Positions 1 through 58,403 of a stretch of 58,403 nt of DNA are shown piece after piece. The position numbers and the translations under genes were made by a program. The notes below the pieces were generated by a model that was given only the letters and a program-made list of their open reading frames with translations, did no database searches and was not told where the DNA came from. The stretch's first letter is position 1. Every line of letters begins with the position of its first letter. The stretch is from an uncultured Clostridia bacterium (GTDB taxonomy: Bacteria > Bacillota > Clostridia > Lachnospirales > Lachnospiraceae), in contig CAMIZL010000013.1 of the NCBI GenBank assembly GCA_946403295.1, positions 1-58,403 of the forward strand. The letters are read 5' to 3'.

Positions 1-19
1 CCCGCGCCGTTTTGCCGAC

Positions 20-114
20 TTACACCTGCGCCGTCCGTGCTTCTTGCACCTGCGCCGTCCGGGCTTCTTGCACCTGCGCCGTCCAGCCTCTTGCACCTGC
101 GCGCCGTCCGGCCG
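20..114. repeat. 24-bp tandem repeat, about 4 copies
   Basis: Four consecutive copies of a 23-24 bp unit built on TTGCACCTGCGCCGTCC. The array runs directly up to the stop codon of the UPF0340 gene, so it is that gene's 3' flank. Copies differ by a few bases. There are no spacers, so it is not a CRISPR array. Confidence 0.85.
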
Positions 115-675
115 TCACTTCTTTCCAACTTCTATCAGGCGCTCGTCGTAGTGAGCACGCTCGCCGCCGATAAATTTCGGTCTTACGCGTGCCGCGCAAA
201 CATGTGCCTCGCCGATCTTCTTGTTCACAAGTCTTACGGGCACCGCAACGCGCTTTAAGTGCATGCCTATAAGCGTATCGCCGATATCTATGCCTGCATC
301 GGCCTTGATCTCCTCGAGCGCAACGGGATCCTTAAAGCAGTTATACGCCGCTGTCGCGAACCCGCCGCCGCCCTTTGTCCAGGGCACGACATTGACGATC
401 TCCCTGTCGCCCGCTGCCTCGCGCTCGATGATGATCGCGCGGTTGAGATGCTCGCAGCACTGCGCCGCAATGTATATGCCGAGCGGGTCGGTCACACTTC
501 TGATACCGTCAAAAACCGCCTGTGCCACATCCGGTTTCGAATTGCTTCCGATCCTGTCGCCGCAAACTTCCGATGACGAACATCCCACAACAAGGATCTG
601 ACCCTTCCCGATACCCGATCTCTCAACAAGCTCTGCCACAGCTTTCGCGGCTTCTTCCCTGATATCTTCGTACAT
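115..675 (-). CDS. UPF0340/DUF436 family protein (YwlG-like, TIGR01440)
   Basis: A 186-residue protein that spans the whole UPF0340 family, known from Bacillus YwlG and common in Firmicutes. The biochemical role is not established. Family-like signatures are the VVGCSSSEV segment near residue 30, EHLNRAIIIERE near residue 80, VVPWTKGGGGFATAA near residue 100, and the C-terminal GIDIGDTLIGMHLKRVAVPVR. The start is an ATG with a GAAGGT site 8 nt upstream. Short tandem arrays lie on both sides (24-bp units after the stop, 38-bp units before the start), so it looks like a single-gene transcript. Family assignment is secure; function is unknown. Confidence 0.9.
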   Translation of the reverse strand: MYEDIREEAAKAVAELVERSGIGKGQILVVGCSSSEVCGDRIGSNSKPDVAQAVFDGIRSVTDPLGIYIAAQCCEHLNRAIIIEREAAGDREIVNVVPWTKGGGGFATAAYNCFKDPVALEEIKADAGIDIGDTLIGMHLKRVAVPVRLVNKKIGEAHVCAARVRPKFIGGERAHYDERLIEVGKK

Positions 676-707
676 TACATAGGACCTTCTTTCGTTATAT
701 TCATATA

Positions 708-858
708 TTCCGGGCGTTCACTTGATCCCCGCCCTGTTATGTAACTTCCGGGCGTTCACTTGATTTCCGCCCTGTTATGTAACTTCCGGGCGTTCACTTG
801 ATTTCCGCCCTGTTATGTTATTTCCGGGCGTTCACTTGATTTCCGCCTTGTTATTCTT
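708..858. repeat. 38-bp tandem repeat, 4 copies
   Basis: Four head-to-tail copies starting near 708, 746, 784 and 822. Each contains GGGCG and, 13 nt later, CGCCC, so every unit can form a small 5-bp hairpin. The array fills the gap between the 3' end of the ECF S-component gene and the 5' end of the UPF0340 gene, both on the minus strand. It could act as transcript end or spacer; no coding role is seen. Confidence 0.9.
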
Positions 859-868
859 TTTTCCCCGT

Positions 869-1429
869 TCAGGCGTTATTTATGAGTCGATTGAACATCT
901 TGCGGACTCCGAGTCCCCAGCACAGTACCATTCCGAGAACCGCTCCGAGGGCACCCTGTGCGATCTCATAAGGAAGCTTGAGATATGCGGCCTCCCATGT
1001 GCTGTAAACGAGACCCTTGCCGAGTGTATATCCGATCACCATGATCACCGCGCCGACCGTTACCGCGATACCCGAAGCAAGCTTCGGATGATGCTTCAGG
1101 GCATGATGCGCGATGAGCGAGATAACGACCGCCTGAAGGCCGTGTGTCACGAGCGATACAAACATGGGTGTCGGGTAAAAGAACATATCACCGAAGAACG
1201 ATCCGAGTCCGCCGACCACAAAAGCCTCGACCGGATTAAGCAGGATCGCGCCGAGTGCGATGAACATGTCGCACAGATAAAGGTGGCCGCCCGGAACCGG
1301 AATGCTTAAGTTGGCCATGCTGAACACGATCGTAAGGCCCATGAACATGGCCGTAACAACGAGCCGCAGTGTCGTGACCCTCCCCGATGAATATGTACCC
1401 GTAATAGCTTTTCCTGAATTGTCTGTCAT
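869..1429 (-). CDS. ECF transporter S component
   Basis: A 186-residue integral membrane protein, the substrate-binding S component of an energy-coupling factor vitamin importer. It would work with a shared EcfA/A'/T module that is not in this window. About six hydrophobic segments begin at LRLVVTAMFMGLTIVF. The run SIPVPGGHLYLCDMF followed by a glycine-rich GGLGSFFGDMF loop is typical of the PF07155-like group. The start was set at the ATG at 1429 because GGGGG sits 7 nt upstream; an in-frame ATG eight codons earlier has no such site. The substrate cannot be read from sequence; a B-vitamin or precursor is inferred from the family. Confidence 0.85.
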   Translation of the reverse strand: MTDNSGKAITGTYSSGRVTTLRLVVTAMFMGLTIVFSMANLSIPVPGGHLYLCDMFIALGAILLNPVEAFVVGGLGSFFGDMFFYPTPMFVSLVTHGLQAVVISLIAHHALKHHPKLASGIAVTVGAVIMVIGYTLGKGLVYSTWEAAYLKLPYEIAQGALGAVLGMVLCWGLGVRKMFNRLINNA

Positions 1430-1467
1430 GTATATTCCCCCTTTATGGTTCATTTGAGCCTTGTTGC

Positions 1468-1503
1468 CCGGGCTCCGTTTTTCATAGCGAACTCTGCCCG
1501 GAG
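1468..1503 (-). other. leader with two mutually exclusive short pairings
   Basis: About 40 nt upstream of the ECF S-component gene, GCCCGG (1496-1501) can pair with CCGGGC (1468-1473), or CGGAG (1499-1503) with CTCCG (1473-1477). The two pairings share bases. It does not match a riboswitch class that I recognise. ECF S genes often carry such control, so it is recorded with low confidence. Confidence 0.2.
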
Positions 1504-1604
1504 TTCAAGTTTTGTTTTATGCTCAGGAGGATACATCCGTTTTGACTATATAAAAATGTTCAGTTCTGTCGTTTTTTATATGACCAGATTCCGTACAGCC
1601 GGAT

Positions 1605-1814
1605 CTATTCTTCCCTCGACCTCATACATCGTCCGCTCAGATAGAACGACCATGTGATCAAAAATCCCGTTCCGACCGCCGCAAGCGCATCCTCGCCGAC
1701 AACCCTTCCCACTATGAGGGTATCGGCAGTATTATAAAGTTGTTGCATGAGGGAACCCAGTAAAACAGGAAGCGAAAACTTAAGGATGTGCTTCCAGGGG
1801 CTTCCCTCAGTCAT
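1605..1814 (-). pseudogene. truncated MATE-family efflux protein (N-terminal fragment)
   Basis: About the first 50 residues match the start of MATE (multidrug/oligosaccharidyl-lipid) transporters: MTEGSPWKHILKFSLPVLLG, then QQLYNTADTLIVGRVVGEDALAAVGTG. A complete MATE protein has about 450 residues and 12 membrane spans; here the frame ends after roughly 70 residues, with an unrelated basic tail. Past the break another frame reads for about 24 codons (ending RNLVI, stop) in coding-like fashion, suggesting a deletion joined two gene ends. The start is the ATG of MTEGS. It is almost certainly non-functional as a transporter. Confidence 0.75.
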
Positions 1815-1860
1815 TGTTTTGGTTCTTATCCGCATTGTTATTATACCCGGTACTTTGCTT

Positions 1861-2331
1861 TTAAACGATAGCCACCACTTCGCCTATATACATGTCGTGA
1901 GCGGCATCCTTCGAATAAAATGTTTCCCTGATTTCCTCCGTCATGTTTGCGGGGTCAAGGTTCTGCATGAACAACTTCTTGCAGATAAGCGTTATTTCCG
2001 CCTCTTCAAACGTCATCGAATTTTCGACTTCTTTCGGTGTGAGCCCGGACGCCTTCATTTTGTCCATGTCGCGGCCCGATCTTGAGCCGAGCACGCCAAG
2101 TTCCTTCCTATATTCCTCGGGGAAAAAGCTTACCGTGAAATAATCCTCGCGGTCCATAAACTCGTGCGTGTAGCGCGATGTCCTGACATAAACGGTTGCC
2201 ACCGGCCTGCTCCAGAGCGTTCCGAGACCGCCCCAGCTCACCGTCATCGTGTTGAAGCTGTCCTTGTTTCCCGCTGTAAGCAGCGCCCACTGTTTATCAA
2301 ATTTTGTAAAAATATCCGCTGTGAAATTCAT
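1861..2331 (-). CDS. flavin reductase-like (FMN-binding split barrel) protein
   Basis: A 156-residue protein of the flavin reductase-like/FMN-binding split-barrel group. Typical features are NTMTVSWGGLGTLWSRPVATVYVRTSRYTHEFM (residues about 27-60, phosphate and flavin binding side), the YFTVSFF strand, and a C-terminal half with GLTPKEVE and a final strand ending GEVVAIV. Such proteins bind FMN and often act as NAD(P)H-dependent flavin reductases or electron-transfer partners; the partner here is unknown. The start has a consensus AGGAGG site 7 nt upstream. It lies 16 nt after the Cys-tRNA(Pro) deacylase gene, so the two are probably co-transcribed. Confidence 0.8.
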   Translation of the reverse strand: MNFTADIFTKFDKQWALLTAGNKDSFNTMTVSWGGLGTLWSRPVATVYVRTSRYTHEFMDREDYFTVSFFPEEYRKELGVLGSRSGRDMDKMKASGLTPKEVENSMTFEEAEITLICKKLFMQNLDPANMTEEIRETFYSKDAAHDMYIGEVVAIV

Positions 2332-2347
2332 GTTTATTCCTCCTGCC

Positions 2348-2830
2348 TCACTCTTCTCCGATTATATCCGCCGTCTCACATCTTGTCACCGAAATAAGAT
2401 CTTCCGGCGATAATTCAATCTGGAAGCCGACCTTCCCTGCGCTCACGAACATCTTCTCATAGGACGCGGCCGTCTCATGGATATATGTCTTAAACTGCTT
2501 CTTCATGCCGATCGGCGAGCAGCCCCCGTGCACATATCCGGTAAGCGGCAACAGGTCTTTTTGCTTTATCATGGCGATCGACTTCTCACCGCAGGCCTTT
2601 GCCGCCTTCTTGAGGTTAAGCTCACCCTTCACCGGGACCACGAACACGTAATACGCGCCCGTCTTTCCCTGCGTCACAAGGGTTTTGAAGACCTTGTCGG
2701 GATCCTCGCCGAGTATTCCCGCGATCTGCTCGCCCGTGAGGGTCGGATCTGCCTCATATGAATGAGCCTCATACGTGATCTTTTTGCCGTCGAGGACTCT
2801 CATTACGTTTGTCTTCTCGTTTTGCTTCAT
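2348..2830 (-). CDS. ybaK: Cys-tRNA(Pro) deacylase, YbaK/EbsC family
   Basis: A 160-residue single-domain editing enzyme that hydrolyses cysteine mischarged onto tRNA-Pro. Family signs are DPDKVFKTLVTQG (residues about 43-55), YVFVVPVKGELNLKKAAKACG, the catalytic-area KQKDLLPLTGYVHGGCSPIGMKK, and the C-terminal GFQIELSPEDLI. The frame is open upstream through a 42-bp tandem repeat, but that part would translate as a repetitive peptide. The ATG at 2830 is preceded by AAGGA at proper distance and gives the normal family length. It follows the HD-domain gene and precedes the flavin reductase-like gene on the same strand. Confidence 0.92.
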   Translation of the reverse strand: MKQNEKTNVMRVLDGKKITYEAHSYEADPTLTGEQIAGILGEDPDKVFKTLVTQGKTGAYYVFVVPVKGELNLKKAAKACGEKSIAMIKQKDLLPLTGYVHGGCSPIGMKKQFKTYIHETAASYEKMFVSAGKVGFQIELSPEDLISVTRCETADIIGEE

Positions 2831-2832
2831 AT

Positions 2833-2955
2833 CCGTTCCTTTTATACCACGATCTTCTCCCGTGATCAATGATATCCGTTCCCTTATACCACGATCTTCT
2901 CCCGTGATCGATGATATCCGTTCCTTTATACCACGACCTTCTCCCGTGATCAATG
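2833..2955. repeat. 42-43 bp tandem repeat, 3 copies
   Basis: Three copies of a unit beginning ATCCGTTCC and containing CCACGATCTTCTCCCGTGATC. The array starts at the ribosome-binding region of the ybaK-like gene and ends inside the last two codons of the HD-domain gene, so one end overlaps a gene 3' terminus. Each copy repeats the ribosome-binding-like AAGGAACGGAT (minus strand), which multiplies possible binding sites ahead of the deacylase gene. Confidence 0.9.
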
Positions 2956-5043
2956 TAACCTGTAGATCCTGAGCCCGTCATAGAGCCGCAACATCACAAG
3001 CATACACTCCATGGGGTCGGTGTCCTTGTTCTGCGTTTCGGCGTCAAGGCCGTCCTCATAATGCTTTGCGGCGAGATCAAACGAAACCTCGAAGCCCTCA
3101 AGTCCGGGGATCATGTCCTTGTGCCGGCGCTCGATCTCACGCTTATCCTTTTCGGGTGTTCCGTAGGTCCAGCCCATGTCCACATGTTCCTGAAGCCATC
3201 TGTGATGCTCGAGCTTGCCTATCGTTAAGAGCTCTTCCTCCGTAAATCCGTCGAGGAATTCATAATCCACGTTCTTGTCCGAGTAGAAACATCCGATCAC
3301 ATCGAGATATTTCGAAAATGCCTTCGCCTGATTGATGTTCGAAAGCTTATATTCGAGCGACAATTTCTTGAACTGCTCTCCGAATTCTTCGATCAGCTTT
3401 GTATTCTTGAGGAAATTCTCCTCCTTACCCGCCTCCCGCGCGCGGGCCCAATCATCGACATGACTCCAGCGTCCGTTGAGCACAAGCGCAAAGTTATACA
3501 GATTGAGGTAATTGCTGTCGGACAGGAAGCGCTGATGGTTCGTCGCGTCGCGCTCCGCAAAATCCGCCTCGACGTCAAGCTTTATCTCGCTCAGATCGAC
3601 GATACTCTCGATATCGGCCTGAAACGCCGTCTTGCCGTTCTTCCTCACATACATCTCGGAGTAGGCCTTGAGCTTCGGAGGCTTCGGTGCCCCGGGTGCA
3701 GGCTTGCCGTCTTCTTGCACATATTCGTTCTCCCAACGCTTATATGCATCAATGAAGTCTTCCACCTTCCCAATCTGCTTCTTATCAAAGAGATAGACGG
3801 CTTTTATCCTGTCCTTCGAGAAATCGAATCTGCATGCCATGGGATGGAACTCTTTTTTCGAGTTACGGCCGTAGGCGACGCGGTCCCAGCATTGAAGCTC
3901 GTCGCATAACATAAGCGCATATGCGAGCGGATGCAGTTCCGCTCTGAAGGGTTTGTTGCCGGCACTCTTGTAATGCGCGATGCTGAATTTGTAAAGGCTG
4001 TTGTGCATGAGGATCGCGGAGAGCGCATCGAGGAACGTCTTGTTGATCTCGATCCCGAGTTCCTCGAAAAGCCTCTCGAAAAGCACCGTCGCGCTGAAAT
4101 ATGCGTGATCCATGAAATGGTTGAATTTGTCGGGCTTTGTCGGTTTGTCGACGAGGACATTGTACATCTGGATCGGCGTGAACCGATATGCCTCGCCGAG
4201 CTTTTCGGCGAGAACATGCGCAAAGAGCTCGTCGGTATTGTCAAACCTCATGCCGCCGTAGAGCTTCGCGATCTTCTCCTTTGTCTCATCGTTTATGTTC
4301 ACGAAGGGATCGAGCGCATGATATGCCAGGAACGGTCTGTCCTTTCGCTCATCGCCCTCGACCTCGAAATATGAGCAAACCTGCTCAAAAGGAAGCTCAA
4401 AAGGATACCCGATATCGTGGAAGAGCGATGTCAGTCCCCAGTATTTCAGGAAATGAGCCGCTGCCTCGCGGTCATCGCGCAGGTCATAATAATTTTTGTA
4501 AATATATCTGAATATGCTGTTGCTCTCGTAGATGGCAAGACCGAGCGTGAAGACATAAACGGAATGCGAATAATGATCCCTGTGCTTCATGAGGAGGCCG
4601 CTGCCGGTCGCCTCGAACTCGGAAAGCAGCTCGATCATGCGCCTGTTTTTCTCATAGTCGCCGATGAACATCTCGAGGTAGCAGAAGTAAACATCAAACG
4701 CATCGTCCTTCTTGCCCGTCCGCAGGAAACGGTCGATCGCGTTCTCGAGACAGAGCCTGTCGATGTCCTTCTCCATGTTATAAGGGATCTGCCCGGGCTT
4801 GTTGCTCTTCCCGTCCGAATCAGGCGCGATCCCGCCGTTTCCCGCGCCGCTTCCCGCGCCGCCGTTTCCCGCGCTCTCACAGACACTACCGTTTTCCGCG
4901 CCGCTTAGCGACGAAACTTTATCCTTGTCAAACCGGAGGCCCTCGCAGCTCGTCCGAATGAACGAAAGCGCAGCGCCCTCAAGCGATGCGGGCGCATATT
5001 TTACAGACTTGATCCTCGAGTTGTTAAGCATCGTGTAGCTCAT
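2950..5043 (-). CDS. HD-domain phosphohydrolase with C-terminal RyR-like domain
   Basis: A 697-residue cytoplasmic protein. After a Gly/Ser/Asn-rich low-complexity stretch (about 45-80) comes an HD-superfamily region with a full set of metal ligands: H160 (DHYSHSVYV), H209-D210 (LFHDIGYP), D312-H313 (FMDHAYFSA), H347 and D381. The C-terminal part (about 605-660) contains GKLEHHRWLQEHVDMGWTYG, matching the RyR-domain pattern (E-H-x-RW then GW-x-YG) also found in bacterial nucleotide-sensing and conflict proteins. The middle, about 200 residues, is unrecognised. HD proteins hydrolyse phosphomonoesters or phosphodiesters, often of nucleotides; the RyR part may bind a ligand. Substrate unknown. 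The start has GAGGT 6 nt upstream. Confidence 0.75.
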   Translation of the reverse strand: MSYTMLNNSRIKSVKYAPASLEGAALSFIRTSCEGLRFDKDKVSSLSGAENGSVCESAGNGGAGSGAGNGGIAPDSDGKSNKPGQIPYNMEKDIDRLCLENAIDRFLRTGKKDDAFDVYFCYLEMFIGDYEKNRRMIELLSEFEATGSGLLMKHRDHYSHSVYVFTLGLAIYESNSIFRYIYKNYYDLRDDREAAAHFLKYWGLTSLFHDIGYPFELPFEQVCSYFEVEGDERKDRPFLAYHALDPFVNINDETKEKIAKLYGGMRFDNTDELFAHVLAEKLGEAYRFTPIQMYNVLVDKPTKPDKFNHFMDHAYFSATVLFERLFEELGIEINKTFLDALSAILMHNSLYKFSIAHYKSAGNKPFRAELHPLAYALMLCDELQCWDRVAYGRNSKKEFHPMACRFDFSKDRIKAVYLFDKKQIGKVEDFIDAYKRWENEYVQEDGKPAPGAPKPPKLKAYSEMYVRKNGKTAFQADIESIVDLSEIKLDVEADFAERDATNHQRFLSDSNYLNLYNFALVLNGRWSHVDDWARAREAGKEENFLKNTKLIEEFGEQFKKLSLEYKLSNINQAKAFSKYLDVIGCFYSDKNVDYEFLDGFTEEELLTIGKLEHHRWLQEHVDMGWTYGTPEKDKREIERRHKDMIPGLEGFEVSFDLAAKHYEDGLDAETQNKDTDPMECMLVMLRLYDGLRIYRLH

Positions 5044-5054
5044 ATCCGTACCTC

Positions 5055-5160
5055 ACTTTAAGTACCTGAAATCGTCGTTCCGTTGTTTTGTTTTAAGCAG
5101 CAAAATTCGTAGTTTCCGTGGTTTACCTTAGATACCTGAAATCGTCGTTTCCGTTGTTTC
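5055..5160. repeat. partial duplication of the rhomboid gene 3' end (period 70 bp)
   Basis: The last codons of the rhomboid gene (5125-5160) recur about 70 bp further downstream (5055-5090) with a few changes, outside the gene. A weaker third copy lies inside the gene (FRYMGHNGG against the terminal FRYLR). The copy carries no gene; it looks like a slipped-strand or unequal duplication of a gene terminus. Confidence 0.75.
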
Positions 5161-5782
5161 CGCCGTTATGACCCATGTATCTGAAGCCGTTTCCGCCGTC
5201 ACCTTTCCTGCCGAATAAAACAAGCACCACCGCCGCCGTCACAAATCCCGCGATACCGCCGCCGATATGACCCTGCCAGCTCACTCCGGCACTAAAACTG
5301 TACACGAGGTTGAGTATGATTCCGCGCCCGATATATATTGGATTCTGGTGATTTTTGATCGTAAGTATGAGCGCCGCACCCATAAGCCCCCATATTCCGC
5401 CGCTGGCACCCGCATGGATCGCACTCTGTCCTCCGAAGAAATTTACGGCGATTCCCGCGCCCACAAGCGCCACAATGTATATGATCACATACCTGACCGG
5501 TCCGATCTTCCTCTCAAAACTCATTCCGAAGAAGAACAAACACGCCATGTTACTTGCAAAATGGTAGAACCCGAAATGAAGGAATCCGCTCATGAACATT
5601 CTTCCCCACTCGCCATCCTCAAGCGCGCCTTCATACATGGCGTAGTGGTACGCTGCCACGTCCTCGCCGACTTCAAGTTCATATAACAGTCCGATCACAT
5701 TCAACAAGATTATAACGATTGTAACAAACGGAATCTTCTTTATGTCAAACGAATCAAACGAAAAATTCTGTCTTCCGCGCAT
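5123..5782 (-). CDS. rhomboid family intramembrane serine protease
   Basis: A 219-residue polytopic membrane protease with six predicted spans. The catalytic dyad is visible as S127 in HAGASGGIWG and H172 in VSWQGHIGGG; the membrane motif FLHFGFYHFASNM (about 67-79) holds the conserved His and Asn of the oxyanion region. Rhomboids cut transmembrane helices of other proteins; the substrates are unknown. The C-terminus is a short Gly/Asn-rich tail with a repeated FRY(M/L) element whose DNA is duplicated downstream. The start has a GGGGGA site. The gene is 79 nt upstream of the HD-RyR gene. Confidence 0.92.
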   Translation of the reverse strand: MRGRQNFSFDSFDIKKIPFVTIVIILLNVIGLLYELEVGEDVAAYHYAMYEGALEDGEWGRMFMSGFLHFGFYHFASNMACLFFFGMSFERKIGPVRYVIIYIVALVGAGIAVNFFGGQSAIHAGASGGIWGLMGAALILTIKNHQNPIYIGRGIILNLVYSFSAGVSWQGHIGGGIAGFVTAAVVLVLFGRKGDGGNGFRYMGHNGGNNGNDDFRYLR

Positions 5783-5984
5783 AGCATCCCCCGGGTACCT
5801 AATGATTTCGGGAACCTTCGGTCATCGTGACATCCCCCGTGATCCCCGATCTGTCTCCCAAATGCTAATTATACACTATTTTCCGAAAGAGCGAAACATC
5901 GGCGCTGATTTCGCAACTGCAGTCTGTCTGCGCAATCTTATATTATTATACATTTTCGATCGCTTGGTCCGATAAAGAATTGAT

Positions 5985-6068
5985 GGGATTCACCGCTTGT
6001 TTGACTTTGTGATGACGGGATTCACTGCCGGTTTGACTTTGTGTGATGATGGGATTCACTGCCGGTCC
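5985..6068. repeat. 32-34 bp tandem repeat, about 2.5 copies
   Basis: Copies of GGGATTCACTGCCGGTTTGA begin at 5985, 6017 and 6051; the last runs into the adjacent hairpin element. It lies in the 450-bp gap between the rhomboid promoter side and the serpin 3' end, where no credible gene is seen. Confidence 0.8.
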
Positions 6069-6218
6069 AATAGAAAATCGACAGCCCATGTGGACCGGTT
6101 TTTCTTCCAATTTTTTCCAATTTTCAAAAAATTCGGTCCTATACGAAATCAATGCCCCGGGTGGACCAAAACTCCGAAATTTCATAGTCCACCGGGGGCA
6201 CTTATTTTCTATAGGACC
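6062..6218. repeat. repeat element: one hairpin copy plus a large 32-bp inverted repeat
   Basis: A 32-33 bp sequence starting GGTCC-ATA-GAAAAT and ending GTGGACC occurs three times: at 6064-6096 (direct), 6135-6166 (direct) and 6187-6218 (inverted). The last two form a hairpin with 27 of 32 positions paired and a 20-nt loop. The first copy alone is bounded by CCGGTCCA/TGGACCGG. It ends 16 bp beyond the serpin stop, so it would sit in the serpin transcript's 3' end. It resembles REP/BIME-type extragenic elements. Confidence 0.8.
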
Positions 6219-6234
6219 GAGGTTTGTCAACTTT

Positions 6235-7773
6235 TTAATCTTTCAGCGCAGGATCTCTCATGATGCCGATGAAGAACGGAGTTTTTGTCTCCATGTCTAT
6301 AAGCATATATACGAACGGTCTGTCGAGATTGACCTCATGCTTTTCTTTCGGAGTCCCTCCGGTTCCGCCTACCATAACCGCGGTAGCCGCTCCGGCTTTA
6401 GTTCCGTCTTCATCGACCGAAATAAAAGTCTTATGCTGTACTTTTCTGATATGGAAATTATTAGAACACTTTCCGATCTTTCCAAATTCCGCATCATACG
6501 AAAATGCTTTTCCCATACCCATATCACTCAGCACTTTTCTGAGTTCGACATCATATTCCGACTCAAATTTCGGGATAGATGTCACTACATAGCATTCCTC
6601 CGCATCATTCAGAATTTTATTAAGACGCTCTCCCGAGAGCGATTTCAAATAATCATCCACATCCGTTCCTTCGTCAGGCAAAAGAGCTGCAAACGCATAT
6701 TTTCTGCCCTTATATTCTTTGATAAATCCCTGTGCATTGTCATCCGACAGGAATGAATGTTCACTTCCGTGCATAAATGGAATTATTCTCTTCTCATCAG
6801 AAGAAACATGGAAAACTCCGTCTTCTACCTGTCGTTCAATGTAAGGATGACTCCATTTGGCTTCGAACGCAACCGCATTTACAAGAACCATCAGGTCAGA
6901 TGGATCGATATTATCAATGATCCTCGGGATCATTCCCTTTGTCTTTTCCTTTACCCACGAATTGATCGAGCTGACGGTAGTATGATCGAACGGCGCGGAA
7001 TAGATCTCCGCTCCATAATAATCGGCGTTTGTCTGAAGGAAATCTTTGTTTACGATTAATTGCGGATCATTTGCGAACCAAATAGAATTGCCGACTTCAA
7101 GCTTTCCGGCATTTGAGGGGATTTCCTGAAGTTTTTTGTTGATCAAGTACGCATATGCATTAAGCATATCGATCGGAAATCCCAGAGCTTCTTCCATCCG
7201 GGCGAGGGTCGTGCCCTCCGCCCCGTTAGCAGTCATCGACAGGGCCATAAGTACCGAGAGAGGTGACACAAGAACATTTTGGCCTGCGTCACTCTCATTA
7301 CATGCCTTGGCAAGCCTGAGTGCAAATTCAGTCATTCCGGGTTCATAATTGCCCCAGAGATAATTGCTGTTGACTTCCTGCCCCTCGACTCCCTCCATCA
7401 GGTCATTTGCCATAATATTTACCGGCACGATATCAACATCCCGGGTGTCTTCTTTGTCATCCGGTTCTGTTTTCGCGCCGTTTAATTCGCTGTCCGGTTT
7501 GATCCAGGCGTCCCTTAACGCGCCGTCCGGTTTAACGTCGGCACTGTTTAATGCGCCGTCCGGTTTGATCCAGGCGTCCCTTAACGCGCCGTTCGGTTCA
7601 GCATCGGCGCTGTTTAACGCGCCGTCCGGTTTGATCCCGGCGTCCTTTAACGCGCCGTCCGATTCAGCATTTTGTGCGGCATTCGATGCGCTATCCCCTG
7701 CGCACCCCGTCGTCGACACGGCAATTACAACCAACATGATAATCGCCGTAATTGTTCTTAACATTTTTTCCAT
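6235..7773 (-). CDS. serpin (serine protease inhibitor) lipoprotein
   Basis: A 512-residue secreted serpin. The start at 7773 has GGGAG 7-9 nt upstream and gives a lipoprotein signal (basic start, TITAIIMLVVIAVS, then TTGC). The linker after it contains six 11-residue repeats of the GALRDAWIKPD/GALNSADVKPD type. The serpin fold follows (ALRLAKACNESDAGQNVLVSPLSVLMALSM onward). The reactive-centre hinge DEDGTKAGAATAVMVGG has the small residues expected for an inhibitory serpin, and the closing DRPFVYMLIDMETKTPFFIG is the serpin signature. It probably protects the surface from host or microbial serine proteases; a secreted trypsin-like protease is encoded 0.9 kb away, an inferred possible partner. 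A hairpin element lies just after the stop. Confidence 0.92.
   Translation of the reverse strand: MEKMLRTITAIIMLVVIAVSTTGCAGDSASNAAQNAESDGALKDAGIKPDGALNSADAEPNGALRDAWIKPDGALNSADVKPDGALRDAWIKPDSELNGAKTEPDDKEDTRDVDIVPVNIMANDLMEGVEGQEVNSNYLWGNYEPGMTEFALRLAKACNESDAGQNVLVSPLSVLMALSMTANGAEGTTLARMEEALGFPIDMLNAYAYLINKKLQEIPSNAGKLEVGNSIWFANDPQLIVNKDFLQTNADYYGAEIYSAPFDHTTVSSINSWVKEKTKGMIPRIIDNIDPSDLMVLVNAVAFEAKWSHPYIERQVEDGVFHVSSDEKRIIPFMHGSEHSFLSDDNAQGFIKEYKGRKYAFAALLPDEGTDVDDYLKSLSGERLNKILNDAEECYVVTSIPKFESEYDVELRKVLSDMGMGKAFSYDAEFGKIGKCSNNFHIRKVQHKTFISVDEDGTKAGAATAVMVGGTGGTPKEKHEVNLDRPFVYMLIDMETKTPFFIGIMRDPALKD
7459..7656 (-). repeat. in-frame 33-bp repeats in the serpin linker, 6 copies
   Basis: Six 33-bp units coding 11-residue repeats, arranged as three pairs (66 bp) of alternating types. 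This forms an acidic, extended spacer between the lipid anchor and the serpin fold. Near-identity of copies suggests recent expansion. Confidence 0.9.
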
Positions 7774-7925
7774 ATTTTTGCTCTCCCTGATAACAGATTT
7801 TCCTTTCACGCTTGCAAAAGCATTACTTAAAGGGTTTTCCGTTTCGCACCCTCTTATTAGACGACACACCATTGAAACCGGTTCCACAATTTTTTAAATA
7901 TTTAAAAAAAATTTTAAAAAATTTT

Positions 7926-8396
7926 TCACGCTTTACGAGGCTTCTCAAATCTTTTTACAAGGTCATACGGTATCTTATCGAACTTATTGAAATAAAGATG
8001 CTGTGGCTTTCCCATCTCATCGGAATAAATGATCTCCAAATATTTGTCCTTCACTCTTCCCCGTCTTCCCGAGCCTCCGACAGGCCTTAAGCCAAACAAT
8101 CTTCCAAAGATCCCGCCCCTGAAAAAAGAATCCTGCTTTTTTAAGCTATCAAAGTAATCTCCGGAAGGCGGTACGTCATTCGAAGTCGCATAGGGTCTGC
8201 TGACCTTAACCTCAAGTATCTCTTTGAATCCAAACATATACACTATCCTGAGCGTCCCGTCACCTTTTTCTTCCGTGATAAAAAGATGCCTGTCTGTCAG
8301 CATGATATCACAATCAAATTCCCGCGAACGCTTGTCAGCGGGGTATATCCGTGCATGATACAATAACTCTATCGGTTCCTTGATTTCTATTTCCAT
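7926..8396 (-). CDS. hypothetical protein, PH/GRAM-like fold likely
   Basis: A 156-residue soluble protein, not assigned to a named family. The N-terminal part (VEIxxP-like start, then DIMLTDRHLFITEE and TLRIVYMFGFKEILEVKV) reads as the beta-strand pattern of bacterial PH or GRAM domains, in which a protein level or lipid is bound. The C-terminal KDKYLEIIYSDEMGKPQHLYFNKFDKIPYDLVKRFE also fits a last strand plus helix. The start has GGAGAG 5 nt upstream. It is followed by an AT-only stretch at 7890-7925 capable of pairing with itself. Function unknown. Confidence 0.55.
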   Translation of the reverse strand: MEIEIKEPIELLYHARIYPADKRSREFDCDIMLTDRHLFITEEKGDGTLRIVYMFGFKEILEVKVSRPYATSNDVPPSGDYFDSLKKQDSFFRGGIFGRLFGLRPVGGSGRRGRVKDKYLEIIYSDEMGKPQHLYFNKFDKIPYDLVKRFEKPRKA

Positions 8397-8550
8397 GATT
8401 TCTCTCCGAATTCTCTGTTATGACAGGTTCATACGCATATTATACTAGTTATTTCTGTTTCTATCCAACAGCAAAGTGTTTGGTTTTAAAAGTCAATTTA
8501 AATGTGTTAAATCGGTTTTTCATCAGTATCATCTCCACAATCCCCATCTA

Positions 8551-8579
8551 TTGCATATATCATATCCTATTGGTATAAT
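8551..8579 (+). promoter_or_regulatory. sigma-A type promoter of the secreted protease
   Basis: TTGCAT (8551-8556), 17 bp, TATAAT (8574-8579). The expected transcription start near 8586 leaves a leader of about 38 nt before the ATG at 8624. Confidence 0.75.
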
Positions 8580-8623
8580 TGCTTCTGGTATTTTTATACA
8601 ACAAAAGGGAGTACACGGAGCAT

Positions 8624-10090
8624 ATGAAGAAAAATCATCTTAAAATCTGGATCGTCTTGGTTATTACAGGTATGTTGTTTTCTTTTGGCGTGCCTATTAA
8701 AAATGTCCCCGTTCAGGCAGCGAAAAAGGTCAGTATAAGTTCCAAGAAGCTCACTCTTGAGGTTGGGGGCTCGATCAAGCTTTCACTAAAGAACGCCAAG
8801 GGTGATATTTCCTGGGCATCATCAAAACCCAAGGTTGCCAAAGTATCAACAAAGGGAAAAGTGACCGCCCTTAGGGAAGGCAAGACAACCATTACCGCAA
8901 TCCACAATGGGCAGGCTTACACCTGCAAGATTACGGTCGAGGCATCCGACAGCTCAAGCAGCAAGTCGGGTGGTTCTTCGGGCAGCAAGTCGGGTGATTC
9001 CTCGGGCAGCAAGTCGGGTGATTCCTCGGGCGGCAAGTCAGGTGGTTCCTCGGGCGGCAAGTCAGGAGATTCTTCGAGCGGCAAAAAAAGCGATTCCTCT
9101 TCGGGAGAGCTTTCACCGACAGAGATTTACGATTTATGCAGCAAGAGCGTTGTCGAAGTAAATGCCGGATACTCCTTGGGTTCGGGTTTCTATATTGAGA
9201 AGAAAAGAATTGTTACCAACTACCATGTCATTGAAGGCGCAACATCGCTTACTGTCAAAACCATGGACGACAAGGAATATGCTGTCCTCAAAGTTGTCGG
9301 CTACAGCAAAGATCTCGATCTTGCCGTTCTTGAAGTCGATCATTCCGGAACTCCGCTGAAAAGAAACACCCATAATTATACAATGGGTGAAAAAACTTAT
9401 ACTATCGGAAGTTCCCTCGGCCTTACCAACACTTTTTCTGACGGGATCATCACAAATCCCTCAAGAAAAATTGACAATACCGAATACATCCAAACAAATA
9501 CCGCCATTTCCCATGGCAACAGCGGCGGTCCGCTGATCAACGCTTATGGCGAAGTCATAGGCATTACCACCGCCAGTTATTCTGACGGCCAGAATCTCAA
9601 TCTGGCAATAAAGATTTCCGAACTGGACAAGCTTGATCTTGATAATCCGATCACTACTGAGGAATACATATACGGTAAAAAGAATAAAGGAGCCGAGCCG
9701 GATTTCTATGCTATACTCGAATCGCCTTCAGACGAAACATATGTGGTGTCATTGATAGTCTCCAATCTCGGGGGAAAAGACCTGATCCTCTGCCCTAACG
9801 CGACAAAAGGGAACGCAGCCCTTTATTCCTCGGCCTATGATTCTGTTTATGACTATGTGCCCGCATACCTTGTTGATGCGGAAAAAACGCTCGAACTTGA
9901 TTGCGATATCATTTACCTGGATCATTTGACGATAAAACCCGGTGAGACCAAAGCTGCGTATTTTGCCCTCGATTACATGACCTATGTTTATTTAGACGGA
10001 CTCCTGCTTTATGAATTTTCCTATGACGGAGTCGGGTATTACGCCGCATCGAACAGAGAAGGTGTTATCCAATGCTTTTTAAAGGAATAA
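8624..10090 (+). CDS. secreted trypsin-like serine protease with Big2-like domain
   Basis: A 488-residue exported protein. A signal peptide (about 1-30, ending VPVQAA) is followed by a bacterial Ig-like Big2-type domain (VSISSKKLTLEVGGSIKL, then GKVTALREGKTTITA), a Ser/Gly/Lys/Asp repeat linker (8-residue SSG-K-SG units) and a trypsin/HtrA-type protease domain. The triad is seen as H201 (TNYHVIEG), D232 (DLDLAVLEV) and S300 (HGNSGGPLINAYGEVIG). There is no PDZ domain, so it is not a classical DegP. The C-terminal 130 residues form a further unassigned beta-rich domain. The ATG at 8624 was chosen because it begins the signal peptide and has GGAG just upstream. Confidence 0.88.
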   Translation: MKKNHLKIWIVLVITGMLFSFGVPIKNVPVQAAKKVSISSKKLTLEVGGSIKLSLKNAKGDISWASSKPKVAKVSTKGKVTALREGKTTITAIHNGQAYTCKITVEASDSSSSKSGGSSGSKSGDSSGSKSGDSSGGKSGGSSGGKSGDSSSGKKSDSSSGELSPTEIYDLCSKSVVEVNAGYSLGSGFYIEKKRIVTNYHVIEGATSLTVKTMDDKEYAVLKVVGYSKDLDLAVLEVDHSGTPLKRNTHNYTMGEKTYTIGSSLGLTNTFSDGIITNPSRKIDNTEYIQTNTAISHGNSGGPLINAYGEVIGITTASYSDGQNLNLAIKISELDKLDLDNPITTEEYIYGKKNKGAEPDFYAILESPSDETYVVSLIVSNLGGKDLILCPNATKGNAALYSSAYDSVYDYVPAYLVDAEKTLELDCDIIYLDHLTIKPGETKAAYFALDYMTYVYLDGLLLYEFSYDGVGYYAASNREGVIQCFLKE

Positions 10091-10148
10091 ACCGGAAACG
10101 ATCTGTTCAAGTCCTTATAACAGAACGAGAAACGGAAACGATCTGAAA

Positions 10149-10170
10149 AATGCCCGCTTATGCGGGCATT
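10149..10170. terminator. hairpin terminator overlapping the sigma-factor stop codon
   Basis: AATGCCCGC-TTAT-GCGGGCATT, a 9-bp perfect stem with 4-nt loop. On the minus strand it is followed by a U-run, making it a good terminator for the sigma-factor gene, whose last codons and TAA lie inside the stem-loop. It may also stop the convergent protease transcript, with a weaker U-tract. Confidence 0.8.
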
Positions 10171-11918
10171 ATCATTGTTGTTAGTGATTTTTTCTGATCG
10201 CGTGCGGGTTCCTTAAGCTTTCCGTTTTTTACGAGCGTTTTCAGGCAGTGAAGCAGGAATCGCCCATCAGCGCCGAACATGTACTGCATTTCGAATTCTT
10301 TTGCCTTACGCATATGTGGCGGAACGCACTTCATCGCCTCGGAGATATACTCTTGCTTCGCTTCTTCAAACATCTTCTCATGTTTCTTCTTAAGCTTCGT
10401 TCCGATGTTTAGAAGTTTTTCCGCAATTTCCTTATCCTTAAGGATAACGATCTGCCACGAACAATCCACTTCCCCTTCATTTTGGGTGCCGGCCTTGATC
10501 AAGCCTTTCTCTCCGGACCCGGCTCCCTCTCCCCGGTCTCCAACCTTGACCAAACCTTTCTCTGCAAGCCACGCATATTCCTCTTTCGAAAGTCGCTCAG
10601 TCTTTGACCTCTCGTAGAGTTCTAGGATTCTCTGACAGTTCTCTGCATATCTCATCATCAATTCAACCCTGTCAATATCGTCCGACCATTCGGTCACAAT
10701 CTGCCAGATAGTATTCTTTCCGTCAGTGTTCCACATCGGACCGCACCAGTTTTTCATCTGAACATATTCTTTCGGCGTTTCGGGCGTTCCGACAGATGCC
10801 TTGAAAATATTAACGCCTCCATCCGGACGTATCGTGGCCACTTCGTCAAAGGAAATCTTTTTTTCGCAGGGTTCCCCCGAACATGCCGCTATAAATGGGA
10901 TCAAAGTCCAAAGGAGAAAATTTTTTTCTGCAGGCGCGTGCGTACCCGTGGACTTTTCTTTCACATCCGACATTCCCGACGTGCCGTTCCGTATTTCCGA
11001 CGCGTCGTTCCGCATTCCCGACATACGGCACATGATCCTCTCGTCATCGAGGAGGTTGCCGGACGTGAGCGCGTCAAAGAGTTCATTGGCGTATGTTGCG
11101 GCTACCGTGCGGTACATGTTGTTTTCGGCTATAAGCGTTTCTGTGGTAGGCTCCTCCAGAAGGAAGTTTATGATATATTTGTTCTTCTTCTTCTTAAGGA
11201 AGCCGTATTCCTCGAGGAATTCAACCTCGCCTTCGATAAATACGGGTGAAACGCCCAGGTCGTCGGCGATCTCATTTGTTGTTTTGGGAGTGTTCCGAAT
11301 GCTGTAACAAATATTCTGCGAAAGCACGCTTCGGAAGAACTCGTCCGGTGATTTTGTACCGACGCTGCCGTTTATGCCGTAAGCTGCAAACTTTATCGGA
11401 TTAAATTTCAGATCACTTGCTTCTCTCATAATCTCCATGCCTTTCTTCAGCTCTTTTTTGGCTTCGAACAGATGCCACTTCACGGTCCCCACGGATATCC
11501 CGAGTTCCCGTGCGATCTGCTCCTGCTTCTTGTTGTCAAAGTAGTAAGCCACAACTATTTCTCTTTGCTGTTTTGAAAGGTATGCGATCTCGCTGCGAAG
11601 GCGGTTTACGGTCTCTTCCGTATCATCTTCATCGGCGCGGGGTGCTTCAAGAAGCTCCGCAACCTCATCTACGGGGATACCGATCACGCTCTTTTGAACC
11701 GCGCGATAATAATTGCTGAGCGTATTATGCGCAACTCTCCAGATAAAACCGTTCACATCGTCAATATCATCGTGAAGGATGAGCGCCTTATATGCTTTTA
11801 ATATGATCTCCTGGGAAAGATCTTCCGCGTCCTCGTCCGATCTGCAACGTTTCATTGCAAACCCGAGGACCGGTTTTAAGAATCTCTCCATGATCTTTTC
11901 CGCTTCTGCCTTATGCAC
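10158..11918 (-). CDS. sigma-70 family (ECF-like) RNA polymerase sigma factor with long C-terminal extension
   Basis: A 586-residue protein. Region 2 (about 10-75, ERFLKPVLGFAMKRCRSDEDAEDLSQEI and NGFIWRVAHNTLSNYYR) and region 4 (about 110-160, LSKQQREIVVAYYFDNKKQEQIARELGISVGTVKWHLFEAKKEL) are those of ECF sigma factors. They are followed by about 420 further residues. Part of this (205-262, IRNTPKTTNEIADDLGVSPVFIEGEVEFLEEYGFLKKKKNKY) looks like a winged helix, then comes an alpha-rich region with two short internal repeats. ECF factors normally have about 180 residues, so the extension may sense a signal or act as a built-in anti-sigma element. No separate anti-sigma gene is next to it. The start is GTG with AAGGAG upstream. 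Confidence 0.85.
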   Translation of the reverse strand: MHKAEAEKIMERFLKPVLGFAMKRCRSDEDAEDLSQEIILKAYKALILHDDIDDVNGFIWRVAHNTLSNYYRAVQKSVIGIPVDEVAELLEAPRADEDDTEETVNRLRSEIAYLSKQQREIVVAYYFDNKKQEQIARELGISVGTVKWHLFEAKKELKKGMEIMREASDLKFNPIKFAAYGINGSVGTKSPDEFFRSVLSQNICYSIRNTPKTTNEIADDLGVSPVFIEGEVEFLEEYGFLKKKKNKYIINFLLEEPTTETLIAENNMYRTVAATYANELFDALTSGNLLDDERIMCRMSGMRNDASEIRNGTSGMSDVKEKSTGTHAPAEKNFLLWTLIPFIAACSGEPCEKKISFDEVATIRPDGGVNIFKASVGTPETPKEYVQMKNWCGPMWNTDGKNTIWQIVTEWSDDIDRVELMMRYAENCQRILELYERSKTERLSKEEYAWLAEKGLVKVGDRGEGAGSGEKGLIKAGTQNEGEVDCSWQIVILKDKEIAEKLLNIGTKLKKKHEKMFEEAKQEYISEAMKCVPPHMRKAKEFEMQYMFGADGRFLLHCLKTLVKNGKLKEPARDQKKSLTTMIMPA

Positions 11919-12012
11919 GATGTTCTCCTTCCCTGTGCTCCGATTGTGACCTACTCTTTATGAAAGCTTTCACCCATATAGACACCAAAGGAATAAAAAG
12001 GTTGGGGTATGA

Positions 12013-13386
12013 TCACAAAACTGTTACAAAAGGAGTTATGAGGATGATTATCATGCAGATAATGCATATGTACCTGAGCATTACATTCACAAGCTTTTTC
12101 CCCTTAAATCTCTCCGCGCTTTCAAGCACTTCGTCCTCGATATATTTGGGCTTTGTGACCCAGCCGATGAGGACGCATGTCATAAGCGCCACTATGGGCA
12201 TCATGATGTTGTTGCTTGCGAAATCGAAGAAATCAAGGAATTGCATTCCGAATATCTTTACCGTATCCCATGCGCTGTAGCCGAGAACAGAGAGCATTCC
12301 GAGGAAAGCGCATATGCCGATGGTGATAAGACATGCCGGAATACGGCGAAGCCTGAATTTTTCCATGATGATCGAAACGACCGTCTCCATGAGGGAAATC
12401 GACGACGTCATGGCCGCAAGGGCAACAAGCACAAAGAAGACCGTGCCGAATATCCTGCCGCCGACCATGGAAGCGAACACGTTCGGAAGTGTTATAAACA
12501 TGAGGCCGGGACCCGCGTTCAATGCGCCCGCATCGCCGCCCGAGAAAACAAACACAGCGGGAACGATGATAAGGCCCGCAAGGATCGCAATGCCCGTATC
12601 AAAGATCTCGATCTGCCTCACGGACTGCTCGAGCGAATCCTGCTTACGCATATACGAACCGTATGTGACCATGATACCCATGGCCAGAGACATGGAATAG
12701 AAAAGCTGCCCCATGGCCGCTGCGACCGTTTTGAGAAGTTTTTCAAACGTAAATCCGTCAAAGTTGGGAAGAAGGTAGTATCTGAGTCCGTCGCCCGCAC
12801 CCTCAAGCGTCAATGTATATACGGCAATGCCGATCGTGAGCACAACGAGAACGGGCATCATTAATTTACTGATGCGCTCGATCCCCTTCTCGACTCCGAG
12901 CATAACAACAAGTGCGGTAAGTATAAGGAAGACGGCAAAATAGACCGTCGGTTCCGACCACGATCCGATAAATCCCGAGAAGAACGAGCCGTCGCCCGCC
13001 GCCTCCGTGCCGCTGCCTTCCCAGAAGGTAACGAGATATTTAAGAACCCACCCGCCGATCACGCAGTAATACGGCGTGATGATCACGGGCACAAGGGCTG
13101 CAAGCCAGCCGAGGAACGAAAAGCGTTTGTTGATCGTTTTATATGCGCCGATGACGCTCTTCCCGGTCCGCCTGCCGATCGCTATCTCGGTGATCATAAG
13201 CGTAAATCCGAAAGTAACGGCCAGCACGATGTATACGATAAGGAAGAGTCCCCCTCCGTATTTGGCTGCCAGATACGGAAAACGCCAGATGTTTCCGAGG
13301 CCGACCGCCGATCCGGCCGCCGCCAGAACAAACCCGAGTTTTGATCCAAATCCCCCATTGCCCTTAGATTCTTTGATCGATGACAT
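12013..13386 (-). CDS. sodium-dependent transporter, NSS/SNF family
   Basis: A 457-residue membrane transporter of the neurotransmitter:sodium symporter family (LeuT fold), which takes up amino acids or related amines with sodium. The unwound first helix is clear (FVLAAAGSAVGLGNIWRFPYLAAKYGGG, about 19-46), and helix 6 carries the FYSMSLAMGIMVTYGSY motif. The length matches the shorter bacterial members with 11-12 spans, such as MhsT. The substrate is not predictable here. AAGGA lies 7 nt before the ATG. The repeat-rich XRE regulator ends 33 nt upstream on the same strand and is a likely operon partner. Confidence 0.92.
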   Translation of the reverse strand: MSSIKESKGNGGFGSKLGFVLAAAGSAVGLGNIWRFPYLAAKYGGGLFLIVYIVLAVTFGFTLMITEIAIGRRTGKSVIGAYKTINKRFSFLGWLAALVPVIITPYYCVIGGWVLKYLVTFWEGSGTEAAGDGSFFSGFIGSWSEPTVYFAVFLILTALVVMLGVEKGIERISKLMMPVLVVLTIGIAVYTLTLEGAGDGLRYYLLPNFDGFTFEKLLKTVAAAMGQLFYSMSLAMGIMVTYGSYMRKQDSLEQSVRQIEIFDTGIAILAGLIIVPAVFVFSGGDAGALNAGPGLMFITLPNVFASMVGGRIFGTVFFVLVALAAMTSSISLMETVVSIIMEKFRLRRIPACLITIGICAFLGMLSVLGYSAWDTVKIFGMQFLDFFDFASNNIMMPIVALMTCVLIGWVTKPKYIEDEVLESAERFKGKKLVNVMLRYICIICMIIILITPFVTVL

Positions 13387-13419
13387 AAAACAAATCCTTC
13401 TTCCCTACCCGAAACGCGG

Positions 13420-14163
13420 CTACTTGGCAAACATCCTCACTATCCACTCCCACGTATCCGGGAAATATTTATAGATGGCGGCTTTGATCTGTTCGGCCTG
13501 CCCGGAGACAGCGATGTCAAACCTCATTTCACCCGAGGTTTCGTCTCCGATTGCTATCCTGGCCGTCGCATATCCGCCCCTCGCGATCTTGTCGCCGATC
13601 GCACATCCGCCGAGCGAATATATTCCTACCGATAATCCGCCTATTGTAAGCAAACCGACAGCGATCCCGCCCAGCGCGATCGCTCCGACCGCTATGGAAC
13701 CCGCCGCAAAAAGAGCGGCTATCGCCATAGCGCCCACGGCCAAAAGCCCGATTGAAACAGCCCCGAGCGACAGGATGCCGAACGAAATGGCGCCGAGCGA
13801 CAGGATACCGGTTGCTATCGTTCCTATCGCGATGACCCCCTTCGCCCTCGTGATGCCGGGTCCGAGCTTTATATGCACAAGAGGCAAGCCGCGAAATGTT
13901 TTCTTGCTCTTATATTCATAATAACCTGCCCGGTTCATCATGCATAGCGTATTTTGCCCGGTAGGCGCCTCTTTACCGACAAGCTCATCAATGGTTATGT
14001 CGAAAAGTCTCGAAAGCGAGATCAATTTGTCCATATCGGGCGTCGTCTCGCCAAGCTCCCATTTTGAGACCGTCTGTCTCGTTACACCTATCTCTTCACC
14101 CAATTGCTCCTGCGACAGTCCTTTTTGCTTCCTTAAACAAATAAGTTGTTCACTGAAAATCAT
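13420..14163 (-). CDS. XRE-family regulator with glycine-rich repeat membrane-like domain
   Basis: A 247-residue protein. Residues 1-62 are a Cro/C1-type helix-turn-helix (FSEQLICLRKQKGLSQEQLG, then TRQTVSKWELGETTPDMDKLISLSRLF). After a linker comes YEYKSKKTFRGLPLVHIKLG and then 12 or more short repeats of the G-A-I-(A/S)-(I/L)-G type from about 105 to 200: hydrophobic, small-residue-rich and very regular. These could form a membrane-inserted or beta-solenoid-like sheet. The C-terminal part (DIAVSGQAEQIKAAIYKYF) is soluble. The regulator may sense a membrane or solute signal and control the adjacent NSS transporter; that is inference. A consensus GAGGAGG lies 6 nt upstream of the ATG. Confidence 0.82.
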   Translation of the reverse strand: MIFSEQLICLRKQKGLSQEQLGEEIGVTRQTVSKWELGETTPDMDKLISLSRLFDITIDELVGKEAPTGQNTLCMMNRAGYYEYKSKKTFRGLPLVHIKLGPGITRAKGVIAIGTIATGILSLGAISFGILSLGAVSIGLLAVGAMAIAALFAAGSIAVGAIALGGIAVGLLTIGGLSVGIYSLGGCAIGDKIARGGYATARIAIGDETSGEMRFDIAVSGQAEQIKAAIYKYFPDTWEWIVRMFAK

Positions 14164-14390
14164 TTGATTCCTCCTCTTGTGATGCGCCTGAAAATACGCA
14201 TCTCTGTTTTTCGGTCTTTCCGCGAAAAAGACCTTTTTCCAAACTCATCGATCGAAGTTTTTGTATCGAAAAGTATAGAAAAACATGTCGCAGTTTTCTA
14301 CCAAACGCACTTGGAAGTTTGTCAACCAAAGTTAACATTGCCGTAAAATCAGGCTTTCAGAGCATATCAAAATCTATTTCACCGGGGTTT

Positions 14391-14897
14391 CTACAGTATT
14401 CCCAATTTCTTTAGTTCTTCGGTCGTGTTCGCGACGTTTATGTGCAGGATCCCGGTGCCGCCGTTCTCTTCCCACTCCCTGATATTTTTCTCATAATCGT
14501 CGATCAGGACACAACCTTTCCCCGTGCAATAATTCTTTTTTTCTTCACGATATACTATATGAACCTTAATATCCTCAGACAGATATTTCCGAACCCATGA
14601 TATCTTGTCTTCCCCCGCAGTCAGTATCCCGCGTTTGGCTTTAGGTATTCCGGTCAGGATCTCGCACTTATCACCGTGCTTTTCGTAGATCTCACGAAAC
14701 ATCCCGACAGCGCCCGGCATAGGCAGCAGTTTACCGTAAAAATGTCCGATATCACGCGCCCTCTCCCACATCGTATCTTCCTCTTTCGGACTGCAGGCGC
14801 CCTGCGGTACGGGTTCCACACCGCACAGTTCCCTTACTCCGCGCTCGAAGTCAGCCACAACACCGTCCATATCGAGATATATCTTTTCTACCGTCAT
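14391..14897 (-). CDS. 5'(3')-deoxyribonucleotidase-like HAD protein
   Basis: A 168-residue HAD-superfamily protein of the NT5C type, which removes phosphate from (deoxy)nucleoside monophosphates. Motif I is IYLDMDGVVADFERGV at the N-terminus, motif II is around EILTGIPKAKRG, and motif IV is VLIDDYEKNIREWEENGG. The start at 14897 has AAGGA 7 nt upstream and puts motif I at the usual position; the in-frame ATG ten codons earlier adds a basic tail only. No metabolic partner is next to it. Substrate range is not determined by sequence. Confidence 0.85.
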   Translation of the reverse strand: MTVEKIYLDMDGVVADFERGVRELCGVEPVPQGACSPKEEDTMWERARDIGHFYGKLLPMPGAVGMFREIYEKHGDKCEILTGIPKAKRGILTAGEDKISWVRKYLSEDIKVHIVYREEKKNYCTGKGCVLIDDYEKNIREWEENGGTGILHINVANTTEELKKLGIL

Positions 14898-15115
14898 TCC
14901 TTTGTCCTTTCTTTTGCAGGCCAACAAGTTGAGACAATTATACCACGTTTTTTAAAAGAAAAATGCCTCGTTTTTTGATATGTACCCTCTTTCCCGGGCA
15001 ACCGGGATTCCGGGCACATATCATTTCCGGGCATTTTCCTGTGTATTCTTATTGTTGTGATGTACGCAGAGACCTTCTTCTCCGGCCGGACCGTTTTGCG
15101 GGTCGGATCTTTCCG

Positions 15116-16072
15116 TCAATTCTTCTTTGTCTCCACAAAGTCTGTCACACCGTTACCGATATCGGTTTTCATCTTGGTGTCGGCCTGCACGTTTTGAAGT
15201 TTGTAATAATCAAGAACGCCTATGTTACCGCTTCTGAGTGCCTCGGCCATTGCCTTCGGTACTTCGGACTCAGCCTTAACGACTTCCGCTCTCATCTCCT
15301 GTTCAAGAGCAACCGCCATTGCTCTTCTCTCCTCAGCCTTTGCCTGGGCGATCTTGGTGTTTGCTTCAGCCTGAAGGCTCTGAAGATTTGCTCCGATGTT
15401 TCTTCCGATGTCGATATCGGCGATATCTATCGAAATGATCTCATATGCGGTGCCGGAATCAAGTCCCTTCTCAAGAACCACTTTCGATATATCATCGGGA
15501 TTCTCAAGAACCGCGCTGTGTGTATTTGCCGAGCCTACCGTTGTAACGATACCTTCACCTACTCTTGCAAGAACCGTTGCTTCACCGGCACCGCCGATAA
15601 GCTGGTTGATGTTTGTTCTCACGGTAACACGCGCTTTAACGAGAAGCTCGATACCGTCCTTGGCAACAGCAGAGATCTGAGGTGTCTCAATAACCTTCGG
15701 GGTAACGCTCATCTTAACGGCTTCGAACACGTTACGGCCGGCAAGGTCGATAGCCGAAGCCTTCTCAAGAGAAAGATCCATTCCGGCTCTTTCCGCAGCG
15801 ATCAACGCATTGACAACGCTGTCAACGTTTCCGCCCGCAAGATAGTGAGCTTCAAGCTCATTCGAACGAACCTTGATACCTGCCTTTGTAGCCTTTATCA
15901 TAGGGCCTACGATCTTTGCGGGTTTTACGCGTCTGATCTTCATTCCGACAAGGGTAAACATGCCGATCTTAACTCCGCTGGCTACGGCCGATATCCACAT
16001 TCCGACCGGAACTACCGAAATAAACACCAGTATAAACAAAACAACCGCCGCTACAATAACATAAGCTTCCAT
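15116..16072 (-). CDS. floA: flotillin-like protein FloA
   Basis: A 318-residue SPFH-domain protein, the FloA/UPF0365 scaffold of bacterial functional membrane microdomains. It has one N-terminal membrane segment ([23 protein letters not shown]), the SPFH-like core ([21 protein letters not shown] and [19 protein letters not shown]), and the C-terminal Ala/Glu-rich coiled coil ([25 protein letters not shown]). The ATG at 16072 is used because AGGAGAGG lies 7 nt upstream, only 2 nt after the NfeD stop; an earlier TTG would overlap. The two are co-transcribed, as usual for NfeD-flotillin pairs. Confidence 0.95.
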
Positions 16073-16074
16073 GA

Positions 16075-16557
16075 TCAATCCTCTCCTTTTACAAATATTT
16101 TGTTGTTTTTAATCTCTGCAACCGTAACTTTTTGACCCTTTTTTATAAACTCGCTTTCGGAAAGGACATCCAGTCTCGCACCGTCAAATTCCGCCTTCCC
16201 GGAGGGCTTCAGATCCGTATATGCCACGCCTTTTTTCCCCATCAGGCTTTTCATGTCCGTATCTTCTATAAAAATGTTTTTCCCCTGCAGATCCGTATCA
16301 AGTTTGATCGGCGACTTCACTTTTTTCGATTTGAAAACGATCATGCTTATAACAAGCATCACCGCGACGACCCCTACCGCGATCGCTCCGACGATCAGAC
16401 GCTCGGCATTATCTCTTCCCGTCAGATATATGCCCGCCGCGATGCATAGTATTCCGGCGATCCCCGGAAGACCGAACCCGGGCATATAAAATTCCACTCC
16501 GATCAGGACGATCCCGATAACAAGCACGACTATACCGAGAATATTGATCAGTTCCAT
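16075..16557 (-). CDS. NfeD family membrane protein
   Basis: A 160-residue NfeD-type protein (short form without the ClpP-like protease domain), the normal partner of FloA. Residues 1-75 hold two to three membrane segments ([35 protein letters not shown]), and 95-160 form the OB-fold: [50 protein letters not shown]. An ATG with AGAGGTG 6 nt upstream was preferred over a GTG three codons earlier. It is thought to assist flotillin raft assembly or quality control. A 36-bp tandem repeat lies just upstream. Confidence 0.92.
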
Positions 16558-16581
16558 CCCATACACCTCTTTTCCAAAACT

Positions 16582-16677
16582 CAGCCCGTCACCGATACCG
16601 CGTGCACGATGCGGTTTCAGCCTGTCACCGATACCGCGTATACATCATCGTTTCATCCTATCACTGATACCGCACTG
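16582..16677. repeat. 36-bp tandem repeat, about 2.7 copies
   Basis: Units starting at 16582, 16618 and 16654 share CAGCC-GTCACCGATACCGCG. It lies between the NfeD start and the 3' end of the HAD phosphatase gene, about 50 bp from the latter. No coding role is seen. Confidence 0.85.
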
Positions 16678-16725
16678 AGATATTTATGTACAAAAACACC
16701 TTTTACACTTTTAATTATACACATT

Positions 16726-17325
16726 TTAATTTGGGTTGTACAATACTTCTTTGATCTTATCGTAATCCCCTTCAAACCGGAGCGTCTGCATTCCCACCTT
16801 TTGAGCGCCGACGACATTTTCCTCCCTGTCATCGATAAAGAGGCACTCACCGGCCCGCAGACCGTACTTATCAAGAAAAGTTCTGTATATCTTCTCATCC
16901 GGCTTAAGCATCAGATAATCCGACGATACAAAAACTCCGTCAAAGAAATCGAGCGGCAGGAATTTGGGAAAATATGTATAAAAAAGATCGCTTGCGTTGG
17001 ATAACACGTATATCCCGAATCCGCTTTTCTTTACGTATTCGCAAAACTCTTTTGCGCCGTTCAACGGATTCATACACATCTCCCAATTATCGGCGCAGCC
17101 CCGGAGCGCCTCATGGTATTTTTCCGGAACTCTTATCTTCACAAGATCGAACCTGTCTCTGTCCTTTATGTCGCCCTTGTCGCCAAGCGCCCATTCCGGT
17201 CCGTTAAAGAGTTCCCGTCTGATCACATCTTTCTCTTCTTCGGACGAGCAATAACGATTTAAGGAAACTTCCGGATCGAAATCGAGAAGAACATTTCCCA
17301 TATCAAATACCACATTTTTAACCAC
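16726..17325 (-). CDS. HAD-superfamily sugar-phosphate phosphatase (YihX-like)
   Basis: A 199-residue HAD phosphatase. Motif I is NVVFDMGNVLLDFDP, the D-x-G-N-V form typical of YihX and related enzymes that dephosphorylate sugar phosphates such as glucose 1-phosphate. Further motifs are YVLSNASDLFYTYFP (motif II), LMLKPDEKIYRTFLDKYGL (motif III) and ECLFIDDREENVVGAQKVGMQTLRF (motif IV). The chosen start is the GTG at 17325, 8 nt after a consensus AAAGGAGG; the upstream ATG would add about 26 residues before motif I. It is divergent from the mannan locus, with about 290 bp between start codons. Exact substrate unknown. Confidence 0.88.
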   Translation of the reverse strand: MVKNVVFDMGNVLLDFDPEVSLNRYCSSEEEKDVIRRELFNGPEWALGDKGDIKDRDRFDLVKIRVPEKYHEALRGCADNWEMCMNPLNGAKEFCEYVKKSGFGIYVLSNASDLFYTYFPKFLPLDFFDGVFVSSDYLMLKPDEKIYRTFLDKYGLRAGECLFIDDREENVVGAQKVGMQTLRFEGDYDKIKEVLYNPN

Positions 17326-17533
17326 TGCCTTTGCCTCCTTTGGGTATACCGAGTTTCTGATCGAATAAATTATAACGCCACTGTTCTCATGAATAAAGAG
17401 CAAAAACGAAACACCCGTTTCGCCTTGTTCTTCAGATCAAAAAATGTAAATTTTGACTCAAACTTAAAACCTTCTCTCCATCATCAGAAACCACAAAACA
17501 GTCATCTCTCTCAGTCAATTCTTCAAACAGTGG

Positions 17534-17562
17534 TTGACATTTTCCTAAATTTTAGCTAAAAT
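17534..17562 (+). promoter_or_regulatory. consensus promoter with embedded LacI-type operator
   Basis: TTGACA (17534-17539), 17 bp, TAAAAT (17557-17562). The spacer is almost entirely taken by an imperfect palindrome TTTCCTAAA-T-TTTAGCTAA (17541-17559), nearly identical to the perfect palindrome at 22509-22527. A protein bound there would block RNA polymerase. It drives the epimerase-manA-GH5-lacI genes. Confidence 0.8.
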
Positions 17563-17611
17563 CCAAGTGATTTTTACTTAAATTATTCTTAAAAATTAGC
17601 AGGAGTTAATC

Positions 17612-18790
17612 ATGAATCAGATGATCGAAGAGATGACACACGAATTTATGACCCATCTGTTTCCTTTCTGGGAAGGGATGATCGATCTCAGATGGGGCGG
17701 ATACTACGGGAAAATGGATCATAACCTGATCCTCCGTAAGGATGCGGACAAGGGTTGCATCTTGAACAGCCGTATCCTTTGGACGTTCTCCACCGCCTTT
17801 CTCACTTTTAAAGATCCGGTGTTTCTGTCATACGCCAGGCACGCATATGATTTCCTGCAACGTGCGTTTCTCGACCGCTCCCGTGGCGGAGTGTACTGGT
17901 CGGTAACAGCCGAAGGAGTGCCCTCAGACGAGCAGAAACACACCTACAATCTCGCATTTGCGATATACGGCTTATCTGCTTATTACGACGCGAGCGGAGA
18001 CGAAGCCGCGCTTCGTACCGCACGTGAGCTCATGGACGTTATTGAGGAAATATGTCGCGACGATGCCGGATATCTGGAATCTTTCTCTGCTTCTTTCGGC
18101 CCCCATCCAAACGAACATCTTTCCGAAAACGGAGTACTTGCGGACCGAACAATGAACACACTCCTTCATGTGATGGAAGCCTACACCGAGCTTCACCGCG
18201 TAGCGCCCTCCGACCGGACCGAAGAGAGGTTAAAAGAGATCCTACTCCTGATAAAAAACAAAATATACAACCCGGAGAAAGAAAGGCTCGAGGTCTTCTT
18301 CGACAAGGATTACCGGACTCTGATCGACCTTCATTCCTACGGGCACGATATCGAGGCAGCGTGGCTTACGGACCGGGCGGTCGACGTCATCGGCGCACAG
18401 GGGACCCGTTACGACCTTTCAGCGGTCACACGCGCGCTCACGGAAAAGATTTACAGCGTAGCCTTCGACGGGCATTCGGTTCCTGCGGAATGCGAAGACG
18501 GAAGAGTTCTTTCTTCACGCATATGGTGGGTGGAATGTGAAGCCGTCGTCGGATTCCTGAACGGCTACGAACGTACAGGCGACGAAAAATACCTGGAAGC
18601 TTCAAAGTCGGTCTGGGAATACATTCGCGGCCATATCGTAGACCGCAGAAAAGGCTCCTGCTGGTATGCACAGGTCGCGCAGGACGGAACACCCGATCCC
18701 GCAAAGGCGATCGCGGACGAGTGGACTTGTCCTTATCACAACGGAAGGATGTTTTTTGAGGTTTTAAAAAGACTCGGAAAGAGAGGTTAG
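17612..18790 (+). CDS. cellobiose/mannobiose 2-epimerase (AGE family)
   Basis: A 392-residue (alpha/alpha)6-barrel enzyme that epimerises the reducing-end sugar of beta-1,4-linked disaccharides. In beta-mannan loci it converts mannobiose to mannosyl-glucose, the substrate for a GH130 phosphorylase. Catalytic positions match the well-studied Ruminococcus enzyme with a shift of two: R54 (NSRILWT), H186 (TLLHVMEAY), H245 (SYGHDIEAAW) and H376 (CPYHNGRM). The WWVECEAVVG motif near 305 is also typical. The protein is cytoplasmic. It is the first gene behind the operator-promoter, with manA starting 6 nt later. It might prefer cellobiose, but the mannan context supports mannobiose. Confidence 0.92.
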   Translation: MNQMIEEMTHEFMTHLFPFWEGMIDLRWGGYYGKMDHNLILRKDADKGCILNSRILWTFSTAFLTFKDPVFLSYARHAYDFLQRAFLDRSRGGVYWSVTAEGVPSDEQKHTYNLAFAIYGLSAYYDASGDEAALRTARELMDVIEEICRDDAGYLESFSASFGPHPNEHLSENGVLADRTMNTLLHVMEAYTELHRVAPSDRTEERLKEILLLIKNKIYNPEKERLEVFFDKDYRTLIDLHSYGHDIEAAWLTDRAVDVIGAQGTRYDLSAVTRALTEKIYSVAFDGHSVPAECEDGRVLSSRIWWVECEAVVGFLNGYERTGDEKYLEASKSVWEYIRGHIVDRRKGSCWYAQVAQDGTPDPAKAIADEWTCPYHNGRMFFEVLKRLGKRG

Positions 18791-18795
18791 GGAGA

Positions 18796-21267
18796 ATGGA
18801 AATTTTGCGAATGAAACCGGTCTTTAAAGAGACCGTATGGGGTGGAAAGCGGTTGCATGATAATTTCGGTTATGATATCATGAGCAATCATATCGGGGAA
18901 TGTTGGGCGGTCAGCGCCCATCCGGAAGGAGAATGCGTCGCAGACGGCGGAACCTACGACGGCATGCGGCTTTCCGAGCTGTGGAATACGCATCCCGAAC
19001 TCTTCGGACATTTTCGTTCGGACCGTTTCCCGCTTCTGACAAAGATCATCGACGCCGATGCGGATCTTTCGATACAAGTACACCCGAATGATGCTTATGC
19101 GGCCGAGCACGAGGGCGGATCCCTCGGAAAGACGGAATGCTGGTATATCATCGACTGTGTTCCCGGTGCGACGATCGTCATCGGACATAATGCAAAGACC
19201 CGCGAGGAGCTTCGGGAGATGATATCAGAGGGTCGCTGGAAAGATCTGATCAGGGAAATACCTATAAAAAAAGGAGATTTCTTCCAGATCGACCCCGGAA
19301 CGATACACGCGATCAAAGCAGGGACTCTCATCCTGGAAAGCCAGCAAAGCAGCGATATCACTTATCGGCTTTATGACTATGACCGTCTGCAGAACGGAAA
19401 GAAACGGCCTCTCCATATCGAGAAGAGCCTGGATGTGATAGATGTTCCTTTTAAGGAACATAAGATTGCCCCGCCGAAAGGCAGCTCATGGTTAAAGCAG
19501 CTCCACTCATGCGACTGTTACAAGATCTTCAAAGGAGATCTGAACGGAGAAGAGATCCTCAAACAGACAGAACCCTTCATGATCGGATCGGTGCTTTCGG
19601 GCGAGGCATCATTAGACGGAGTCGTATTTAAGAAGGGCGATCATTTCATAATCCCCTGCGGATATCCCGACATACGGATATCGGGAAAGGCGGAATTCAT
19701 TTTCTCCGCACCGACGGTACAAAAGCAGGAATGCGCCGGATCAAAGCCCGCAGATCTGTCCCGGGCAAAAAAGCGCACGGCAAGAGCCGCATCCGGATCA
19801 TGGTACACGCGCAGACAGGGAGCAGCCATGAAAAAAACCGAAAAGAAAGCAAAGAAAAACAAACAGACTTTATTGACGACACTGCTCTGCCTCGCCCTTG
19901 TCTTCGGACTCACGGGCTGCGGCAGCACCACCGCAAAAGACACCGGTACGGGAGTCTCCGCCGTAGAAAATCCCGCCGCGAAAGACACCGGCACGGGAGT
20001 CTCCGCAGAGTCGGGATACGCAATAACGCCGGAATCTGCGGATGAGGCAGGAAACCTTTTCGACAGCGAAAACACATCGCAGGAGGACAGCTCAGACAAC
20101 GGAGAGCAACAAACGGCCGATGTTTCTCAGTCCGGGGCACTTCTTCCGAATGTCACGATCCCGGATCTTTCGATCGAAGAAAAAGCTGTTCCGGACACCG
20201 AATCAATGAAATTTGTAGAAGATCTTAAGATAGGCATCAGTCTCGGAAATACGTTTGATGCATACAAAGACACCGGCCTCTCCGACGAGATGAGCACCGA
20301 GACCGCGTGGGTCAACATAAAGACCTCAAAATCCATTATAAAAGCATTCCGCGAGGCCGGATTTAAGACGATTCGTATTCCGGTATCCTGGCATAATCAT
20401 GTTGATAAGGATTATAATATATCCGAGGCATGGATGGCGCGCGTGCAGAAGGTTGTGGACTGGGCGATCGAAGAAGAGATGTATGTCATCCTGAACATCC
20501 ATCACGACAACCATCCCGAGGCAAACGGATTCTATCCCGACAACGCGCATATGGAGCAATCCGTATCATACATAAAAGCTATCTGGTCCCAGCTGGCCGA
20601 GCGCTATAAAGATTATGACGAACACCTTATATTCGAATCGATGAACGAACCGCGCCTTGTCGGGCACGAGCATGAATGGTGGATCCCGTCGGGAAACAGC
20701 GACGTAACGGAATCCGTCCTCTGCATCAACGAGCTCAACCAGCTGTTCGTCGACACGGTCAGGGCTTCCGGCGGATATAATGCTTCGCGGTACCTGATGT
20801 GTCCCGGATACGACGCATCCGCGGACGGAGCTTTACACAAGGACTTTGTACTTCCGCAGGATACGCCCGAGGCAGAGAAAGAAAAAAAGATCATCGTATC
20901 GGTGCATGCATACACGCCGTATGACTTTGCGCTAAACCTTTCGGGAACATCCTACTTCTCGTCGGAGAAAAAGTCCTCAACAAAGGACATCGATTCCTTT
21001 ATGGACAAGCTTTATCTCCGATTCATCGTCAAAGGGATACCCGTAGTGATCGGCGAGTTCGGTGCGCTTGACAAGAATAATCTCGAAGAACGCGTGGACT
21101 ATGCCGCCTATTACATCGCATCGGCGAAAGCACGCGGAATGACGGCTTTATGGTGGGATAACAACTCCTTCTCCGGAAACGGCGAGAATTTCGGACTTCT
21201 TTATCGCACCGGAGGTTACATCGTATATGAGGATATTGTAAATGCATTGATGAAATATGCGGAATAG
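18796..21267 (+). CDS. manA: mannose-6-phosphate isomerase, open in frame into the GH5 gene
   Basis: Residues 1-310 are a class I mannose-6-phosphate isomerase, a cupin enzyme that interconverts mannose 6-P and fructose 6-P. Zinc-site residues are seen in IQVHPNDAYAAEHEG (Q, H) and WYIID with the following E, and the active site in DPGTIHAIKAGTLILESQQSSDITYRLYDYDR. The family normally stops near residue 315; here no stop occurs. The frame crosses a 34-residue basic linker into a lipoprotein signal and GH5 domain, 823 codons in all. The GH5 part has its own start and ribosome site, so two products are likely; a full fusion would carry an internal signal peptide. Either a stop was lost or the tail is natural. 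It begins 6 nt after the epimerase stop. Confidence 0.85.
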   Translation: MEILRMKPVFKETVWGGKRLHDNFGYDIMSNHIGECWAVSAHPEGECVADGGTYDGMRLSELWNTHPELFGHFRSDRFPLLTKIIDADADLSIQVHPNDAYAAEHEGGSLGKTECWYIIDCVPGATIVIGHNAKTREELREMISEGRWKDLIREIPIKKGDFFQIDPGTIHAIKAGTLILESQQSSDITYRLYDYDRLQNGKKRPLHIEKSLDVIDVPFKEHKIAPPKGSSWLKQLHSCDCYKIFKGDLNGEEILKQTEPFMIGSVLSGEASLDGVVFKKGDHFIIPCGYPDIRISGKAEFIFSAPTVQKQECAGSKPADLSRAKKRTARAASGSWYTRRQGAAMKKTEKKAKKNKQTLLTTLLCLALVFGLTGCGSTTAKDTGTGVSAVENPAAKDTGTGVSAESGYAITPESADEAGNLFDSENTSQEDSSDNGEQQTADVSQSGALLPNVTIPDLSIEEKAVPDTESMKFVEDLKIGISLGNTFDAYKDTGLSDEMSTETAWVNIKTSKSIIKAFREAGFKTIRIPVSWHNHVDKDYNISEAWMARVQKVVDWAIEEEMYVILNIHHDNHPEANGFYPDNAHMEQSVSYIKAIWSQLAERYKDYDEHLIFESMNEPRLVGHEHEWWIPSGNSDVTESVLCINELNQLFVDTVRASGGYNASRYLMCPGYDASADGALHKDFVLPQDTPEAEKEKKIIVSVHAYTPYDFALNLSGTSYFSSEKKSSTKDIDSFMDKLYLRFIVKGIPVVIGEFGALDKNNLEERVDYAAYYIASAKARGMTALWWDNNSFSGNGENFGLLYRTGGYIVYEDIVNALMKYAE
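19828..21267 (+). CDS. GH5 family endo-beta-glycanase lipoprotein (GH5_4-like)
   Basis: A 479-residue secreted glycoside hydrolase that starts inside the manA reading frame, at an ATG with AGGGAG 5 nt upstream. The N-terminus is a lipoprotein signal (lysine-rich, then LLTTLLCLALVFGLTGC). A linker holds two copies of AKDTGTGVSA. The catalytic domain (about 130-479) shows GISLGNTFDA, IRIPVSWHNHVD, ILNIHHDN, acid/base E274 in SMNEPR and nucleophile E410 in VVIGEFGALD, the retaining pair of GH5. The pattern is that of subfamily 4, which includes glucanases, xyloglucanases and glucomannanases. The locus suggests (gluco)mannan as substrate. It would be anchored on the outer face of the membrane. 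Confidence 0.85.
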   Translation: MKKTEKKAKKNKQTLLTTLLCLALVFGLTGCGSTTAKDTGTGVSAVENPAAKDTGTGVSAESGYAITPESADEAGNLFDSENTSQEDSSDNGEQQTADVSQSGALLPNVTIPDLSIEEKAVPDTESMKFVEDLKIGISLGNTFDAYKDTGLSDEMSTETAWVNIKTSKSIIKAFREAGFKTIRIPVSWHNHVDKDYNISEAWMARVQKVVDWAIEEEMYVILNIHHDNHPEANGFYPDNAHMEQSVSYIKAIWSQLAERYKDYDEHLIFESMNEPRLVGHEHEWWIPSGNSDVTESVLCINELNQLFVDTVRASGGYNASRYLMCPGYDASADGALHKDFVLPQDTPEAEKEKKIIVSVHAYTPYDFALNLSGTSYFSSEKKSSTKDIDSFMDKLYLRFIVKGIPVVIGEFGALDKNNLEERVDYAAYYIASAKARGMTALWWDNNSFSGNGENFGLLYRTGGYIVYEDIVNALMKYAE

Positions 21268-21287
21268 AGGAAAGGGAGGGTATATTT

Positions 21288-22313
21288 TTGGAAAAGGCAG
21301 AAAAAAAAGTTACCATGAGGGACATCGCCCGGGAATTTGATGTCAGCATCGTAACGGTCTCAAAGGCTCTTGCCGGCAAGGACGGCGTAGGCGAGCAGCT
21401 GCGTCAGGAGATCGTGGAAAGAGCTCACGAACTCGGGTATATCTTCAAGAAGAATCCCGAACGCAGCGAGAGCAGAAACGTTGCGATCATCATATCCGAG
21501 CGGTTTATCGGCGTAAATTCTTTCTACCAGAAAGTTTATCAGCAGATACTGCTTGAACTGACACGCAGGAATTTTGTCGCCATCTTCGAAGCCGTACGCG
21601 TTGAAGACGAAGAAAAAGGCGAGCTGCCGAAACTGCTTTCGCTCAAATCCATCGACCAGATCATCGTGATCGGCGAGATCGGAAATGCATATCTGCGTTC
21701 CGTTGTCCGCACGGGGATCGGATGCATACTCTTCGATTTCGAGAACGAAGATTTTGATATGGATGCCGTGATCAGTGACAACGTCAACGGCGGTTATCTC
21801 CTTGCCCGCCACCTCGTCCGCTCCGGATGCAAGACAGTCGGATTCGTCGGAAATTATCTGTCTACCAGAAGTAATCTCGACCGTTTTGTAGGCTACCGGA
21901 AATATATGATAGCTAACCAGCTCGCTTTCAACGAGGAATATGTGATATCCGACCGTAACGAAAAAGGTCAGGACATAGACTTAAAGCTTCCCGCCGTTCT
22001 TCCGGACGGATTTATCTGTACCTGCGACCATACGGCTTACCGACTGATCCTCAAGCTCCGCAGTGAAGGCTACAAAGTACCTGAAGATGTCGCAGTAGTC
22101 GGTTATGACGATTATTCGGACAACAAGATCGATGACGTCGCACTTACTACCTACCACGTCAATATCGAGGAAATGATCGTCCAGCTCCTCAACATCCTCG
22201 AACAACACTGCGTCAACCCCGATTACCGTTACGGAACGGTGATCTCATACGGTTGGCTTGTCGAGCGAAAGACCGGAATATCACGCAAGAACGAAGCATC
22301 CGAAAACGACTGA
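21288..22313 (+). CDS. LacI-family transcriptional regulator of the mannan locus
   Basis: A 341-residue LacI/GalR regulator: helix-turn-helix at 8-30 (VTMRDIAREFDVSIVTVSKAL) with hinge helix, then a periplasmic-binding-like sensor domain (NVAIIISERFIGVNSFYQKVYQQ to WLVERKTG). The start is TTG with GGGAGGG 7 nt upstream. The gene is the last of the epimerase-manA-GH5 transcript and is followed by a strong terminator. It is the natural candidate to bind the palindromes at 17541-17559 and 22509-22527, responding to a manno-oligosaccharide or phosphorylated derivative. Ligand and sign of regulation are inferred, not shown. Confidence 0.9.
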   Translation: MEKAEKKVTMRDIAREFDVSIVTVSKALAGKDGVGEQLRQEIVERAHELGYIFKKNPERSESRNVAIIISERFIGVNSFYQKVYQQILLELTRRNFVAIFEAVRVEDEEKGELPKLLSLKSIDQIIVIGEIGNAYLRSVVRTGIGCILFDFENEDFDMDAVISDNVNGGYLLARHLVRSGCKTVGFVGNYLSTRSNLDRFVGYRKYMIANQLAFNEEYVISDRNEKGQDIDLKLPAVLPDGFICTCDHTAYRLILKLRSEGYKVPEDVAVVGYDDYSDNKIDDVALTTYHVNIEEMIVQLLNILEQHCVNPDYRYGTVISYGWLVERKTGISRKNEASEND

Positions 22314-22396
22314 AAAGACCCCTGTAAGAAGGGTTTTCCAAAAAGACCCTGTAAGAAGGGCTTTCTCAAAAGACCCCTGTAAGAAGGGTTTTCTCA
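22313..22396. repeat. 27-28 bp tandem repeat, 3 copies, each a mini-hairpin
   Basis: Units start at 22313, 22341 and 22368, the first at the stop codon of lacI. Each reads AAAAGACCC-tgtaagaa-GGGTTTT and can form a stem of about 7 bp followed by T's, like a row of weak terminators ahead of the strong one. Confidence 0.85.
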
Positions 22397-22399
22397 AAG

Positions 22400-22435
22400 G
22401 ATCTCCTGTGCGAAAAGCGCGGGAGGTCTTTTTTT
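22400..22435 (+). terminator. rho-independent terminator after lacI
   Basis: A 12-bp stem (22400-22411 with 22417-22428, GAAAA loop) followed by seven T's. It ends the epimerase-manA-GH5-lacI transcript. Confidence 0.9.
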
Positions 22436-22508
22436 ATTCTCATATTAACCCCAAAGCTAAGTATGTCTTATAAGTTATTGAGCGAAATTAAGTAAAAAAT
22501 GGTATATC

Positions 22509-22527
22509 TTTGCTAAATTTTAGCAAA
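22509..22527. promoter_or_regulatory. perfect 19-bp palindromic operator
   Basis: TTTGCTAAATTTTAGCAAA is fully symmetric about position 22518. Around it, a stretch of about 40 bp (AAATTAAGTAAAA-ATGGTATAT-TTTGCTAAAT) occurs twice in direct orientation, starting near 22485 and 22537. The second copy has only the left half of the palindrome. It matches the operator in the epimerase promoter at 16 or 17 of 19 positions. Confidence 0.75.
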
Positions 22528-22532
22528 ACCTC

Positions 22533-22561
22533 TTGTAAATTTAAGTAAAATATGGTATATA
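22533..22561 (+). promoter_or_regulatory. promoter for the yesL-transporter operon
   Basis: TTGTAA (22533-22538), 17 bp, TATATA (22556-22561), with a TTTGCTAAAT half-operator directly downstream and the full operator just upstream. The leader to yesL is about 160 nt. Confidence 0.65.
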
Positions 22562-22728
22562 TTTGCTAAATAACAACTTATTTATAGGCAATAACTGTAC
22601 AAAATGTCCAAATTGTCGGAAAAAAGCCCGTTTAAAGCAGAAAGCGGTTTTTAAGTAATTAGCCGCCCAAACTCACCCGGGTCAAAAGCCTCCGGCGATG
22701 ACGGAAAACAACAAAAAGAGATTAACGC

Positions 22729-23421
22729 ATGGCTCAACAAACTAAAAACACACCAAACGAAAAATCCGTCAGGTATTTCCTCTTCGCTCCCGATGGTCCG
22801 CTCGTCTCCTTTCTCACAAAAACAGGCGAACTGATACTCCTCAGCTTTATGTGGATCCTGACATGTTTGCCGGTCATAACGATAGGAGCCGCATCCGCCG
22901 CACTTTATCACACTGTTGTAAAAAGTGTGCGACACGGGATCGGATATCCGGTCCGCAGCTATTTTAACAGCTTCCGGATGTTCCTCGGAAAAGGAACCGC
23001 TCTTACGGTACCTCTTCTTATATGGGGCGCCCTGATGTTTCTTTTTAACCGGTATGTCGCACATGTGGAGATATCTCTTTCCACTTTCACAGCAAAGATC
23101 TTTGTGATCTTTGTGATCGTCACGCTGTCCGTATCCGTCTATCTCTTCCCGATCGTCTCGAGATTCAGGATATCGGCGGGACAGGCCGTAATGATGGCGT
23201 TTGTCATAAGCGGTAAACATTTCGTTGTTACTCTGCTGCACATTGCCGCGATCGGCGGATCGATATATCTGTCTCTCTTCATCCTGCCGATCCCGAGCCT
23301 TTTTGTTCTTCCGGCTATACTGTGCTTTTTGTCCAGTCTGCCGATGGAAAAGGTCCTTCGCGGTTATATGCCGGACAGTCCCGGCGAAAACGGCGAGGCC
23401 GCATGGTTATACGAGGGATAA
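22729..23421 (+). CDS. YesL family membrane protein (DUF624)
   Basis: A 230-residue protein with about five membrane segments (LILLSFMWILTCLPVITIGAA, LLIWGALMFLF, IFVIFVIVTLSVSVYLFPI, LHIAAIGGSIYLSLFILP). It matches YesL/DUF624, which occurs beside carbohydrate ABC importers in Firmicutes; its role is unknown. The early RYFLFAPDGPLVSFLTKTGELILLS and the SAALYHTVVKSV region are family-typical. It is the first gene of the second mannan transcript. Its last 24 codons plus stop are duplicated directly downstream at 97-99 percent identity. Confidence 0.88.
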   Translation: MAQQTKNTPNEKSVRYFLFAPDGPLVSFLTKTGELILLSFMWILTCLPVITIGAASAALYHTVVKSVRHGIGYPVRSYFNSFRMFLGKGTALTVPLLIWGALMFLFNRYVAHVEISLSTFTAKIFVIFVIVTLSVSVYLFPIVSRFRISAGQAVMMAFVISGKHFVVTLLHIAAIGGSIYLSLFILPIPSLFVLPAILCFLSSLPMEKVLRGYMPDSPGENGEAAWLYEG

Positions 23422-23494
23422 AAGGTCCTTCGCGGTTATATGCCGGACAGCCCCGGCGAAAACGGCGAGGCCGCATGGTTATACGAGGGATAAG
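23351..23494 (+). repeat. 72-bp tandem duplication of the yesL 3' end
   Basis: The final 24 codons of yesL, including the stop, are followed at once by a second copy (23423-23494) with a single base difference. The second copy is untranslated unless ribosomes continue, and it pushes the next gene's ribosome site 72 bp downstream. Confidence 0.95.
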
Positions 23495-23525
23495 GGGAGA
23501 AGGAAATCCGGAGGGGGAAGAAAAC

Positions 23526-26483
23526 ATGTCGCAAAAAGTACGAAAATCAATCATATACTGCGCGGTGTTGCTTGCCATCGTTCTGTTTTTTGTGCTCAGG
23601 GCCGTATTCTCCAAAGATACGGTGGTCCCGGGAACCGCTGACATGATGTACAGCACCGATTACGGAAGATACCTCTCGGAAGTTCCGGACAACACGCGTC
23701 CCGACGAAGTGATAAAGATCCCTGCCTCCGATTTTTCATCATATTCGGAAGGAGGAGCCGTCGCAGCCCCCGGGATCATAAAGGATTTTGAAGGCTATGA
23801 CGGCGACTGCGTGCTAACCGGAGAAAACGGAGAGATCACATATGCGTTTTCCGTAAAAGAAGCGGGTTTATATGAGCTTTCCCTTGATTATTATCCCGTC
23901 GCGGGCAAGAATTCCGAGATCCAGCGGTCGTTCTTACTGGACGGCGAACAGCCCTATAACGAACTCGGCATCGTGCAGTTCTCGCGTATCTGGACAACAG
24001 ACATAGCAAAGAAGGCCTTTGAAGGCGGAGCGACACATGTCACCTGGAGGAAAGACAACCAGGGCAACGACATGAAGCCCACTTCGATCGAGATCCCCGA
24101 ATGGATCACGTCATGCCTATATGACAACAACGGTTATATCACTTCTCCCTTAAGTTTTTATCTTACGGCAGGTGAACACACACTTACCATAAAGTCCCGC
24201 CGCGAGCCGATGCTCCTCGGAGGACTTACCTTCTCTAACAAGGCGCGGGAACTCTCCTATGCGGACCAAAAAGCCGCATGGGACGGTGAAGGCGCGAAGG
24301 ATACCACAGGCATAGTGATATCCGTAGAGGGCGAGGACGCGAGAAAAACATCCTCCCAGACGCTCTACCCGAAGCAGGATCAATCCTCTGCCGCCGTATC
24401 CGATCACAGTTCAAGATATCTCCTTAACAATACGATCGGCGGCACAAGCTGGGACAAAGCCGGGCAGTGGATCGAGTGGCAGTTTGACATACCTGAGGAC
24501 GGGTATTACGAGATCTCGCTCTTCGACAAGCAGAATTTCATGCGCGGCATCTACGTCTCCAGAAAGCTCACCATCGACGGCGAGGTCCCTTTCAGGGAGA
24601 TGGAGAATTACGGCTTCTACTATGATTCCGACTGGCGTCTCGAGACGCTCACGGACAAAGATAAGAATCCTTATAAATTCTATATGACCAAAGGCAGCCA
24701 TACCCTCAGGATGGAAGTCGTGCTCGGTGATTTCTCCGAAGTGATCGCGCAGGTGCAGGACTGTGTCGGCAAATTAAATGCCATCTACCGAAAGGTGATC
24801 AGGATCATCGGCGTGTCTCCGGACACATACCGCGACTACCAGATCGAGGCGGCCCTTCCCAATATAGAAAACGAGATCACCGAAGTAAGAGACGAATTGA
24901 ACGACGCGATATATTCGCTTCGAAGCGCCGTGGGAACGACCTCCGACAAGGAGTCCGTGCTGATCACGATGCGCGACCAGCTCGATTATCTCATTAATGA
25001 CATAGAGCATTTTGTCCGTGTCATCAGCACATATAAAGTCAATGTCCGCGCATGCGGTACCTGGATCACCCAGGTCATCAGCCAGCCGCTCCAGATCGAC
25101 AGGATATTCATCACCTCGGATTCGTCGTCCCTCAGTATCGACGGCGACAATGTATTCAGCGATGTCCGAAACGAGACGGCCCGACTTTTCAATTCCTTCG
25201 TGATCGACTACAACTCACTCGGCTCAACTGGCGACACAGACAAAGAGAACAAGACCATCACACTTTGGATCGGTACCGGCCGCGATCAGGCAAACGTCAT
25301 CCGCTCCCTGATAGACGAGTCATTCACCGGCGTTTATGACATAAACGTTAATGTCCAGCTCGTCGACATGAACACTCTCCTCAGGGCAGAGCTCGCGGGG
25401 GAAGGCCCGGACGTTGCGATCCAGGTGGCGAACACAAACGGCATCGCGGGCGCGGTCCTTAATACAGGAAACGATACGCCGGTCAATTACGGACTCAGAA
25501 ACGCGGTCCTCGACCTTAACCGATTCAGCGACGTAAAGGAAGTGACCGGCCGTTTCTACGACAGTGCTCTCACAGCGTTTTCCTTCGACGGTGCGCTGTA
25601 TGCGCTTCCCGAGACGCAGACCTTCCCTGTCATGTTCTACAGGAAAGACATCCTGGCGGAGCTCGGGCTCGAAATCCCCGAGACCTGGGACGACGTAAAG
25701 GTCATCATGTCCGTACTCGCAAAGAACCAGATGGAGTTCGGCATGCTGCCGAGCGAGCAGATATACGCGATGATGCTGTATCAGAACGGCGGAAAATACT
25801 ATAACGAGGGCGGCATCTCCTCTGCTCTTGATTCCGATATCGCGGTAAATACCTTTAAACAATATTGTGAATTCTACACCGATTACGGTCTCGATAAAAC
25901 GACCTCCGTCGAGGAACGTTTCCGTACCGGAGAGTGCCCGATCATCATCGCAGACTATACCGTGTACAACAATCTGGAGGTGTCGGCTCCGGATATCGCA
26001 GGACTTTGGGACTTCGCGATGGTTCCCGGAACAAAGAAGGCCGACAATACGGTGGATCATTCCGTGGGCTGCACGGGCCTCGCGTCGATGATCATGGCCG
26101 ATACAAAGGAGCCCGAAGCCTGCTGGCAGTTCCTTAAGTGGTGGACAAGCACCGATGTTCAGGCTCTGTATGACAAGGAAATGGAAAGCCTCATGGGCTC
26201 GGCAGCCCGTGTCGCAACGGCAAACAGGGAAGCTTTCGAGATGCTCCCCTGGCCCGTTGATACATATCATAACCTTGCGGAAGCATTTGAATGGGTAAAG
26301 GGGATCCCTCAGGTGCCCGGCGGATACTATTCGTGGCGAAACGTAAACAACGCGTTTTACACGGTCACCACGGAAACCGATACGGCGTCACCCCGCGAGG
26401 AATTGATGGACAAAGTGCTCTATATCAATGAAGAGATCCGGTATAAGCGAATCGAATTCGGCCTGCCGGTGGAAGAAGAATGA
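23526..26483 (+). CDS. membrane-anchored chimera: CBM-like domains plus ABC solute-binding domain
   Basis: A 985-residue protein. One N-terminal membrane segment (IIYCAVLLAIVLFFVLRAVFS) takes the place of the usual lipid anchor. Two beta-sandwich, carbohydrate-binding-like domains follow (about 60-260 and 285-400; the second opens with VISVEGEDA, as CBM6/35 domains do). Next is an alpha-helical coiled section (about 400-520), then a complete family 1 solute-binding domain (about 580-940: KTITLWIGTGRDQANVIRSLIDE, DVAIQVANTNG, YALPETQTFPVMFYRKDILAELGLEIPETWDDV). It is probably the receptor for the permease pair that follows. The ATG at 23526 has GGAGGGGG 8 nt upstream. The long domain train is unusual; binding proteins normally have about 430 residues. 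Confidence 0.85.
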   Translation: MSQKVRKSIIYCAVLLAIVLFFVLRAVFSKDTVVPGTADMMYSTDYGRYLSEVPDNTRPDEVIKIPASDFSSYSEGGAVAAPGIIKDFEGYDGDCVLTGENGEITYAFSVKEAGLYELSLDYYPVAGKNSEIQRSFLLDGEQPYNELGIVQFSRIWTTDIAKKAFEGGATHVTWRKDNQGNDMKPTSIEIPEWITSCLYDNNGYITSPLSFYLTAGEHTLTIKSRREPMLLGGLTFSNKARELSYADQKAAWDGEGAKDTTGIVISVEGEDARKTSSQTLYPKQDQSSAAVSDHSSRYLLNNTIGGTSWDKAGQWIEWQFDIPEDGYYEISLFDKQNFMRGIYVSRKLTIDGEVPFREMENYGFYYDSDWRLETLTDKDKNPYKFYMTKGSHTLRMEVVLGDFSEVIAQVQDCVGKLNAIYRKVIRIIGVSPDTYRDYQIEAALPNIENEITEVRDELNDAIYSLRSAVGTTSDKESVLITMRDQLDYLINDIEHFVRVISTYKVNVRACGTWITQVISQPLQIDRIFITSDSSSLSIDGDNVFSDVRNETARLFNSFVIDYNSLGSTGDTDKENKTITLWIGTGRDQANVIRSLIDESFTGVYDINVNVQLVDMNTLLRAELAGEGPDVAIQVANTNGIAGAVLNTGNDTPVNYGLRNAVLDLNRFSDVKEVTGRFYDSALTAFSFDGALYALPETQTFPVMFYRKDILAELGLEIPETWDDVKVIMSVLAKNQMEFGMLPSEQIYAMMLYQNGGKYYNEGGISSALDSDIAVNTFKQYCEFYTDYGLDKTTSVEERFRTGECPIIIADYTVYNNLEVSAPDIAGLWDFAMVPGTKKADNTVDHSVGCTGLASMIMADTKEPEACWQFLKWWTSTDVQALYDKEMESLMGSAARVATANREAFEMLPWPVDTYHNLAEAFEWVKGIPQVPGGYYSWRNVNNAFYTVTTETDTASPREELMDKVLYINEEIRYKRIEFGLPVEEE

Positions 26484-26506
26484 TCGGGGAAAGGAGGAAC
26501 CGGTAA

Positions 26507-27427
26507 ATGTCTGTTTATGATCTTGCAAGGAGACAAAGATCCCTCAAATACCGCATTAAGAAGAACAAGACCAGCTACATCATGATGAGCCCGTATTTTA
26601 TCCTGTTCTTCCTCTTTACGGTACTTCCCGTGGTCATGTCCATTGCTCTGAGCTTTACGTACTTCAACATGCTTGAAATGCCGAAATTCAACGGCTGGGC
26701 AAATTACACAAAGCTGTTCCTCAACGATGATATCTTCATTATCTCCCTGAAGAACACACTTATTTTCGCGGTTGTCACGGGACCGATCAGTTACCTGCTC
26801 TGTCTCCTGTTTGCATGGATCATCAATGAGTTCCGTCCGAAGGTGCGTACCTTCCTGACACTCATCTTCTATGCACCGTCCATCTGCGGCAACGCATATA
26901 TGGTCTGGTCTTTGATCCTTTCCTCCGACCGCTACGGATACCTTAACGGTCTCCTGATGAATTTAGGTTTTATCGACGAACAGAAGCTCTGGATGCAGGA
27001 CGCGAATCTCATCCTCCCGTGCCTCATAGTCGTACAGCTCTGGCTGTCCCTCGGCACCGGCTTCCTAAGCTTCATCGCAGGTCTGCAGACAGTCGACAAA
27101 TCGCTCTACGAAGCGGCTGCGATCGACGGCGTCAGGAACCGCTGGCAGGAACTGTGGTTCGTCACACTCCCCGCGATGAAGCCACAGCTCATGTTCGGCG
27201 CGGTAATGCAGATCACCCAGTCCTTCGCTGTGGCCGATATCTCCATCCAGCTCGCGGGTAATCCTTCCGTAAATTATGCCGGCGCAACGGTCGTTACCCA
27301 TCTTCTTGATTACGGTTCGACAAGATTCGATATGGGCTATGCATCCGCCATCGCTACCGTGCTCTTCCTTCTCATGGTCGGCACGAACAAACTGGTACAG
27401 AAACTTCTCCGAAGGGTAGGTGAATAA
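26507..27427 (+). CDS. sugar ABC transporter permease (MalF-like)
   Basis: A 306-residue inner-membrane permease with six spans and the cytoplasmic EAA loop EAAAIDGVRNRWQELWFVTLPAMKP, which docks the ATPase. It belongs to the LplB/MalF group of oligosaccharide importers. An AGGAGG-like site precedes the ATG, and it lies 23 nt after the chimera gene. It would form a heterodimer with the next permease. The ATPase must come from elsewhere in the genome (a shared MsmK-type protein is usual in Firmicutes). Confidence 0.93.
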   Translation: MSVYDLARRQRSLKYRIKKNKTSYIMMSPYFILFFLFTVLPVVMSIALSFTYFNMLEMPKFNGWANYTKLFLNDDIFIISLKNTLIFAVVTGPISYLLCLLFAWIINEFRPKVRTFLTLIFYAPSICGNAYMVWSLILSSDRYGYLNGLLMNLGFIDEQKLWMQDANLILPCLIVVQLWLSLGTGFLSFIAGLQTVDKSLYEAAAIDGVRNRWQELWFVTLPAMKPQLMFGAVMQITQSFAVADISIQLAGNPSVNYAGATVVTHLLDYGSTRFDMGYASAIATVLFLLMVGTNKLVQKLLRRVGE

Positions 27428-27429
27428 CC

Positions 27430-28311
27430 CTGGACAGAGTAACGAAACTTCAAAAGAAGCACTTTAAAACAAAAAAGATCAACCGTTCCGTTGCCGGTAA
27501 CGGGATTCTTTTCACCATCATGATCATATGCGGTATATTCATGTCCCTGCCGCTTGTCATGATCGTGAACAACTCCCTCAAGCCGCTCGACGAGATATTC
27601 CAGTATCCTCCGGCGATACTTGTAAAGAATCCGACACTGAACAACTTTACCGACCTGTTTAATGTCATGGGCGATTCGTGGGTACCTTTCTCAAGGTACA
27701 TCATGAACACGATCATCATCACGGGTCTCGGGACCTTCGGACATGTCATGGTAGCGTCCCTTGCCGCTTATTGTCTGGCCAAGCACAATTTCCCCGGCAA
27801 GAAGCTCCTCTTTAACATGGTAATCCTTTCCATGATGTTCTCGTGGACGGTAACCCAGATCCCGAACTACATGATCATCAGCTGGTTGCACATAAACAAT
27901 ACGTATCTGGCGCTTATACTGCCGGCCTGGCAGTACGGTATGGGACTTTACCTGATGAAGCAGTTTATGGAACAGCTTCCCATATCGCTCATGGAGTCGG
28001 CAAGACTCGACGGAGCAAGCGAATACCGGATATTTTGGTCGATCGTTATGCCGAACGTTAAGCCTGCATGGCTGACTCTCGCGATCTTCCAGTTTCAGCA
28101 GATGTGGGGCAACACAGGTTCCATGTTCCTGCGTGACGAGCAGTTAAAACCGCTTCAATTCGCGCTTCAGCAGATCGCTGCCGGCGGTACGGCACGAGCA
28201 GGCGCTTCCGCTGCGGTAACGTTTATCATCGCGGCAGTGCCGATACTCTTCTTCCTTGCCTGCCAAAGTAACGTTCTCGAAACCATGACGACCTCCGGCA
28301 TAAAGGAGTAA
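27430..28311 (+). CDS. sugar ABC transporter permease (MalG-like), non-ATG start
   Basis: About 293 residues; the partner of the preceding permease, with EAA loop ESARLDGASEYRIFWSIVMPNVKP. The first in-frame ATG (27520) falls inside the first membrane span (GILFTIMIICGIFMSLPLV). The upstream frame encodes the normal basic N-terminus LDRVTKLQKKHFKTKKINRS. The only plausible initiator there is CTG at 27430, with AGGTGA about 6 nt upstream, overlapping the end of the previous gene. CTG starts are rare, so a base error or mutation of ATG is possible. It is typical of the MalG/LplC group for oligosaccharide import. Confidence 0.85.
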   Translation: MDRVTKLQKKHFKTKKINRSVAGNGILFTIMIICGIFMSLPLVMIVNNSLKPLDEIFQYPPAILVKNPTLNNFTDLFNVMGDSWVPFSRYIMNTIIITGLGTFGHVMVASLAAYCLAKHNFPGKKLLFNMVILSMMFSWTVTQIPNYMIISWLHINNTYLALILPAWQYGMGLYLMKQFMEQLPISLMESARLDGASEYRIFWSIVMPNVKPAWLTLAIFQFQQMWGNTGSMFLRDEQLKPLQFALQQIAAGGTARAGASAAVTFIIAAVPILFFLACQSNVLETMTTSGIKE

Positions 28312-28317
28312 GAGCCT

Positions 28318-29796
28318 ATGAAAAAGACTGGATTAATAAGAATACTCGGCTTGCTTGCCCTGTCTCTCATAACGGCTTTCCCGGCAGTCACGGTACAGGC
28401 AGAGGAAGAAGTGCCTTACGACACCTATAACTACAACTACTGGGAGGATATCGTAAAGACTCCCGCCGCATATACACCCGAAGGAAGTGTCGGCGGTATC
28501 GACGTAGGTACGACAGCATTTAAGGAGCCGAAAGATTTCTGTATATCGGCGGAAGGTGAGATTTATGTCGCAGACACCGGCAACGACCGGATCGTGGTAC
28601 TGGACAGCCAAATGAAAAAGGTCAACCGGATCATCGATACCTTCACCGTAGACGGAGTTGAGGATCGTTTCAGTGCCCCTTACGGTGTGTGCGTTTCCGA
28701 GAACAATGAGCTCTTCGTTGCGGATTCGAACAATGCCCGTGTTGTCGTACTTACCCCCGGGGGTGAATATAAACGTGTTGTAAAGGAACCGAAATCCGAG
28801 ATCCTTGAGGACAATTTTGCATTCATCCCGCTCAAGGTAACCGTAGACTACGCGGACCGTATATATGTGATCTCAAAGGGCGCATTTGAAGGGATCCTCG
28901 TCTTTGAGGCAGACGGAACGTTTTCCGGATATTTCGGAACGATCGAAGTAAAGATCTCCGTTTGGGAAAAATTCTGGCGACGCTTCGCTTCAAAAGAAGA
29001 GCGCTCGAACACACAGCTCTACATCCCGACGGAATTTACCGGGATCGACGTCGATGCGGACGGCTTTATCTATGCGTCAAACATCGATTCCGAGGGCATT
29101 CAGGCCGTACGAAGACTGAATCCTCAGGGCAAGGACGTTATCCAAAAAGGTGAGAACGGCAATGTCGGAGGCGACATCCGGATCGGCATCTACGGAGACT
29201 ACAGCGGACCGTCCGAGATCGTGGATGTTGTATACCGCAGCAAGGGTATGTATTCCGCCCTCGACAGAAAGAGAGGCAGGATCTTCACCTACGACAAAGA
29301 GGGAAATCTTCTGTACATCTTCGGCGGCATCGGACTGCAGGACGGAACATTTCAGACTCCCGTCGCGATCGAGCAGAACGGTGAGGAGATCCTGGTCCTC
29401 GACGCAGGACGAAACGTGATCATGAAATTTCATGAGACAAATTACGGAAGCCTGATCAACGAAGCCGTCGGGCTCAGATACGACGGTGACGAAAAACAGG
29501 CGATCGATAAATGGCGGGAAGTACTCCGCCTGGACGAAAACAACGAACTTGCCAATAACGGCATCGGAAAAGCTTATCTTACCGCCGGCGACAACGAAAA
29601 TGCCATGCATTATTTCGAACTCGGCATGAACAAGGATTATTACTCCATTGCCTATAAGCGTTACCGGAACCGGATACTGGCGGACAACCTGGGCCGGATA
29701 CTTACGGGATTGATAGTTTTGATCACTGCCGGACTCACAGTTAGAAGGGTGAAAAACAGGAAGAGAGGAAAAGACAGAGAGGAGGGACTGCTGTAA
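28318..29796 (+). CDS. NHL-repeat and TPR membrane-anchored protein
   Basis: A 492-residue exported protein. A signal peptide (1-28, ending VTVQA) is followed by an NHL-type beta-propeller from about 55 to 385, with repeated strands such as KEPKDFCISAEGEIYVADTGNDRIVVLD, SAPYGVCVSENNELFVADSNNARVVVL and ILVLDAGRNVIMKFHET. A short TPR-like helical pair (AIDKWREVLRLDENNELANNGIGKAYLTAGDNENAMHYFELG, about 400-445) and one C-terminal membrane span with a basic tail complete it. The propeller would face outward. It lies 6 nt after the permease and directly before the Yip1 gene. It probably scaffolds protein or glycan contacts for the transporter; not experimentally known. Confidence 0.82.
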   Translation: MKKTGLIRILGLLALSLITAFPAVTVQAEEEVPYDTYNYNYWEDIVKTPAAYTPEGSVGGIDVGTTAFKEPKDFCISAEGEIYVADTGNDRIVVLDSQMKKVNRIIDTFTVDGVEDRFSAPYGVCVSENNELFVADSNNARVVVLTPGGEYKRVVKEPKSEILEDNFAFIPLKVTVDYADRIYVISKGAFEGILVFEADGTFSGYFGTIEVKISVWEKFWRRFASKEERSNTQLYIPTEFTGIDVDADGFIYASNIDSEGIQAVRRLNPQGKDVIQKGENGNVGGDIRIGIYGDYSGPSEIVDVVYRSKGMYSALDRKRGRIFTYDKEGNLLYIFGGIGLQDGTFQTPVAIEQNGEEILVLDAGRNVIMKFHETNYGSLINEAVGLRYDGDEKQAIDKWREVLRLDENNELANNGIGKAYLTAGDNENAMHYFELGMNKDYYSIAYKRYRNRILADNLGRILTGLIVLITAGLTVRRVKNRKRGKDREEGLL

Positions 29797-30429
29797 ATGA
29801 AGGAGCTTTTATCGAAAGATAAGTGGAAATATGCATTTCATACAGTCAGTCACCCCGCCGACGGATTCTACGAGATCCGGCACAGGGACAGGGGATCCGT
29901 TGCGGTGGCTCTCTGTCTTGTCATCCTGTTCTCCGTGACGTGGTCGATCAACCGTATATCCGCAGGTTTCATCGTAAACGATATCGATCCGCGCGATGTA
30001 AATTCCATCAGCGAATTGATCACGGTGCTCCTCTTCTTCTTTCTGATCTGTATCGGCAACTGGTCGATCACCTGTCTCATGGACGGCAAGGGAAGGCTAA
30101 AGGACATCCTGATCGCGGTCGGTTATTCTACCGTCCCCGCAACGGTATGCATCCTGATCGGTACGATTCTCAGCCGTTTTGTTTCCGAGGACGAGGCTGC
30201 GTTTTATTACATGATCTGCGGTATCGGAATAGCTTATACCCTGTTCATGATGCTCGTCGGGATCATGACGGTACACAACTTCACACTGGGGAAAACGCTC
30301 ATCACACTTTTCCTCACCGTGGTTGCTCTCCTGCTGATCGTATTCATCGTCCTCCTTATCGTAGATCTGGTCAATCAGGTATACAGTTTCCTGCACAGTA
30401 TCTATCAGGAACTGCTTTTCCGGGCATAA
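29797..30429 (+). CDS. Yip1 family membrane protein
   Basis: A 210-residue membrane protein with five spans, fitting the Yip1 domain family (PF04893): WKYAFHTVSHPADGFYEIRHRDRGSVAVAL at the N-terminus, GNWSITCLMDGKGRLKDILIAVGYSTVPATV in the middle. Its ATG follows the NHL-TPR stop without a gap, with GAGGGA 9 nt upstream, so translation is probably coupled. Bacterial Yip1 proteins have no established role. Co-occurrence with an NHL protein and DUF5696 inside a sugar ABC operon suggests a membrane complex. Confidence 0.85.
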   Translation: MKELLSKDKWKYAFHTVSHPADGFYEIRHRDRGSVAVALCLVILFSVTWSINRISAGFIVNDIDPRDVNSISELITVLLFFFLICIGNWSITCLMDGKGRLKDILIAVGYSTVPATVCILIGTILSRFVSEDEAAFYYMICGIGIAYTLFMMLVGIMTVHNFTLGKTLITLFLTVVALLLIVFIVLLIVDLVNQVYSFLHSIYQELLFRA

Positions 30430-30488
30430 AAAATCTTTGGCAAGGAAACGCAGTCGTTTTTCAAACAACTTCCACGAGGAGGCAGCGC

Positions 30489-33128
30489 ATGGCTAAAACA
30501 AAAGAACAGAAAAAAGCGCTGAAGGAAATGAACCCGAAAGCACAACGAACAAATAAACACAAATGGGTCCGTTACGTGCTCGCGGCCGCTCTTGCGGTCT
30601 GCGCCGCGTATCTTACCTATTACCTTATAAGATTCAGTTTTTATGACCGGTACAAGGATTACCTGACCGACTATACGGTCGCGGAAGGAACAGAGTTTAA
30701 GGCCGCTGCCGATCCCTCCGTTTCGGTAGACGGTTTCACTCTCGCAGCACAAAGCGACTTCCTAAAGCTCTACGTCCAAACCGACACCGGTAACATCGCG
30801 GTTTATGACAAGCGTAACGGCGAGACCGTATATTCGAATCCCCAAAAAGCGGATGAGGACGCGATCGCCAACACCACGAACAAGGCCTACTTAAAGAGTC
30901 AGCTGATCCTCGACTATTACAACACGCAGCGTATGGAAAACACCTTTGATTCCTATACGCAGGCGACGCAGCTCGGACAGATCGAGGCGCAATCGATCGA
31001 GAACGGAGTAAGGATCATATACACGTTCGGGGACACCACGGCATCAACGGGCATCGTCCCCATATACATTAACAAAGATGTTCTCGAGGATGTTCTTTCG
31101 AAGATGGACAGCGCGGCTGAAAAATTCTCACGGAAGAAATTCATTCCGAGCGACGAGGACGAAAACCTGATGGTCATGCTCGAAAACACCCAAAAAGGTG
31201 TGTCCCAGGTCCGCCGCCTGAACGAATATTTTACGGCAGCGGGATGGACGAAGGAGGATTACGAGCGCGAGATGTCCGCAGTGGATGTTGAAGGCGCCGT
31301 TCCGATCACCTTCAGGGTTCCGATCGATTATACAATAAACGACGACTATCTCGAGGCGACCGTCTATATGAAGGGCGTTGAGGAGAACGGCGGAGGAGCA
31401 ATCCACAACATTCAGATGCTGAACTTCTTCGGCGCGGCCGGTAAAGACGAGAGCGGTTATATCCTCGTGCCCAACGGTTCCGGATCGATCATCAACTTCA
31501 ACAACGGCAAGGGAACCGCCCGTTCGGGGAACGATTATTCCGAATACATATACGGCATAGACCCCATGGCCGCCGATTATACGGTTCGCGAGAAGACCAC
31601 GAGCGCGAAGCTCTCCGTCTTCGGGATATTCCGCGAGAACTCGGGGATCCTCGCCACTATCGAATCGGGCGCCTCTCTGGCGAACGTCTCGGCAAGCATA
31701 GCCGGCGATGTAAACGAATATAACAACGTATATACCACATTCACACTCAGAGGAAACGATACGCTCTCGATGTTCGGCACAACGGGAAGCGAAGCCAAGC
31801 TTCCCATCGTCGAGACAAATTACTACGACGTTCCCCTTACAGTGCGTTATACGCTCCTTACCGCAGAAAACAACGGTTATGCGGGCGCGGCGAACTACTA
31901 CAGGGAACGCCTCATCCGCGAGGGTCGTCTTGAGGGATCAAAAGCACAGACGGGTGACATTAAGCTTTATTACGATGTGATCGGCGGTATCGAGGAAACG
32001 AAATATTTCCTCGGAACACGCTACAGAGGGCTTTCTGCAATAACCACTTTCGAAGAGGCGGCGGATATCGCGAGGGACCTTAAGGACGCCGGCGTGACAA
32101 GCCAGGTGATGAACCTGCAGGGCTGGAGCGGCGGAGGATATTACCACGATACTCTCGGAAAGATCAAGGTTCCCGGAAAGCTCGGGGGCAAATCGGATCT
32201 CGAGGAACTTTCAAACGAGCTCCTCGGCATGGGCGGAACGCTTTACGTGGACTGCGCGTTCCAAAAGGTTTCCGAGGTGAGCAGCAGATACTCGGCATCG
32301 AACGAGACCTCACGTTATTACGGTACCGGATATATCGGGGAGTTCGGCGAGGTTCATCCCGCCACACTCAGGCAGACCGCAAGTCTCGGTTATGACGAGA
32401 ACATCTACTACCTCGTGTCTCCGAAGTTTCTGGTCCGTTACACGGAAAGCTTTGCGGAGGACATCGTGGATTATGACATATCGGGAATCTCTCTGAGGGA
32501 TCTCGGAAATGTCCTTCATTCCGATAAGCGTCGCACAAACGTTATCGACCGCGAGCAGGCGCTCAATATCGTAAAAGCGCAGCTTCAAAAGATGAAGGAC
32601 ACCGGAAAGAACGTGATGATCAACAGCGGCAATGATTATTCGTTCGCATATGCGGATGACATCATCAACGCACCGCTCATCGACAACGCATATCCCTGCA
32701 TCGACGGCGCGGTTCCCTTCTACGAGATGCTGATCCACGGATGCATCGATTACTGCGGCAACGTGATCAACCTCGGGAATACGACAGACACGAACGAGAT
32801 CGTCCTCTCCCTGATAGAAAAGGGCGCATCACCGCACTTTGTCTTCACAAAGGAAGCGGCGACCGAAATGAAGATGACGGGACTCAACAAATTTTACTCC
32901 ACTTCCTACGACGGATGGAAAGATACGGCTGTCAGGATCTGGAACGAAACAAACGAAGCGCTTTCCAAAGTGAGCGGCGCGCATATGACGGATCACATGC
33001 TGCTCGCAGACGGCGTCAGCGTAACGACCTACAGTAACGGAATAAAGATCTGCGTAAACCATACAGACGAAACGGTAAATAAAGACGGGATCACGATAGG
33101 ACCCAAGAGCTATGCGATCGGAGGGTGA
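30489..33128 (+). CDS. DUF5696 domain-containing membrane-anchored protein
   Basis: An 879-residue protein with one N-terminal membrane span (YVLAAALAVCAAYLTYYLI) after a lysine-rich cytoplasmic start, the rest outside. It matches the DUF5696 family found in Paenibacillus and Lachnospiraceae glycan ABC loci. Two beta-rich parts (about 60-200 and 260-440) are followed by a TIM-barrel-like section (about 480-800): EEAADIARDLKDAGVTSQVMNLQGWSGGGYYHD, GGTLYVDCAFQKVS, YDISGISLRDLGNVLHSDKRR, NVMINSGNDYSF. This resembles glycoside hydrolase-like barrels, so it may bind or act on a glycan; no catalytic pair is proven. The ATG at 30489 follows GAGGAGG; the frame upstream overlaps Yip1 and is not real. 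Confidence 0.82.
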   Translation: MAKTKEQKKALKEMNPKAQRTNKHKWVRYVLAAALAVCAAYLTYYLIRFSFYDRYKDYLTDYTVAEGTEFKAAADPSVSVDGFTLAAQSDFLKLYVQTDTGNIAVYDKRNGETVYSNPQKADEDAIANTTNKAYLKSQLILDYYNTQRMENTFDSYTQATQLGQIEAQSIENGVRIIYTFGDTTASTGIVPIYINKDVLEDVLSKMDSAAEKFSRKKFIPSDEDENLMVMLENTQKGVSQVRRLNEYFTAAGWTKEDYEREMSAVDVEGAVPITFRVPIDYTINDDYLEATVYMKGVEENGGGAIHNIQMLNFFGAAGKDESGYILVPNGSGSIINFNNGKGTARSGNDYSEYIYGIDPMAADYTVREKTTSAKLSVFGIFRENSGILATIESGASLANVSASIAGDVNEYNNVYTTFTLRGNDTLSMFGTTGSEAKLPIVETNYYDVPLTVRYTLLTAENNGYAGAANYYRERLIREGRLEGSKAQTGDIKLYYDVIGGIEETKYFLGTRYRGLSAITTFEEAADIARDLKDAGVTSQVMNLQGWSGGGYYHDTLGKIKVPGKLGGKSDLEELSNELLGMGGTLYVDCAFQKVSEVSSRYSASNETSRYYGTGYIGEFGEVHPATLRQTASLGYDENIYYLVSPKFLVRYTESFAEDIVDYDISGISLRDLGNVLHSDKRRTNVIDREQALNIVKAQLQKMKDTGKNVMINSGNDYSFAYADDIINAPLIDNAYPCIDGAVPFYEMLIHGCIDYCGNVINLGNTTDTNEIVLSLIEKGASPHFVFTKEAATEMKMTGLNKFYSTSYDGWKDTAVRIWNETNEALSKVSGAHMTDHMLLADGVSVTTYSNGIKICVNHTDETVNKDGITIGPKSYAIGG

Positions 33129-33129
33129 T

Positions 33130-34053
33130 ATGGGTAAAAAGAAGAAAAAAACTAAATTAACTCTTACCCGCAGGCGCTCCGCGAAAGGTTTCCTGTTCAT
33201 AGTCCCCTGGCTGATAGGATTCCTGTGGTTCTACCTGAGAAGTCTTTTCATGACCGTGCAGTTTTCCGTATCGGAGCTTACGGTTTCGCCGGGCGGAGGC
33301 TATACGCTCGATTTTGTGGGACTCGACAATTTCATATATGCGTTCAGGGCTCACGGCACCTTTAAGCAGGTCCTTACGACGTCCGTCGGGAACATGCTCA
33401 TCGACGTACCCCTTATCACTTTCTTCAGCCTCATGCTGGCGATACTCCTTAACAAGAAGTTTAAGGGCCGTACATTGATGCGTGCCATATTCTTCCTGCC
33501 GGTCATCTTAAATTCCGAAGCGATACTTGCGGCAATGAAGGTTGCGGCGAGCATGATGGTCGGAGGACTCTCCTCTGCCGGCGCGGAAGTTTCCGAGGCC
33601 GCGAGCACGGGAGTGAGCGTCGGGTACTATATTCAGATGTTTTCAAATCTCGGACTTCCGAACAGCCTCATCGAATATGTTGTCGGTGCGGTGGGAAGGA
33701 TCAGCAGCATCATAAACGCATCGGGCGTCCAGATCATCATATTCATCGCGGCGCTGCAATCCATCCCGGGTTCGATGTACGAGGTGGCTAAGATCGAAGG
33801 TGCCACGGCCTATGAGACATTCTGGAAAGTAACTTTCCCGATGGTCATGCCGCACATCATAACCGTTGTGGTCTATACGGTAGTCGACAGCTTCATCAAT
33901 TCGGACGTTGTAACACTGGCGTACAACACCGCTTTTTCAGAAAAAAATTACGGACTGAGTTCAACTTTCTCGCTGGTGTCCACACTGATCACCTGCGCGA
34001 TACTCGCGATCGTCGTCCGGTTCATACAAAAACGAACGTTCTACTATAACTGA
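33130..34053 (+). CDS. sugar ABC transporter permease (second system, MalF-like)
   Basis: A 307-residue permease with six spans after a very basic start (GKKKKKTKLTLTRRRSAKGF). The EAA loop reads YEVAKIEGATAYETFWKVTFPMVMP. It carries an extra Ala/Ser/Gly-rich periplasmic segment (SMMVGGLSSAGAEVSEAASTGVS, about 140-165) not typical of MalF proteins. The ATG at 33130 has GGAGGGTGAT just upstream and begins 1 nt after the DUF5696 stop, so translation is coupled. It pairs with the next permease and, by order, the binding protein at 37184. Confidence 0.92.
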   Translation: MGKKKKKTKLTLTRRRSAKGFLFIVPWLIGFLWFYLRSLFMTVQFSVSELTVSPGGGYTLDFVGLDNFIYAFRAHGTFKQVLTTSVGNMLIDVPLITFFSLMLAILLNKKFKGRTLMRAIFFLPVILNSEAILAAMKVAASMMVGGLSSAGAEVSEAASTGVSVGYYIQMFSNLGLPNSLIEYVVGAVGRISSIINASGVQIIIFIAALQSIPGSMYEVAKIEGATAYETFWKVTFPMVMPHIITVVVYTVVDSFINSDVVTLAYNTAFSEKNYGLSSTFSLVSTLITCAILAIVVRFIQKRTFYYN

Positions 34054-34077
34054 TCCGGGGAGGTGACACAAACAGAC

Positions 34078-35097
34078 ATGGATAACGCCGCAGAGAAAAA
34101 TAAAGCAGCAAACACGGACCTTGTCGCCGTAAACCCGAAAGGCCTCCGTTTCTTAAAGATCGACAAAAACACAAAGAGCAGGATCGCAGATGACCTCAAG
34201 AGCTTCATTCTCGGGCTCGGACGCTGGGTGATCCTTATCGGCGTGGCATACGTGATCTTAGGACCGGTGCTCGGCATCATCTCGAGATCCTTCTTCTCGG
34301 ATGCCGACAACTACAACACCATGGTCTACATGATCCCGCAGTCGCCCACGACAGACAGATACGAGATCGCGTTCGATACACTCAACTACTCTTCGACTGC
34401 TCTCAGCACGATCCTGTATTCGCTGACACTCATGGTGATCCAGGTACTTATGTGTTCGATGGTCGGCTACGGCTTCGCACGATATGATTTTCCGCTCAAG
34501 AAGGTACTCTTCGCCTGCGTTGTGGTCATGATCGTCATTCCCACGCACACCATCATGCTTCCGCTCTACATGACTTTTGCGAACTTTGATGTCTTCGGGA
34601 TCTTCGGGCTGATCCTCGGAAACAGTCCGAACCTGCTCGGAACGGTCTGGCCAATGTACATAATGACCTTCTTCGCCTGCGGACTCAGATCGGGTCTTTA
34701 CATCTACATTTTTACCCAGTTCTTCCGCGGGCTCCCCAAGGAGATCGAGGAAGCGGCCTATGTTGACGGATGCGGTGTCTGGTACACCTACTTCAGGATC
34801 ATGCTTCGCAACGCCATCCCGTCTGCCGTAACTGTAGCGATCTTCTCTCTCGTATGGCAGTACAACGACACTTTTTACGCGAAGCTCTTCAATATCAGCG
34901 ATTCGGTATTGCTCAGCAAGAGAGTTGCGACACTCGCAAGCACGGTCGGAAACGTATATAAGATCTACGACCCCAACATCCTTCAGCTCTACCTGGATGC
35001 GGGCATCGTTCTTGTAATGCTCCCGCTCGTCATTATCTACATAGTCCTTCAGAAGCAGTTCATAGAAGGCGTGGAACGGTCGGGTATCGTCGGATAA
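34078..35097 (+). CDS. sugar ABC transporter permease (second system, MalG-like)
   Basis: A 339-residue permease, longer than usual (about 280) because of a soluble N-terminal extension of about 50 residues before the first span. EAA loop: EIEEAAYVDGCGVWYTYFRIMLRNAIP. The start was set at the ATG at 34078, about 11 nt after GGAGGTGA; a GTG at 34063 lies inside that ribosome site and is unlikely. It ends the permease block; an AT-rich hairpin follows. The substrate is presumed to be a manno-oligosaccharide, from the operon. Confidence 0.9.
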   Translation: MDNAAEKNKAANTDLVAVNPKGLRFLKIDKNTKSRIADDLKSFILGLGRWVILIGVAYVILGPVLGIISRSFFSDADNYNTMVYMIPQSPTTDRYEIAFDTLNYSSTALSTILYSLTLMVIQVLMCSMVGYGFARYDFPLKKVLFACVVVMIVIPTHTIMLPLYMTFANFDVFGIFGLILGNSPNLLGTVWPMYIMTFFACGLRSGLYIYIFTQFFRGLPKEIEEAAYVDGCGVWYTYFRIMLRNAIPSAVTVAIFSLVWQYNDTFYAKLFNISDSVLLSKRVATLASTVGNVYKIYDPNILQLYLDAGIVLVMLPLVIIYIVLQKQFIEGVERSGIVG

Positions 35098-35102
35098 ACA
35101 TG

Positions 35103-35133
35103 ATAATAAAATTGTGAAAACAATTTTTATTAT
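35103..35133 (+). other. AT-rich hairpin after the permease block
   Basis: ATAATAAAATTGT-GAAA-ACAATTTTTATTAT, a 13-bp stem with one bulge and a stable GAAA tetraloop. There is no long T-run after it. It separates the permeases from the abundant lipoprotein genes and may end or protect the upstream mRNA. Confidence 0.55.
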
Positions 35134-35176
35134 ACAAACCAACAACCATTTTTTACAAAAAAGAGGAGGAAAAAAA

Positions 35177-37117
35177 GTGAAGAAAACAAAATTGGCAACC
35201 ATAGTTCTGGTAATTGCCATGATGGTATCTTCTCTCGCAGCTTGCGGAAGCGCGGACGATCAGACAAACGCAGATCCCGTAGGCACAGAAGCACCGTCAA
35301 CGGCAGAAGTTACGCCGGATGTTGACGAGGGAGACACCTCAGTGGCTCCGGCAGTCACAGAGGCACCGGCTCCGGTAAACACGGAAGTATCAACTCCGGC
35401 AGCCGCACCCAGTATCGATTTTGAAGACGGCAACTACGCGTTCGCGGCAGTCGATACCGGACGAGGGGGAGCAGACAATTCGGTTCTTGAATTAGTGGAT
35501 TTTAACGGCTCCAAGGCACTTAAGGCAACGAATGTTGACGGCAAGAACATGTTCGTGGCATTCAATCTCTCCGCTCTGCTCGGCGAGAAGACGGCAGACG
35601 TAAAAGAGATCCGTATCGATCTCGGAACCGAGAATGCAGATAAATTCGCTTCGTCAAGCGGACGTCTCTACTGCATGACCGGTGAAGACAACAAGGAAGT
35701 TAAGGCAAACGAGTGGTCCGTATACATTGAGACCTCAAATCCCAAGACCGCCAAATTTGATGTGAGCGGCGCAGGCTTTATCGGAAACGGCGAGAATTAC
35801 ATCGTTCTCTCAAAGGAAACCGACAACTCAAAGACAACACCTTCGAATCTTTTGATCGACAATATCGCTTTCCTTGATGCAAACGGTGCGACGATCGAAG
35901 CGGACACATCGGCTGAGTTCGGTAACCCCGCAGGTTTCGCAGCCGTAAATGACCGCAGCAACCTCTTTGCTCTTACAAAGGTTGTTGACTGGGAAGGATA
36001 TGCGGTATCGGCAGGCGCATGGGCTCAGGCAGGCGTACCTTTCACAGACAAGGTTCTTGAAGCACTTGTACCCGGCTCCGTGATCGAGATCGAATACACA
36101 TCAGATTCCGGCAATATGTGGATCGTCATGAACGAGTCCGCAGCAGGCTGGATGCGTGTCGGCGTAGGTGATGCCGACGGTTCGGGTCAGCAGTACGCAT
36201 ATGTGAACGGAAAGAAGAACATCGCACAGGTAACCTTCGAGCAGATCGCAGCTCAGTGCGGCGACGATGTCTCCACATGGGGCAGCCAGATCCAGTGCGA
36301 ATCTGACGGTGCTTGGTCAGTTACAAGCGTTAAGGTCGGACAGAAGGCTCCCGCATATGCGTTGACACATGCTGTTGATTTTGAAGGATATCAGGTTTCC
36401 GCAGGCGCATGGGCACAGGCAGGTATCCCCATGACAGATGCGGTCATCGCAGCTCTTGTACCCGGCTCAGTAGTAGAGATCAGCTACAAGTCCGATACAG
36501 GCAACATGTGGATCGTCATGAACGAGGCACAGGCAGGTTGGATGCGTGTCGGCGTAGGTGACGCGGACGGCTCCGGACAGGGTTATGCGGTATGCGACGG
36601 CAGCAAGGCATATGTAACATATGAAGATCTTGCCGCATATTGCGGAGAAGACGTATCTACATGGGGATCGACCATGCAGTGCGAGTCTGACGGCGAATGG
36701 GAAGTTTACGGAATCCGCGTTGGCAAGGGCGATTCGTTCACCGCTGTCAACAGCCATATCGATCTCGGCGCATCAGTATCAGCCGGTGCATGGGCTCAGG
36801 CAGGCGTTGACCTCACAGAGGATCAGATCGCCGCACTCGTTCCCGGTTCGGTGATCGATGCCGAATATACCTCCGAGACCGGTGAACTCTGGCTCGTATT
36901 CCCCGCTGCAGAGCAGGGCTGGACACGTGTCGGCGTAGGTGATTACGACGGTTCCGGACAGGGCTATTCGAAGTTCGACGGCAGACATTGCCAGGTAACA
37001 TTTGAAGACATAGCAGAGATCCTTGGTGATGATACATCCAAGTGGGGAACCATGATCCAGTTCGAGGCATCCTCGGCATGGTCCGTAACATCCGCATCGA
37101 TCGGTTTTGTTAAATAA
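35177..37117 (+). CDS. lipoprotein with CBM-like domain and three repeated aromatic-rich modules
   Basis: A 646-residue lipoprotein (signal ending SLAAC), starting at GTG with GAGGAGG 7 nt upstream. A Thr/Pro/Ala linker leads to a beta-sandwich-like domain (about 80-245), then three homologous modules of about 125 residues begin near 265, 395 and 521. Each contains VSAGAWAQAG(V/I), a LVPGSV-EI-Y strand, a W-(I/L)-V segment, GW-RVGVGD-DGSGQ and a final W-V-S/Y strand. The exposed tryptophans are what one expects of carbohydrate-binding modules; I do not recognise the family. No catalytic residues are evident. It sits between the permeases and the binding protein, so it is probably a cell-surface mannan binder that feeds the transporter. 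Confidence 0.8.
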   Translation: MKKTKLATIVLVIAMMVSSLAACGSADDQTNADPVGTEAPSTAEVTPDVDEGDTSVAPAVTEAPAPVNTEVSTPAAAPSIDFEDGNYAFAAVDTGRGGADNSVLELVDFNGSKALKATNVDGKNMFVAFNLSALLGEKTADVKEIRIDLGTENADKFASSSGRLYCMTGEDNKEVKANEWSVYIETSNPKTAKFDVSGAGFIGNGENYIVLSKETDNSKTTPSNLLIDNIAFLDANGATIEADTSAEFGNPAGFAAVNDRSNLFALTKVVDWEGYAVSAGAWAQAGVPFTDKVLEALVPGSVIEIEYTSDSGNMWIVMNESAAGWMRVGVGDADGSGQQYAYVNGKKNIAQVTFEQIAAQCGDDVSTWGSQIQCESDGAWSVTSVKVGQKAPAYALTHAVDFEGYQVSAGAWAQAGIPMTDAVIAALVPGSVVEISYKSDTGNMWIVMNEAQAGWMRVGVGDADGSGQGYAVCDGSKAYVTYEDLAAYCGEDVSTWGSTMQCESDGEWEVYGIRVGKGDSFTAVNSHIDLGASVSAGAWAQAGVDLTEDQIAALVPGSVIDAEYTSETGELWLVFPAAEQGWTRVGVGDYDGSGQGYSKFDGRHCQVTFEDIAEILGDDTSKWGTMIQFEASSAWSVTSASIGFVK

Positions 37118-37132
37118 GCATTATTAATCGTT

Positions 37133-37159
37133 CCCTGTGGGAAATGTTTTCCCACAGGG
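37133..37159 (+). terminator. perfect 12-bp hairpin between lipoprotein genes
   Basis: CCCTGTGGGAAA-TGT-TTTCCCACAGGG, no long T-run after it. It lies 24 nt before the binding-protein start and just ahead of its ribosome site. It could be a partial terminator or a barrier that stabilises upstream mRNA. Confidence 0.7.
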
Positions 37160-37183
37160 CCTTAAAAGGAGGATAAACCAGAC

Positions 37184-38626
37184 ATGAAAATGTTAAAGAA
37201 GCTGACAGCTATGGCTCTTATCGTAGTCATGGTACTGAGTATGGCAGCCTGCGGTTCAACATCCGACGAAACACCCGATTCGACGGGATCAAACGGTGAA
37301 ACAACCGCATCCGAAGGCAGCACGGGCACCGCAGCCAAAAATAACGAACCCGTAAAAGAGCCTCGTCATGAGGGCAGCACACCCCGTACGATCAAGATCG
37401 GTACATGGTATGACATTTATTATGACAGCACACATACGGATATCCATGACGATCCCTACGTATCGGACGAGGAGCTTGCACAGAAGAATTTCGATGCGCT
37501 CAAGTACGTCGAAGAGAAATACAACGTACGTCTCGAGTATGTAAACCTTACATACGCCGGCGTTCAGGAGTCAATCAACACCTCCGTTCTTGCAGGTAAG
37601 CCCGACTGCGACATCTACCTGACGGAGCCTTCATTCGGTATTCCTGCCGTAGCAAACGGTTATGCCACAAACCTTGAGGATGTTCTTCCCGCAGATGCTG
37701 ATATTCTCAACGAGCAGAACTATTTGACCACCATCAACATCAACGGCCTCAACGGAACCTATTTCATGCTCCCTGTAGGCGGCGAGTCCGTTCCTACCGC
37801 ATCATATGTTCTTTCTTTCAACAAGAAGATGCTTGATGACGCAGGTCTTGAAAACCCCAACGCTCTCTATGAGAGAGGCGAGTGGACCTGGGACAAGTGG
37901 AGAGAATATCTGATGAAGCTGACCAAGGACACGGACGGCGACGGCGTTACCGATGTATACGGTTTCGGTTCCCGTTATGACTGGTTGTTCGAGTACCTCA
38001 ACATGTCAAACGGCACAAGCGTTGCATCCGGCAAGACAGAGAACCTCAGCAGTAAGGAAGTCGGCGAGACACTTGAGTTCATCTACAACATGTACAACGT
38101 TGACCACATCGCAAATCCCTGGAACGAGGACGACTGGGATTATAACATGAGCGCCTATGTTAACGGCGAAGTTGCCTGCTGGTTCAACGCAGCATGGATC
38201 GTAGACACAAACAAGGATTACGACAAGGGTCTTGACGAGATCTGGTGCCCGATGCCTATCGGTCCTTCCGGAAACAAGGATACAAACGCAAGAAAGAATT
38301 CGGCAAGCGGTGCCGCATACATCATCCCTACGGGTGTTGAGGATCCTTATCTTGTGTACTGCGTATTCCGTGATTATAAGGATTACTACGGCGATGACTT
38401 CGAGCTGAGAGATTATGTTAACGACTGGTGGCATGACAATGCGCTCACAGAGGACAACTACAACGTAATGTACTACTGCGGTGAGAAGACCGGCGTTGAC
38501 CTTTGGAATGCACTCGGAGTTGATTATCAGTTCCCTCTCCTGCTCAAGGGCGAGCAGACGGCAGCACAGTTCCAGGAGACAAACAAGCAGCTTGTTCAGA
38601 GCGCTCTCAACACTGTGTTCAAATAA
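37184..38626 (+). CDS. extracellular solute-binding lipoprotein (family 1)
   Basis: A 480-residue binding protein with lipobox SMAAC and a Thr/Ser/Gly linker, then the mature domain from about residue 68: RTIKIGTWYDIYYDSTH, FDALKYVEEKYNVRLEYVNLTYAGVQESINTSVLAGKPDCDIYLTEP. A calcium-loop-like DTDGDGVTDVYG is near 248, where many maltose-type binding proteins have it. Aromatic residues are plentiful, as in oligosaccharide receptors. It belongs to the second permease pair. AAAGGAGG lies 11 nt before the ATG. The codon use is highly biased, as expected of an abundant protein. It is the probable receptor for manno-oligosaccharides. Confidence 0.92.
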   Translation: MKMLKKLTAMALIVVMVLSMAACGSTSDETPDSTGSNGETTASEGSTGTAAKNNEPVKEPRHEGSTPRTIKIGTWYDIYYDSTHTDIHDDPYVSDEELAQKNFDALKYVEEKYNVRLEYVNLTYAGVQESINTSVLAGKPDCDIYLTEPSFGIPAVANGYATNLEDVLPADADILNEQNYLTTININGLNGTYFMLPVGGESVPTASYVLSFNKKMLDDAGLENPNALYERGEWTWDKWREYLMKLTKDTDGDGVTDVYGFGSRYDWLFEYLNMSNGTSVASGKTENLSSKEVGETLEFIYNMYNVDHIANPWNEDDWDYNMSAYVNGEVACWFNAAWIVDTNKDYDKGLDEIWCPMPIGPSGNKDTNARKNSASGAAYIIPTGVEDPYLVYCVFRDYKDYYGDDFELRDYVNDWWHDNALTEDNYNVMYYCGEKTGVDLWNALGVDYQFPLLLKGEQTAAQFQETNKQLVQSALNTVFK

Positions 38627-38668
38627 TCAAATAAACAATTGATCTAAAAAATCGGTTAAGAAAGCGGG

Positions 38669-38702
38669 ATAGCCTACGCTTCCTTCGTGCGGCGTAGGCT
38701 AT
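38669..38702 (+). terminator. 11-bp hairpin between binding protein and GH130
   Basis: ATAGCCTACGC (38669-38679) pairs with GCGTAGGCTAT (38692-38702), 12-nt loop, followed by TCCTGT rather than T's. It probably favours the binding-protein message over the enzyme genes by partial termination or by blocking 3' decay. Confidence 0.65.
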
Positions 38703-38758
38703 TCCTGTACCACGAGCAAAACAGTGTTTTAACCAACATAAAAAGGAGACAAGACAAT

Positions 38759-39784
38759 ATGTCAAAGGTACAGATTTTAAACTGTGATCCGCTTCCGAAT
38801 ATCCCCTGGCAGGAAAGGCCGGAAGGAATTAAGGACGCTCCGATCTGGAGATACAAGGAGAATCCGATCATAAACCGTAATCCCATCAAGGAAGTGGCAC
38901 GAATCTTCAACAGCGCCGTTGTTCCTTTCGAGGGAAAATATGTCGGCGTGTTCCGCGGCGAACAGAGAAACGGTGTTTCCATGATCTATTTCGGACGCAG
39001 CGAGGACGGGATACATTGGGATTTTGAAGAGAACAAGATCGAGTTTGTCAACGAGAACGGTGAACCCTTCCAGCCCATATATGCGTATGATCCCCGTCTT
39101 GTAAAGATCGAGGATACATATTATACGATGTGGTGTCAGGATTTCTACGGCGCATCCATCGGCCTTGCAAAGACAAAGGACTTCAAGACTTTCACACGTC
39201 TCGAGAATCCTTTCATTCCGTTCAACCGTAATGCGGTGCTCTTCCCCAGAAGAGTAAACGGAAATTATCTTATGCTCAGCCGTCCGTCAGACAGCGGACA
39301 TACCCCGTTCGGTGACATCTTCCTGTCGCAGAGCCCCGACCTTACATACTGGGGTAAGCATCGCCATGTAATGGGCAGAAGCTTCGAGTGGTGGGAGTCA
39401 TTAAAGATCGGCGGAGGTGCCGCTCCCATCGAGACAACCGAGGGCTGGCTCCTCTTCTACCACGGTGTGTCGGGAACATGTAACGGTTATGTTTATTCGA
39501 TCGGCGGCGCGATCCTTGATATCGACAATCCTTCGATCGTTAAATACCGCTGCGAGAACTTCCTGCTCACTCCCGAGGAGTGGTACGAAGAAAGAGGTTT
39601 CGTCGGAAATGTTACATTCCCCTGCGCAACCGTACATGATCCCGTAACGGGACGTATCGCGCTTTACTACGGATGTGCGGACAGCTACGTAAGCCTCGCG
39701 TTTACGCAGGTAGACGATATCGTGTCCTATATCAGGGAACACAGTCTTGTTCGCGGTGAAGATACAGAAATAGGTATCAGATAA
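38759..39784 (+). CDS. GH130 family beta-1,4-manno-oligosaccharide/mannosylglucose phosphorylase
   Basis: A 341-residue cytoplasmic inverting phosphorylase with the five-bladed fold of GH130. It splits beta-mannosides with phosphate to give mannose 1-phosphate. Blade motifs: NSAVVPFEGKYVGVFRGEQ, IHWDFEENKIEF, AYDPRLVKIEDTYYTMWCQDF with catalytic D111, and GGGAAPIETTEGWLLFYHGVSG. The length fits subfamily 2 (manno-oligosaccharide phosphorylase) better than subfamily 1, whose members have about 390 residues, so it may act on mannooligosaccharides as well as on the epimerase product. The start has AAAAGGAGAC 8 nt upstream; the frame before it is not coding. Confidence 0.88.
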   Translation: MSKVQILNCDPLPNIPWQERPEGIKDAPIWRYKENPIINRNPIKEVARIFNSAVVPFEGKYVGVFRGEQRNGVSMIYFGRSEDGIHWDFEENKIEFVNENGEPFQPIYAYDPRLVKIEDTYYTMWCQDFYGASIGLAKTKDFKTFTRLENPFIPFNRNAVLFPRRVNGNYLMLSRPSDSGHTPFGDIFLSQSPDLTYWGKHRHVMGRSFEWWESLKIGGGAAPIETTEGWLLFYHGVSGTCNGYVYSIGGAILDIDNPSIVKYRCENFLLTPEEWYEERGFVGNVTFPCATVHDPVTGRIALYYGCADSYVSLAFTQVDDIVSYIREHSLVRGEDTEIGIR

Positions 39785-39877
39785 CTGTTGCTCATTTCCA
39801 CGCAGGGAGACATGTATCGCGAGTTCGATATGATAAGGAAGCTTTGGCGTAAATATTCTATTACCGGGAGGCCCACT

Positions 39878-42094
39878 ATGCTTAAAACCTTCGATATTAC
39901 CTACTGCGATGAAACCTCATGTTTCTCCCTGCAGACAGAGCATTCCACTTATATCATCGGCTCGGCCGACGGATATCTCGGTCATGTCTGTTTCGGCAGA
40001 AAGGTCCCCGACGGTTCGGGGCTAGCTCTTCTGCGCAAAGATGAATACAGCTACATGAAGGGAGTCCCCGGTGACAAATGTACCTTCATGGACGGGTTCC
40101 CTTTTGAATATCCGACGGAAGGGATCGGTGATTTCCGCCCCGGCTCGCTCGCGGTCAGAAACGCTCAGGGCTTCCTCGGTTGCGAGCTTAAACTTGCCGG
40201 TCACCGCATCTTTAACGGCAAGAAACCACTCCCCGGTCTTCCTGCGACTTTCGGTACGGAAGACGACACCTTGTCTCTTGAGATAGATCTTAAGGACGAA
40301 ACCCTCGGTCTTTGTGTAACACTTTCCTATAGCATCTTCCGAGGACTTGACACTGTCGCCCGTTCGGTTACGGTAAGGAATGACGGAAGCGAATGCCTGC
40401 ATCTTGAAAAAGTCTTGAGCGCATGCCTTGAGCTTCCGTGGGAGAACCGCGAGATCGTCACTCTTTCCGGCAGCTGGGCGCGGGAGCGTTTTACAGACAG
40501 ACGCCCGATCGGACACGGACGTGTCGAGATCGGATCGAAGCGAGGGATCTCGAGCCATCAGGAGCATCCTTTCCTGGCTCTCGCCGGTGAGGACGCGTCA
40601 GAAACAGCGGGTGAAGTGATCGGTCTTTCCCTTGTATATTCCGGTAACTTTGTCGGCCAAGTCGAGCGCACGCAGCATGACATGCTCCGCGTCGGAATGG
40701 GCATTTCCGACTACAACTTCTCGTGGACGCTGCAGCCCGGGGAATCTTTTACCGCCCCCGAGGTCGTGCTCGTTCATTCTTCGGAAGGTTTCGGTGCGAT
40801 GAGCAGAACATTCCACGATACATTCCGAGAGCATCTCATCCGGAGTCCTTATCTGCATAAAAAGAGGCCCATACTCATCAACAACTGGGAAGCGACGTAT
40901 TTTGATTTCAACCTTGAAAAGCTCCTTCAAATAGCCCGCACCGCGAAGTCCGCCGGTATAGAGATGCTTGTCATGGACGACGGTTGGTTCGGACATCGCA
41001 ACAGCGATAACTGCTCTCTCGGTGACTGGACGAAAGTCAACGGGGAAAAGCTCCCGGGTGGTCTTAAGGCACTTGCGGACGCGGTAAATGAGATCGGCAT
41101 GGATCTCGGTATCTGGATGGAGCCCGAAATGGTGAGTCCCGACTCCGATCTTTACCGTGCACATCCCGACTGGGTGATCGAGATCCCGGGACGCGAGCCG
41201 TCGCTTTGCCGTACCCAGCTTGTCCTCGACCTCACACGCAGGGAAGTAAGAGATCACATTTTTAACAGCATCTCTCAAGTTCTGAAAAGCGCGAACATCC
41301 GCTATTTAAAATGGGACATGAACAGACCTCTCACTGATGTCGGGAGCAGGACGACCCCGGGAGGCGAGATCATGCACCGCTATATGCTGGGTGTTTATGA
41401 GCTTCAGAGTCGGCTCACGACAGAATTCCCCGATCTTCTTCTCGAGAACTGCTCGAGCGGAGGCGCAAGGTTCGATCCGGGCATGCTTTATTACTGCCCG
41501 CAGATCTGGTGCTCGGACGATACGGATGCCATGGAAAGACTTCCGATCCAGGAAGGAACCTCACTCATCTACCCTCTTTCGGCGATCGGTGCTCATGTCA
41601 GCATCTGTCCAAACCACGTTGTCGGACGGACCACCGACCTTTATACGCGTGGTGTAGTGGCTCTTTCGGGGACCTTCGGTTATGAAATGGATATCACAAA
41701 GATGTCCGACGAGGAGCTTGATCTGATCCGTGACCAGGTCAAAATGTACCACCGCTATAACGACCTTGTACGCGAGGGTGACCTCTACCGCATAAAGGGA
41801 ACCTCTCCCCTTTATAAAAACCAAAACAACCGTATGTCCGTTGCATGGATGTGTGTGGCAAAGGATAAGTCAGAAGCGCTTCTTTCCTATGTGCAGATCC
41901 ACGGCGGCGCGAACTTAAGATCGGAGGTTCTCTGTCTTCAGGGACTCGATCCGGAAGGAACATATGCGTCAGACGACGGAAAGACTTTTTCCGGATCGGA
42001 ACTTATGAATACAGGATTCGTTACGGACAGACTATGGGGCGATGGGAAAGCGCAGATTTACCACCTTACGAGATGCCGGAGCGGTCTGCCGTGA
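39878..42094 (+). CDS. GH36 alpha-galactosidase
   Basis: A 738-residue retaining alpha-galactosidase, cytoplasmic (no signal). The N-terminal beta-sandwich (about 1-330) leads to the (beta/alpha)8 barrel with MLVMDDGWFGHRN, GIWMEPEMVSPDSDL, nucleophile D480 in LKWDMNRPL and acid/base D548 in WCSDDTDAMERL, at the positions known from other GH36 enzymes, and a C-terminal beta-domain. It removes alpha-1,6-galactose from imported galactomanno-oligosaccharides. The ATG at 39878 is 6 nt after GGGAGG; the frame open further upstream gives an extra 30 residues that are not typical. It follows GH130 by 93 nt. Confidence 0.95.
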   Translation: MLKTFDITYCDETSCFSLQTEHSTYIIGSADGYLGHVCFGRKVPDGSGLALLRKDEYSYMKGVPGDKCTFMDGFPFEYPTEGIGDFRPGSLAVRNAQGFLGCELKLAGHRIFNGKKPLPGLPATFGTEDDTLSLEIDLKDETLGLCVTLSYSIFRGLDTVARSVTVRNDGSECLHLEKVLSACLELPWENREIVTLSGSWARERFTDRRPIGHGRVEIGSKRGISSHQEHPFLALAGEDASETAGEVIGLSLVYSGNFVGQVERTQHDMLRVGMGISDYNFSWTLQPGESFTAPEVVLVHSSEGFGAMSRTFHDTFREHLIRSPYLHKKRPILINNWEATYFDFNLEKLLQIARTAKSAGIEMLVMDDGWFGHRNSDNCSLGDWTKVNGEKLPGGLKALADAVNEIGMDLGIWMEPEMVSPDSDLYRAHPDWVIEIPGREPSLCRTQLVLDLTRREVRDHIFNSISQVLKSANIRYLKWDMNRPLTDVGSRTTPGGEIMHRYMLGVYELQSRLTTEFPDLLLENCSSGGARFDPGMLYYCPQIWCSDDTDAMERLPIQEGTSLIYPLSAIGAHVSICPNHVVGRTTDLYTRGVVALSGTFGYEMDITKMSDEELDLIRDQVKMYHRYNDLVREGDLYRIKGTSPLYKNQNNRMSVAWMCVAKDKSEALLSYVQIHGGANLRSEVLCLQGLDPEGTYASDDGKTFSGSELMNTGFVTDRLWGDGKAQIYHLTRCRSGLP

Positions 42095-42233
42095 CAAAAG
42101 TACAGGACCGATTCGAAGCGTGACACACTAAAATTCGGAGTTCGGAAGACGCGATGAGCTTCCTTCAGAAATAAGTAAAACCCGAACATCGCAGACAGAT
42201 GAAAAAAACACCGGAAAAAGGAAAAGACAAACT

Positions 42234-43250
42234 ATGAATAAATACTTAGCATACCGGGAACCCGCCGAGACGATCCGTTTTCAGGGAAGGGTTCTTCGCG
42301 ACCGCGATATGGTCGTAATGGGTTATACAAACAGCTGCTTTACGCTCCATGTGTCGGCAAGCTGCGTCCGGGCTCTTCTTCGGACCGGTGAAAACGATCC
42401 TGTCAACGCACCGGGGCTTAGGGTTTACGTTGACGACGAAGCCATCACCGAGATAGTTCTTGAAAAAACCGAGACTGAGGTCGTTCTGGCCCGTTTTCCG
42501 AAGGAAGAAGAGCATACGATCCGTGTCGTAAAGATCACGGAGGCCGCGATGTCATTCGTCGGAGTTGTCTTCCTTGATGTGGACGGACTGTTACTCACCG
42601 TCCCCTCTGACACACGCACCAAAGCCCTGTTCATCGGAGATTCCATCACCTGCGGATACGGCGTGCACGGCGCTCCGGACGCCGAATATACGGTCCGTGA
42701 CGAAGACGGGGAACAAAGTTATGCCGCCATCATCGCAAGAGACATGAATTTAAATGCCGAATGGGTCAGTGTCTCGGGATACGGCATCTTCGTCGATTAT
42801 ACCGGCAACCCCGAGAACATCATCCCGAGGATATTCCCTTATACCAACGCGTTTTATGACAAGGAGACCCGGGAGGATTACAGCCGGTTCGACCCGGAGC
42901 TCATAATCGTTAATCTCGGAACGAACGACCAGGGAAGCCTTGACAAACCCTTTGTCCTTGCCGGATTTAAGAGCAGATACGAAAGCTTTCTTTATACTCT
43001 GCGTATAGCTTATCCGAAGGCAAAGATAATCTGTGTTCTGGGAACACTTGCTCCCGGGATCTACCCCTATGTGCAGGAGGTCATCGACCGCGTGAAAGAA
43101 GCCGGAATGAACGATATCTACGGGTTCGGGCTTCCGTTCCATGATTTTGAACACGACGGCATGGCGTCGGGCCACCCTACGCTAATAACACACACAAAGG
43201 ACGCAAAGCGGATCGAGGAGTTTATCCGCACCATAATGCCGGATTTATGA
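42234..43250 (+). CDS. CE2-family acetyl esterase (SGNH type)
   Basis: A 338-residue esterase with the two-domain CE2 arrangement: an N-terminal jelly roll (about 1-120, IRFQGRVLRDRDMVVMGYTNSCFTLHVSAS) and an SGNH hydrolase domain with S137 (LFIGDSITCGYG), the GTND block (VNLGTNDQGS), and the C-terminal SGHPT (His about 315). CE2 enzymes remove acetyl groups from mannan and xylan; Roseburia beta-mannan loci contain one. No signal peptide, so it acts on imported oligosaccharides. AAAGGA lies 11 nt before the ATG. Confidence 0.9.
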   Translation: MNKYLAYREPAETIRFQGRVLRDRDMVVMGYTNSCFTLHVSASCVRALLRTGENDPVNAPGLRVYVDDEAITEIVLEKTETEVVLARFPKEEEHTIRVVKITEAAMSFVGVVFLDVDGLLLTVPSDTRTKALFIGDSITCGYGVHGAPDAEYTVRDEDGEQSYAAIIARDMNLNAEWVSVSGYGIFVDYTGNPENIIPRIFPYTNAFYDKETREDYSRFDPELIIVNLGTNDQGSLDKPFVLAGFKSRYESFLYTLRIAYPKAKIICVLGTLAPGIYPYVQEVIDRVKEAGMNDIYGFGLPFHDFEHDGMASGHPTLITHTKDAKRIEEFIRTIMPDL

Positions 43251-43306
43251 TCCGTACGGCAGTTTAAGAAATAAAAATTAGTAATATCCCGGGGGAGGAT
43301 CTCATT

Positions 43307-44857
43307 TTGAGACTTGCAGCTATTTTTTCGGAATCCATGGTACTTCAGCGCGACAAAAAAGTACATGTCTTTGGTGAAACAGAAAAACAGACCGTTATTA
43401 AGATCACGATCGACAACATCTCTGTGGAAAAGGAAGTGTCCGCAGGGAAATTTGTGATCGATCTTCCGGCACATCCCGCCGGAGGACCTTTTGTAATGAC
43501 CGTGACGGACCTTTCGGAACCGGACGCGGCGAAAGTGATCCGGGATGTTTATTACGGAGAGGTATGGATCGATAACGGGCAGTCAAATATGGAATTTGAG
43601 ATCCAAAATTCGCGCGGAGGCGCGGAGGAGTTATCTTCCGCAGACCTCCCTCTTGTCAGATATTTCAAGTGTATAAAGACACCGGTGATCGACGACGAAG
43701 TGCTTCTCGCGGAGCAACAACAGCGCTGGACTCCTCTTACGGACGGCAAATTCTCCGATATGTCCGGCGTGGCTTATTTTTTTGCAAAAAAGCTTCACGG
43801 GGATCTGTCGGTACCGGTCGGCATGGTGGATTGTTATCAGGGAGGATCCTCCATCTCCTGCTGGCTCAGCGAAGAACGCCTGTCCGCACACCCCGAAGGA
43901 CAGATCTATATCGAAAAATTCAAGAAGGCGGTTAACGGACAGACAGAAGAGGACTATAACCGCAAGCTGCGCATATATAATCAGACCGTAGATGCATACA
44001 AAGAAAAAGCACGCCTGGCGAAAGCAAAGAATCCGGACATCACTGCCTCGGAGCTTTCGGCCGAGGCAGGCGACTATCCCTGGCCGCCGCCTATGGGGCT
44101 CGAATCCGCATTCCGTCCGAGCGGATTATATCATACCATGCTTGAAAGGATCATGCCGTACACATCTCGCGGGATCCTGTACTACCAGGGCGAAGAAGAT
44201 TCCGAAAAGGCCTCGGGATACAGTATTCTTCTCAAGGAGCTGATCGACGAATTCCGCACCGGCTTTGCCGACGGGGATCTTCCGGTCGTCATCCTTCAAC
44301 TTCCGATGTTCATTTCGGGAAACAAAGAGGATACAAGGGACTGGGGTTATCTTCGCCAGGCTCAGGCAAAAGCCGTGTCCGAAACGGACGGGACCATCCT
44401 TATACCCCTGATCGATCTCGGGGAATATGACAATGTCCATCCCGTTGACAAAAAGTCACCCGGCGAGAGAACGGCGACCGAGGTTCTTTACGAGATCTAT
44501 AAAGACAGCGCCGCGGGATACCCTCACGCGGAATTTGATTATGCCGAGGACTGCGTTAAAAACATCGTGGTGCATTTTAAGAATACTCTCGGGAAACTGG
44601 TCCTTAATGAAAATGAATTGGTGAACATACGCAGAGAAAACGAAAGTGCTTCTCATATCTACGGCTTTGAAGTCCGTCTCGCGGGCGGGGATGATTTCGT
44701 TGTCCCCAAAGCGGGGATCAAAGAAGATACGGTCGTTCTTTCCGCAGACGGTCCTATCGAGGAGATCCGCTACGGTTTCTTTAACTACGGAAAGGTTAAC
44801 CTCTACAACGGAGCAGGTCTTCCCGTTGCGCCGTTTCGCATCGAGAAGACCTCGTAA
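43307..44857 (+). CDS. SASA-type carbohydrate acetylesterase
   Basis: A 516-residue SGNH-fold esterase of the sialate O-acetylesterase (SASA, PF03629) type. S93 lies in the block EVWIDNGQSNMEF (normally GQSNM), with YYQGEEDS near 285 and NVHPVDK near 375 carrying the other catalytic-area residues. N- and C-terminal beta-domains flank it. No signal peptide. The paired CE2 gene and a mannan context suggest the second mannan acetylesterase with different positional specificity, like the CE17 partner in Roseburia, but sequence alone does not prove the CE17 class. The start is TTG with GGGGGAGG 8 nt upstream. Confidence 0.82.
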   Translation: MRLAAIFSESMVLQRDKKVHVFGETEKQTVIKITIDNISVEKEVSAGKFVIDLPAHPAGGPFVMTVTDLSEPDAAKVIRDVYYGEVWIDNGQSNMEFEIQNSRGGAEELSSADLPLVRYFKCIKTPVIDDEVLLAEQQQRWTPLTDGKFSDMSGVAYFFAKKLHGDLSVPVGMVDCYQGGSSISCWLSEERLSAHPEGQIYIEKFKKAVNGQTEEDYNRKLRIYNQTVDAYKEKARLAKAKNPDITASELSAEAGDYPWPPPMGLESAFRPSGLYHTMLERIMPYTSRGILYYQGEEDSEKASGYSILLKELIDEFRTGFADGDLPVVILQLPMFISGNKEDTRDWGYLRQAQAKAVSETDGTILIPLIDLGEYDNVHPVDKKSPGERTATEVLYEIYKDSAAGYPHAEFDYAEDCVKNIVVHFKNTLGKLVLNENELVNIRRENESASHIYGFEVRLAGGDDFVVPKAGIKEDTVVLSADGPIEEIRYGFFNYGKVNLYNGAGLPVAPFRIEKTS

Positions 44858-44869
44858 TTCTCCTATGTG

Positions 44870-44959
44870 GCGGATCGTTTTGTCGTCACGCTTTTATGTG
44901 CGGATCGTTTTGTCGTCGCGCTTTTATCCGCGGATCGTTTTGTCGTCGCGCTCTATATG
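44870..44959. repeat. 30-bp tandem repeat, 3 copies
   Basis: Three units of GCGGATCGTTTTGTCGTCNC plus GCTTTTATNN, starting 13 bp after the esterase stop and filling the gap to the convergent CapA-type gene. Confidence 0.92.
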
Positions 44960-44970
44960 TGGCGGGTTGT

Positions 44971-46098
44971 TTATTTGATCTTCTTTCCGAAAACCTCTTT
45001 CCAGAGTTTTTTGACGTATTTGCGCGTCAGCACCGCACTCTCATGTGTCTTCGCGATCTCGTCGGTATAATCCTCAAACATATAGACGGCGTATTTCGTA
45101 TAATTCTTATTTATATAGTTGACCATCGGTCTCACTTTTGCCGATTTAACGGTCACTTTGCCATCTTTAACGCTTATTTTCACATCCGCCATCGCCTCAA
45201 CACATCTTTCGGGTTGAAGCATGTTCGAAACAAAATTTCCGAGAGAATAATAGCACGGAACCGTTCTTTCGTCCGAAGTCGTGATCATCTCAAAAGGTTC
45301 GATGACGTGAGGATGACACCCGATGATAAGATCCGCCCCATACTCGGCCATCTCATACGCCATCTCCTTTTGATCGTCAGTTACTTCAAACTTGTATTCC
45401 TTGCCCCAATGCGGCAGGACAACAACCACATCAGCCAGTTTTTTCGCCCTCTCGATATCTTTTTTAACGATGCTCATATCGAGGAGCTTGAACATATATG
45501 CGCCGTCCGCAGGCTTATCCGGTCCGTTAAGTCCATATGTATAGTTAAGGAAAGCCACCTTAACTCCGTTATATTCGCCGACCGTGATCATCTGCGCATC
45601 ATGTGCCGTTTCATACAGACCCGTCATCAGCACATCCGCCTGCGTCTCCCAGTATTTGATCGTGTACAGAGCGCCCTTTTTGCCATTGTCCCAGCAGTGG
45701 TTCGTGGCATGGGTCACAACATTGAAACCCGCATCCACAAGAGCATCGCCGACTTCATACGGACTGGCGAAATCAGGGTAGCCTTTCCATCTCGAGCGTT
45801 CCGGCGTCAGAACGACTTCCTGGTTGACTATCCTTACATCCGCTTCCGAAAGGTAATCTTTTATGTGACTGTAGATGGGCGTGTAATCGATCGTTCCGTC
45901 GCTCTTCATCCCCGACTTGATCACTTTATCATGATAAAGATTATCTCCGACCGCCATGATCCTGATCGTGCGTGCGCGATCTTCCTGATCGGATTTTTCT
46001 TTACCGGACACTTTAACGCCAAAAGCCGGCAGCACCGAGATCATGATCATCAAAAGAGCCGTTATGAACCCCGTGGCGCGCAGAGTCTTCTTAACCAT
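44971..46098 (-). CDS. CapA family (PGA_cap) metallophosphoesterase-like protein
   Basis: A 375-residue protein with an N-terminal membrane anchor/signal (TLRATGFITALLMIMISVLPAFG) and a calcineurin-like CapA domain: RIMAVGDNLYHDKVIKSG (metal site), GYPDFASPYEVGDALVDAGFNVVTHATNHCWDNGKKGALYTI, ADVVVVLPHWGKEY and ADLIIGCHPHVIEPFEMI. Family members take part in poly-gamma-glutamate handling or are surface enzymes of unknown substrate; no pgsBC genes are near. It converges with the mannan operon. A coding-like stretch without a clear start ends 5 nt upstream of its ATG. Confidence 0.9.
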   Translation of the reverse strand: MVKKTLRATGFITALLMIMISVLPAFGVKVSGKEKSDQEDRARTIRIMAVGDNLYHDKVIKSGMKSDGTIDYTPIYSHIKDYLSEADVRIVNQEVVLTPERSRWKGYPDFASPYEVGDALVDAGFNVVTHATNHCWDNGKKGALYTIKYWETQADVLMTGLYETAHDAQMITVGEYNGVKVAFLNYTYGLNGPDKPADGAYMFKLLDMSIVKKDIERAKKLADVVVVLPHWGKEYKFEVTDDQKEMAYEMAEYGADLIIGCHPHVIEPFEMITTSDERTVPCYYSLGNFVSNMLQPERCVEAMADVKISVKDGKVTVKSAKVRPMVNYINKNYTKYAVYMFEDYTDEIAKTHESAVLTRKYVKKLWKEVFGKKIK

Positions 46099-46103
46099 GG
46101 TTT

Positions 46104-46346
46104 TCAGACCGTCACCCCCTCGAACTCAAATTCACCGGCAGCTTCCCGCATCTCCGAATCCGTATATGCGCAAAGTTTCACGTCAATCTCATAATCCGGA
46201 TGATCGGTAATAAATTGCCGATATGCTCTCAAACATTGTCCGGCCGATCGTTCCCTTTCTTTTTTGTATCCGTTATAAATCTCCTGTGTGCTCCGGTTTA
46301 TGGTTTTCCTTGTCGACCGTAATATATAGATCCTCGCCGGTCCCGT
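46104..46346 (-). pseudogene. coding-like remnant upstream of the CapA-type gene
   Basis: An 80-codon stretch without ATG reads in coding style and ends with TGA 5 nt before the CapA-type start. It translates as TGPARIYILRS, later YNGYKKERERSAGQCLRAYR, QFITDHPDYEIDVKLCAYTD and EFEFEGVTV. I do not recognise the family. Since no initiation site is visible, it is probably the 3' end of a gene whose front was lost; its end supplies the GAGGGGGTG that may serve as the ribosome site for the next gene. The rest of the interval up to 46,480 holds an AT-rich region that probably contains the ABC-F promoter. Confidence 0.35.
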
Positions 46347-46488
46347 TCAATAATTATCATGTTGTTATTTGATATTAATGTCAAGTTAATTAATTCAACG
46401 AAAAATGGTAACGATAGCTGGAAAATAAGCAGTCGAGTTGATACAATATGAGCAGAAAACGAAGCTAAACCGTATAGGAACAAATCCG

Positions 46489-48432
46489 ATGAATATTTTG
46501 AATGTTGAAAATGTATCAAAAACATACATGTCAAAGCCCGTTCTTAACGGGGTGACGGTCGGTATCAGCGATACCGACAAGATAGGCGTTGTGGGCACAA
46601 ACGGAACAGGCAAGTCCACACTTCTGAAGATCGTGGCAGGGACCTGCGAGCCCGACAGCGGCCGGGTCATAAGAACAAGCGGCCTCAGGATCTCGTATCT
46701 GCCGCAGAATCCTGTTTTTGATCCGGGCAAGACGCTTCTCGAAAACATTACCGACAAGATCTATGCCGGCGGAGACAATTGGGACAAGATGGGCGAGATC
46801 AAGGCAACTCTCGCGAAGTTCGGTATCGACGACCCCGAGTGCGACCCGTCGATACTTTCAGGAGGACAGAAAAAGAGAGCCGCTCTGGTAGCGGCCATCA
46901 TGACGCCGTCCGACCTTTTGATACTCGATGAGCCGACCAACCACCTCGATTCCGGGATGATCGAGTGGCTTGAATCCTTCCTCAAGGGATTCAAAGGCGC
47001 GATCCTCATGGTCACACATGACCGATATTTCCTTGACGAAGTCACAGACAAGATCCTCGAGATAGATAAGGCATCCGTCTATCGTTACGATTCCAACTAT
47101 TCGGGTTTCCTCGAACTCAAGCAGCAACGCCTCGATTATGAGCAGGCGGCCGAGCGTAAAGCTGCGGCACTTTACAGAAAAGATCTTGCATGGATGCTTC
47201 GCGGCGCAAGAGCACGCTCGACCAAGCAGAAGGCGCACATCGAGAGATTCGAAGCACTCCGGGACAGACAACGCCCCGAAGAAGAGCGTTTCGTTACTCT
47301 GAGCTCACTCCCGACCAGAATGGGCAACAAAACGATCATTCTTGACGGCATTTCAAAAGAATACGAAGGGAAGAAGCTCTTCGGGAATTTCACATATACG
47401 TTCGGAAAGCTCGACAGGATCGGCATAATAGGCCCCAACGGATGCGGAAAATCGACGCTCGTCAAATGTATCATCGGGCTTGTCAGGCCCGACACGGGTT
47501 CGGTAGAACTCGGGCAGACCATCAGGATCGGATATTTTGGGCAGGAAAACGAGGCGCCTAACGAGAGCGCGCGTGTTATCGATTACGTGAAGGACATAGC
47601 CGAATATATCCCGACACCTGACGGCATGATGAGTGCGTCGGTGATGTGCGAGAGATTTCTTTTCACGCCGGATATGCAGTACGCACCCATAGCCAAGCTT
47701 TCCGGCGGAGAAAAGAGAAGGCTCTACCTGCTGAGAGTGCTCATGGACAACCCGAACGTCATCATCCTTGACGAGCCGACGAACGACCTCGACATACAGA
47801 CCCTCCGCATACTGGAGGATTACCTCGACGGATTCGCAGGCATAATCATCACGGTGAGCCATGACAGATACTTCCTCGACCGTGTCGTTACGAGGATTTT
47901 TTCCTTCGAACCGGATGGAACGCTTATGCAGAGCGAGGGAGGTTATTCCGACTACGTTGTTCATAAGCGTAACGGCGCAGGCGCAGCGGGCGAAGGTAAA
48001 GGCGGCCCGGGAGGAGCAGGTGCCGGTAAAGGAAGTTTGGGAGGAGCAAGTAGCGGTAAAGGAAGTTTGGGAGGAACTAGTAGCGGTAAAGGCAGTGCAT
48101 CCGGAACAAATAACGAAAAAAACGCAGGGAATCGCGAAACCGGAGAAAACGACGCCGCAAACGTGACCGCAAAGGGCAAGTATCGGGCACCTCGCGAGAA
48201 GACGAAACTGACATTCAACGAGCAGAAAGAATATGACAGCATTGAAGCTGAGATCGAAAAGCTTGAGGCGCGGAGCGCAGAGCTTGAGAAACTGATAGCC
48301 GGTGCTTCGACGGATTATTCTAAGCTGATGGAACTGAGCAAAGAAAAGGAAGAAACGGATGCGCTGATAGAGAGCCGGATGGAGCGCTTTATCGAGCTGC
48401 AGGATATGGTGGAGAAGTTTTCCGGTAATTGA
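46489..48432 (+). CDS. ABC-F family ATPase (Uup-like)
   Basis: A 647-residue soluble protein with two ABC cassettes and no membrane part, the ABC-F class that acts on ribosomes or DNA-related processes. First cassette: GTNGTGKST, LSGGQKKR, LLILDEPTNHLD. Second: GPNGCGKST, LSGGEKRR, VIILDEPTNDLD. The Gly/Ser/Lys-rich linker (about 500-545) with 10-residue repeats is followed by a C-terminal coiled coil (FNEQKEYDSIEAEIEKLEARSAELEKL), as in Uup. The ATG at 46489 was chosen because it gives the usual N-terminus MNILNVENVSKTY. A palindrome CGGTAATT-G-AATTACCG spans the stop codon. Confidence 0.92.
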   Translation: MNILNVENVSKTYMSKPVLNGVTVGISDTDKIGVVGTNGTGKSTLLKIVAGTCEPDSGRVIRTSGLRISYLPQNPVFDPGKTLLENITDKIYAGGDNWDKMGEIKATLAKFGIDDPECDPSILSGGQKKRAALVAAIMTPSDLLILDEPTNHLDSGMIEWLESFLKGFKGAILMVTHDRYFLDEVTDKILEIDKASVYRYDSNYSGFLELKQQRLDYEQAAERKAAALYRKDLAWMLRGARARSTKQKAHIERFEALRDRQRPEEERFVTLSSLPTRMGNKTIILDGISKEYEGKKLFGNFTYTFGKLDRIGIIGPNGCGKSTLVKCIIGLVRPDTGSVELGQTIRIGYFGQENEAPNESARVIDYVKDIAEYIPTPDGMMSASVMCERFLFTPDMQYAPIAKLSGGEKRRLYLLRVLMDNPNVIILDEPTNDLDIQTLRILEDYLDGFAGIIITVSHDRYFLDRVVTRIFSFEPDGTLMQSEGGYSDYVVHKRNGAGAAGEGKGGPGGAGAGKGSLGGASSGKGSLGGTSSGKGSASGTNNEKNAGNRETGENDAANVTAKGKYRAPREKTKLTFNEQKEYDSIEAEIEKLEARSAELEKLIAGASTDYSKLMELSKEKEETDALIESRMERFIELQDMVEKFSGN

Positions 48433-48453
48433 ATTACCGAGGATTCCCGCTTG

Positions 48454-48960
48454 TTATCCTAAAGAACCTTTTTTGGACGGATATTTGTCAATTATCTCAT
48501 TGTATAGTATGAGAATGTTTTCCTCGGAATAATCACCTTTAATAAGTGTATCTATGTCCGACTTAGCACCGTTATAAAGACTGGTCGATTTGTATCCGTA
48601 CAGATTATCCGGATCGTATTCAAATATCAATTCAATATACATCCCGCCCGATCTGGCAGATCCGGGATGAAATTTGAAATCAACCTTTTTAATCTCCTTT
48701 AAATCTATTTTTCTTTCTCTAAAAACATTTTTAACGTGTACCACTTCTCCGTCGAAATAAACCTCTGCACGTGTGTATAAACATATAAAAATCAGTACTG
48801 CTACCGACACTATCGCCGAAACGCCCCATGCAATATATCCGCTTACCGATGTTTTTACGTACAGAAAAACACAAAGTGCCCCGAGCATCATTAAAAACGA
48901 TAAATATATAAGCATAAACAATGCGACTGTAGGAATATTCCATATTTTAAAACTTTTCAT
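48454..48960 (-). CDS. membrane protein with bacterial PH-like domain (hypothetical)
   Basis: A 168-residue protein with two membrane spans (FMLIYLSFLMMLGALCVFLYV and AIVSVAVLIFICL), followed by a soluble PH-like part: AEVYFDGEVVHVKNVFRERKIDLKEIKKVDFKFH and MYIELIFEYDPDNLYGY. This fits small bPH2/YdbS-type proteins; function unknown. The start is the ATG at 48960, with GGGGAG about 13 nt upstream. An open frame upstream adds 28 residues with no hydrophobic or domain sense. It converges with the ABC-F gene, 21 nt between stops. Confidence 0.65.
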   Translation of the reverse strand: MKSFKIWNIPTVALFMLIYLSFLMMLGALCVFLYVKTSVSGYIAWGVSAIVSVAVLIFICLYTRAEVYFDGEVVHVKNVFRERKIDLKEIKKVDFKFHPGSARSGGMYIELIFEYDPDNLYGYKSTSLYNGAKSDIDTLIKGDYSEENILILYNEIIDKYPSKKGSLG

Positions 48961-49096
48961 TTCTTTTATTTTCTCCCCTCTTTGCGTTATTTGATATTGC
49001 TCTTCACAGTCAGGATCCCAAAACGGGCTGAACAAACACATCACACTACTATATTCTATAACAACATGATCAGGTTTACAAAAGATAAAATAATTC

Positions 49097-49125
49097 TTGA
49101 CAAGTTAGCGTATGCTAATTATACT
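49097..49125 (+). promoter_or_regulatory. consensus promoter of the feo operon
   Basis: TTGACA (49097-49102), 17 bp, TATACT (49120-49125). The first of three palindromes covers the spacer. Confidence 0.85.
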
Positions 49126-49184
49126 TGCAATCGGTTAGGTAAAGCTAACCAAAATATTTGCAAAGCGGTTAGTTATGGCTAATC
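49103..49184 (+). promoter_or_regulatory. three spaced palindromes GGTTAG-N6-CTAACC in the feo leader
   Basis: AGTTAG-N6-CTAATT (49103-49120), GGTTAG-N6-CTAACC (49133-49150) and GGTTAG-N6-CTAATC (49167-49184). Centres are 30 and 34 bp apart, about three helix turns each, so a dimer could bind on one face. Half-sites resemble the GGTTAG of DtxR/IdeR-type iron boxes but with a longer spacer. This implies iron-responsive repression; the regulator is not in the window. Confidence 0.75.
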
Positions 49185-49222
49185 GTTGCGATCGGAGAAT
49201 ATACACATTGAGGAGGAACAAA

Positions 49223-49435
49223 ATGATGCCTCTAATCTACGCGGAAAAAGAGGCGCCTCTGATCATCAAAAGGGTCGGTGGCAGCCCCGAGGTAAAGAAA
49301 CATCTTGAGAATCTCGGCTTTAACGTCGGTGGCGAGGTGAGCGTTGTGAGCGCACTCGGAAAAAACCTGATCGTTAAGGTCAAAGAGAGCAGGGTGGCTG
49401 TCAGCGAGGAACTGGCGCGAAAGATCATGGTGTAA
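49223..49435 (+). CDS. feoA: FeoA domain protein (first)
   Basis: A 70-residue SH3-like FeoA protein, a small cytoplasmic partner of the FeoB ferrous-iron transporter. It shows the typical GGSPEVKKHLENLGFNVGGEVSVVSALG and LIVKVKESRVAVSEELARKIMV. The start at the first of two ATGs has AGGAGG 6 nt upstream; the open frame before it is leader. It lies downstream of the triple-palindrome promoter. Two FeoA genes ahead of FeoB is a frequent arrangement in Clostridia. Confidence 0.93.
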   Translation: MMPLIYAEKEAPLIIKRVGGSPEVKKHLENLGFNVGGEVSVVSALGKNLIVKVKESRVAVSEELARKIMV

Positions 49436-49477
49436 ATGCCGAAACGGGCATTTGATGAATAATCAGAGGAGGTTCTT

Positions 49478-49705
49478 ATGAAAACACTAAGAGATGTGAA
49501 GATCGGTGAAAAGGCAAAGGTCGTCAAGCTTCATGGCGAGGGTGCGGTAAAACGCCGGATCATGGACATGGGCATTACAAAAGGCACCGATGTTTATGTA
49601 CGCAAGGTCGCACCGCTCGGCGATCCGATCGAGATCACTGTAAGGAACTATGAATTGTCACTGCGTAAGGCAGATGCCGAAATGGTGGAGGTGGAGGAAA
49701 GATAA
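49478..49705 (+). CDS. feoA: FeoA domain protein (second)
   Basis: A 75-residue FeoA protein: GEKAKVVKLHGEGAVKRRIMDMGITKGTDVYVRKVAPLGDPIEITVRNYELSLRKADAEMV, closer to the canonical FeoA than the first copy. A consensus AGAGGAGG precedes the ATG. Its TAA overlaps the FeoB ATG (TAATG), which couples the two in translation. It probably binds the FeoB G domain. Confidence 0.95.
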   Translation: MKTLRDVKIGEKAKVVKLHGEGAVKRRIMDMGITKGTDVYVRKVAPLGDPIEITVRNYELSLRKADAEMVEVEER

Positions 49706-52095
49706 TGAGCACACGAATAGCACTTGCAGGAAACCCGAACAGCGGAAAAACGACGTTGTTCAATGCACTTACCGGTTCAAACCAATTCGTCGGAAACTGG
49801 CCGGGAGTAACCGTTGAGAAGAAGGAAGGAAAGCTGAAGCGACACGAGGATGTCACGATCACCGACCTTCCGGGAATATACTCGCTGTCCCCGTACACAC
49901 TCGAGGAAGTCGTTGCGAGAAACTATCTGATCGGAGAGCGTCCCGACGCGATCCTCAACATAATCGACGGAACGAACCTTGAGAGAAATCTCTATCTGAC
50001 GACCCAGCTCGCGGAGCTCGGGATCCCCGTGGTAGTGGCCATCAACATGATGGATATCGTTAAGAAGAACGGAGACCGCATCGACACTGCCGAGCTGTCT
50101 AAGCGGCTCGGGTGCAAGATCATGGAGATCTCGGCGCTCAGGGGCGACGGCATCATGGCTGCCGCCGAAGAAGCGATCAGGGCTGCGCAGAGTAAGAAGC
50201 CCGTTCCGCTCCACACCTTCTCCGGGCCCGTCGAGCACGCGATCGCGCATATCGAGGAAGCAGTCGTTCACAACCTTCCCGAGGAGCAGCAGCGCTGGTA
50301 CGCCATCAAGATCTTCGAGCGCGATGACAAGGTTCTCGAGAAGCTGAAGCTTTCGGACGATGTGCTCAGTCACATCGAAGCCGACATCTCGGCCGCCGAG
50401 AAAGAACTCGACGACGATTCCGAGAGCATCATCACCAACGAGCGCTACGTCTATATCGCCGAGGTGATCAGATCCTGTTACAAAAAGAAGAATGCCGGAT
50501 CGCTTTCGAGATCCGACAAGATCGATAAAGTCGTTACCAACAGGTGGCTCGGTCTCCCGATCTTCGCGGTGATCATGTTCCTTGTTTACTGGATCGCGAT
50601 GGTCGGCGTCGGCGCACCCGCCACGGACTGGGCGAACGACGGGCTTTTCGGTGACGGCTGGCACCTGTTCGGCATTGACGGCGGTTACGAGGAGATTGCG
50701 GAAGAGTACGCCGGTGCAGCTGCCATTGTTGACGGCTTTGACGCCTATGTGGAAGAAAACGGGGTTGAACCCACGACCGGTTTCACATATACGTTAGAAG
50801 ACGAAGAAACACTTGAGATAACGGAAGAAACGGCCAGCCTCGAAGACTATGCAGAGGCAGTGGATATCATTGATAAATACGGCGACGAGCCGGATCCCGC
50901 AGATTACGGCGTTTGGGTCCCCGGTATCCCCGTTCTCATCGAATCGGGACTTGATGCGGTGGAATGTGCTGACTGGCTCAAGGGTCTCATACTTGACGGT
51001 ATCGTTGCCGGTGTCGGCGCGGTGCTCGGATTCGTTCCGCAGATGCTCGTGCTCTTCCTCATGCTCGCATTCCTTGAGGCGTGCGGATACATGGCACGTA
51101 TCGCATTCGTGCTCGACAGGGTGTTCAGAAAGTTCGGCCTTTCGGGCAAATCGTTCATCCCGATGCTGATCGGCGTCGGCTGCGGTGTTCCCGGTATCAT
51201 GGCGAGCCGTACGATCGAGAACGAGCGTGACAGACGTATGACGATCATGACCACAACGTTTATCCCTTGCGGCGCTAAGGTTCCTTTCATCGCCATGATC
51301 GCAGGCGCTATCTTCGGAGGCTCCGCATGGGTTTCTACTTCGGCCTACTTTATCGGCATGGCGGCGATAGTCGTTTCGGGTATAATGCTCAAGAAAACAA
51401 AGATGTTCGCAGGAGATCCCGCTCCTTTCGTAATGGAGCTTCCCGCTTACCATCTGCCTACTCTCGGTAATGTCCTGCGGTCCATGTGGGAAAGGGGCTG
51501 GTCGTTCATTAAGAAGGCCGGAACGATCATCCTCCTTTCGACGATCGTTGTTTGGTTCACTTCTTTCTTCGGCTTTACTGAAGACGGATTCCGTATGCTC
51601 GCGGAGGACGAGCTTGAGTTCTCGATCCTTGCAAAGATCGGAAACGGTATAGCATGGATCTTCACACCTCTCGGATGGGGCAACTGGCAGGCAGCCGTTG
51701 CTTCGATCACCGGACTTGTTGCCAAGGAGAACATCGTCGGAACGATGGGTATCCTTTACGGCGGCGGAGAGCTGACCGCATGGCAGTCGCTTTCGGAAGC
51801 GTTCTCCGGGATCACCGGTTTCTCGTTCCTTGTATTTAACCTGCTTTGCGCACCCTGCTTCGCAGCTATCGGTGCGATCAAGCGAGAGATGAACAATCGC
51901 AAGTGGACATGGTTCGCGATCCTTTACCAGTGCGGGTTCGCCTATGTGATAGCACTGATGATCAACCAGTTCGGTGCCGCATTTACCGGCAACCCCGGAA
52001 TCGTCGGTCTTATATTCGCTGTTGCCGCACTCGGCTGCATTATCTACATGCTCTTCTTCAAGAAGTATAAGGAAGCGGACAAGCTTAGGATTTAG
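49705..52095 (+). CDS. feoB: ferrous iron transport protein B
   Basis: A 796-residue Fe(II) transporter. The N-terminal G domain has GNPNSGKTTLFN (G1), DLPGIYSLSPYTLEE (G3 and switch II) and NMMD (G4), followed by the helical GDI part and the Gate-motif membrane core (PQMLVLFLMLAFLEACGYMARIAFVLDR, then GVGCGVPGIMASRTIENERDRRMTI). Between the first membrane segment and the core lies an acidic loop (about 320-430) with EEIAEEYAGAAAIVDGFDAYVEENG and EDEETLEITEETASLEDYAEAVDII. It is longer than in most FeoB and might bind metal outside the membrane. The start overlaps the second feoA stop. Confidence 0.96.
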   Translation: MSTRIALAGNPNSGKTTLFNALTGSNQFVGNWPGVTVEKKEGKLKRHEDVTITDLPGIYSLSPYTLEEVVARNYLIGERPDAILNIIDGTNLERNLYLTTQLAELGIPVVVAINMMDIVKKNGDRIDTAELSKRLGCKIMEISALRGDGIMAAAEEAIRAAQSKKPVPLHTFSGPVEHAIAHIEEAVVHNLPEEQQRWYAIKIFERDDKVLEKLKLSDDVLSHIEADISAAEKELDDDSESIITNERYVYIAEVIRSCYKKKNAGSLSRSDKIDKVVTNRWLGLPIFAVIMFLVYWIAMVGVGAPATDWANDGLFGDGWHLFGIDGGYEEIAEEYAGAAAIVDGFDAYVEENGVEPTTGFTYTLEDEETLEITEETASLEDYAEAVDIIDKYGDEPDPADYGVWVPGIPVLIESGLDAVECADWLKGLILDGIVAGVGAVLGFVPQMLVLFLMLAFLEACGYMARIAFVLDRVFRKFGLSGKSFIPMLIGVGCGVPGIMASRTIENERDRRMTIMTTTFIPCGAKVPFIAMIAGAIFGGSAWVSTSAYFIGMAAIVVSGIMLKKTKMFAGDPAPFVMELPAYHLPTLGNVLRSMWERGWSFIKKAGTIILLSTIVVWFTSFFGFTEDGFRMLAEDELEFSILAKIGNGIAWIFTPLGWGNWQAAVASITGLVAKENIVGTMGILYGGGELTAWQSLSEAFSGITGFSFLVFNLLCAPCFAAIGAIKREMNNRKWTWFAILYQCGFAYVIALMINQFGAAFTGNPGIVGLIFAVAALGCIIYMLFFKKYKEADKLRI

Positions 52096-52119
52096 CCAAC
52101 CTCCAAATAACAGATGATA

Positions 52120-52156
52120 GGGAAATCGCCGGTCTCCTGTGGACCGGCGATTTCCC
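52120..52156 (+). terminator. strong hairpin terminator after feoB
   Basis: A 15-bp perfect stem (52120-52134 with 52142-52156), 7-nt loop, then TTAGCC. The U-tract is poor, but it is the strongest hairpin in the window and ends the feo operon. Confidence 0.8.
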
Positions 52157-52315
52157 TTAGCCGATTTCCCGAGGGGTACTTTTTATAACAAATTGCTGGC
52201 AAAAGTTATACGATTTTTGCTATAATCATTGCGAAAGAGGGCACAACATTTGCAGGTCGCAGACAGAGAGATTATAAATTTTTTTACACTATATGGAAGG
52301 ATAAAACAAGAAGAA

Positions 52316-53332
52316 ATGATAGAAACCGAAAGACTCCTGCTTAGAAAGTATACTATGAATGATTTTGAAGCGCTGTATGAAATAATGTCCGATGCCGAGA
52401 CGATGCAGCATTATCCGGTCCCGTTTGATGAAGCAAGGACCAGACGCTGGATCGAATGGAATATAGATAATTATTCAAAGTATGGATTTGGATTGTGGGC
52501 AGTTGTTCTGAAAGAAAACGGGGAATTTATCGGGGACTGCGGCATTACAATCCAGAATATTGACGGAAAGCCTTTGCCGGAAATCGGCTATCACATTAAT
52601 AAGAAATATTGGAGACGCGGATTTGCAAAGGAGGCGGCGCAGGCCGTTCGGGACTGGGCTTTTGAGAATACCGATTATCCATCACTGTATTCGTATTGCA
52701 AATATACGAATGAGGCATCCTATAGAACAGCGGAAGCAATCGGCATGCATTTTGAGAAGGAGTATCCTGACGAGGCCAACAAGATCACCCATGTTTCGGT
52801 AATCCATAGAGCGGCAACCAGACAGAAGCTTGCGAGTGTGGCGAAGACCATGGCACAGGTTCCGTTCCATGGCTTTGCAGACGGGGAAAAGGCCAATCTG
52901 GAACCGATAATTCAGCCGTTCCCGAAATGGACTGTCGAAGAAGCCGACAGACTGTGCTGTGCCGCATTTGTGTATTATTGCTGCAGGCAAGCAGGTTTCG
53001 AGATTCCGATACGTCCGGAAGAATGCAAAAGCTGTCATCTTGCCGGCTGTATCGCATGGGAGGAATTTGCAACAGGTGATCCCCGGATCGAGTATCATAC
53101 ACCTGAAGACATTTTTTTGCCGGAATCGGGGGACATTGTTCTCTACGATCGTGTTTTTGACGACCACGAGCACGATCATATCGGGATCATAGTTGAAAAG
53201 CGTGAGAATACTATCCTTGCCGCGGAAGGGAATATTGACAACAGATCCGGAATCATCGAACGTCCTGTCGATGAGCATATTCGTGCATATATCCGGATTC
53301 CCGACGGATATAGATACAGCGGGCAGCGATGA
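52316..53332 (+). CDS. GNAT acetyltransferase fused to a CHAP/NlpC-like domain
   Basis: A 338-residue protein. Residues 1-165 are a RimJ/RimL-type GNAT N-acetyltransferase (TERLLLRKYTMNDFEALYEIM, GDCGITIQNI, GYHINKKYWRRGFAKEAAQAVRDWAFE, TNEASYRTAEAIGMHFEKEY). Residues about 175-338 resemble a CHAP or NlpC/P60 cysteine amidase: LCCAAFVYYCCRQAGFEIP (putative catalytic Cys), SGDIVLYDRVF, and DHIGIIVEKRENTILAAEGN (His). Such amidases usually cut peptidoglycan peptides outside the cell, yet there is no signal peptide, so the joined protein should be cytoplasmic. ATG start chosen at the beginning of the GNAT motif. The region is AT-richer than upstream. Confidence 0.78.
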   Translation: MIETERLLLRKYTMNDFEALYEIMSDAETMQHYPVPFDEARTRRWIEWNIDNYSKYGFGLWAVVLKENGEFIGDCGITIQNIDGKPLPEIGYHINKKYWRRGFAKEAAQAVRDWAFENTDYPSLYSYCKYTNEASYRTAEAIGMHFEKEYPDEANKITHVSVIHRAATRQKLASVAKTMAQVPFHGFADGEKANLEPIIQPFPKWTVEEADRLCCAAFVYYCCRQAGFEIPIRPEECKSCHLAGCIAWEEFATGDPRIEYHTPEDIFLPESGDIVLYDRVFDDHEHDHIGIIVEKRENTILAAEGNIDNRSGIIERPVDEHIRAYIRIPDGYRYSGQR

Positions 53333-53422
53333 AGGTTCATTATAATGACTTTGATGGATATTTGTTTATATTCTTGTTCCTCATTTCCGGCTTTATTACA
53401 TTATAAAACAAATTTCATGATC

Positions 53423-55285
53423 CTATCTCGTTCTGATCTTTACTTTTTTACCTGAAAAAGCAATCCCCAGCTTCAATATATTCTTTATACCTTCTTCTCG
53501 CATTTCAGCATCATACCGTTTATCATCGATCTGATCAAGTGCTTCTTCCGAAAGATCGTCCAGCTTCTTATCACTCAGATCCTTGTCTGATTTCAGTTCC
53601 ATGATGATTCCCGGGTACTTCTTATCACGGGGGAACAGACTGATATCATATCTCCCGTCTCCTGACTCGCGGTTCGATTTTATCTTGTACTGATTATCCA
53701 TCATTGCGATCAATCCTAACACAAGACCGTGGTAAAACCCTTCAGCTCCGGAATCATAGAAACTGATAGATTTGTTCATGTACTCAGCAATTCCCTTTTG
53801 AAGCTTTTTCAGGTCAAGTGCGTACAGGCTCTCCGCAATCTTATTCGCGGTAGTCCTTTCAACAGCTCCAATCTGCATCAAATGTGATAATATCTCGCTT
53901 TTATAGACCGCCGCAATCTCCCTGTTCGGAATAGATACCTGACAAAGCCACGCACCGTCGCCCTGCAGTTCCTTCTTTGGTGTCTTCAAGTATCCCGCCA
54001 CCAGCAAAAGACTGTATATATTTGCAGGATCCTCTGCCAGAGATCTGTATATGACATTCTGGTCGATTCTTGCTACAACCTGCTCTCCCTGCAAAAGCGC
54101 ATACAATTTCTCTGTAGTCTCCTCATTCACAGTCTTAAGCACATCCTCCAGAATTTCATTCTTGCCGGTATTAACCCAATAGGCTTGCGGCAGACATCCT
54201 TTCGAAATGTAATTAATCACCGACCATGGATTGTATATTTCCTTATTTCCGAACAAATATCCATCATACCATGCTTTCAGCTCTTCTTCTTTGTCCTGAA
54301 CACTATATGCTCCAAGCATCCCCTGCACTTCAGACTCCGTAAATCCAAAGAATTCATCATACTCTTCATCCATTACGGAATTCACCGTCAGATTGTTCAA
54401 ACCGCTGAATATGCTCTCCTGTGCGATACGAAGGATTCCCGTAAGGAATCCGTAGGAAAGATTCCGGTTGTCCTTAAAACCTCCCGAAAAAAAGTTCCTC
54501 ATAAAACCTATGATCTCATCATAAAAATCCCTCGAGTATCCTTCCTGTATCGGCGTATCATATTCGTCAATGATGATGACCGGAGCTTTTCCGTAATGCT
54601 CGGAAAGCATTTTGGAAAGCTTTTGGAGCGAAGCCGAAAGCTCGACTTCGTTTGCTTTTCCCTCCATGATCTTTTTGTAATACTCCTGTTCATATTTTTC
54701 CAGTCTTTCACTATCTTTAAGTTCGGAATGCCTTCCGAACTCTTCCTGCAGAAGTTCTGCAATCTTCGCACATGTAGCCTCCCATGAATCAAACTTCACA
54801 TCTTTAAATGACAGAAATATGACCGGATACTTGCCTTGATGCTCAGTATACTTTGACCCGCACTTCCATATTTTTTTGTCTATGAAATAATGGCTCGTAT
54901 CTTCTTCTGATATCTCGAAGAAAACACGAAGCATATCCATGTTTAACGTCTTTCCGAATCGCCTCGGTCTGGTGAACAGAGACACCAGAGTTTTCCGATC
55001 CAGAAAATCCCGGATCAGCAATGTCTTGTCCACGTAATAATACTCCGACTGCGCTCGGACAAAATCAGAGATTCCTACCGGAAGAGGTCTCTTTCCTTTT
55101 GAAGCATCGTCTTTTATGTATTTTCCCGAGCTCACACGCCCATCAGCAGGCCTTGCCGCATCATCCGGGATTGACCATGATTTCCCGTTCTTTATGGCTC
55201 CGGGAATTTTCCCTGATTTGCAAAACTGATTGACCGCCCGAATCGTAATTCCCCATTCCTCGGCCTTTTCTCTGCAAGTCATCAT
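53423..55285 (-). CDS. AAA-ATPase_like/DUF1703 protein with N-terminal HTH
   Basis: A 620-residue protein. Residues 1-45 (CREKAEEWGITIRAVNQFCKSGKIPGAIKNGKSWSIP) look like an excisionase/MerR-type helix-turn-helix, then come a linker and the AAA-ATPase_like domain (PLPVGISDFVRAQSEYYYVDKTLLIRDFL, Walker A-like RPRRFGKTLNMDML, Walker B-like VIIIDEYDTPIQEGY). The C-terminal DUF1703 PD-(D/E)XK nuclease-like fold shows GDGRYDISLFPRDKKYPGIIMELKSDK. The family is expanded in gut anaerobes; roles in mobile-element or defence biology are suggested but unproved. The start is the ATG at 55285, 9 nt after AGGAG. It is preceded by a perfect sigma-A promoter. Confidence 0.85.
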   Translation of the reverse strand: MMTCREKAEEWGITIRAVNQFCKSGKIPGAIKNGKSWSIPDDAARPADGRVSSGKYIKDDASKGKRPLPVGISDFVRAQSEYYYVDKTLLIRDFLDRKTLVSLFTRPRRFGKTLNMDMLRVFFEISEEDTSHYFIDKKIWKCGSKYTEHQGKYPVIFLSFKDVKFDSWEATCAKIAELLQEEFGRHSELKDSERLEKYEQEYYKKIMEGKANEVELSASLQKLSKMLSEHYGKAPVIIIDEYDTPIQEGYSRDFYDEIIGFMRNFFSGGFKDNRNLSYGFLTGILRIAQESIFSGLNNLTVNSVMDEEYDEFFGFTESEVQGMLGAYSVQDKEEELKAWYDGYLFGNKEIYNPWSVINYISKGCLPQAYWVNTGKNEILEDVLKTVNEETTEKLYALLQGEQVVARIDQNVIYRSLAEDPANIYSLLLVAGYLKTPKKELQGDGAWLCQVSIPNREIAAVYKSEILSHLMQIGAVERTTANKIAESLYALDLKKLQKGIAEYMNKSISFYDSGAEGFYHGLVLGLIAMMDNQYKIKSNRESGDGRYDISLFPRDKKYPGIIMELKSDKDLSDKKLDDLSEEALDQIDDKRYDAEMREEGIKNILKLGIAFSGKKVKIRTR

Positions 55286-55333
55286 ATTGATCATCTCCTA
55301 TCATGCTCAACAAATATAATTCTTTTCGAGAAG

Positions 55334-55362
55334 ATTATATCGTATATTTCGCACGATGTCAA
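55334..55362 (-). promoter_or_regulatory. perfect-consensus promoter for the AAA/PD-(D/E)XK gene
   Basis: On the minus strand TTGACA (55357-55362), 17 bp, TATAAT (55334-55339). It gives a leader of about 40 nt. Flanking TTCT-N5-AGAA symmetric elements could be operators. Confidence 0.85.
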
Positions 55363-55425
55363 CTTTGGAGCAATTTCGTTCGAAATATTTTTCGAGATAT
55401 ATTGTTTACTAGTATAACGAATATC

Positions 55426-55566
55426 TTACCCCCTATCTTCATTCAAAAGGAATTGCTCTATGCCAACATCAACATTCATACCTCTACGGACGAGATCGTT
55501 GTACAGTACGTTTTCCATGATATGAGTCTCTTCCAACTGTCTGAATCCAAGTGTATCATCCGCAGT
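55426..55566 (-). pseudogene. C-terminal remnant of a DUF4143-type AAA ATPase
   Basis: About 46 codons translate as TADDTLGFRQLEETHIMENVLYNDLVRRGMNVDVG, matching the highly conserved tail region of DUF4143 ATPases (G-R-LE-x-HI-EN--YN-L--RG--V-VG). Family proteins have about 400 residues, so only a fragment remains. It runs into the MerR gene's 3' end on one side and stops at an ATAGGGGGTAAGAT sequence that recurs at 58,322-58,336. Confidence 0.65.
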
Positions 55567-56281
55567 AGATCTGTATCGCCCGGTGAGTAAATTCAGCAGT
55601 TCCTTCTCCACCCATCTTATCAATATTCTCGGTGAATTCTCCGCCACCGGCATACATCTTACCAAGTCCGGAAAGAATCTCATTAGAACACTTATAAAAA
55701 TGCTCGGTAATAAAGCTCTGCAGCTTCCTTACCTGATCCTGTACTTCTGCAGAAGCAGGATCCTGATCCTTCATAGCTCCGAACTCTTCAAAGATTTTCA
55801 TAAAATCGGCCATCATACTTTTTTCTTCGCTCTTTGACCGCTTACCGTTCTTCTCTTCGAATTCCTTATATTCCGGAGTATTGCCCCACTGTTCTTTTGC
55901 ACGCTTAGCGTATTCGTCTAATTTGCTTGAATCAAATGCTGTAAAATCCAAATGTCTCACTCCTCTCAGTTTTAATCCACGGCACATACTGATCAGATTT
56001 TCGATGTGTTCCTTCTTTAATTCTAGAAGTTCTATCTGCTGGTCAAGTGCCAATCTCTTGTCAAAATCAGATCTGGTTACGATATCCTTGATATCCTTAA
56101 GCGGAAACTCAAGCTCACGAAACAGTAAAATCTGCTGAAGTCTCTCCAGCGCCGCATCGTCATACAGCCTGTATCCGGACTCGGTATACTCCGCCGGTTT
56201 TAAGAGTCCTATCTTATCGTAATACTGCAGCGTGCGTATACTCACTCCTGTCAGCTTACTCACTTCATTTACTGTCTTCAT
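55556..56281 (-). CDS. MerR family regulator with TipAS-like domain
   Basis: A 241-residue regulator. The MerR DNA-binding part is TVNEVSKLTGVSIRTLQYYDKIGLLKPAEYTESGYRLYDDAALERLQQILLFRELEFPL; a coiled coil (LALDQQIELLELKKEHIENLI) and a TipAS antibiotic-recognition-like domain follow (TPEYKEFEEKNGKRSKSEEKSMMADFMKIFEEFGAM, FITEHFYKCSNEILSGLGKMYAGG). TipAS proteins bind thiopeptide or related drugs. AAGGAG lies 9 nt before the ATG. The promoter has the 19-bp spacer and dyad typical of MerR autoregulation. No efflux gene is adjacent. Confidence 0.93.
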   Translation of the reverse strand: MKTVNEVSKLTGVSIRTLQYYDKIGLLKPAEYTESGYRLYDDAALERLQQILLFRELEFPLKDIKDIVTRSDFDKRLALDQQIELLELKKEHIENLISMCRGLKLRGVRHLDFTAFDSSKLDEYAKRAKEQWGNTPEYKEFEEKNGKRSKSEEKSMMADFMKIFEEFGAMKDQDPASAEVQDQVRKLQSFITEHFYKCSNEILSGLGKMYAGGGEFTENIDKMGGEGTAEFTHRAIQIYCG

Positions 56282-56309
56282 GGCTATCATCTCCTTCACG
56301 TGTGATTAC

Positions 56310-56340
56310 ATCATAAACTATTACGTTACGTCATAGTCAA
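56310..56340 (-). promoter_or_regulatory. MerR-type promoter with 19-bp spacer and 21-bp dyad
   Basis: On the minus strand TTGACT (56335-56340), 19 bp, TATGAT (56310-56315). The spacer carries ACTAT-GACGT-A-ACGTA-ATAGT (56317-56337), a nearly perfect palindrome. The over-long spacer is the hallmark of promoters that MerR proteins activate by DNA distortion. It points to autoregulation of the gene at 56281. Confidence 0.85.
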
Positions 56341-56555
56341 GCAAAAATATATTTTTTTACAAAAAAAAGATCGGCCTCAAATCCATTTCTGAATTCCTTG
56401 CCGATCCTCTGCTTTTCCTTCCTTCGATTGTAAGTCTTTCCGCTCGGTACGCTCCTTGTCACGGGATTAAGTTCACCCCAGGTGCGTCTCTGCTTTGCGT
56501 GATACTCGCGCTGCGCCTTCTTACTTCGCTTATCCAGCGAAACATACTTGTTCAT
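56337..56555 (-). CDS. small basic protein, conserved type, function unknown
   Basis: A 72-residue, very basic protein (KRSKKAQREYHAKQRRTWGELNPVTR, YNRRKEKQRIGKEF). The start has GGAGGT 7 nt upstream, a near-perfect site, so it is probably translated. No signal or membrane segment. It looks like the small Lys/Arg-rich Lachnospiraceae proteins with a W-G-x-x-x-P-V-T-R motif; it could bind nucleic acid or ribosome, but that is inference. Its stop is adjacent to the MerR promoter. Confidence 0.7.
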   Translation of the reverse strand: MNKYVSLDKRSKKAQREYHAKQRRTWGELNPVTRSVPSGKTYNRRKEKQRIGKEFRNGFEADLFFVKKYIFA

Positions 56556-56707
56556 GACTGTTACCTCCATAATATATTTGGTTGCCCACCCATTATATCG
56601 GATGGGCAACTGTCTGTCATTACATCTGCGGATCCTCCTTGCATCGGAGTTTTACCTAAAAAGATAATAATTCATAGTTCTTTGTAGTATGGGCATATGT
56701 TTTTACC

Positions 56708-56929
56708 TCACATGATCTGTCTGTCCTGGCGATACTGCGACATATACTCAGCATTGATCTCTTTGATCTCACGTTTTCCGTCAATGTAGTCCTGGTAAAT
56801 ATCCCACGGACTTCCGCCACCGAGCCAGCAGGAAGAACAGTTCTCACATCCCCCGCCGCAATCAAGCGAGGACTTGATGATCTCTTCCCGTTCTTCTTTC
56901 GTTGTGTCTTTGATAAGAATCGATTTCAT
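56708..56929 (-). CDS. small cysteine-rich protein in the RidA operon
   Basis: A 73-residue protein with a CGGGCENCSSCW cluster (four cysteines, about 23-35), then LGGGSPWDIYQDYIDGKREIKEINAEY. The cysteine spacing suggests a metal or Fe-S site. The ATG overlaps the RidA stop by 4 nt (ATGA), so it is translationally coupled. I do not recognise a named family. Confidence 0.75.
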   Translation of the reverse strand: MKSILIKDTTKEEREEIIKSSLDCGGGCENCSSCWLGGGSPWDIYQDYIDGKREIKEINAEYMSQYRQDRQIM

Positions 56930-57291
56930 CCGCAATATGCCACTCCATCTACCTGAAATAAAAGTCCGTCAGGACCGCCAACATGTGCAAATTCGGTCTG
57001 TATAGACTTACGGACCGGATATTTACCATTAAAACGCTCTTTTATGATTTTCTCCATAACAGGAATATTCCATATATCCCTGAAAAGACAATCCATCTGA
57101 ACAACGTTCTCAAGCGTAAGATCAAATATCTTAAGCCTTTTCTCCATCTCATCAAAAGCACCGTTGATCTGTTCTTCTATCGTTCCCCCGACATTTCCGG
57201 CACAATAGTTCAGAAAACAGTAATCTCCTGCCTTGATAATGCCTGAATGTGCCCATTCTTCATTGACGTCTTTACGAATTATCTCGCTCAT
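56926..57291 (-). CDS. RidA family protein
   Basis: A 121-residue RidA (YjgF/YER057c/UK114) protein, the family that deaminates reactive enamine/imine intermediates of amino-acid metabolism. Matching elements are KAGDYCFLNYCAGNVGGTIEEQINGAFDEMEKRLKIFDLTLENVVQMDCLFRDIWNIPVMEKIIKERFNG and KSIQTEFAHVGGPDGLLFQVDGVAY; the usual active-site Arg is not obvious (TEFAHVGGPDG replaces the common R-x-x-V-x-V segment), so it may be a divergent paralogue. GGGAGG lies 7 nt before the ATG. It overlaps the genes on both sides by 4 nt. Confidence 0.88.
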   Translation of the reverse strand: MSEIIRKDVNEEWAHSGIIKAGDYCFLNYCAGNVGGTIEEQINGAFDEMEKRLKIFDLTLENVVQMDCLFRDIWNIPVMEKIIKERFNGKYPVRKSIQTEFAHVGGPDGLLFQVDGVAYCG

Positions 57292-57497
57292 ACCGTTTCC
57301 TCCCATCCTTTACATACATCACACCATCCAACAGCATCAGAAGCCTTCTCAAGTTCTTCCGGGGTAAGCCTTACGGATGTAAATTCATTACCACCCGCGG
57401 GATGAACATATTCAAATCTCTTCATTGAAATATCCAGCCATATCGGAATATCCGCCGGCACCCCCTTCTTAAAATAGAAAATGCCTGTTTTTTCCAA
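57288..57497 (-). CDS. small CxxC-containing protein, first gene of the RidA operon
   Basis: A 69-residue protein, with PIWLDISMKRFEYVHPAGGNEFTSVRLTPEELEKASDAVGWCDVCKGWEE. The WCDVC near the C-terminus may bind metal. The start at TTG (57497) lacks a clear ribosome site, so the front may be lost or incorrectly placed. It overlaps RidA by 4 nt (ATGA), forming a three-gene block of small proteins. Function unknown. Confidence 0.6.
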   Translation of the reverse strand: MEKTGIFYFKKGVPADIPIWLDISMKRFEYVHPAGGNEFTSVRLTPEELEKASDAVGWCDVCKGWEETV

Positions 57498-57589
57498 GCA
57501 TGAAAAAGAGCCGATTTCTCAGTTCTTATCATTTCATCTTGTTTTTATTACACGCCAAATCCTATGTAAAAGAATACTTTTGGCTATCA

Positions 57590-58219
57590 TTATACGGAAC
57601 GGAACAGATCTTCCAGTTCAACTTCTGCATTAACTATACTATTATACTTGCTTGATTTTAAGCCATATGTAGTAACCATAACAAGCTGAATAGTCTTTTT
57701 ACACTCTGTTGCTTTTACAAAAGAATCAATCTTGTTCCTTAAATCTTCATCGTAGCCTTTATCAATTCCAAATCTGTTCACAGAATACTTCATTTCGCAT
57801 ATACTCACGACATGATCTCTTCTATCAATTAATAGATCAATCTGTGCACCTGTTATTCCCTTTTCCTCATCAGCAGAAACTGACCATGCGTACTCATTTG
57901 ACAGCACGCCCCCTATTTGCAGCTTGTATTTTATCTGAGGTATATGATCCTTGCACAGCTGCTCAAAAGCATGTCCGCTCCACGTCCTTCTAGTCGGATT
58001 ATCTGTTGCATTCACCCAGTAGTGTTCATCTTTTCCAAAATTATTCTTGATATATTTGAAATAAAACAGCGTGTAATAGTCTGCAAGCTGATAAATGGCT
58101 TCCTTCTTTTTTTTCTCATAAAAACCTGTCGCTCTGACAAATCCTGACATAATCAAATTATTTAGTATCTTTTTATTCGTCTTTGTCATAAGGACATCTC
58201 CAATCTTATTGTACGCCAA
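57590..58219 (-). pseudogene. C-terminal part of an ATP-binding protein (DUF234-type), N-terminus missing
   Basis: A 209-residue frame matching the C-terminal half of archaeal-type ATPases with a DUF234 domain: MSGFVRATGFYEKKKKEAIYQLADYYTLFYFKYIKN, then RTWSGHAFEQLCKDH and a nuclease-like GAQIDLLIDRRDHVVSICEMKYS (D, E, K of a PD-(D/E)XK core). Complete family members have 440-480 residues and begin with a Walker A ATPase that is absent here. The upstream DNA (58,220-58,403) has no ATPase frame. It is probably a decayed gene, though a stand-alone nuclease domain cannot be excluded. Confidence 0.6.
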
Positions 58220-58293
58220 ATCTTTGTTTATTTATCACTTTTGGCGTTTAATAATTCATCCTTATGCTAACACAAGCATACGGCAAAATCAAG

Positions 58294-58336
58294 TAGGGGG
58301 CAAGATTTGTATTATTCTATAATCTTACCCCCTATC
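58294..58336. other. inverted repeat whose arm recurs at 55,423
   Basis: TAGGGGGCAAGAT (58294-58306) and ATCTTACCCCCTATC (58322-58336) form a 13-bp stem with one mismatch. The 15-mer ATCTTACCCCCTATC is found again, identical and in the same orientation, at 55423-55437. Together they flank about 2.9 kb of accessory genes. Confidence 0.7.
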
Positions 58337-58403
58337 GTTGACTTTTGCTCCTTATAATAGTATCATCAAATCGAATTAATGCGATCGGAGGCCAAATCCC
58401 TAT

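Follow-up and report, generated by a model that had tools for sequence, protein, structure and literature searches.

A conserved gene set of NHL-TPR, Yip1 and DUF5696 proteins beside ABC sugar importer permeases in Gram-positive bacteria

Genes for an NHL-TPR protein, a Yip1 membrane protein, a DUF5696 protein and the ABC permease pair downstream of them form the core of a cassette that usually includes a second, separable importer. The cassette is firm as a conserved gene set, and we infer its mechanism. With moderate confidence, we read it as an oligosaccharide-import cassette of dual CUT1 type whose obligate accessory unit, extracytoplasmic and membrane-anchored, would dock glycans.

Gene Organization

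The window is the whole 58,403-nucleotide stretch of Lachnospiraceae DNA that we analyzed; the cassette lies on contig 13 of the genome, which totals 2.39 Mb in 65 contigs, with all of its genes on the + strand. The series begins with a YesL-type membrane protein (22729..23421; DUF624, five predicted TM segments, from Pfam, NCBIfam and hydropathy). Next are a giant CUT1 binding protein of 985 aa (23526..26483; Pfam SBP_bac_1, model and PDB comparison) and the upstream permease pair (26507..27427 and 27430..28311, both BPD_transp_1, the second with a probable CTG start judged from the sequence). These are followed by a protein with an NHL propeller and TPR repeats (28318..29796; NHL 1.8e-14, TPR_2 1.6e-4), a Yip1 membrane protein with five TM segments (29797..30429), and a membrane-anchored DUF5696 protein with a predicted GH129 fold (30489..33128, start chosen from the sequence). 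The downstream permease pair (33112..34053, with an alternative ATG start at 33130, and 34063..35097; both BPD_transp_1), a protein with three CBM65 stretches (35114..37117; CBM65_1, 4e-61) and a second binding protein of ordinary size (37184..38626; SBP_bac_1) complete the series. The window has the two binding proteins and two BPD_transp_1 permease pairs expected of CUT1 importers. A search of the genome for the OB_MalK domain found one such protein of the MalK/MsmX type, on another contig.

The genes are closely packed, as the preliminary description had stated. Gaps are 23 bp between the giant binding protein and permease 1, 6 bp between permease 2 and NHL, 0 bp between NHL and Yip1, and 59 bp between Yip1 and DUF5696, and the DUF5696 and downstream permease 1 genes overlap by 17 bp. 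That description had placed five non-transporter proteins between two permease pairs. The five genes are indeed there, but the first permease pair sits inside the series, and the binding protein belongs to a transporter. Taken as a whole, its observation is partly confirmed and its interpretation partly supported. A terminator-like hairpin of 16 pairs (22396-22432) lies 5' of the cassette, and our hairpin scan found none of equal length on the + strand within it. The overall number of hairpins in the scan, 21 against a shuffled mean of 15.7, was not clearly higher than expected.

Conservation of the Core Cassette

We searched 398 genomes from the phylum for DUF5696, leaving out weak matches below 30 bits and scoring up to three candidates per genome, so that copy numbers are lower bounds. 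Matches at E ≤ 0.001 were present in 46 genomes, 39 of them above the family cut-off, and near full-length proteins (>480 bits) occupied at least 57 places in 37 genomes, the window being one of the 57. For the other 56 loci (the phylum draw), flanks of up to about 9-10 kb per side were annotated with profiles from the window proteins. Yip1 was immediately 5' of DUF5696 in 55 of the 56, and the sole exception begins at a contig end. Wherever the upstream sequence reached 2.6 kb or more, Yip1 (52/52) and NHL-TPR (52/52) stood directly before DUF5696, and a permease pair lay behind it in all 53 loci whose downstream sequence reached 2.1 kb.

The named set consists of the best 80 of 583 confirmed stretches and is therefore near to the window. 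It covers Lachnospiraceae, Oscillospiraceae, Clostridium sp. KNHs205, Anaeromicropila populeti, Thermoanaerobacterium and others. Within these best 80 of 583, NHL and Yip1 were found in 67 of 67 loci and the permease pair in 74 of 74 with at least 2.1 kb downstream. The gene order was identical in genomes from 20 genera whose flanks differ. These neighborhood counts exceed chance, and the gene order supports reading the cassette as one unit. A Fisher test of co-occurrence gave p = 1e-47, with the relatedness of the genomes left uncorrected. Distance correlations among six components in 94 loci ranged from 0.88 to 0.95 and were highest for DUF5696 with NHL; they would fit a joint function and also follow from inheritance as a single operon.

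The proposal that all five families travel together next to sugar permeases holds in part. The outcome that the preliminary description had named as refuting it, a lack of co-occurrence in other genomes, was looked for and not seen. NHL-TPR, Yip1, DUF5696 and the permease pair co-occur in every locus that we examined with enough contig, but YesL is optional, and the giant binding protein is a usual but separable companion. In 5.39 million open-access papers, we found no mention of DUF5696, no paper joining Yip1 with NHL repeats and an ABC transporter permease, none joining a Yip1 domain with an ABC transporter and a solute-binding protein and, among the papers listed by a wider multi-term search, no description of the cassette.

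NHL-TPR and Yip1

The NHL-TPR protein has hydrophobic stretches at residues 6-24, a signal-like N-terminal helix, and 457-475, a C-terminal TM segment; we infer that it faces outside. Yip1 matches PF04893 at 64 bits (cut-off 28.6) and has five hydrophobic stretches, in keeping with its family. Its ATG directly abuts the NHL stop codon, as had been seen earlier. In 33 of 52 phylum-draw loci, the two proteins form a single open frame, mostly of 700-750 residues, and the best 80 of 583 that make up the named set contain no such fusion. Hydrophobicity of eleven fused frames showed the N-terminal stretch in ten (the exception, L058, is cut), a stretch past the TPR part in all, and five stretches in the Yip1 part, with one extra in L056.

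Yip1 occurs in 184 of the 398 phylum genomes. For a reverse test, we took 18 of the 21 long frames (691-773 residues) that were among the matches listed and were not beside a known DUF5696, together with two 480-residue frames. Seventeen of the 18 long frames were NHL-Yip1 fusions, and DUF5696 lay directly downstream of all 17; every one came from a genome in which DUF5696 had already been found. The eighteenth (G183) matched Yip1 weakly, did not match NHL and lacked DUF5696; neither of the 480-residue frames matched the cassette profiles.

On a DUF5696 tree of 153 sequences (97 split, 56 fused), whose branch support is uneven, we counted at least five changes between the fused and split states, whereas 200 shuffles averaged 45.6. 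This bears on the alternative that the genes are merely co-transcribed in a common regulon and make up no functional unit. The long hairpin upstream of the cassette, with none as long on the + strand inside, favors that alternative. However, repeated fusion and fission of NHL-TPR with Yip1, and an order kept across 20 genera despite differing flanks, argue against it, and we consider it very improbable.

The Giant Binding Protein, the Permeases and YesL

The existence of a 985-residue binding protein with a solute-binding domain is confirmed. It has an N-terminal TM segment, two beta-sandwiches (residues ~60-240 and 262-400 in the model), a helical bundle and an SBP domain at ~574-985, within which Pfam SBP_bac_1 matches residues 593-880. 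The PDB comparison covered the SBP domain, and the N-terminal folds come from the model and weak sequence matches. We scanned 26 of 52 aligned relatives, admitting weak matches up to E 1, and obtained Golvesin_C in 22, GH115_C in 14 (best 3.7e-8) and CBM_35 in 10 (best 0.0034). The window protein by itself gave a sub-threshold Golvesin_C match and nothing else. Its weak PDB sequence matches were led by a coiled-coil SMC chain (5e-5), with CBM6-family chains at 0.08. The two CBM-like domains proposed earlier are supported to this extent, as two beta-sandwiches in the model plus weak Pfam matches in relatives.

A profile of the giant N-terminal region matched 46 of the 398 phylum genomes at E ≤ 1e-8. 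Thirty-eight matches were strong (E ≤ 1e-70), seven were weak and short (E 6e-18 or worse) and were left out, and the one in G103 is truncated at a contig end. Of the 38 strong matches, 36 fall within the 37 DUF5696 genomes, and G103 is the thirty-seventh. The other two, G104 and G154, lack DUF5696 and lie on contigs shorter than 4.5 kb that break off within the first permease. Among 42 long-flank cassettes of the phylum draw, the giant protein preceded the core in 29, followed it in 6 and was missing from the fetched flanks of 7, and in the named set (best 80 of 583) it was upstream in all 49 loci with long flanks. Eighteen further places contained the giant protein: eight with the NHL-Yip1-DUF5696 unit, five without it, and five on contigs that end too soon, two of which run into NHL at the contig end and three of which stop before. 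We rejected the idea that the accessory genes are tied solely to the giant binding protein, because its module stands alone in 5 of these 18 places. The giant protein with its own permease pair is usually a companion of the core and is separable from it.

The two permease pairs are distinct. In the permease 2 tree, 98 upstream and 130 downstream sequences formed separate groups with support of 1.0. The permease 1 tree (95 upstream, 130 downstream) separated them cleanly, but with a support of 0.03. Sequences outside 240-400 residues were dropped (two upstream and three downstream for permease 1, three upstream for permease 2). In many loci, a binding protein also lies behind the downstream permeases.

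YesL was confirmed as a member of the DUF624/YesL family (PF04854, 40 bits against a cut-off of 24.2). Its nearest NCBIfam subfamily is MusI, at 77.3 bits against the MusI_fam cut-off of 160. MusI is required for maltose uptake in Corynebacterium glutamicum, and the earlier statement that no function is established for YesL was too strong. Both are DUF624 membrane proteins adjoining a CUT1 importer; unlike MusI, the window protein falls below the MusI_fam cut-off and is not a core cassette member. By local profile, YesL was present in 0 of 42 phylum-draw loci whose upstream sequence reached 8 kb and in 31 of 58 long-flank loci of the named set (best 80 of 583), either before the giant protein or after the second binding protein. 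Pfam DUF624 occurs somewhere in 28 of the 37 cassette genomes and adjoins a mapped cassette only in the window and L207. We therefore rejected YesL as a core member; it is an optional add-on.

DUF5696

The window protein matches PF18952 at 617 bits, and its predicted model has a pLDDT of 88.8. Fold matches of that model to GH129 and GH101 span nearly the whole ectodomain, which supports the glycosidase-like barrel proposed in the preliminary description and gives the protein the overall fold of GH129. The GH129 family profile PF11308 gave no match at E ≤ 1 for the window protein, in a search in which HMMER filters drop most matches above 0.1. In alignments aimed at the GH129 nucleophile, the profile matches that pass end ahead of strand 4 or skip it.

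In GH129 enzymes, the nucleophile is an aspartate, D435 in NagBb and D486 in the GH129-like DagB, according to the accessible part of PMC5698469. We placed the corresponding position where barrel strand 4 ends, from the strand order of the model and not from residue-level superposition, at residues 642-645, which include S644-P645 in the window protein. None of 160 DUF5696 sequences has an acidic residue there (frames with long N runs were left out of the residue counts), and 7 of the 160 are acidic at the next position, 646. Compared with NagBb (5wzn/5wzq) and DagB (5opq), DUF5696 thus lacks an acidic counterpart to the nucleophile at its expected place, is membrane-anchored and bound to an importer operon, and is unmatched by PF11308. 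Since no sequence is acidic at 642-645, DUF5696 is probably a glycan-binding pseudo-glycosidase. A search for GH129 members gave no match in 299 phylum genomes and no control match either, so it is not evidence of absence; a fragment search in plasmids, intended for a GH129 nucleophile alignment, also gave no match.

Some activity is possible, given the acidic residues kept elsewhere in the barrel: D679 in 150/159 sequences, 739 in 149/159 and E777 in 154/157, with 671, just past strand 5, in 119/160 and 588 in 131/160. DUF5696 might then be a catalytically active glycosidase of the cell surface whose active site has been rearranged, and it would trim chains ahead of their import. The fold, these acidic positions (less so 671 and 588), and W546, N715 and Y717 favor that idea, as does DagB, a GH129-like enzyme with changed non-nucleophile catalytic residues in the accessible text of PMC5698469. 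However, where the model places the aspartate common to NagBb and DagB, none of the 160 sequences is acidic, and DUF5696 stays constant while the flanking glycosidases vary by locus. We consider an active enzyme unlikely and prefer the pseudo-glycosidase reading.

Flanking Genes and Substrate

By Pfam, the window cassette is surrounded by a 2-epimerase, a phosphomannose isomerase, GH5, a LacI regulator, GH130, GH36 and two esterases, with a CE2-type esterase among these matches. This has the apparent make-up of a beta-mannan locus, and the cargo here is most likely beta-mannan oligosaccharides. We clustered the flank proteins of 137 loci and ran one member of each named cluster against Pfam. 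GH26 occurred in 45 loci, LacI in 31, GH5 in 24 and GH130 in 22. Nearly all of these came from the named set and the window, and the phylum draw contributed 4, 6, 1 and 1, respectively. The CBM65 protein cluster, in 54 of 137 loci including the window and in 0 of 56 phylum-draw loci, is mainly found in the window's nearest relatives. Of ten flank proteins scanned, five were GH43, GH28, alpha-galactosidase, GH31 and GH95 enzymes of phylum-draw loci. We therefore rejected mannan as the general substrate. The earlier mannan claim holds as the likely substrate in the window and fails for the cassette at large. Because the flank enzymes vary between loci, the cassette looks like a general importer type that is used for mannan here.

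NHL-TPR, Yip1 and DUF5696 could also act outside the uptake path, either in the assembly or quality control of the twin permeases or as glycan sensors. Such roles are favored by the nature of Yip1 as a membrane protein module, by the frequent use of NHL and TPR repeats as interaction folds, and by the constant link to one permease pair. A glycosidase fold would be odd for an assembly factor, however, and the LacI-type regulator cluster, whose window member is LacI by Pfam, also speaks against these roles. We find these roles quite unlikely and continue to favor glycan docking.

Discussion

In the mechanism that we favor, the NHL-TPR propeller and DUF5696 would sit outside the membrane, held by single helices and Yip1, and would dock arriving glycan chains. 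The glycosidase-shaped groove of DUF5696 would hold the chains instead of cutting them. The binding proteins would then hand them to the two permease pairs, both of which would be powered by a common MalK/MsmX-type ATPase encoded elsewhere. More tentatively, the cassette may be a previously undescribed Gram-positive multi-protein glycan-uptake machine, in which two permease pairs are organized by an NHL-TPR-Yip1 membrane scaffold and by a dead glycosidase that has become a receptor for chains. Bacteria would reuse it for many different plant polysaccharides, with at least 8-9 copies in some 2.2-3.0 Mb genomes.

Sus-type glycan uptake in Bacteroidota likewise couples surface glycan-binding proteins to a transporter. 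To our knowledge, Sus-type systems are built from different protein families, and the cassette is Gram-positive and ABC-driven. Further parallels are the beta-mannan CUT1 importers of Roseburia intestinalis (RiMnBP/RiMPP1/RiMPP2) and Faecalibacterium prausnitzii (FpMOBP), in which, as far as the accessible texts of PMC6385246 and PMC8262883 describe, a binding protein and permeases lie near mannan phosphorylases, an epimerase and esterases, with GH36 and a LacI-type regulator also present in F. prausnitzii. The same texts differ from the window in describing one binding protein and two permeases for Roseburia, and they show one hypothetical protein in the F. prausnitzii locus. YesL and DUF are absent from both main texts, NHL from that of PMC8262883 and Yip1 from that of PMC6385246.

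If our reading is true, many Gram-positive bacteria, gut and rumen species included, own an accessory system on their sugar importers of which we found no description, and DUF5696, bacterial Yip1 and NHL-TPR proteins would gain a role in uptake. The intake of long or branched plant glycans via ABC importers would become testable, and the near-perfect linkage of these genes provides clear targets for deletion and pull-down.

Cassette copies within genomes

The genome that contains the window carries a second cassette (locus L078) at G000:C1:165000-184900, which runs from the giant binding protein through the second binding protein. YesL was not found in this second cassette using the profile built from the window's own protein. 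At least eight NHL-Yip1-DUF5696 cassettes were present in G062, a genome of 2.4 Mb (loci L042, L046, L057, L169-L172 and L205). G082 has nine DUF5696 loci and G040 has eight, of which one is partly N; both counts are lower bounds.

The NHL frames in three cassette loci (L123, L125 and L129) are 911-921 residues long, approximately 400 above the usual length. The surplus may be an extra domain or an extended frame.

Sequence features in and near the window cassette

The final 24 codons of yesL, including the stop, form the unit of a 72 bp tandem duplication with one mismatch (23350-23493), the second copy of which abuts the yesL stop. Immediately 5' of the terminator-like hairpin upstream of the cassette, a direct repeat of about 28 bp occurs in three imperfect copies (22313-22397).

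A single uninterrupted frame of 823 codons (18796-21267) encodes a phosphomannose isomerase and a GH5 enzyme, the GH5 part having its own lipoprotein-like signal sequence. Either the two are genuinely fused, or they are separate genes that lack an intervening stop.
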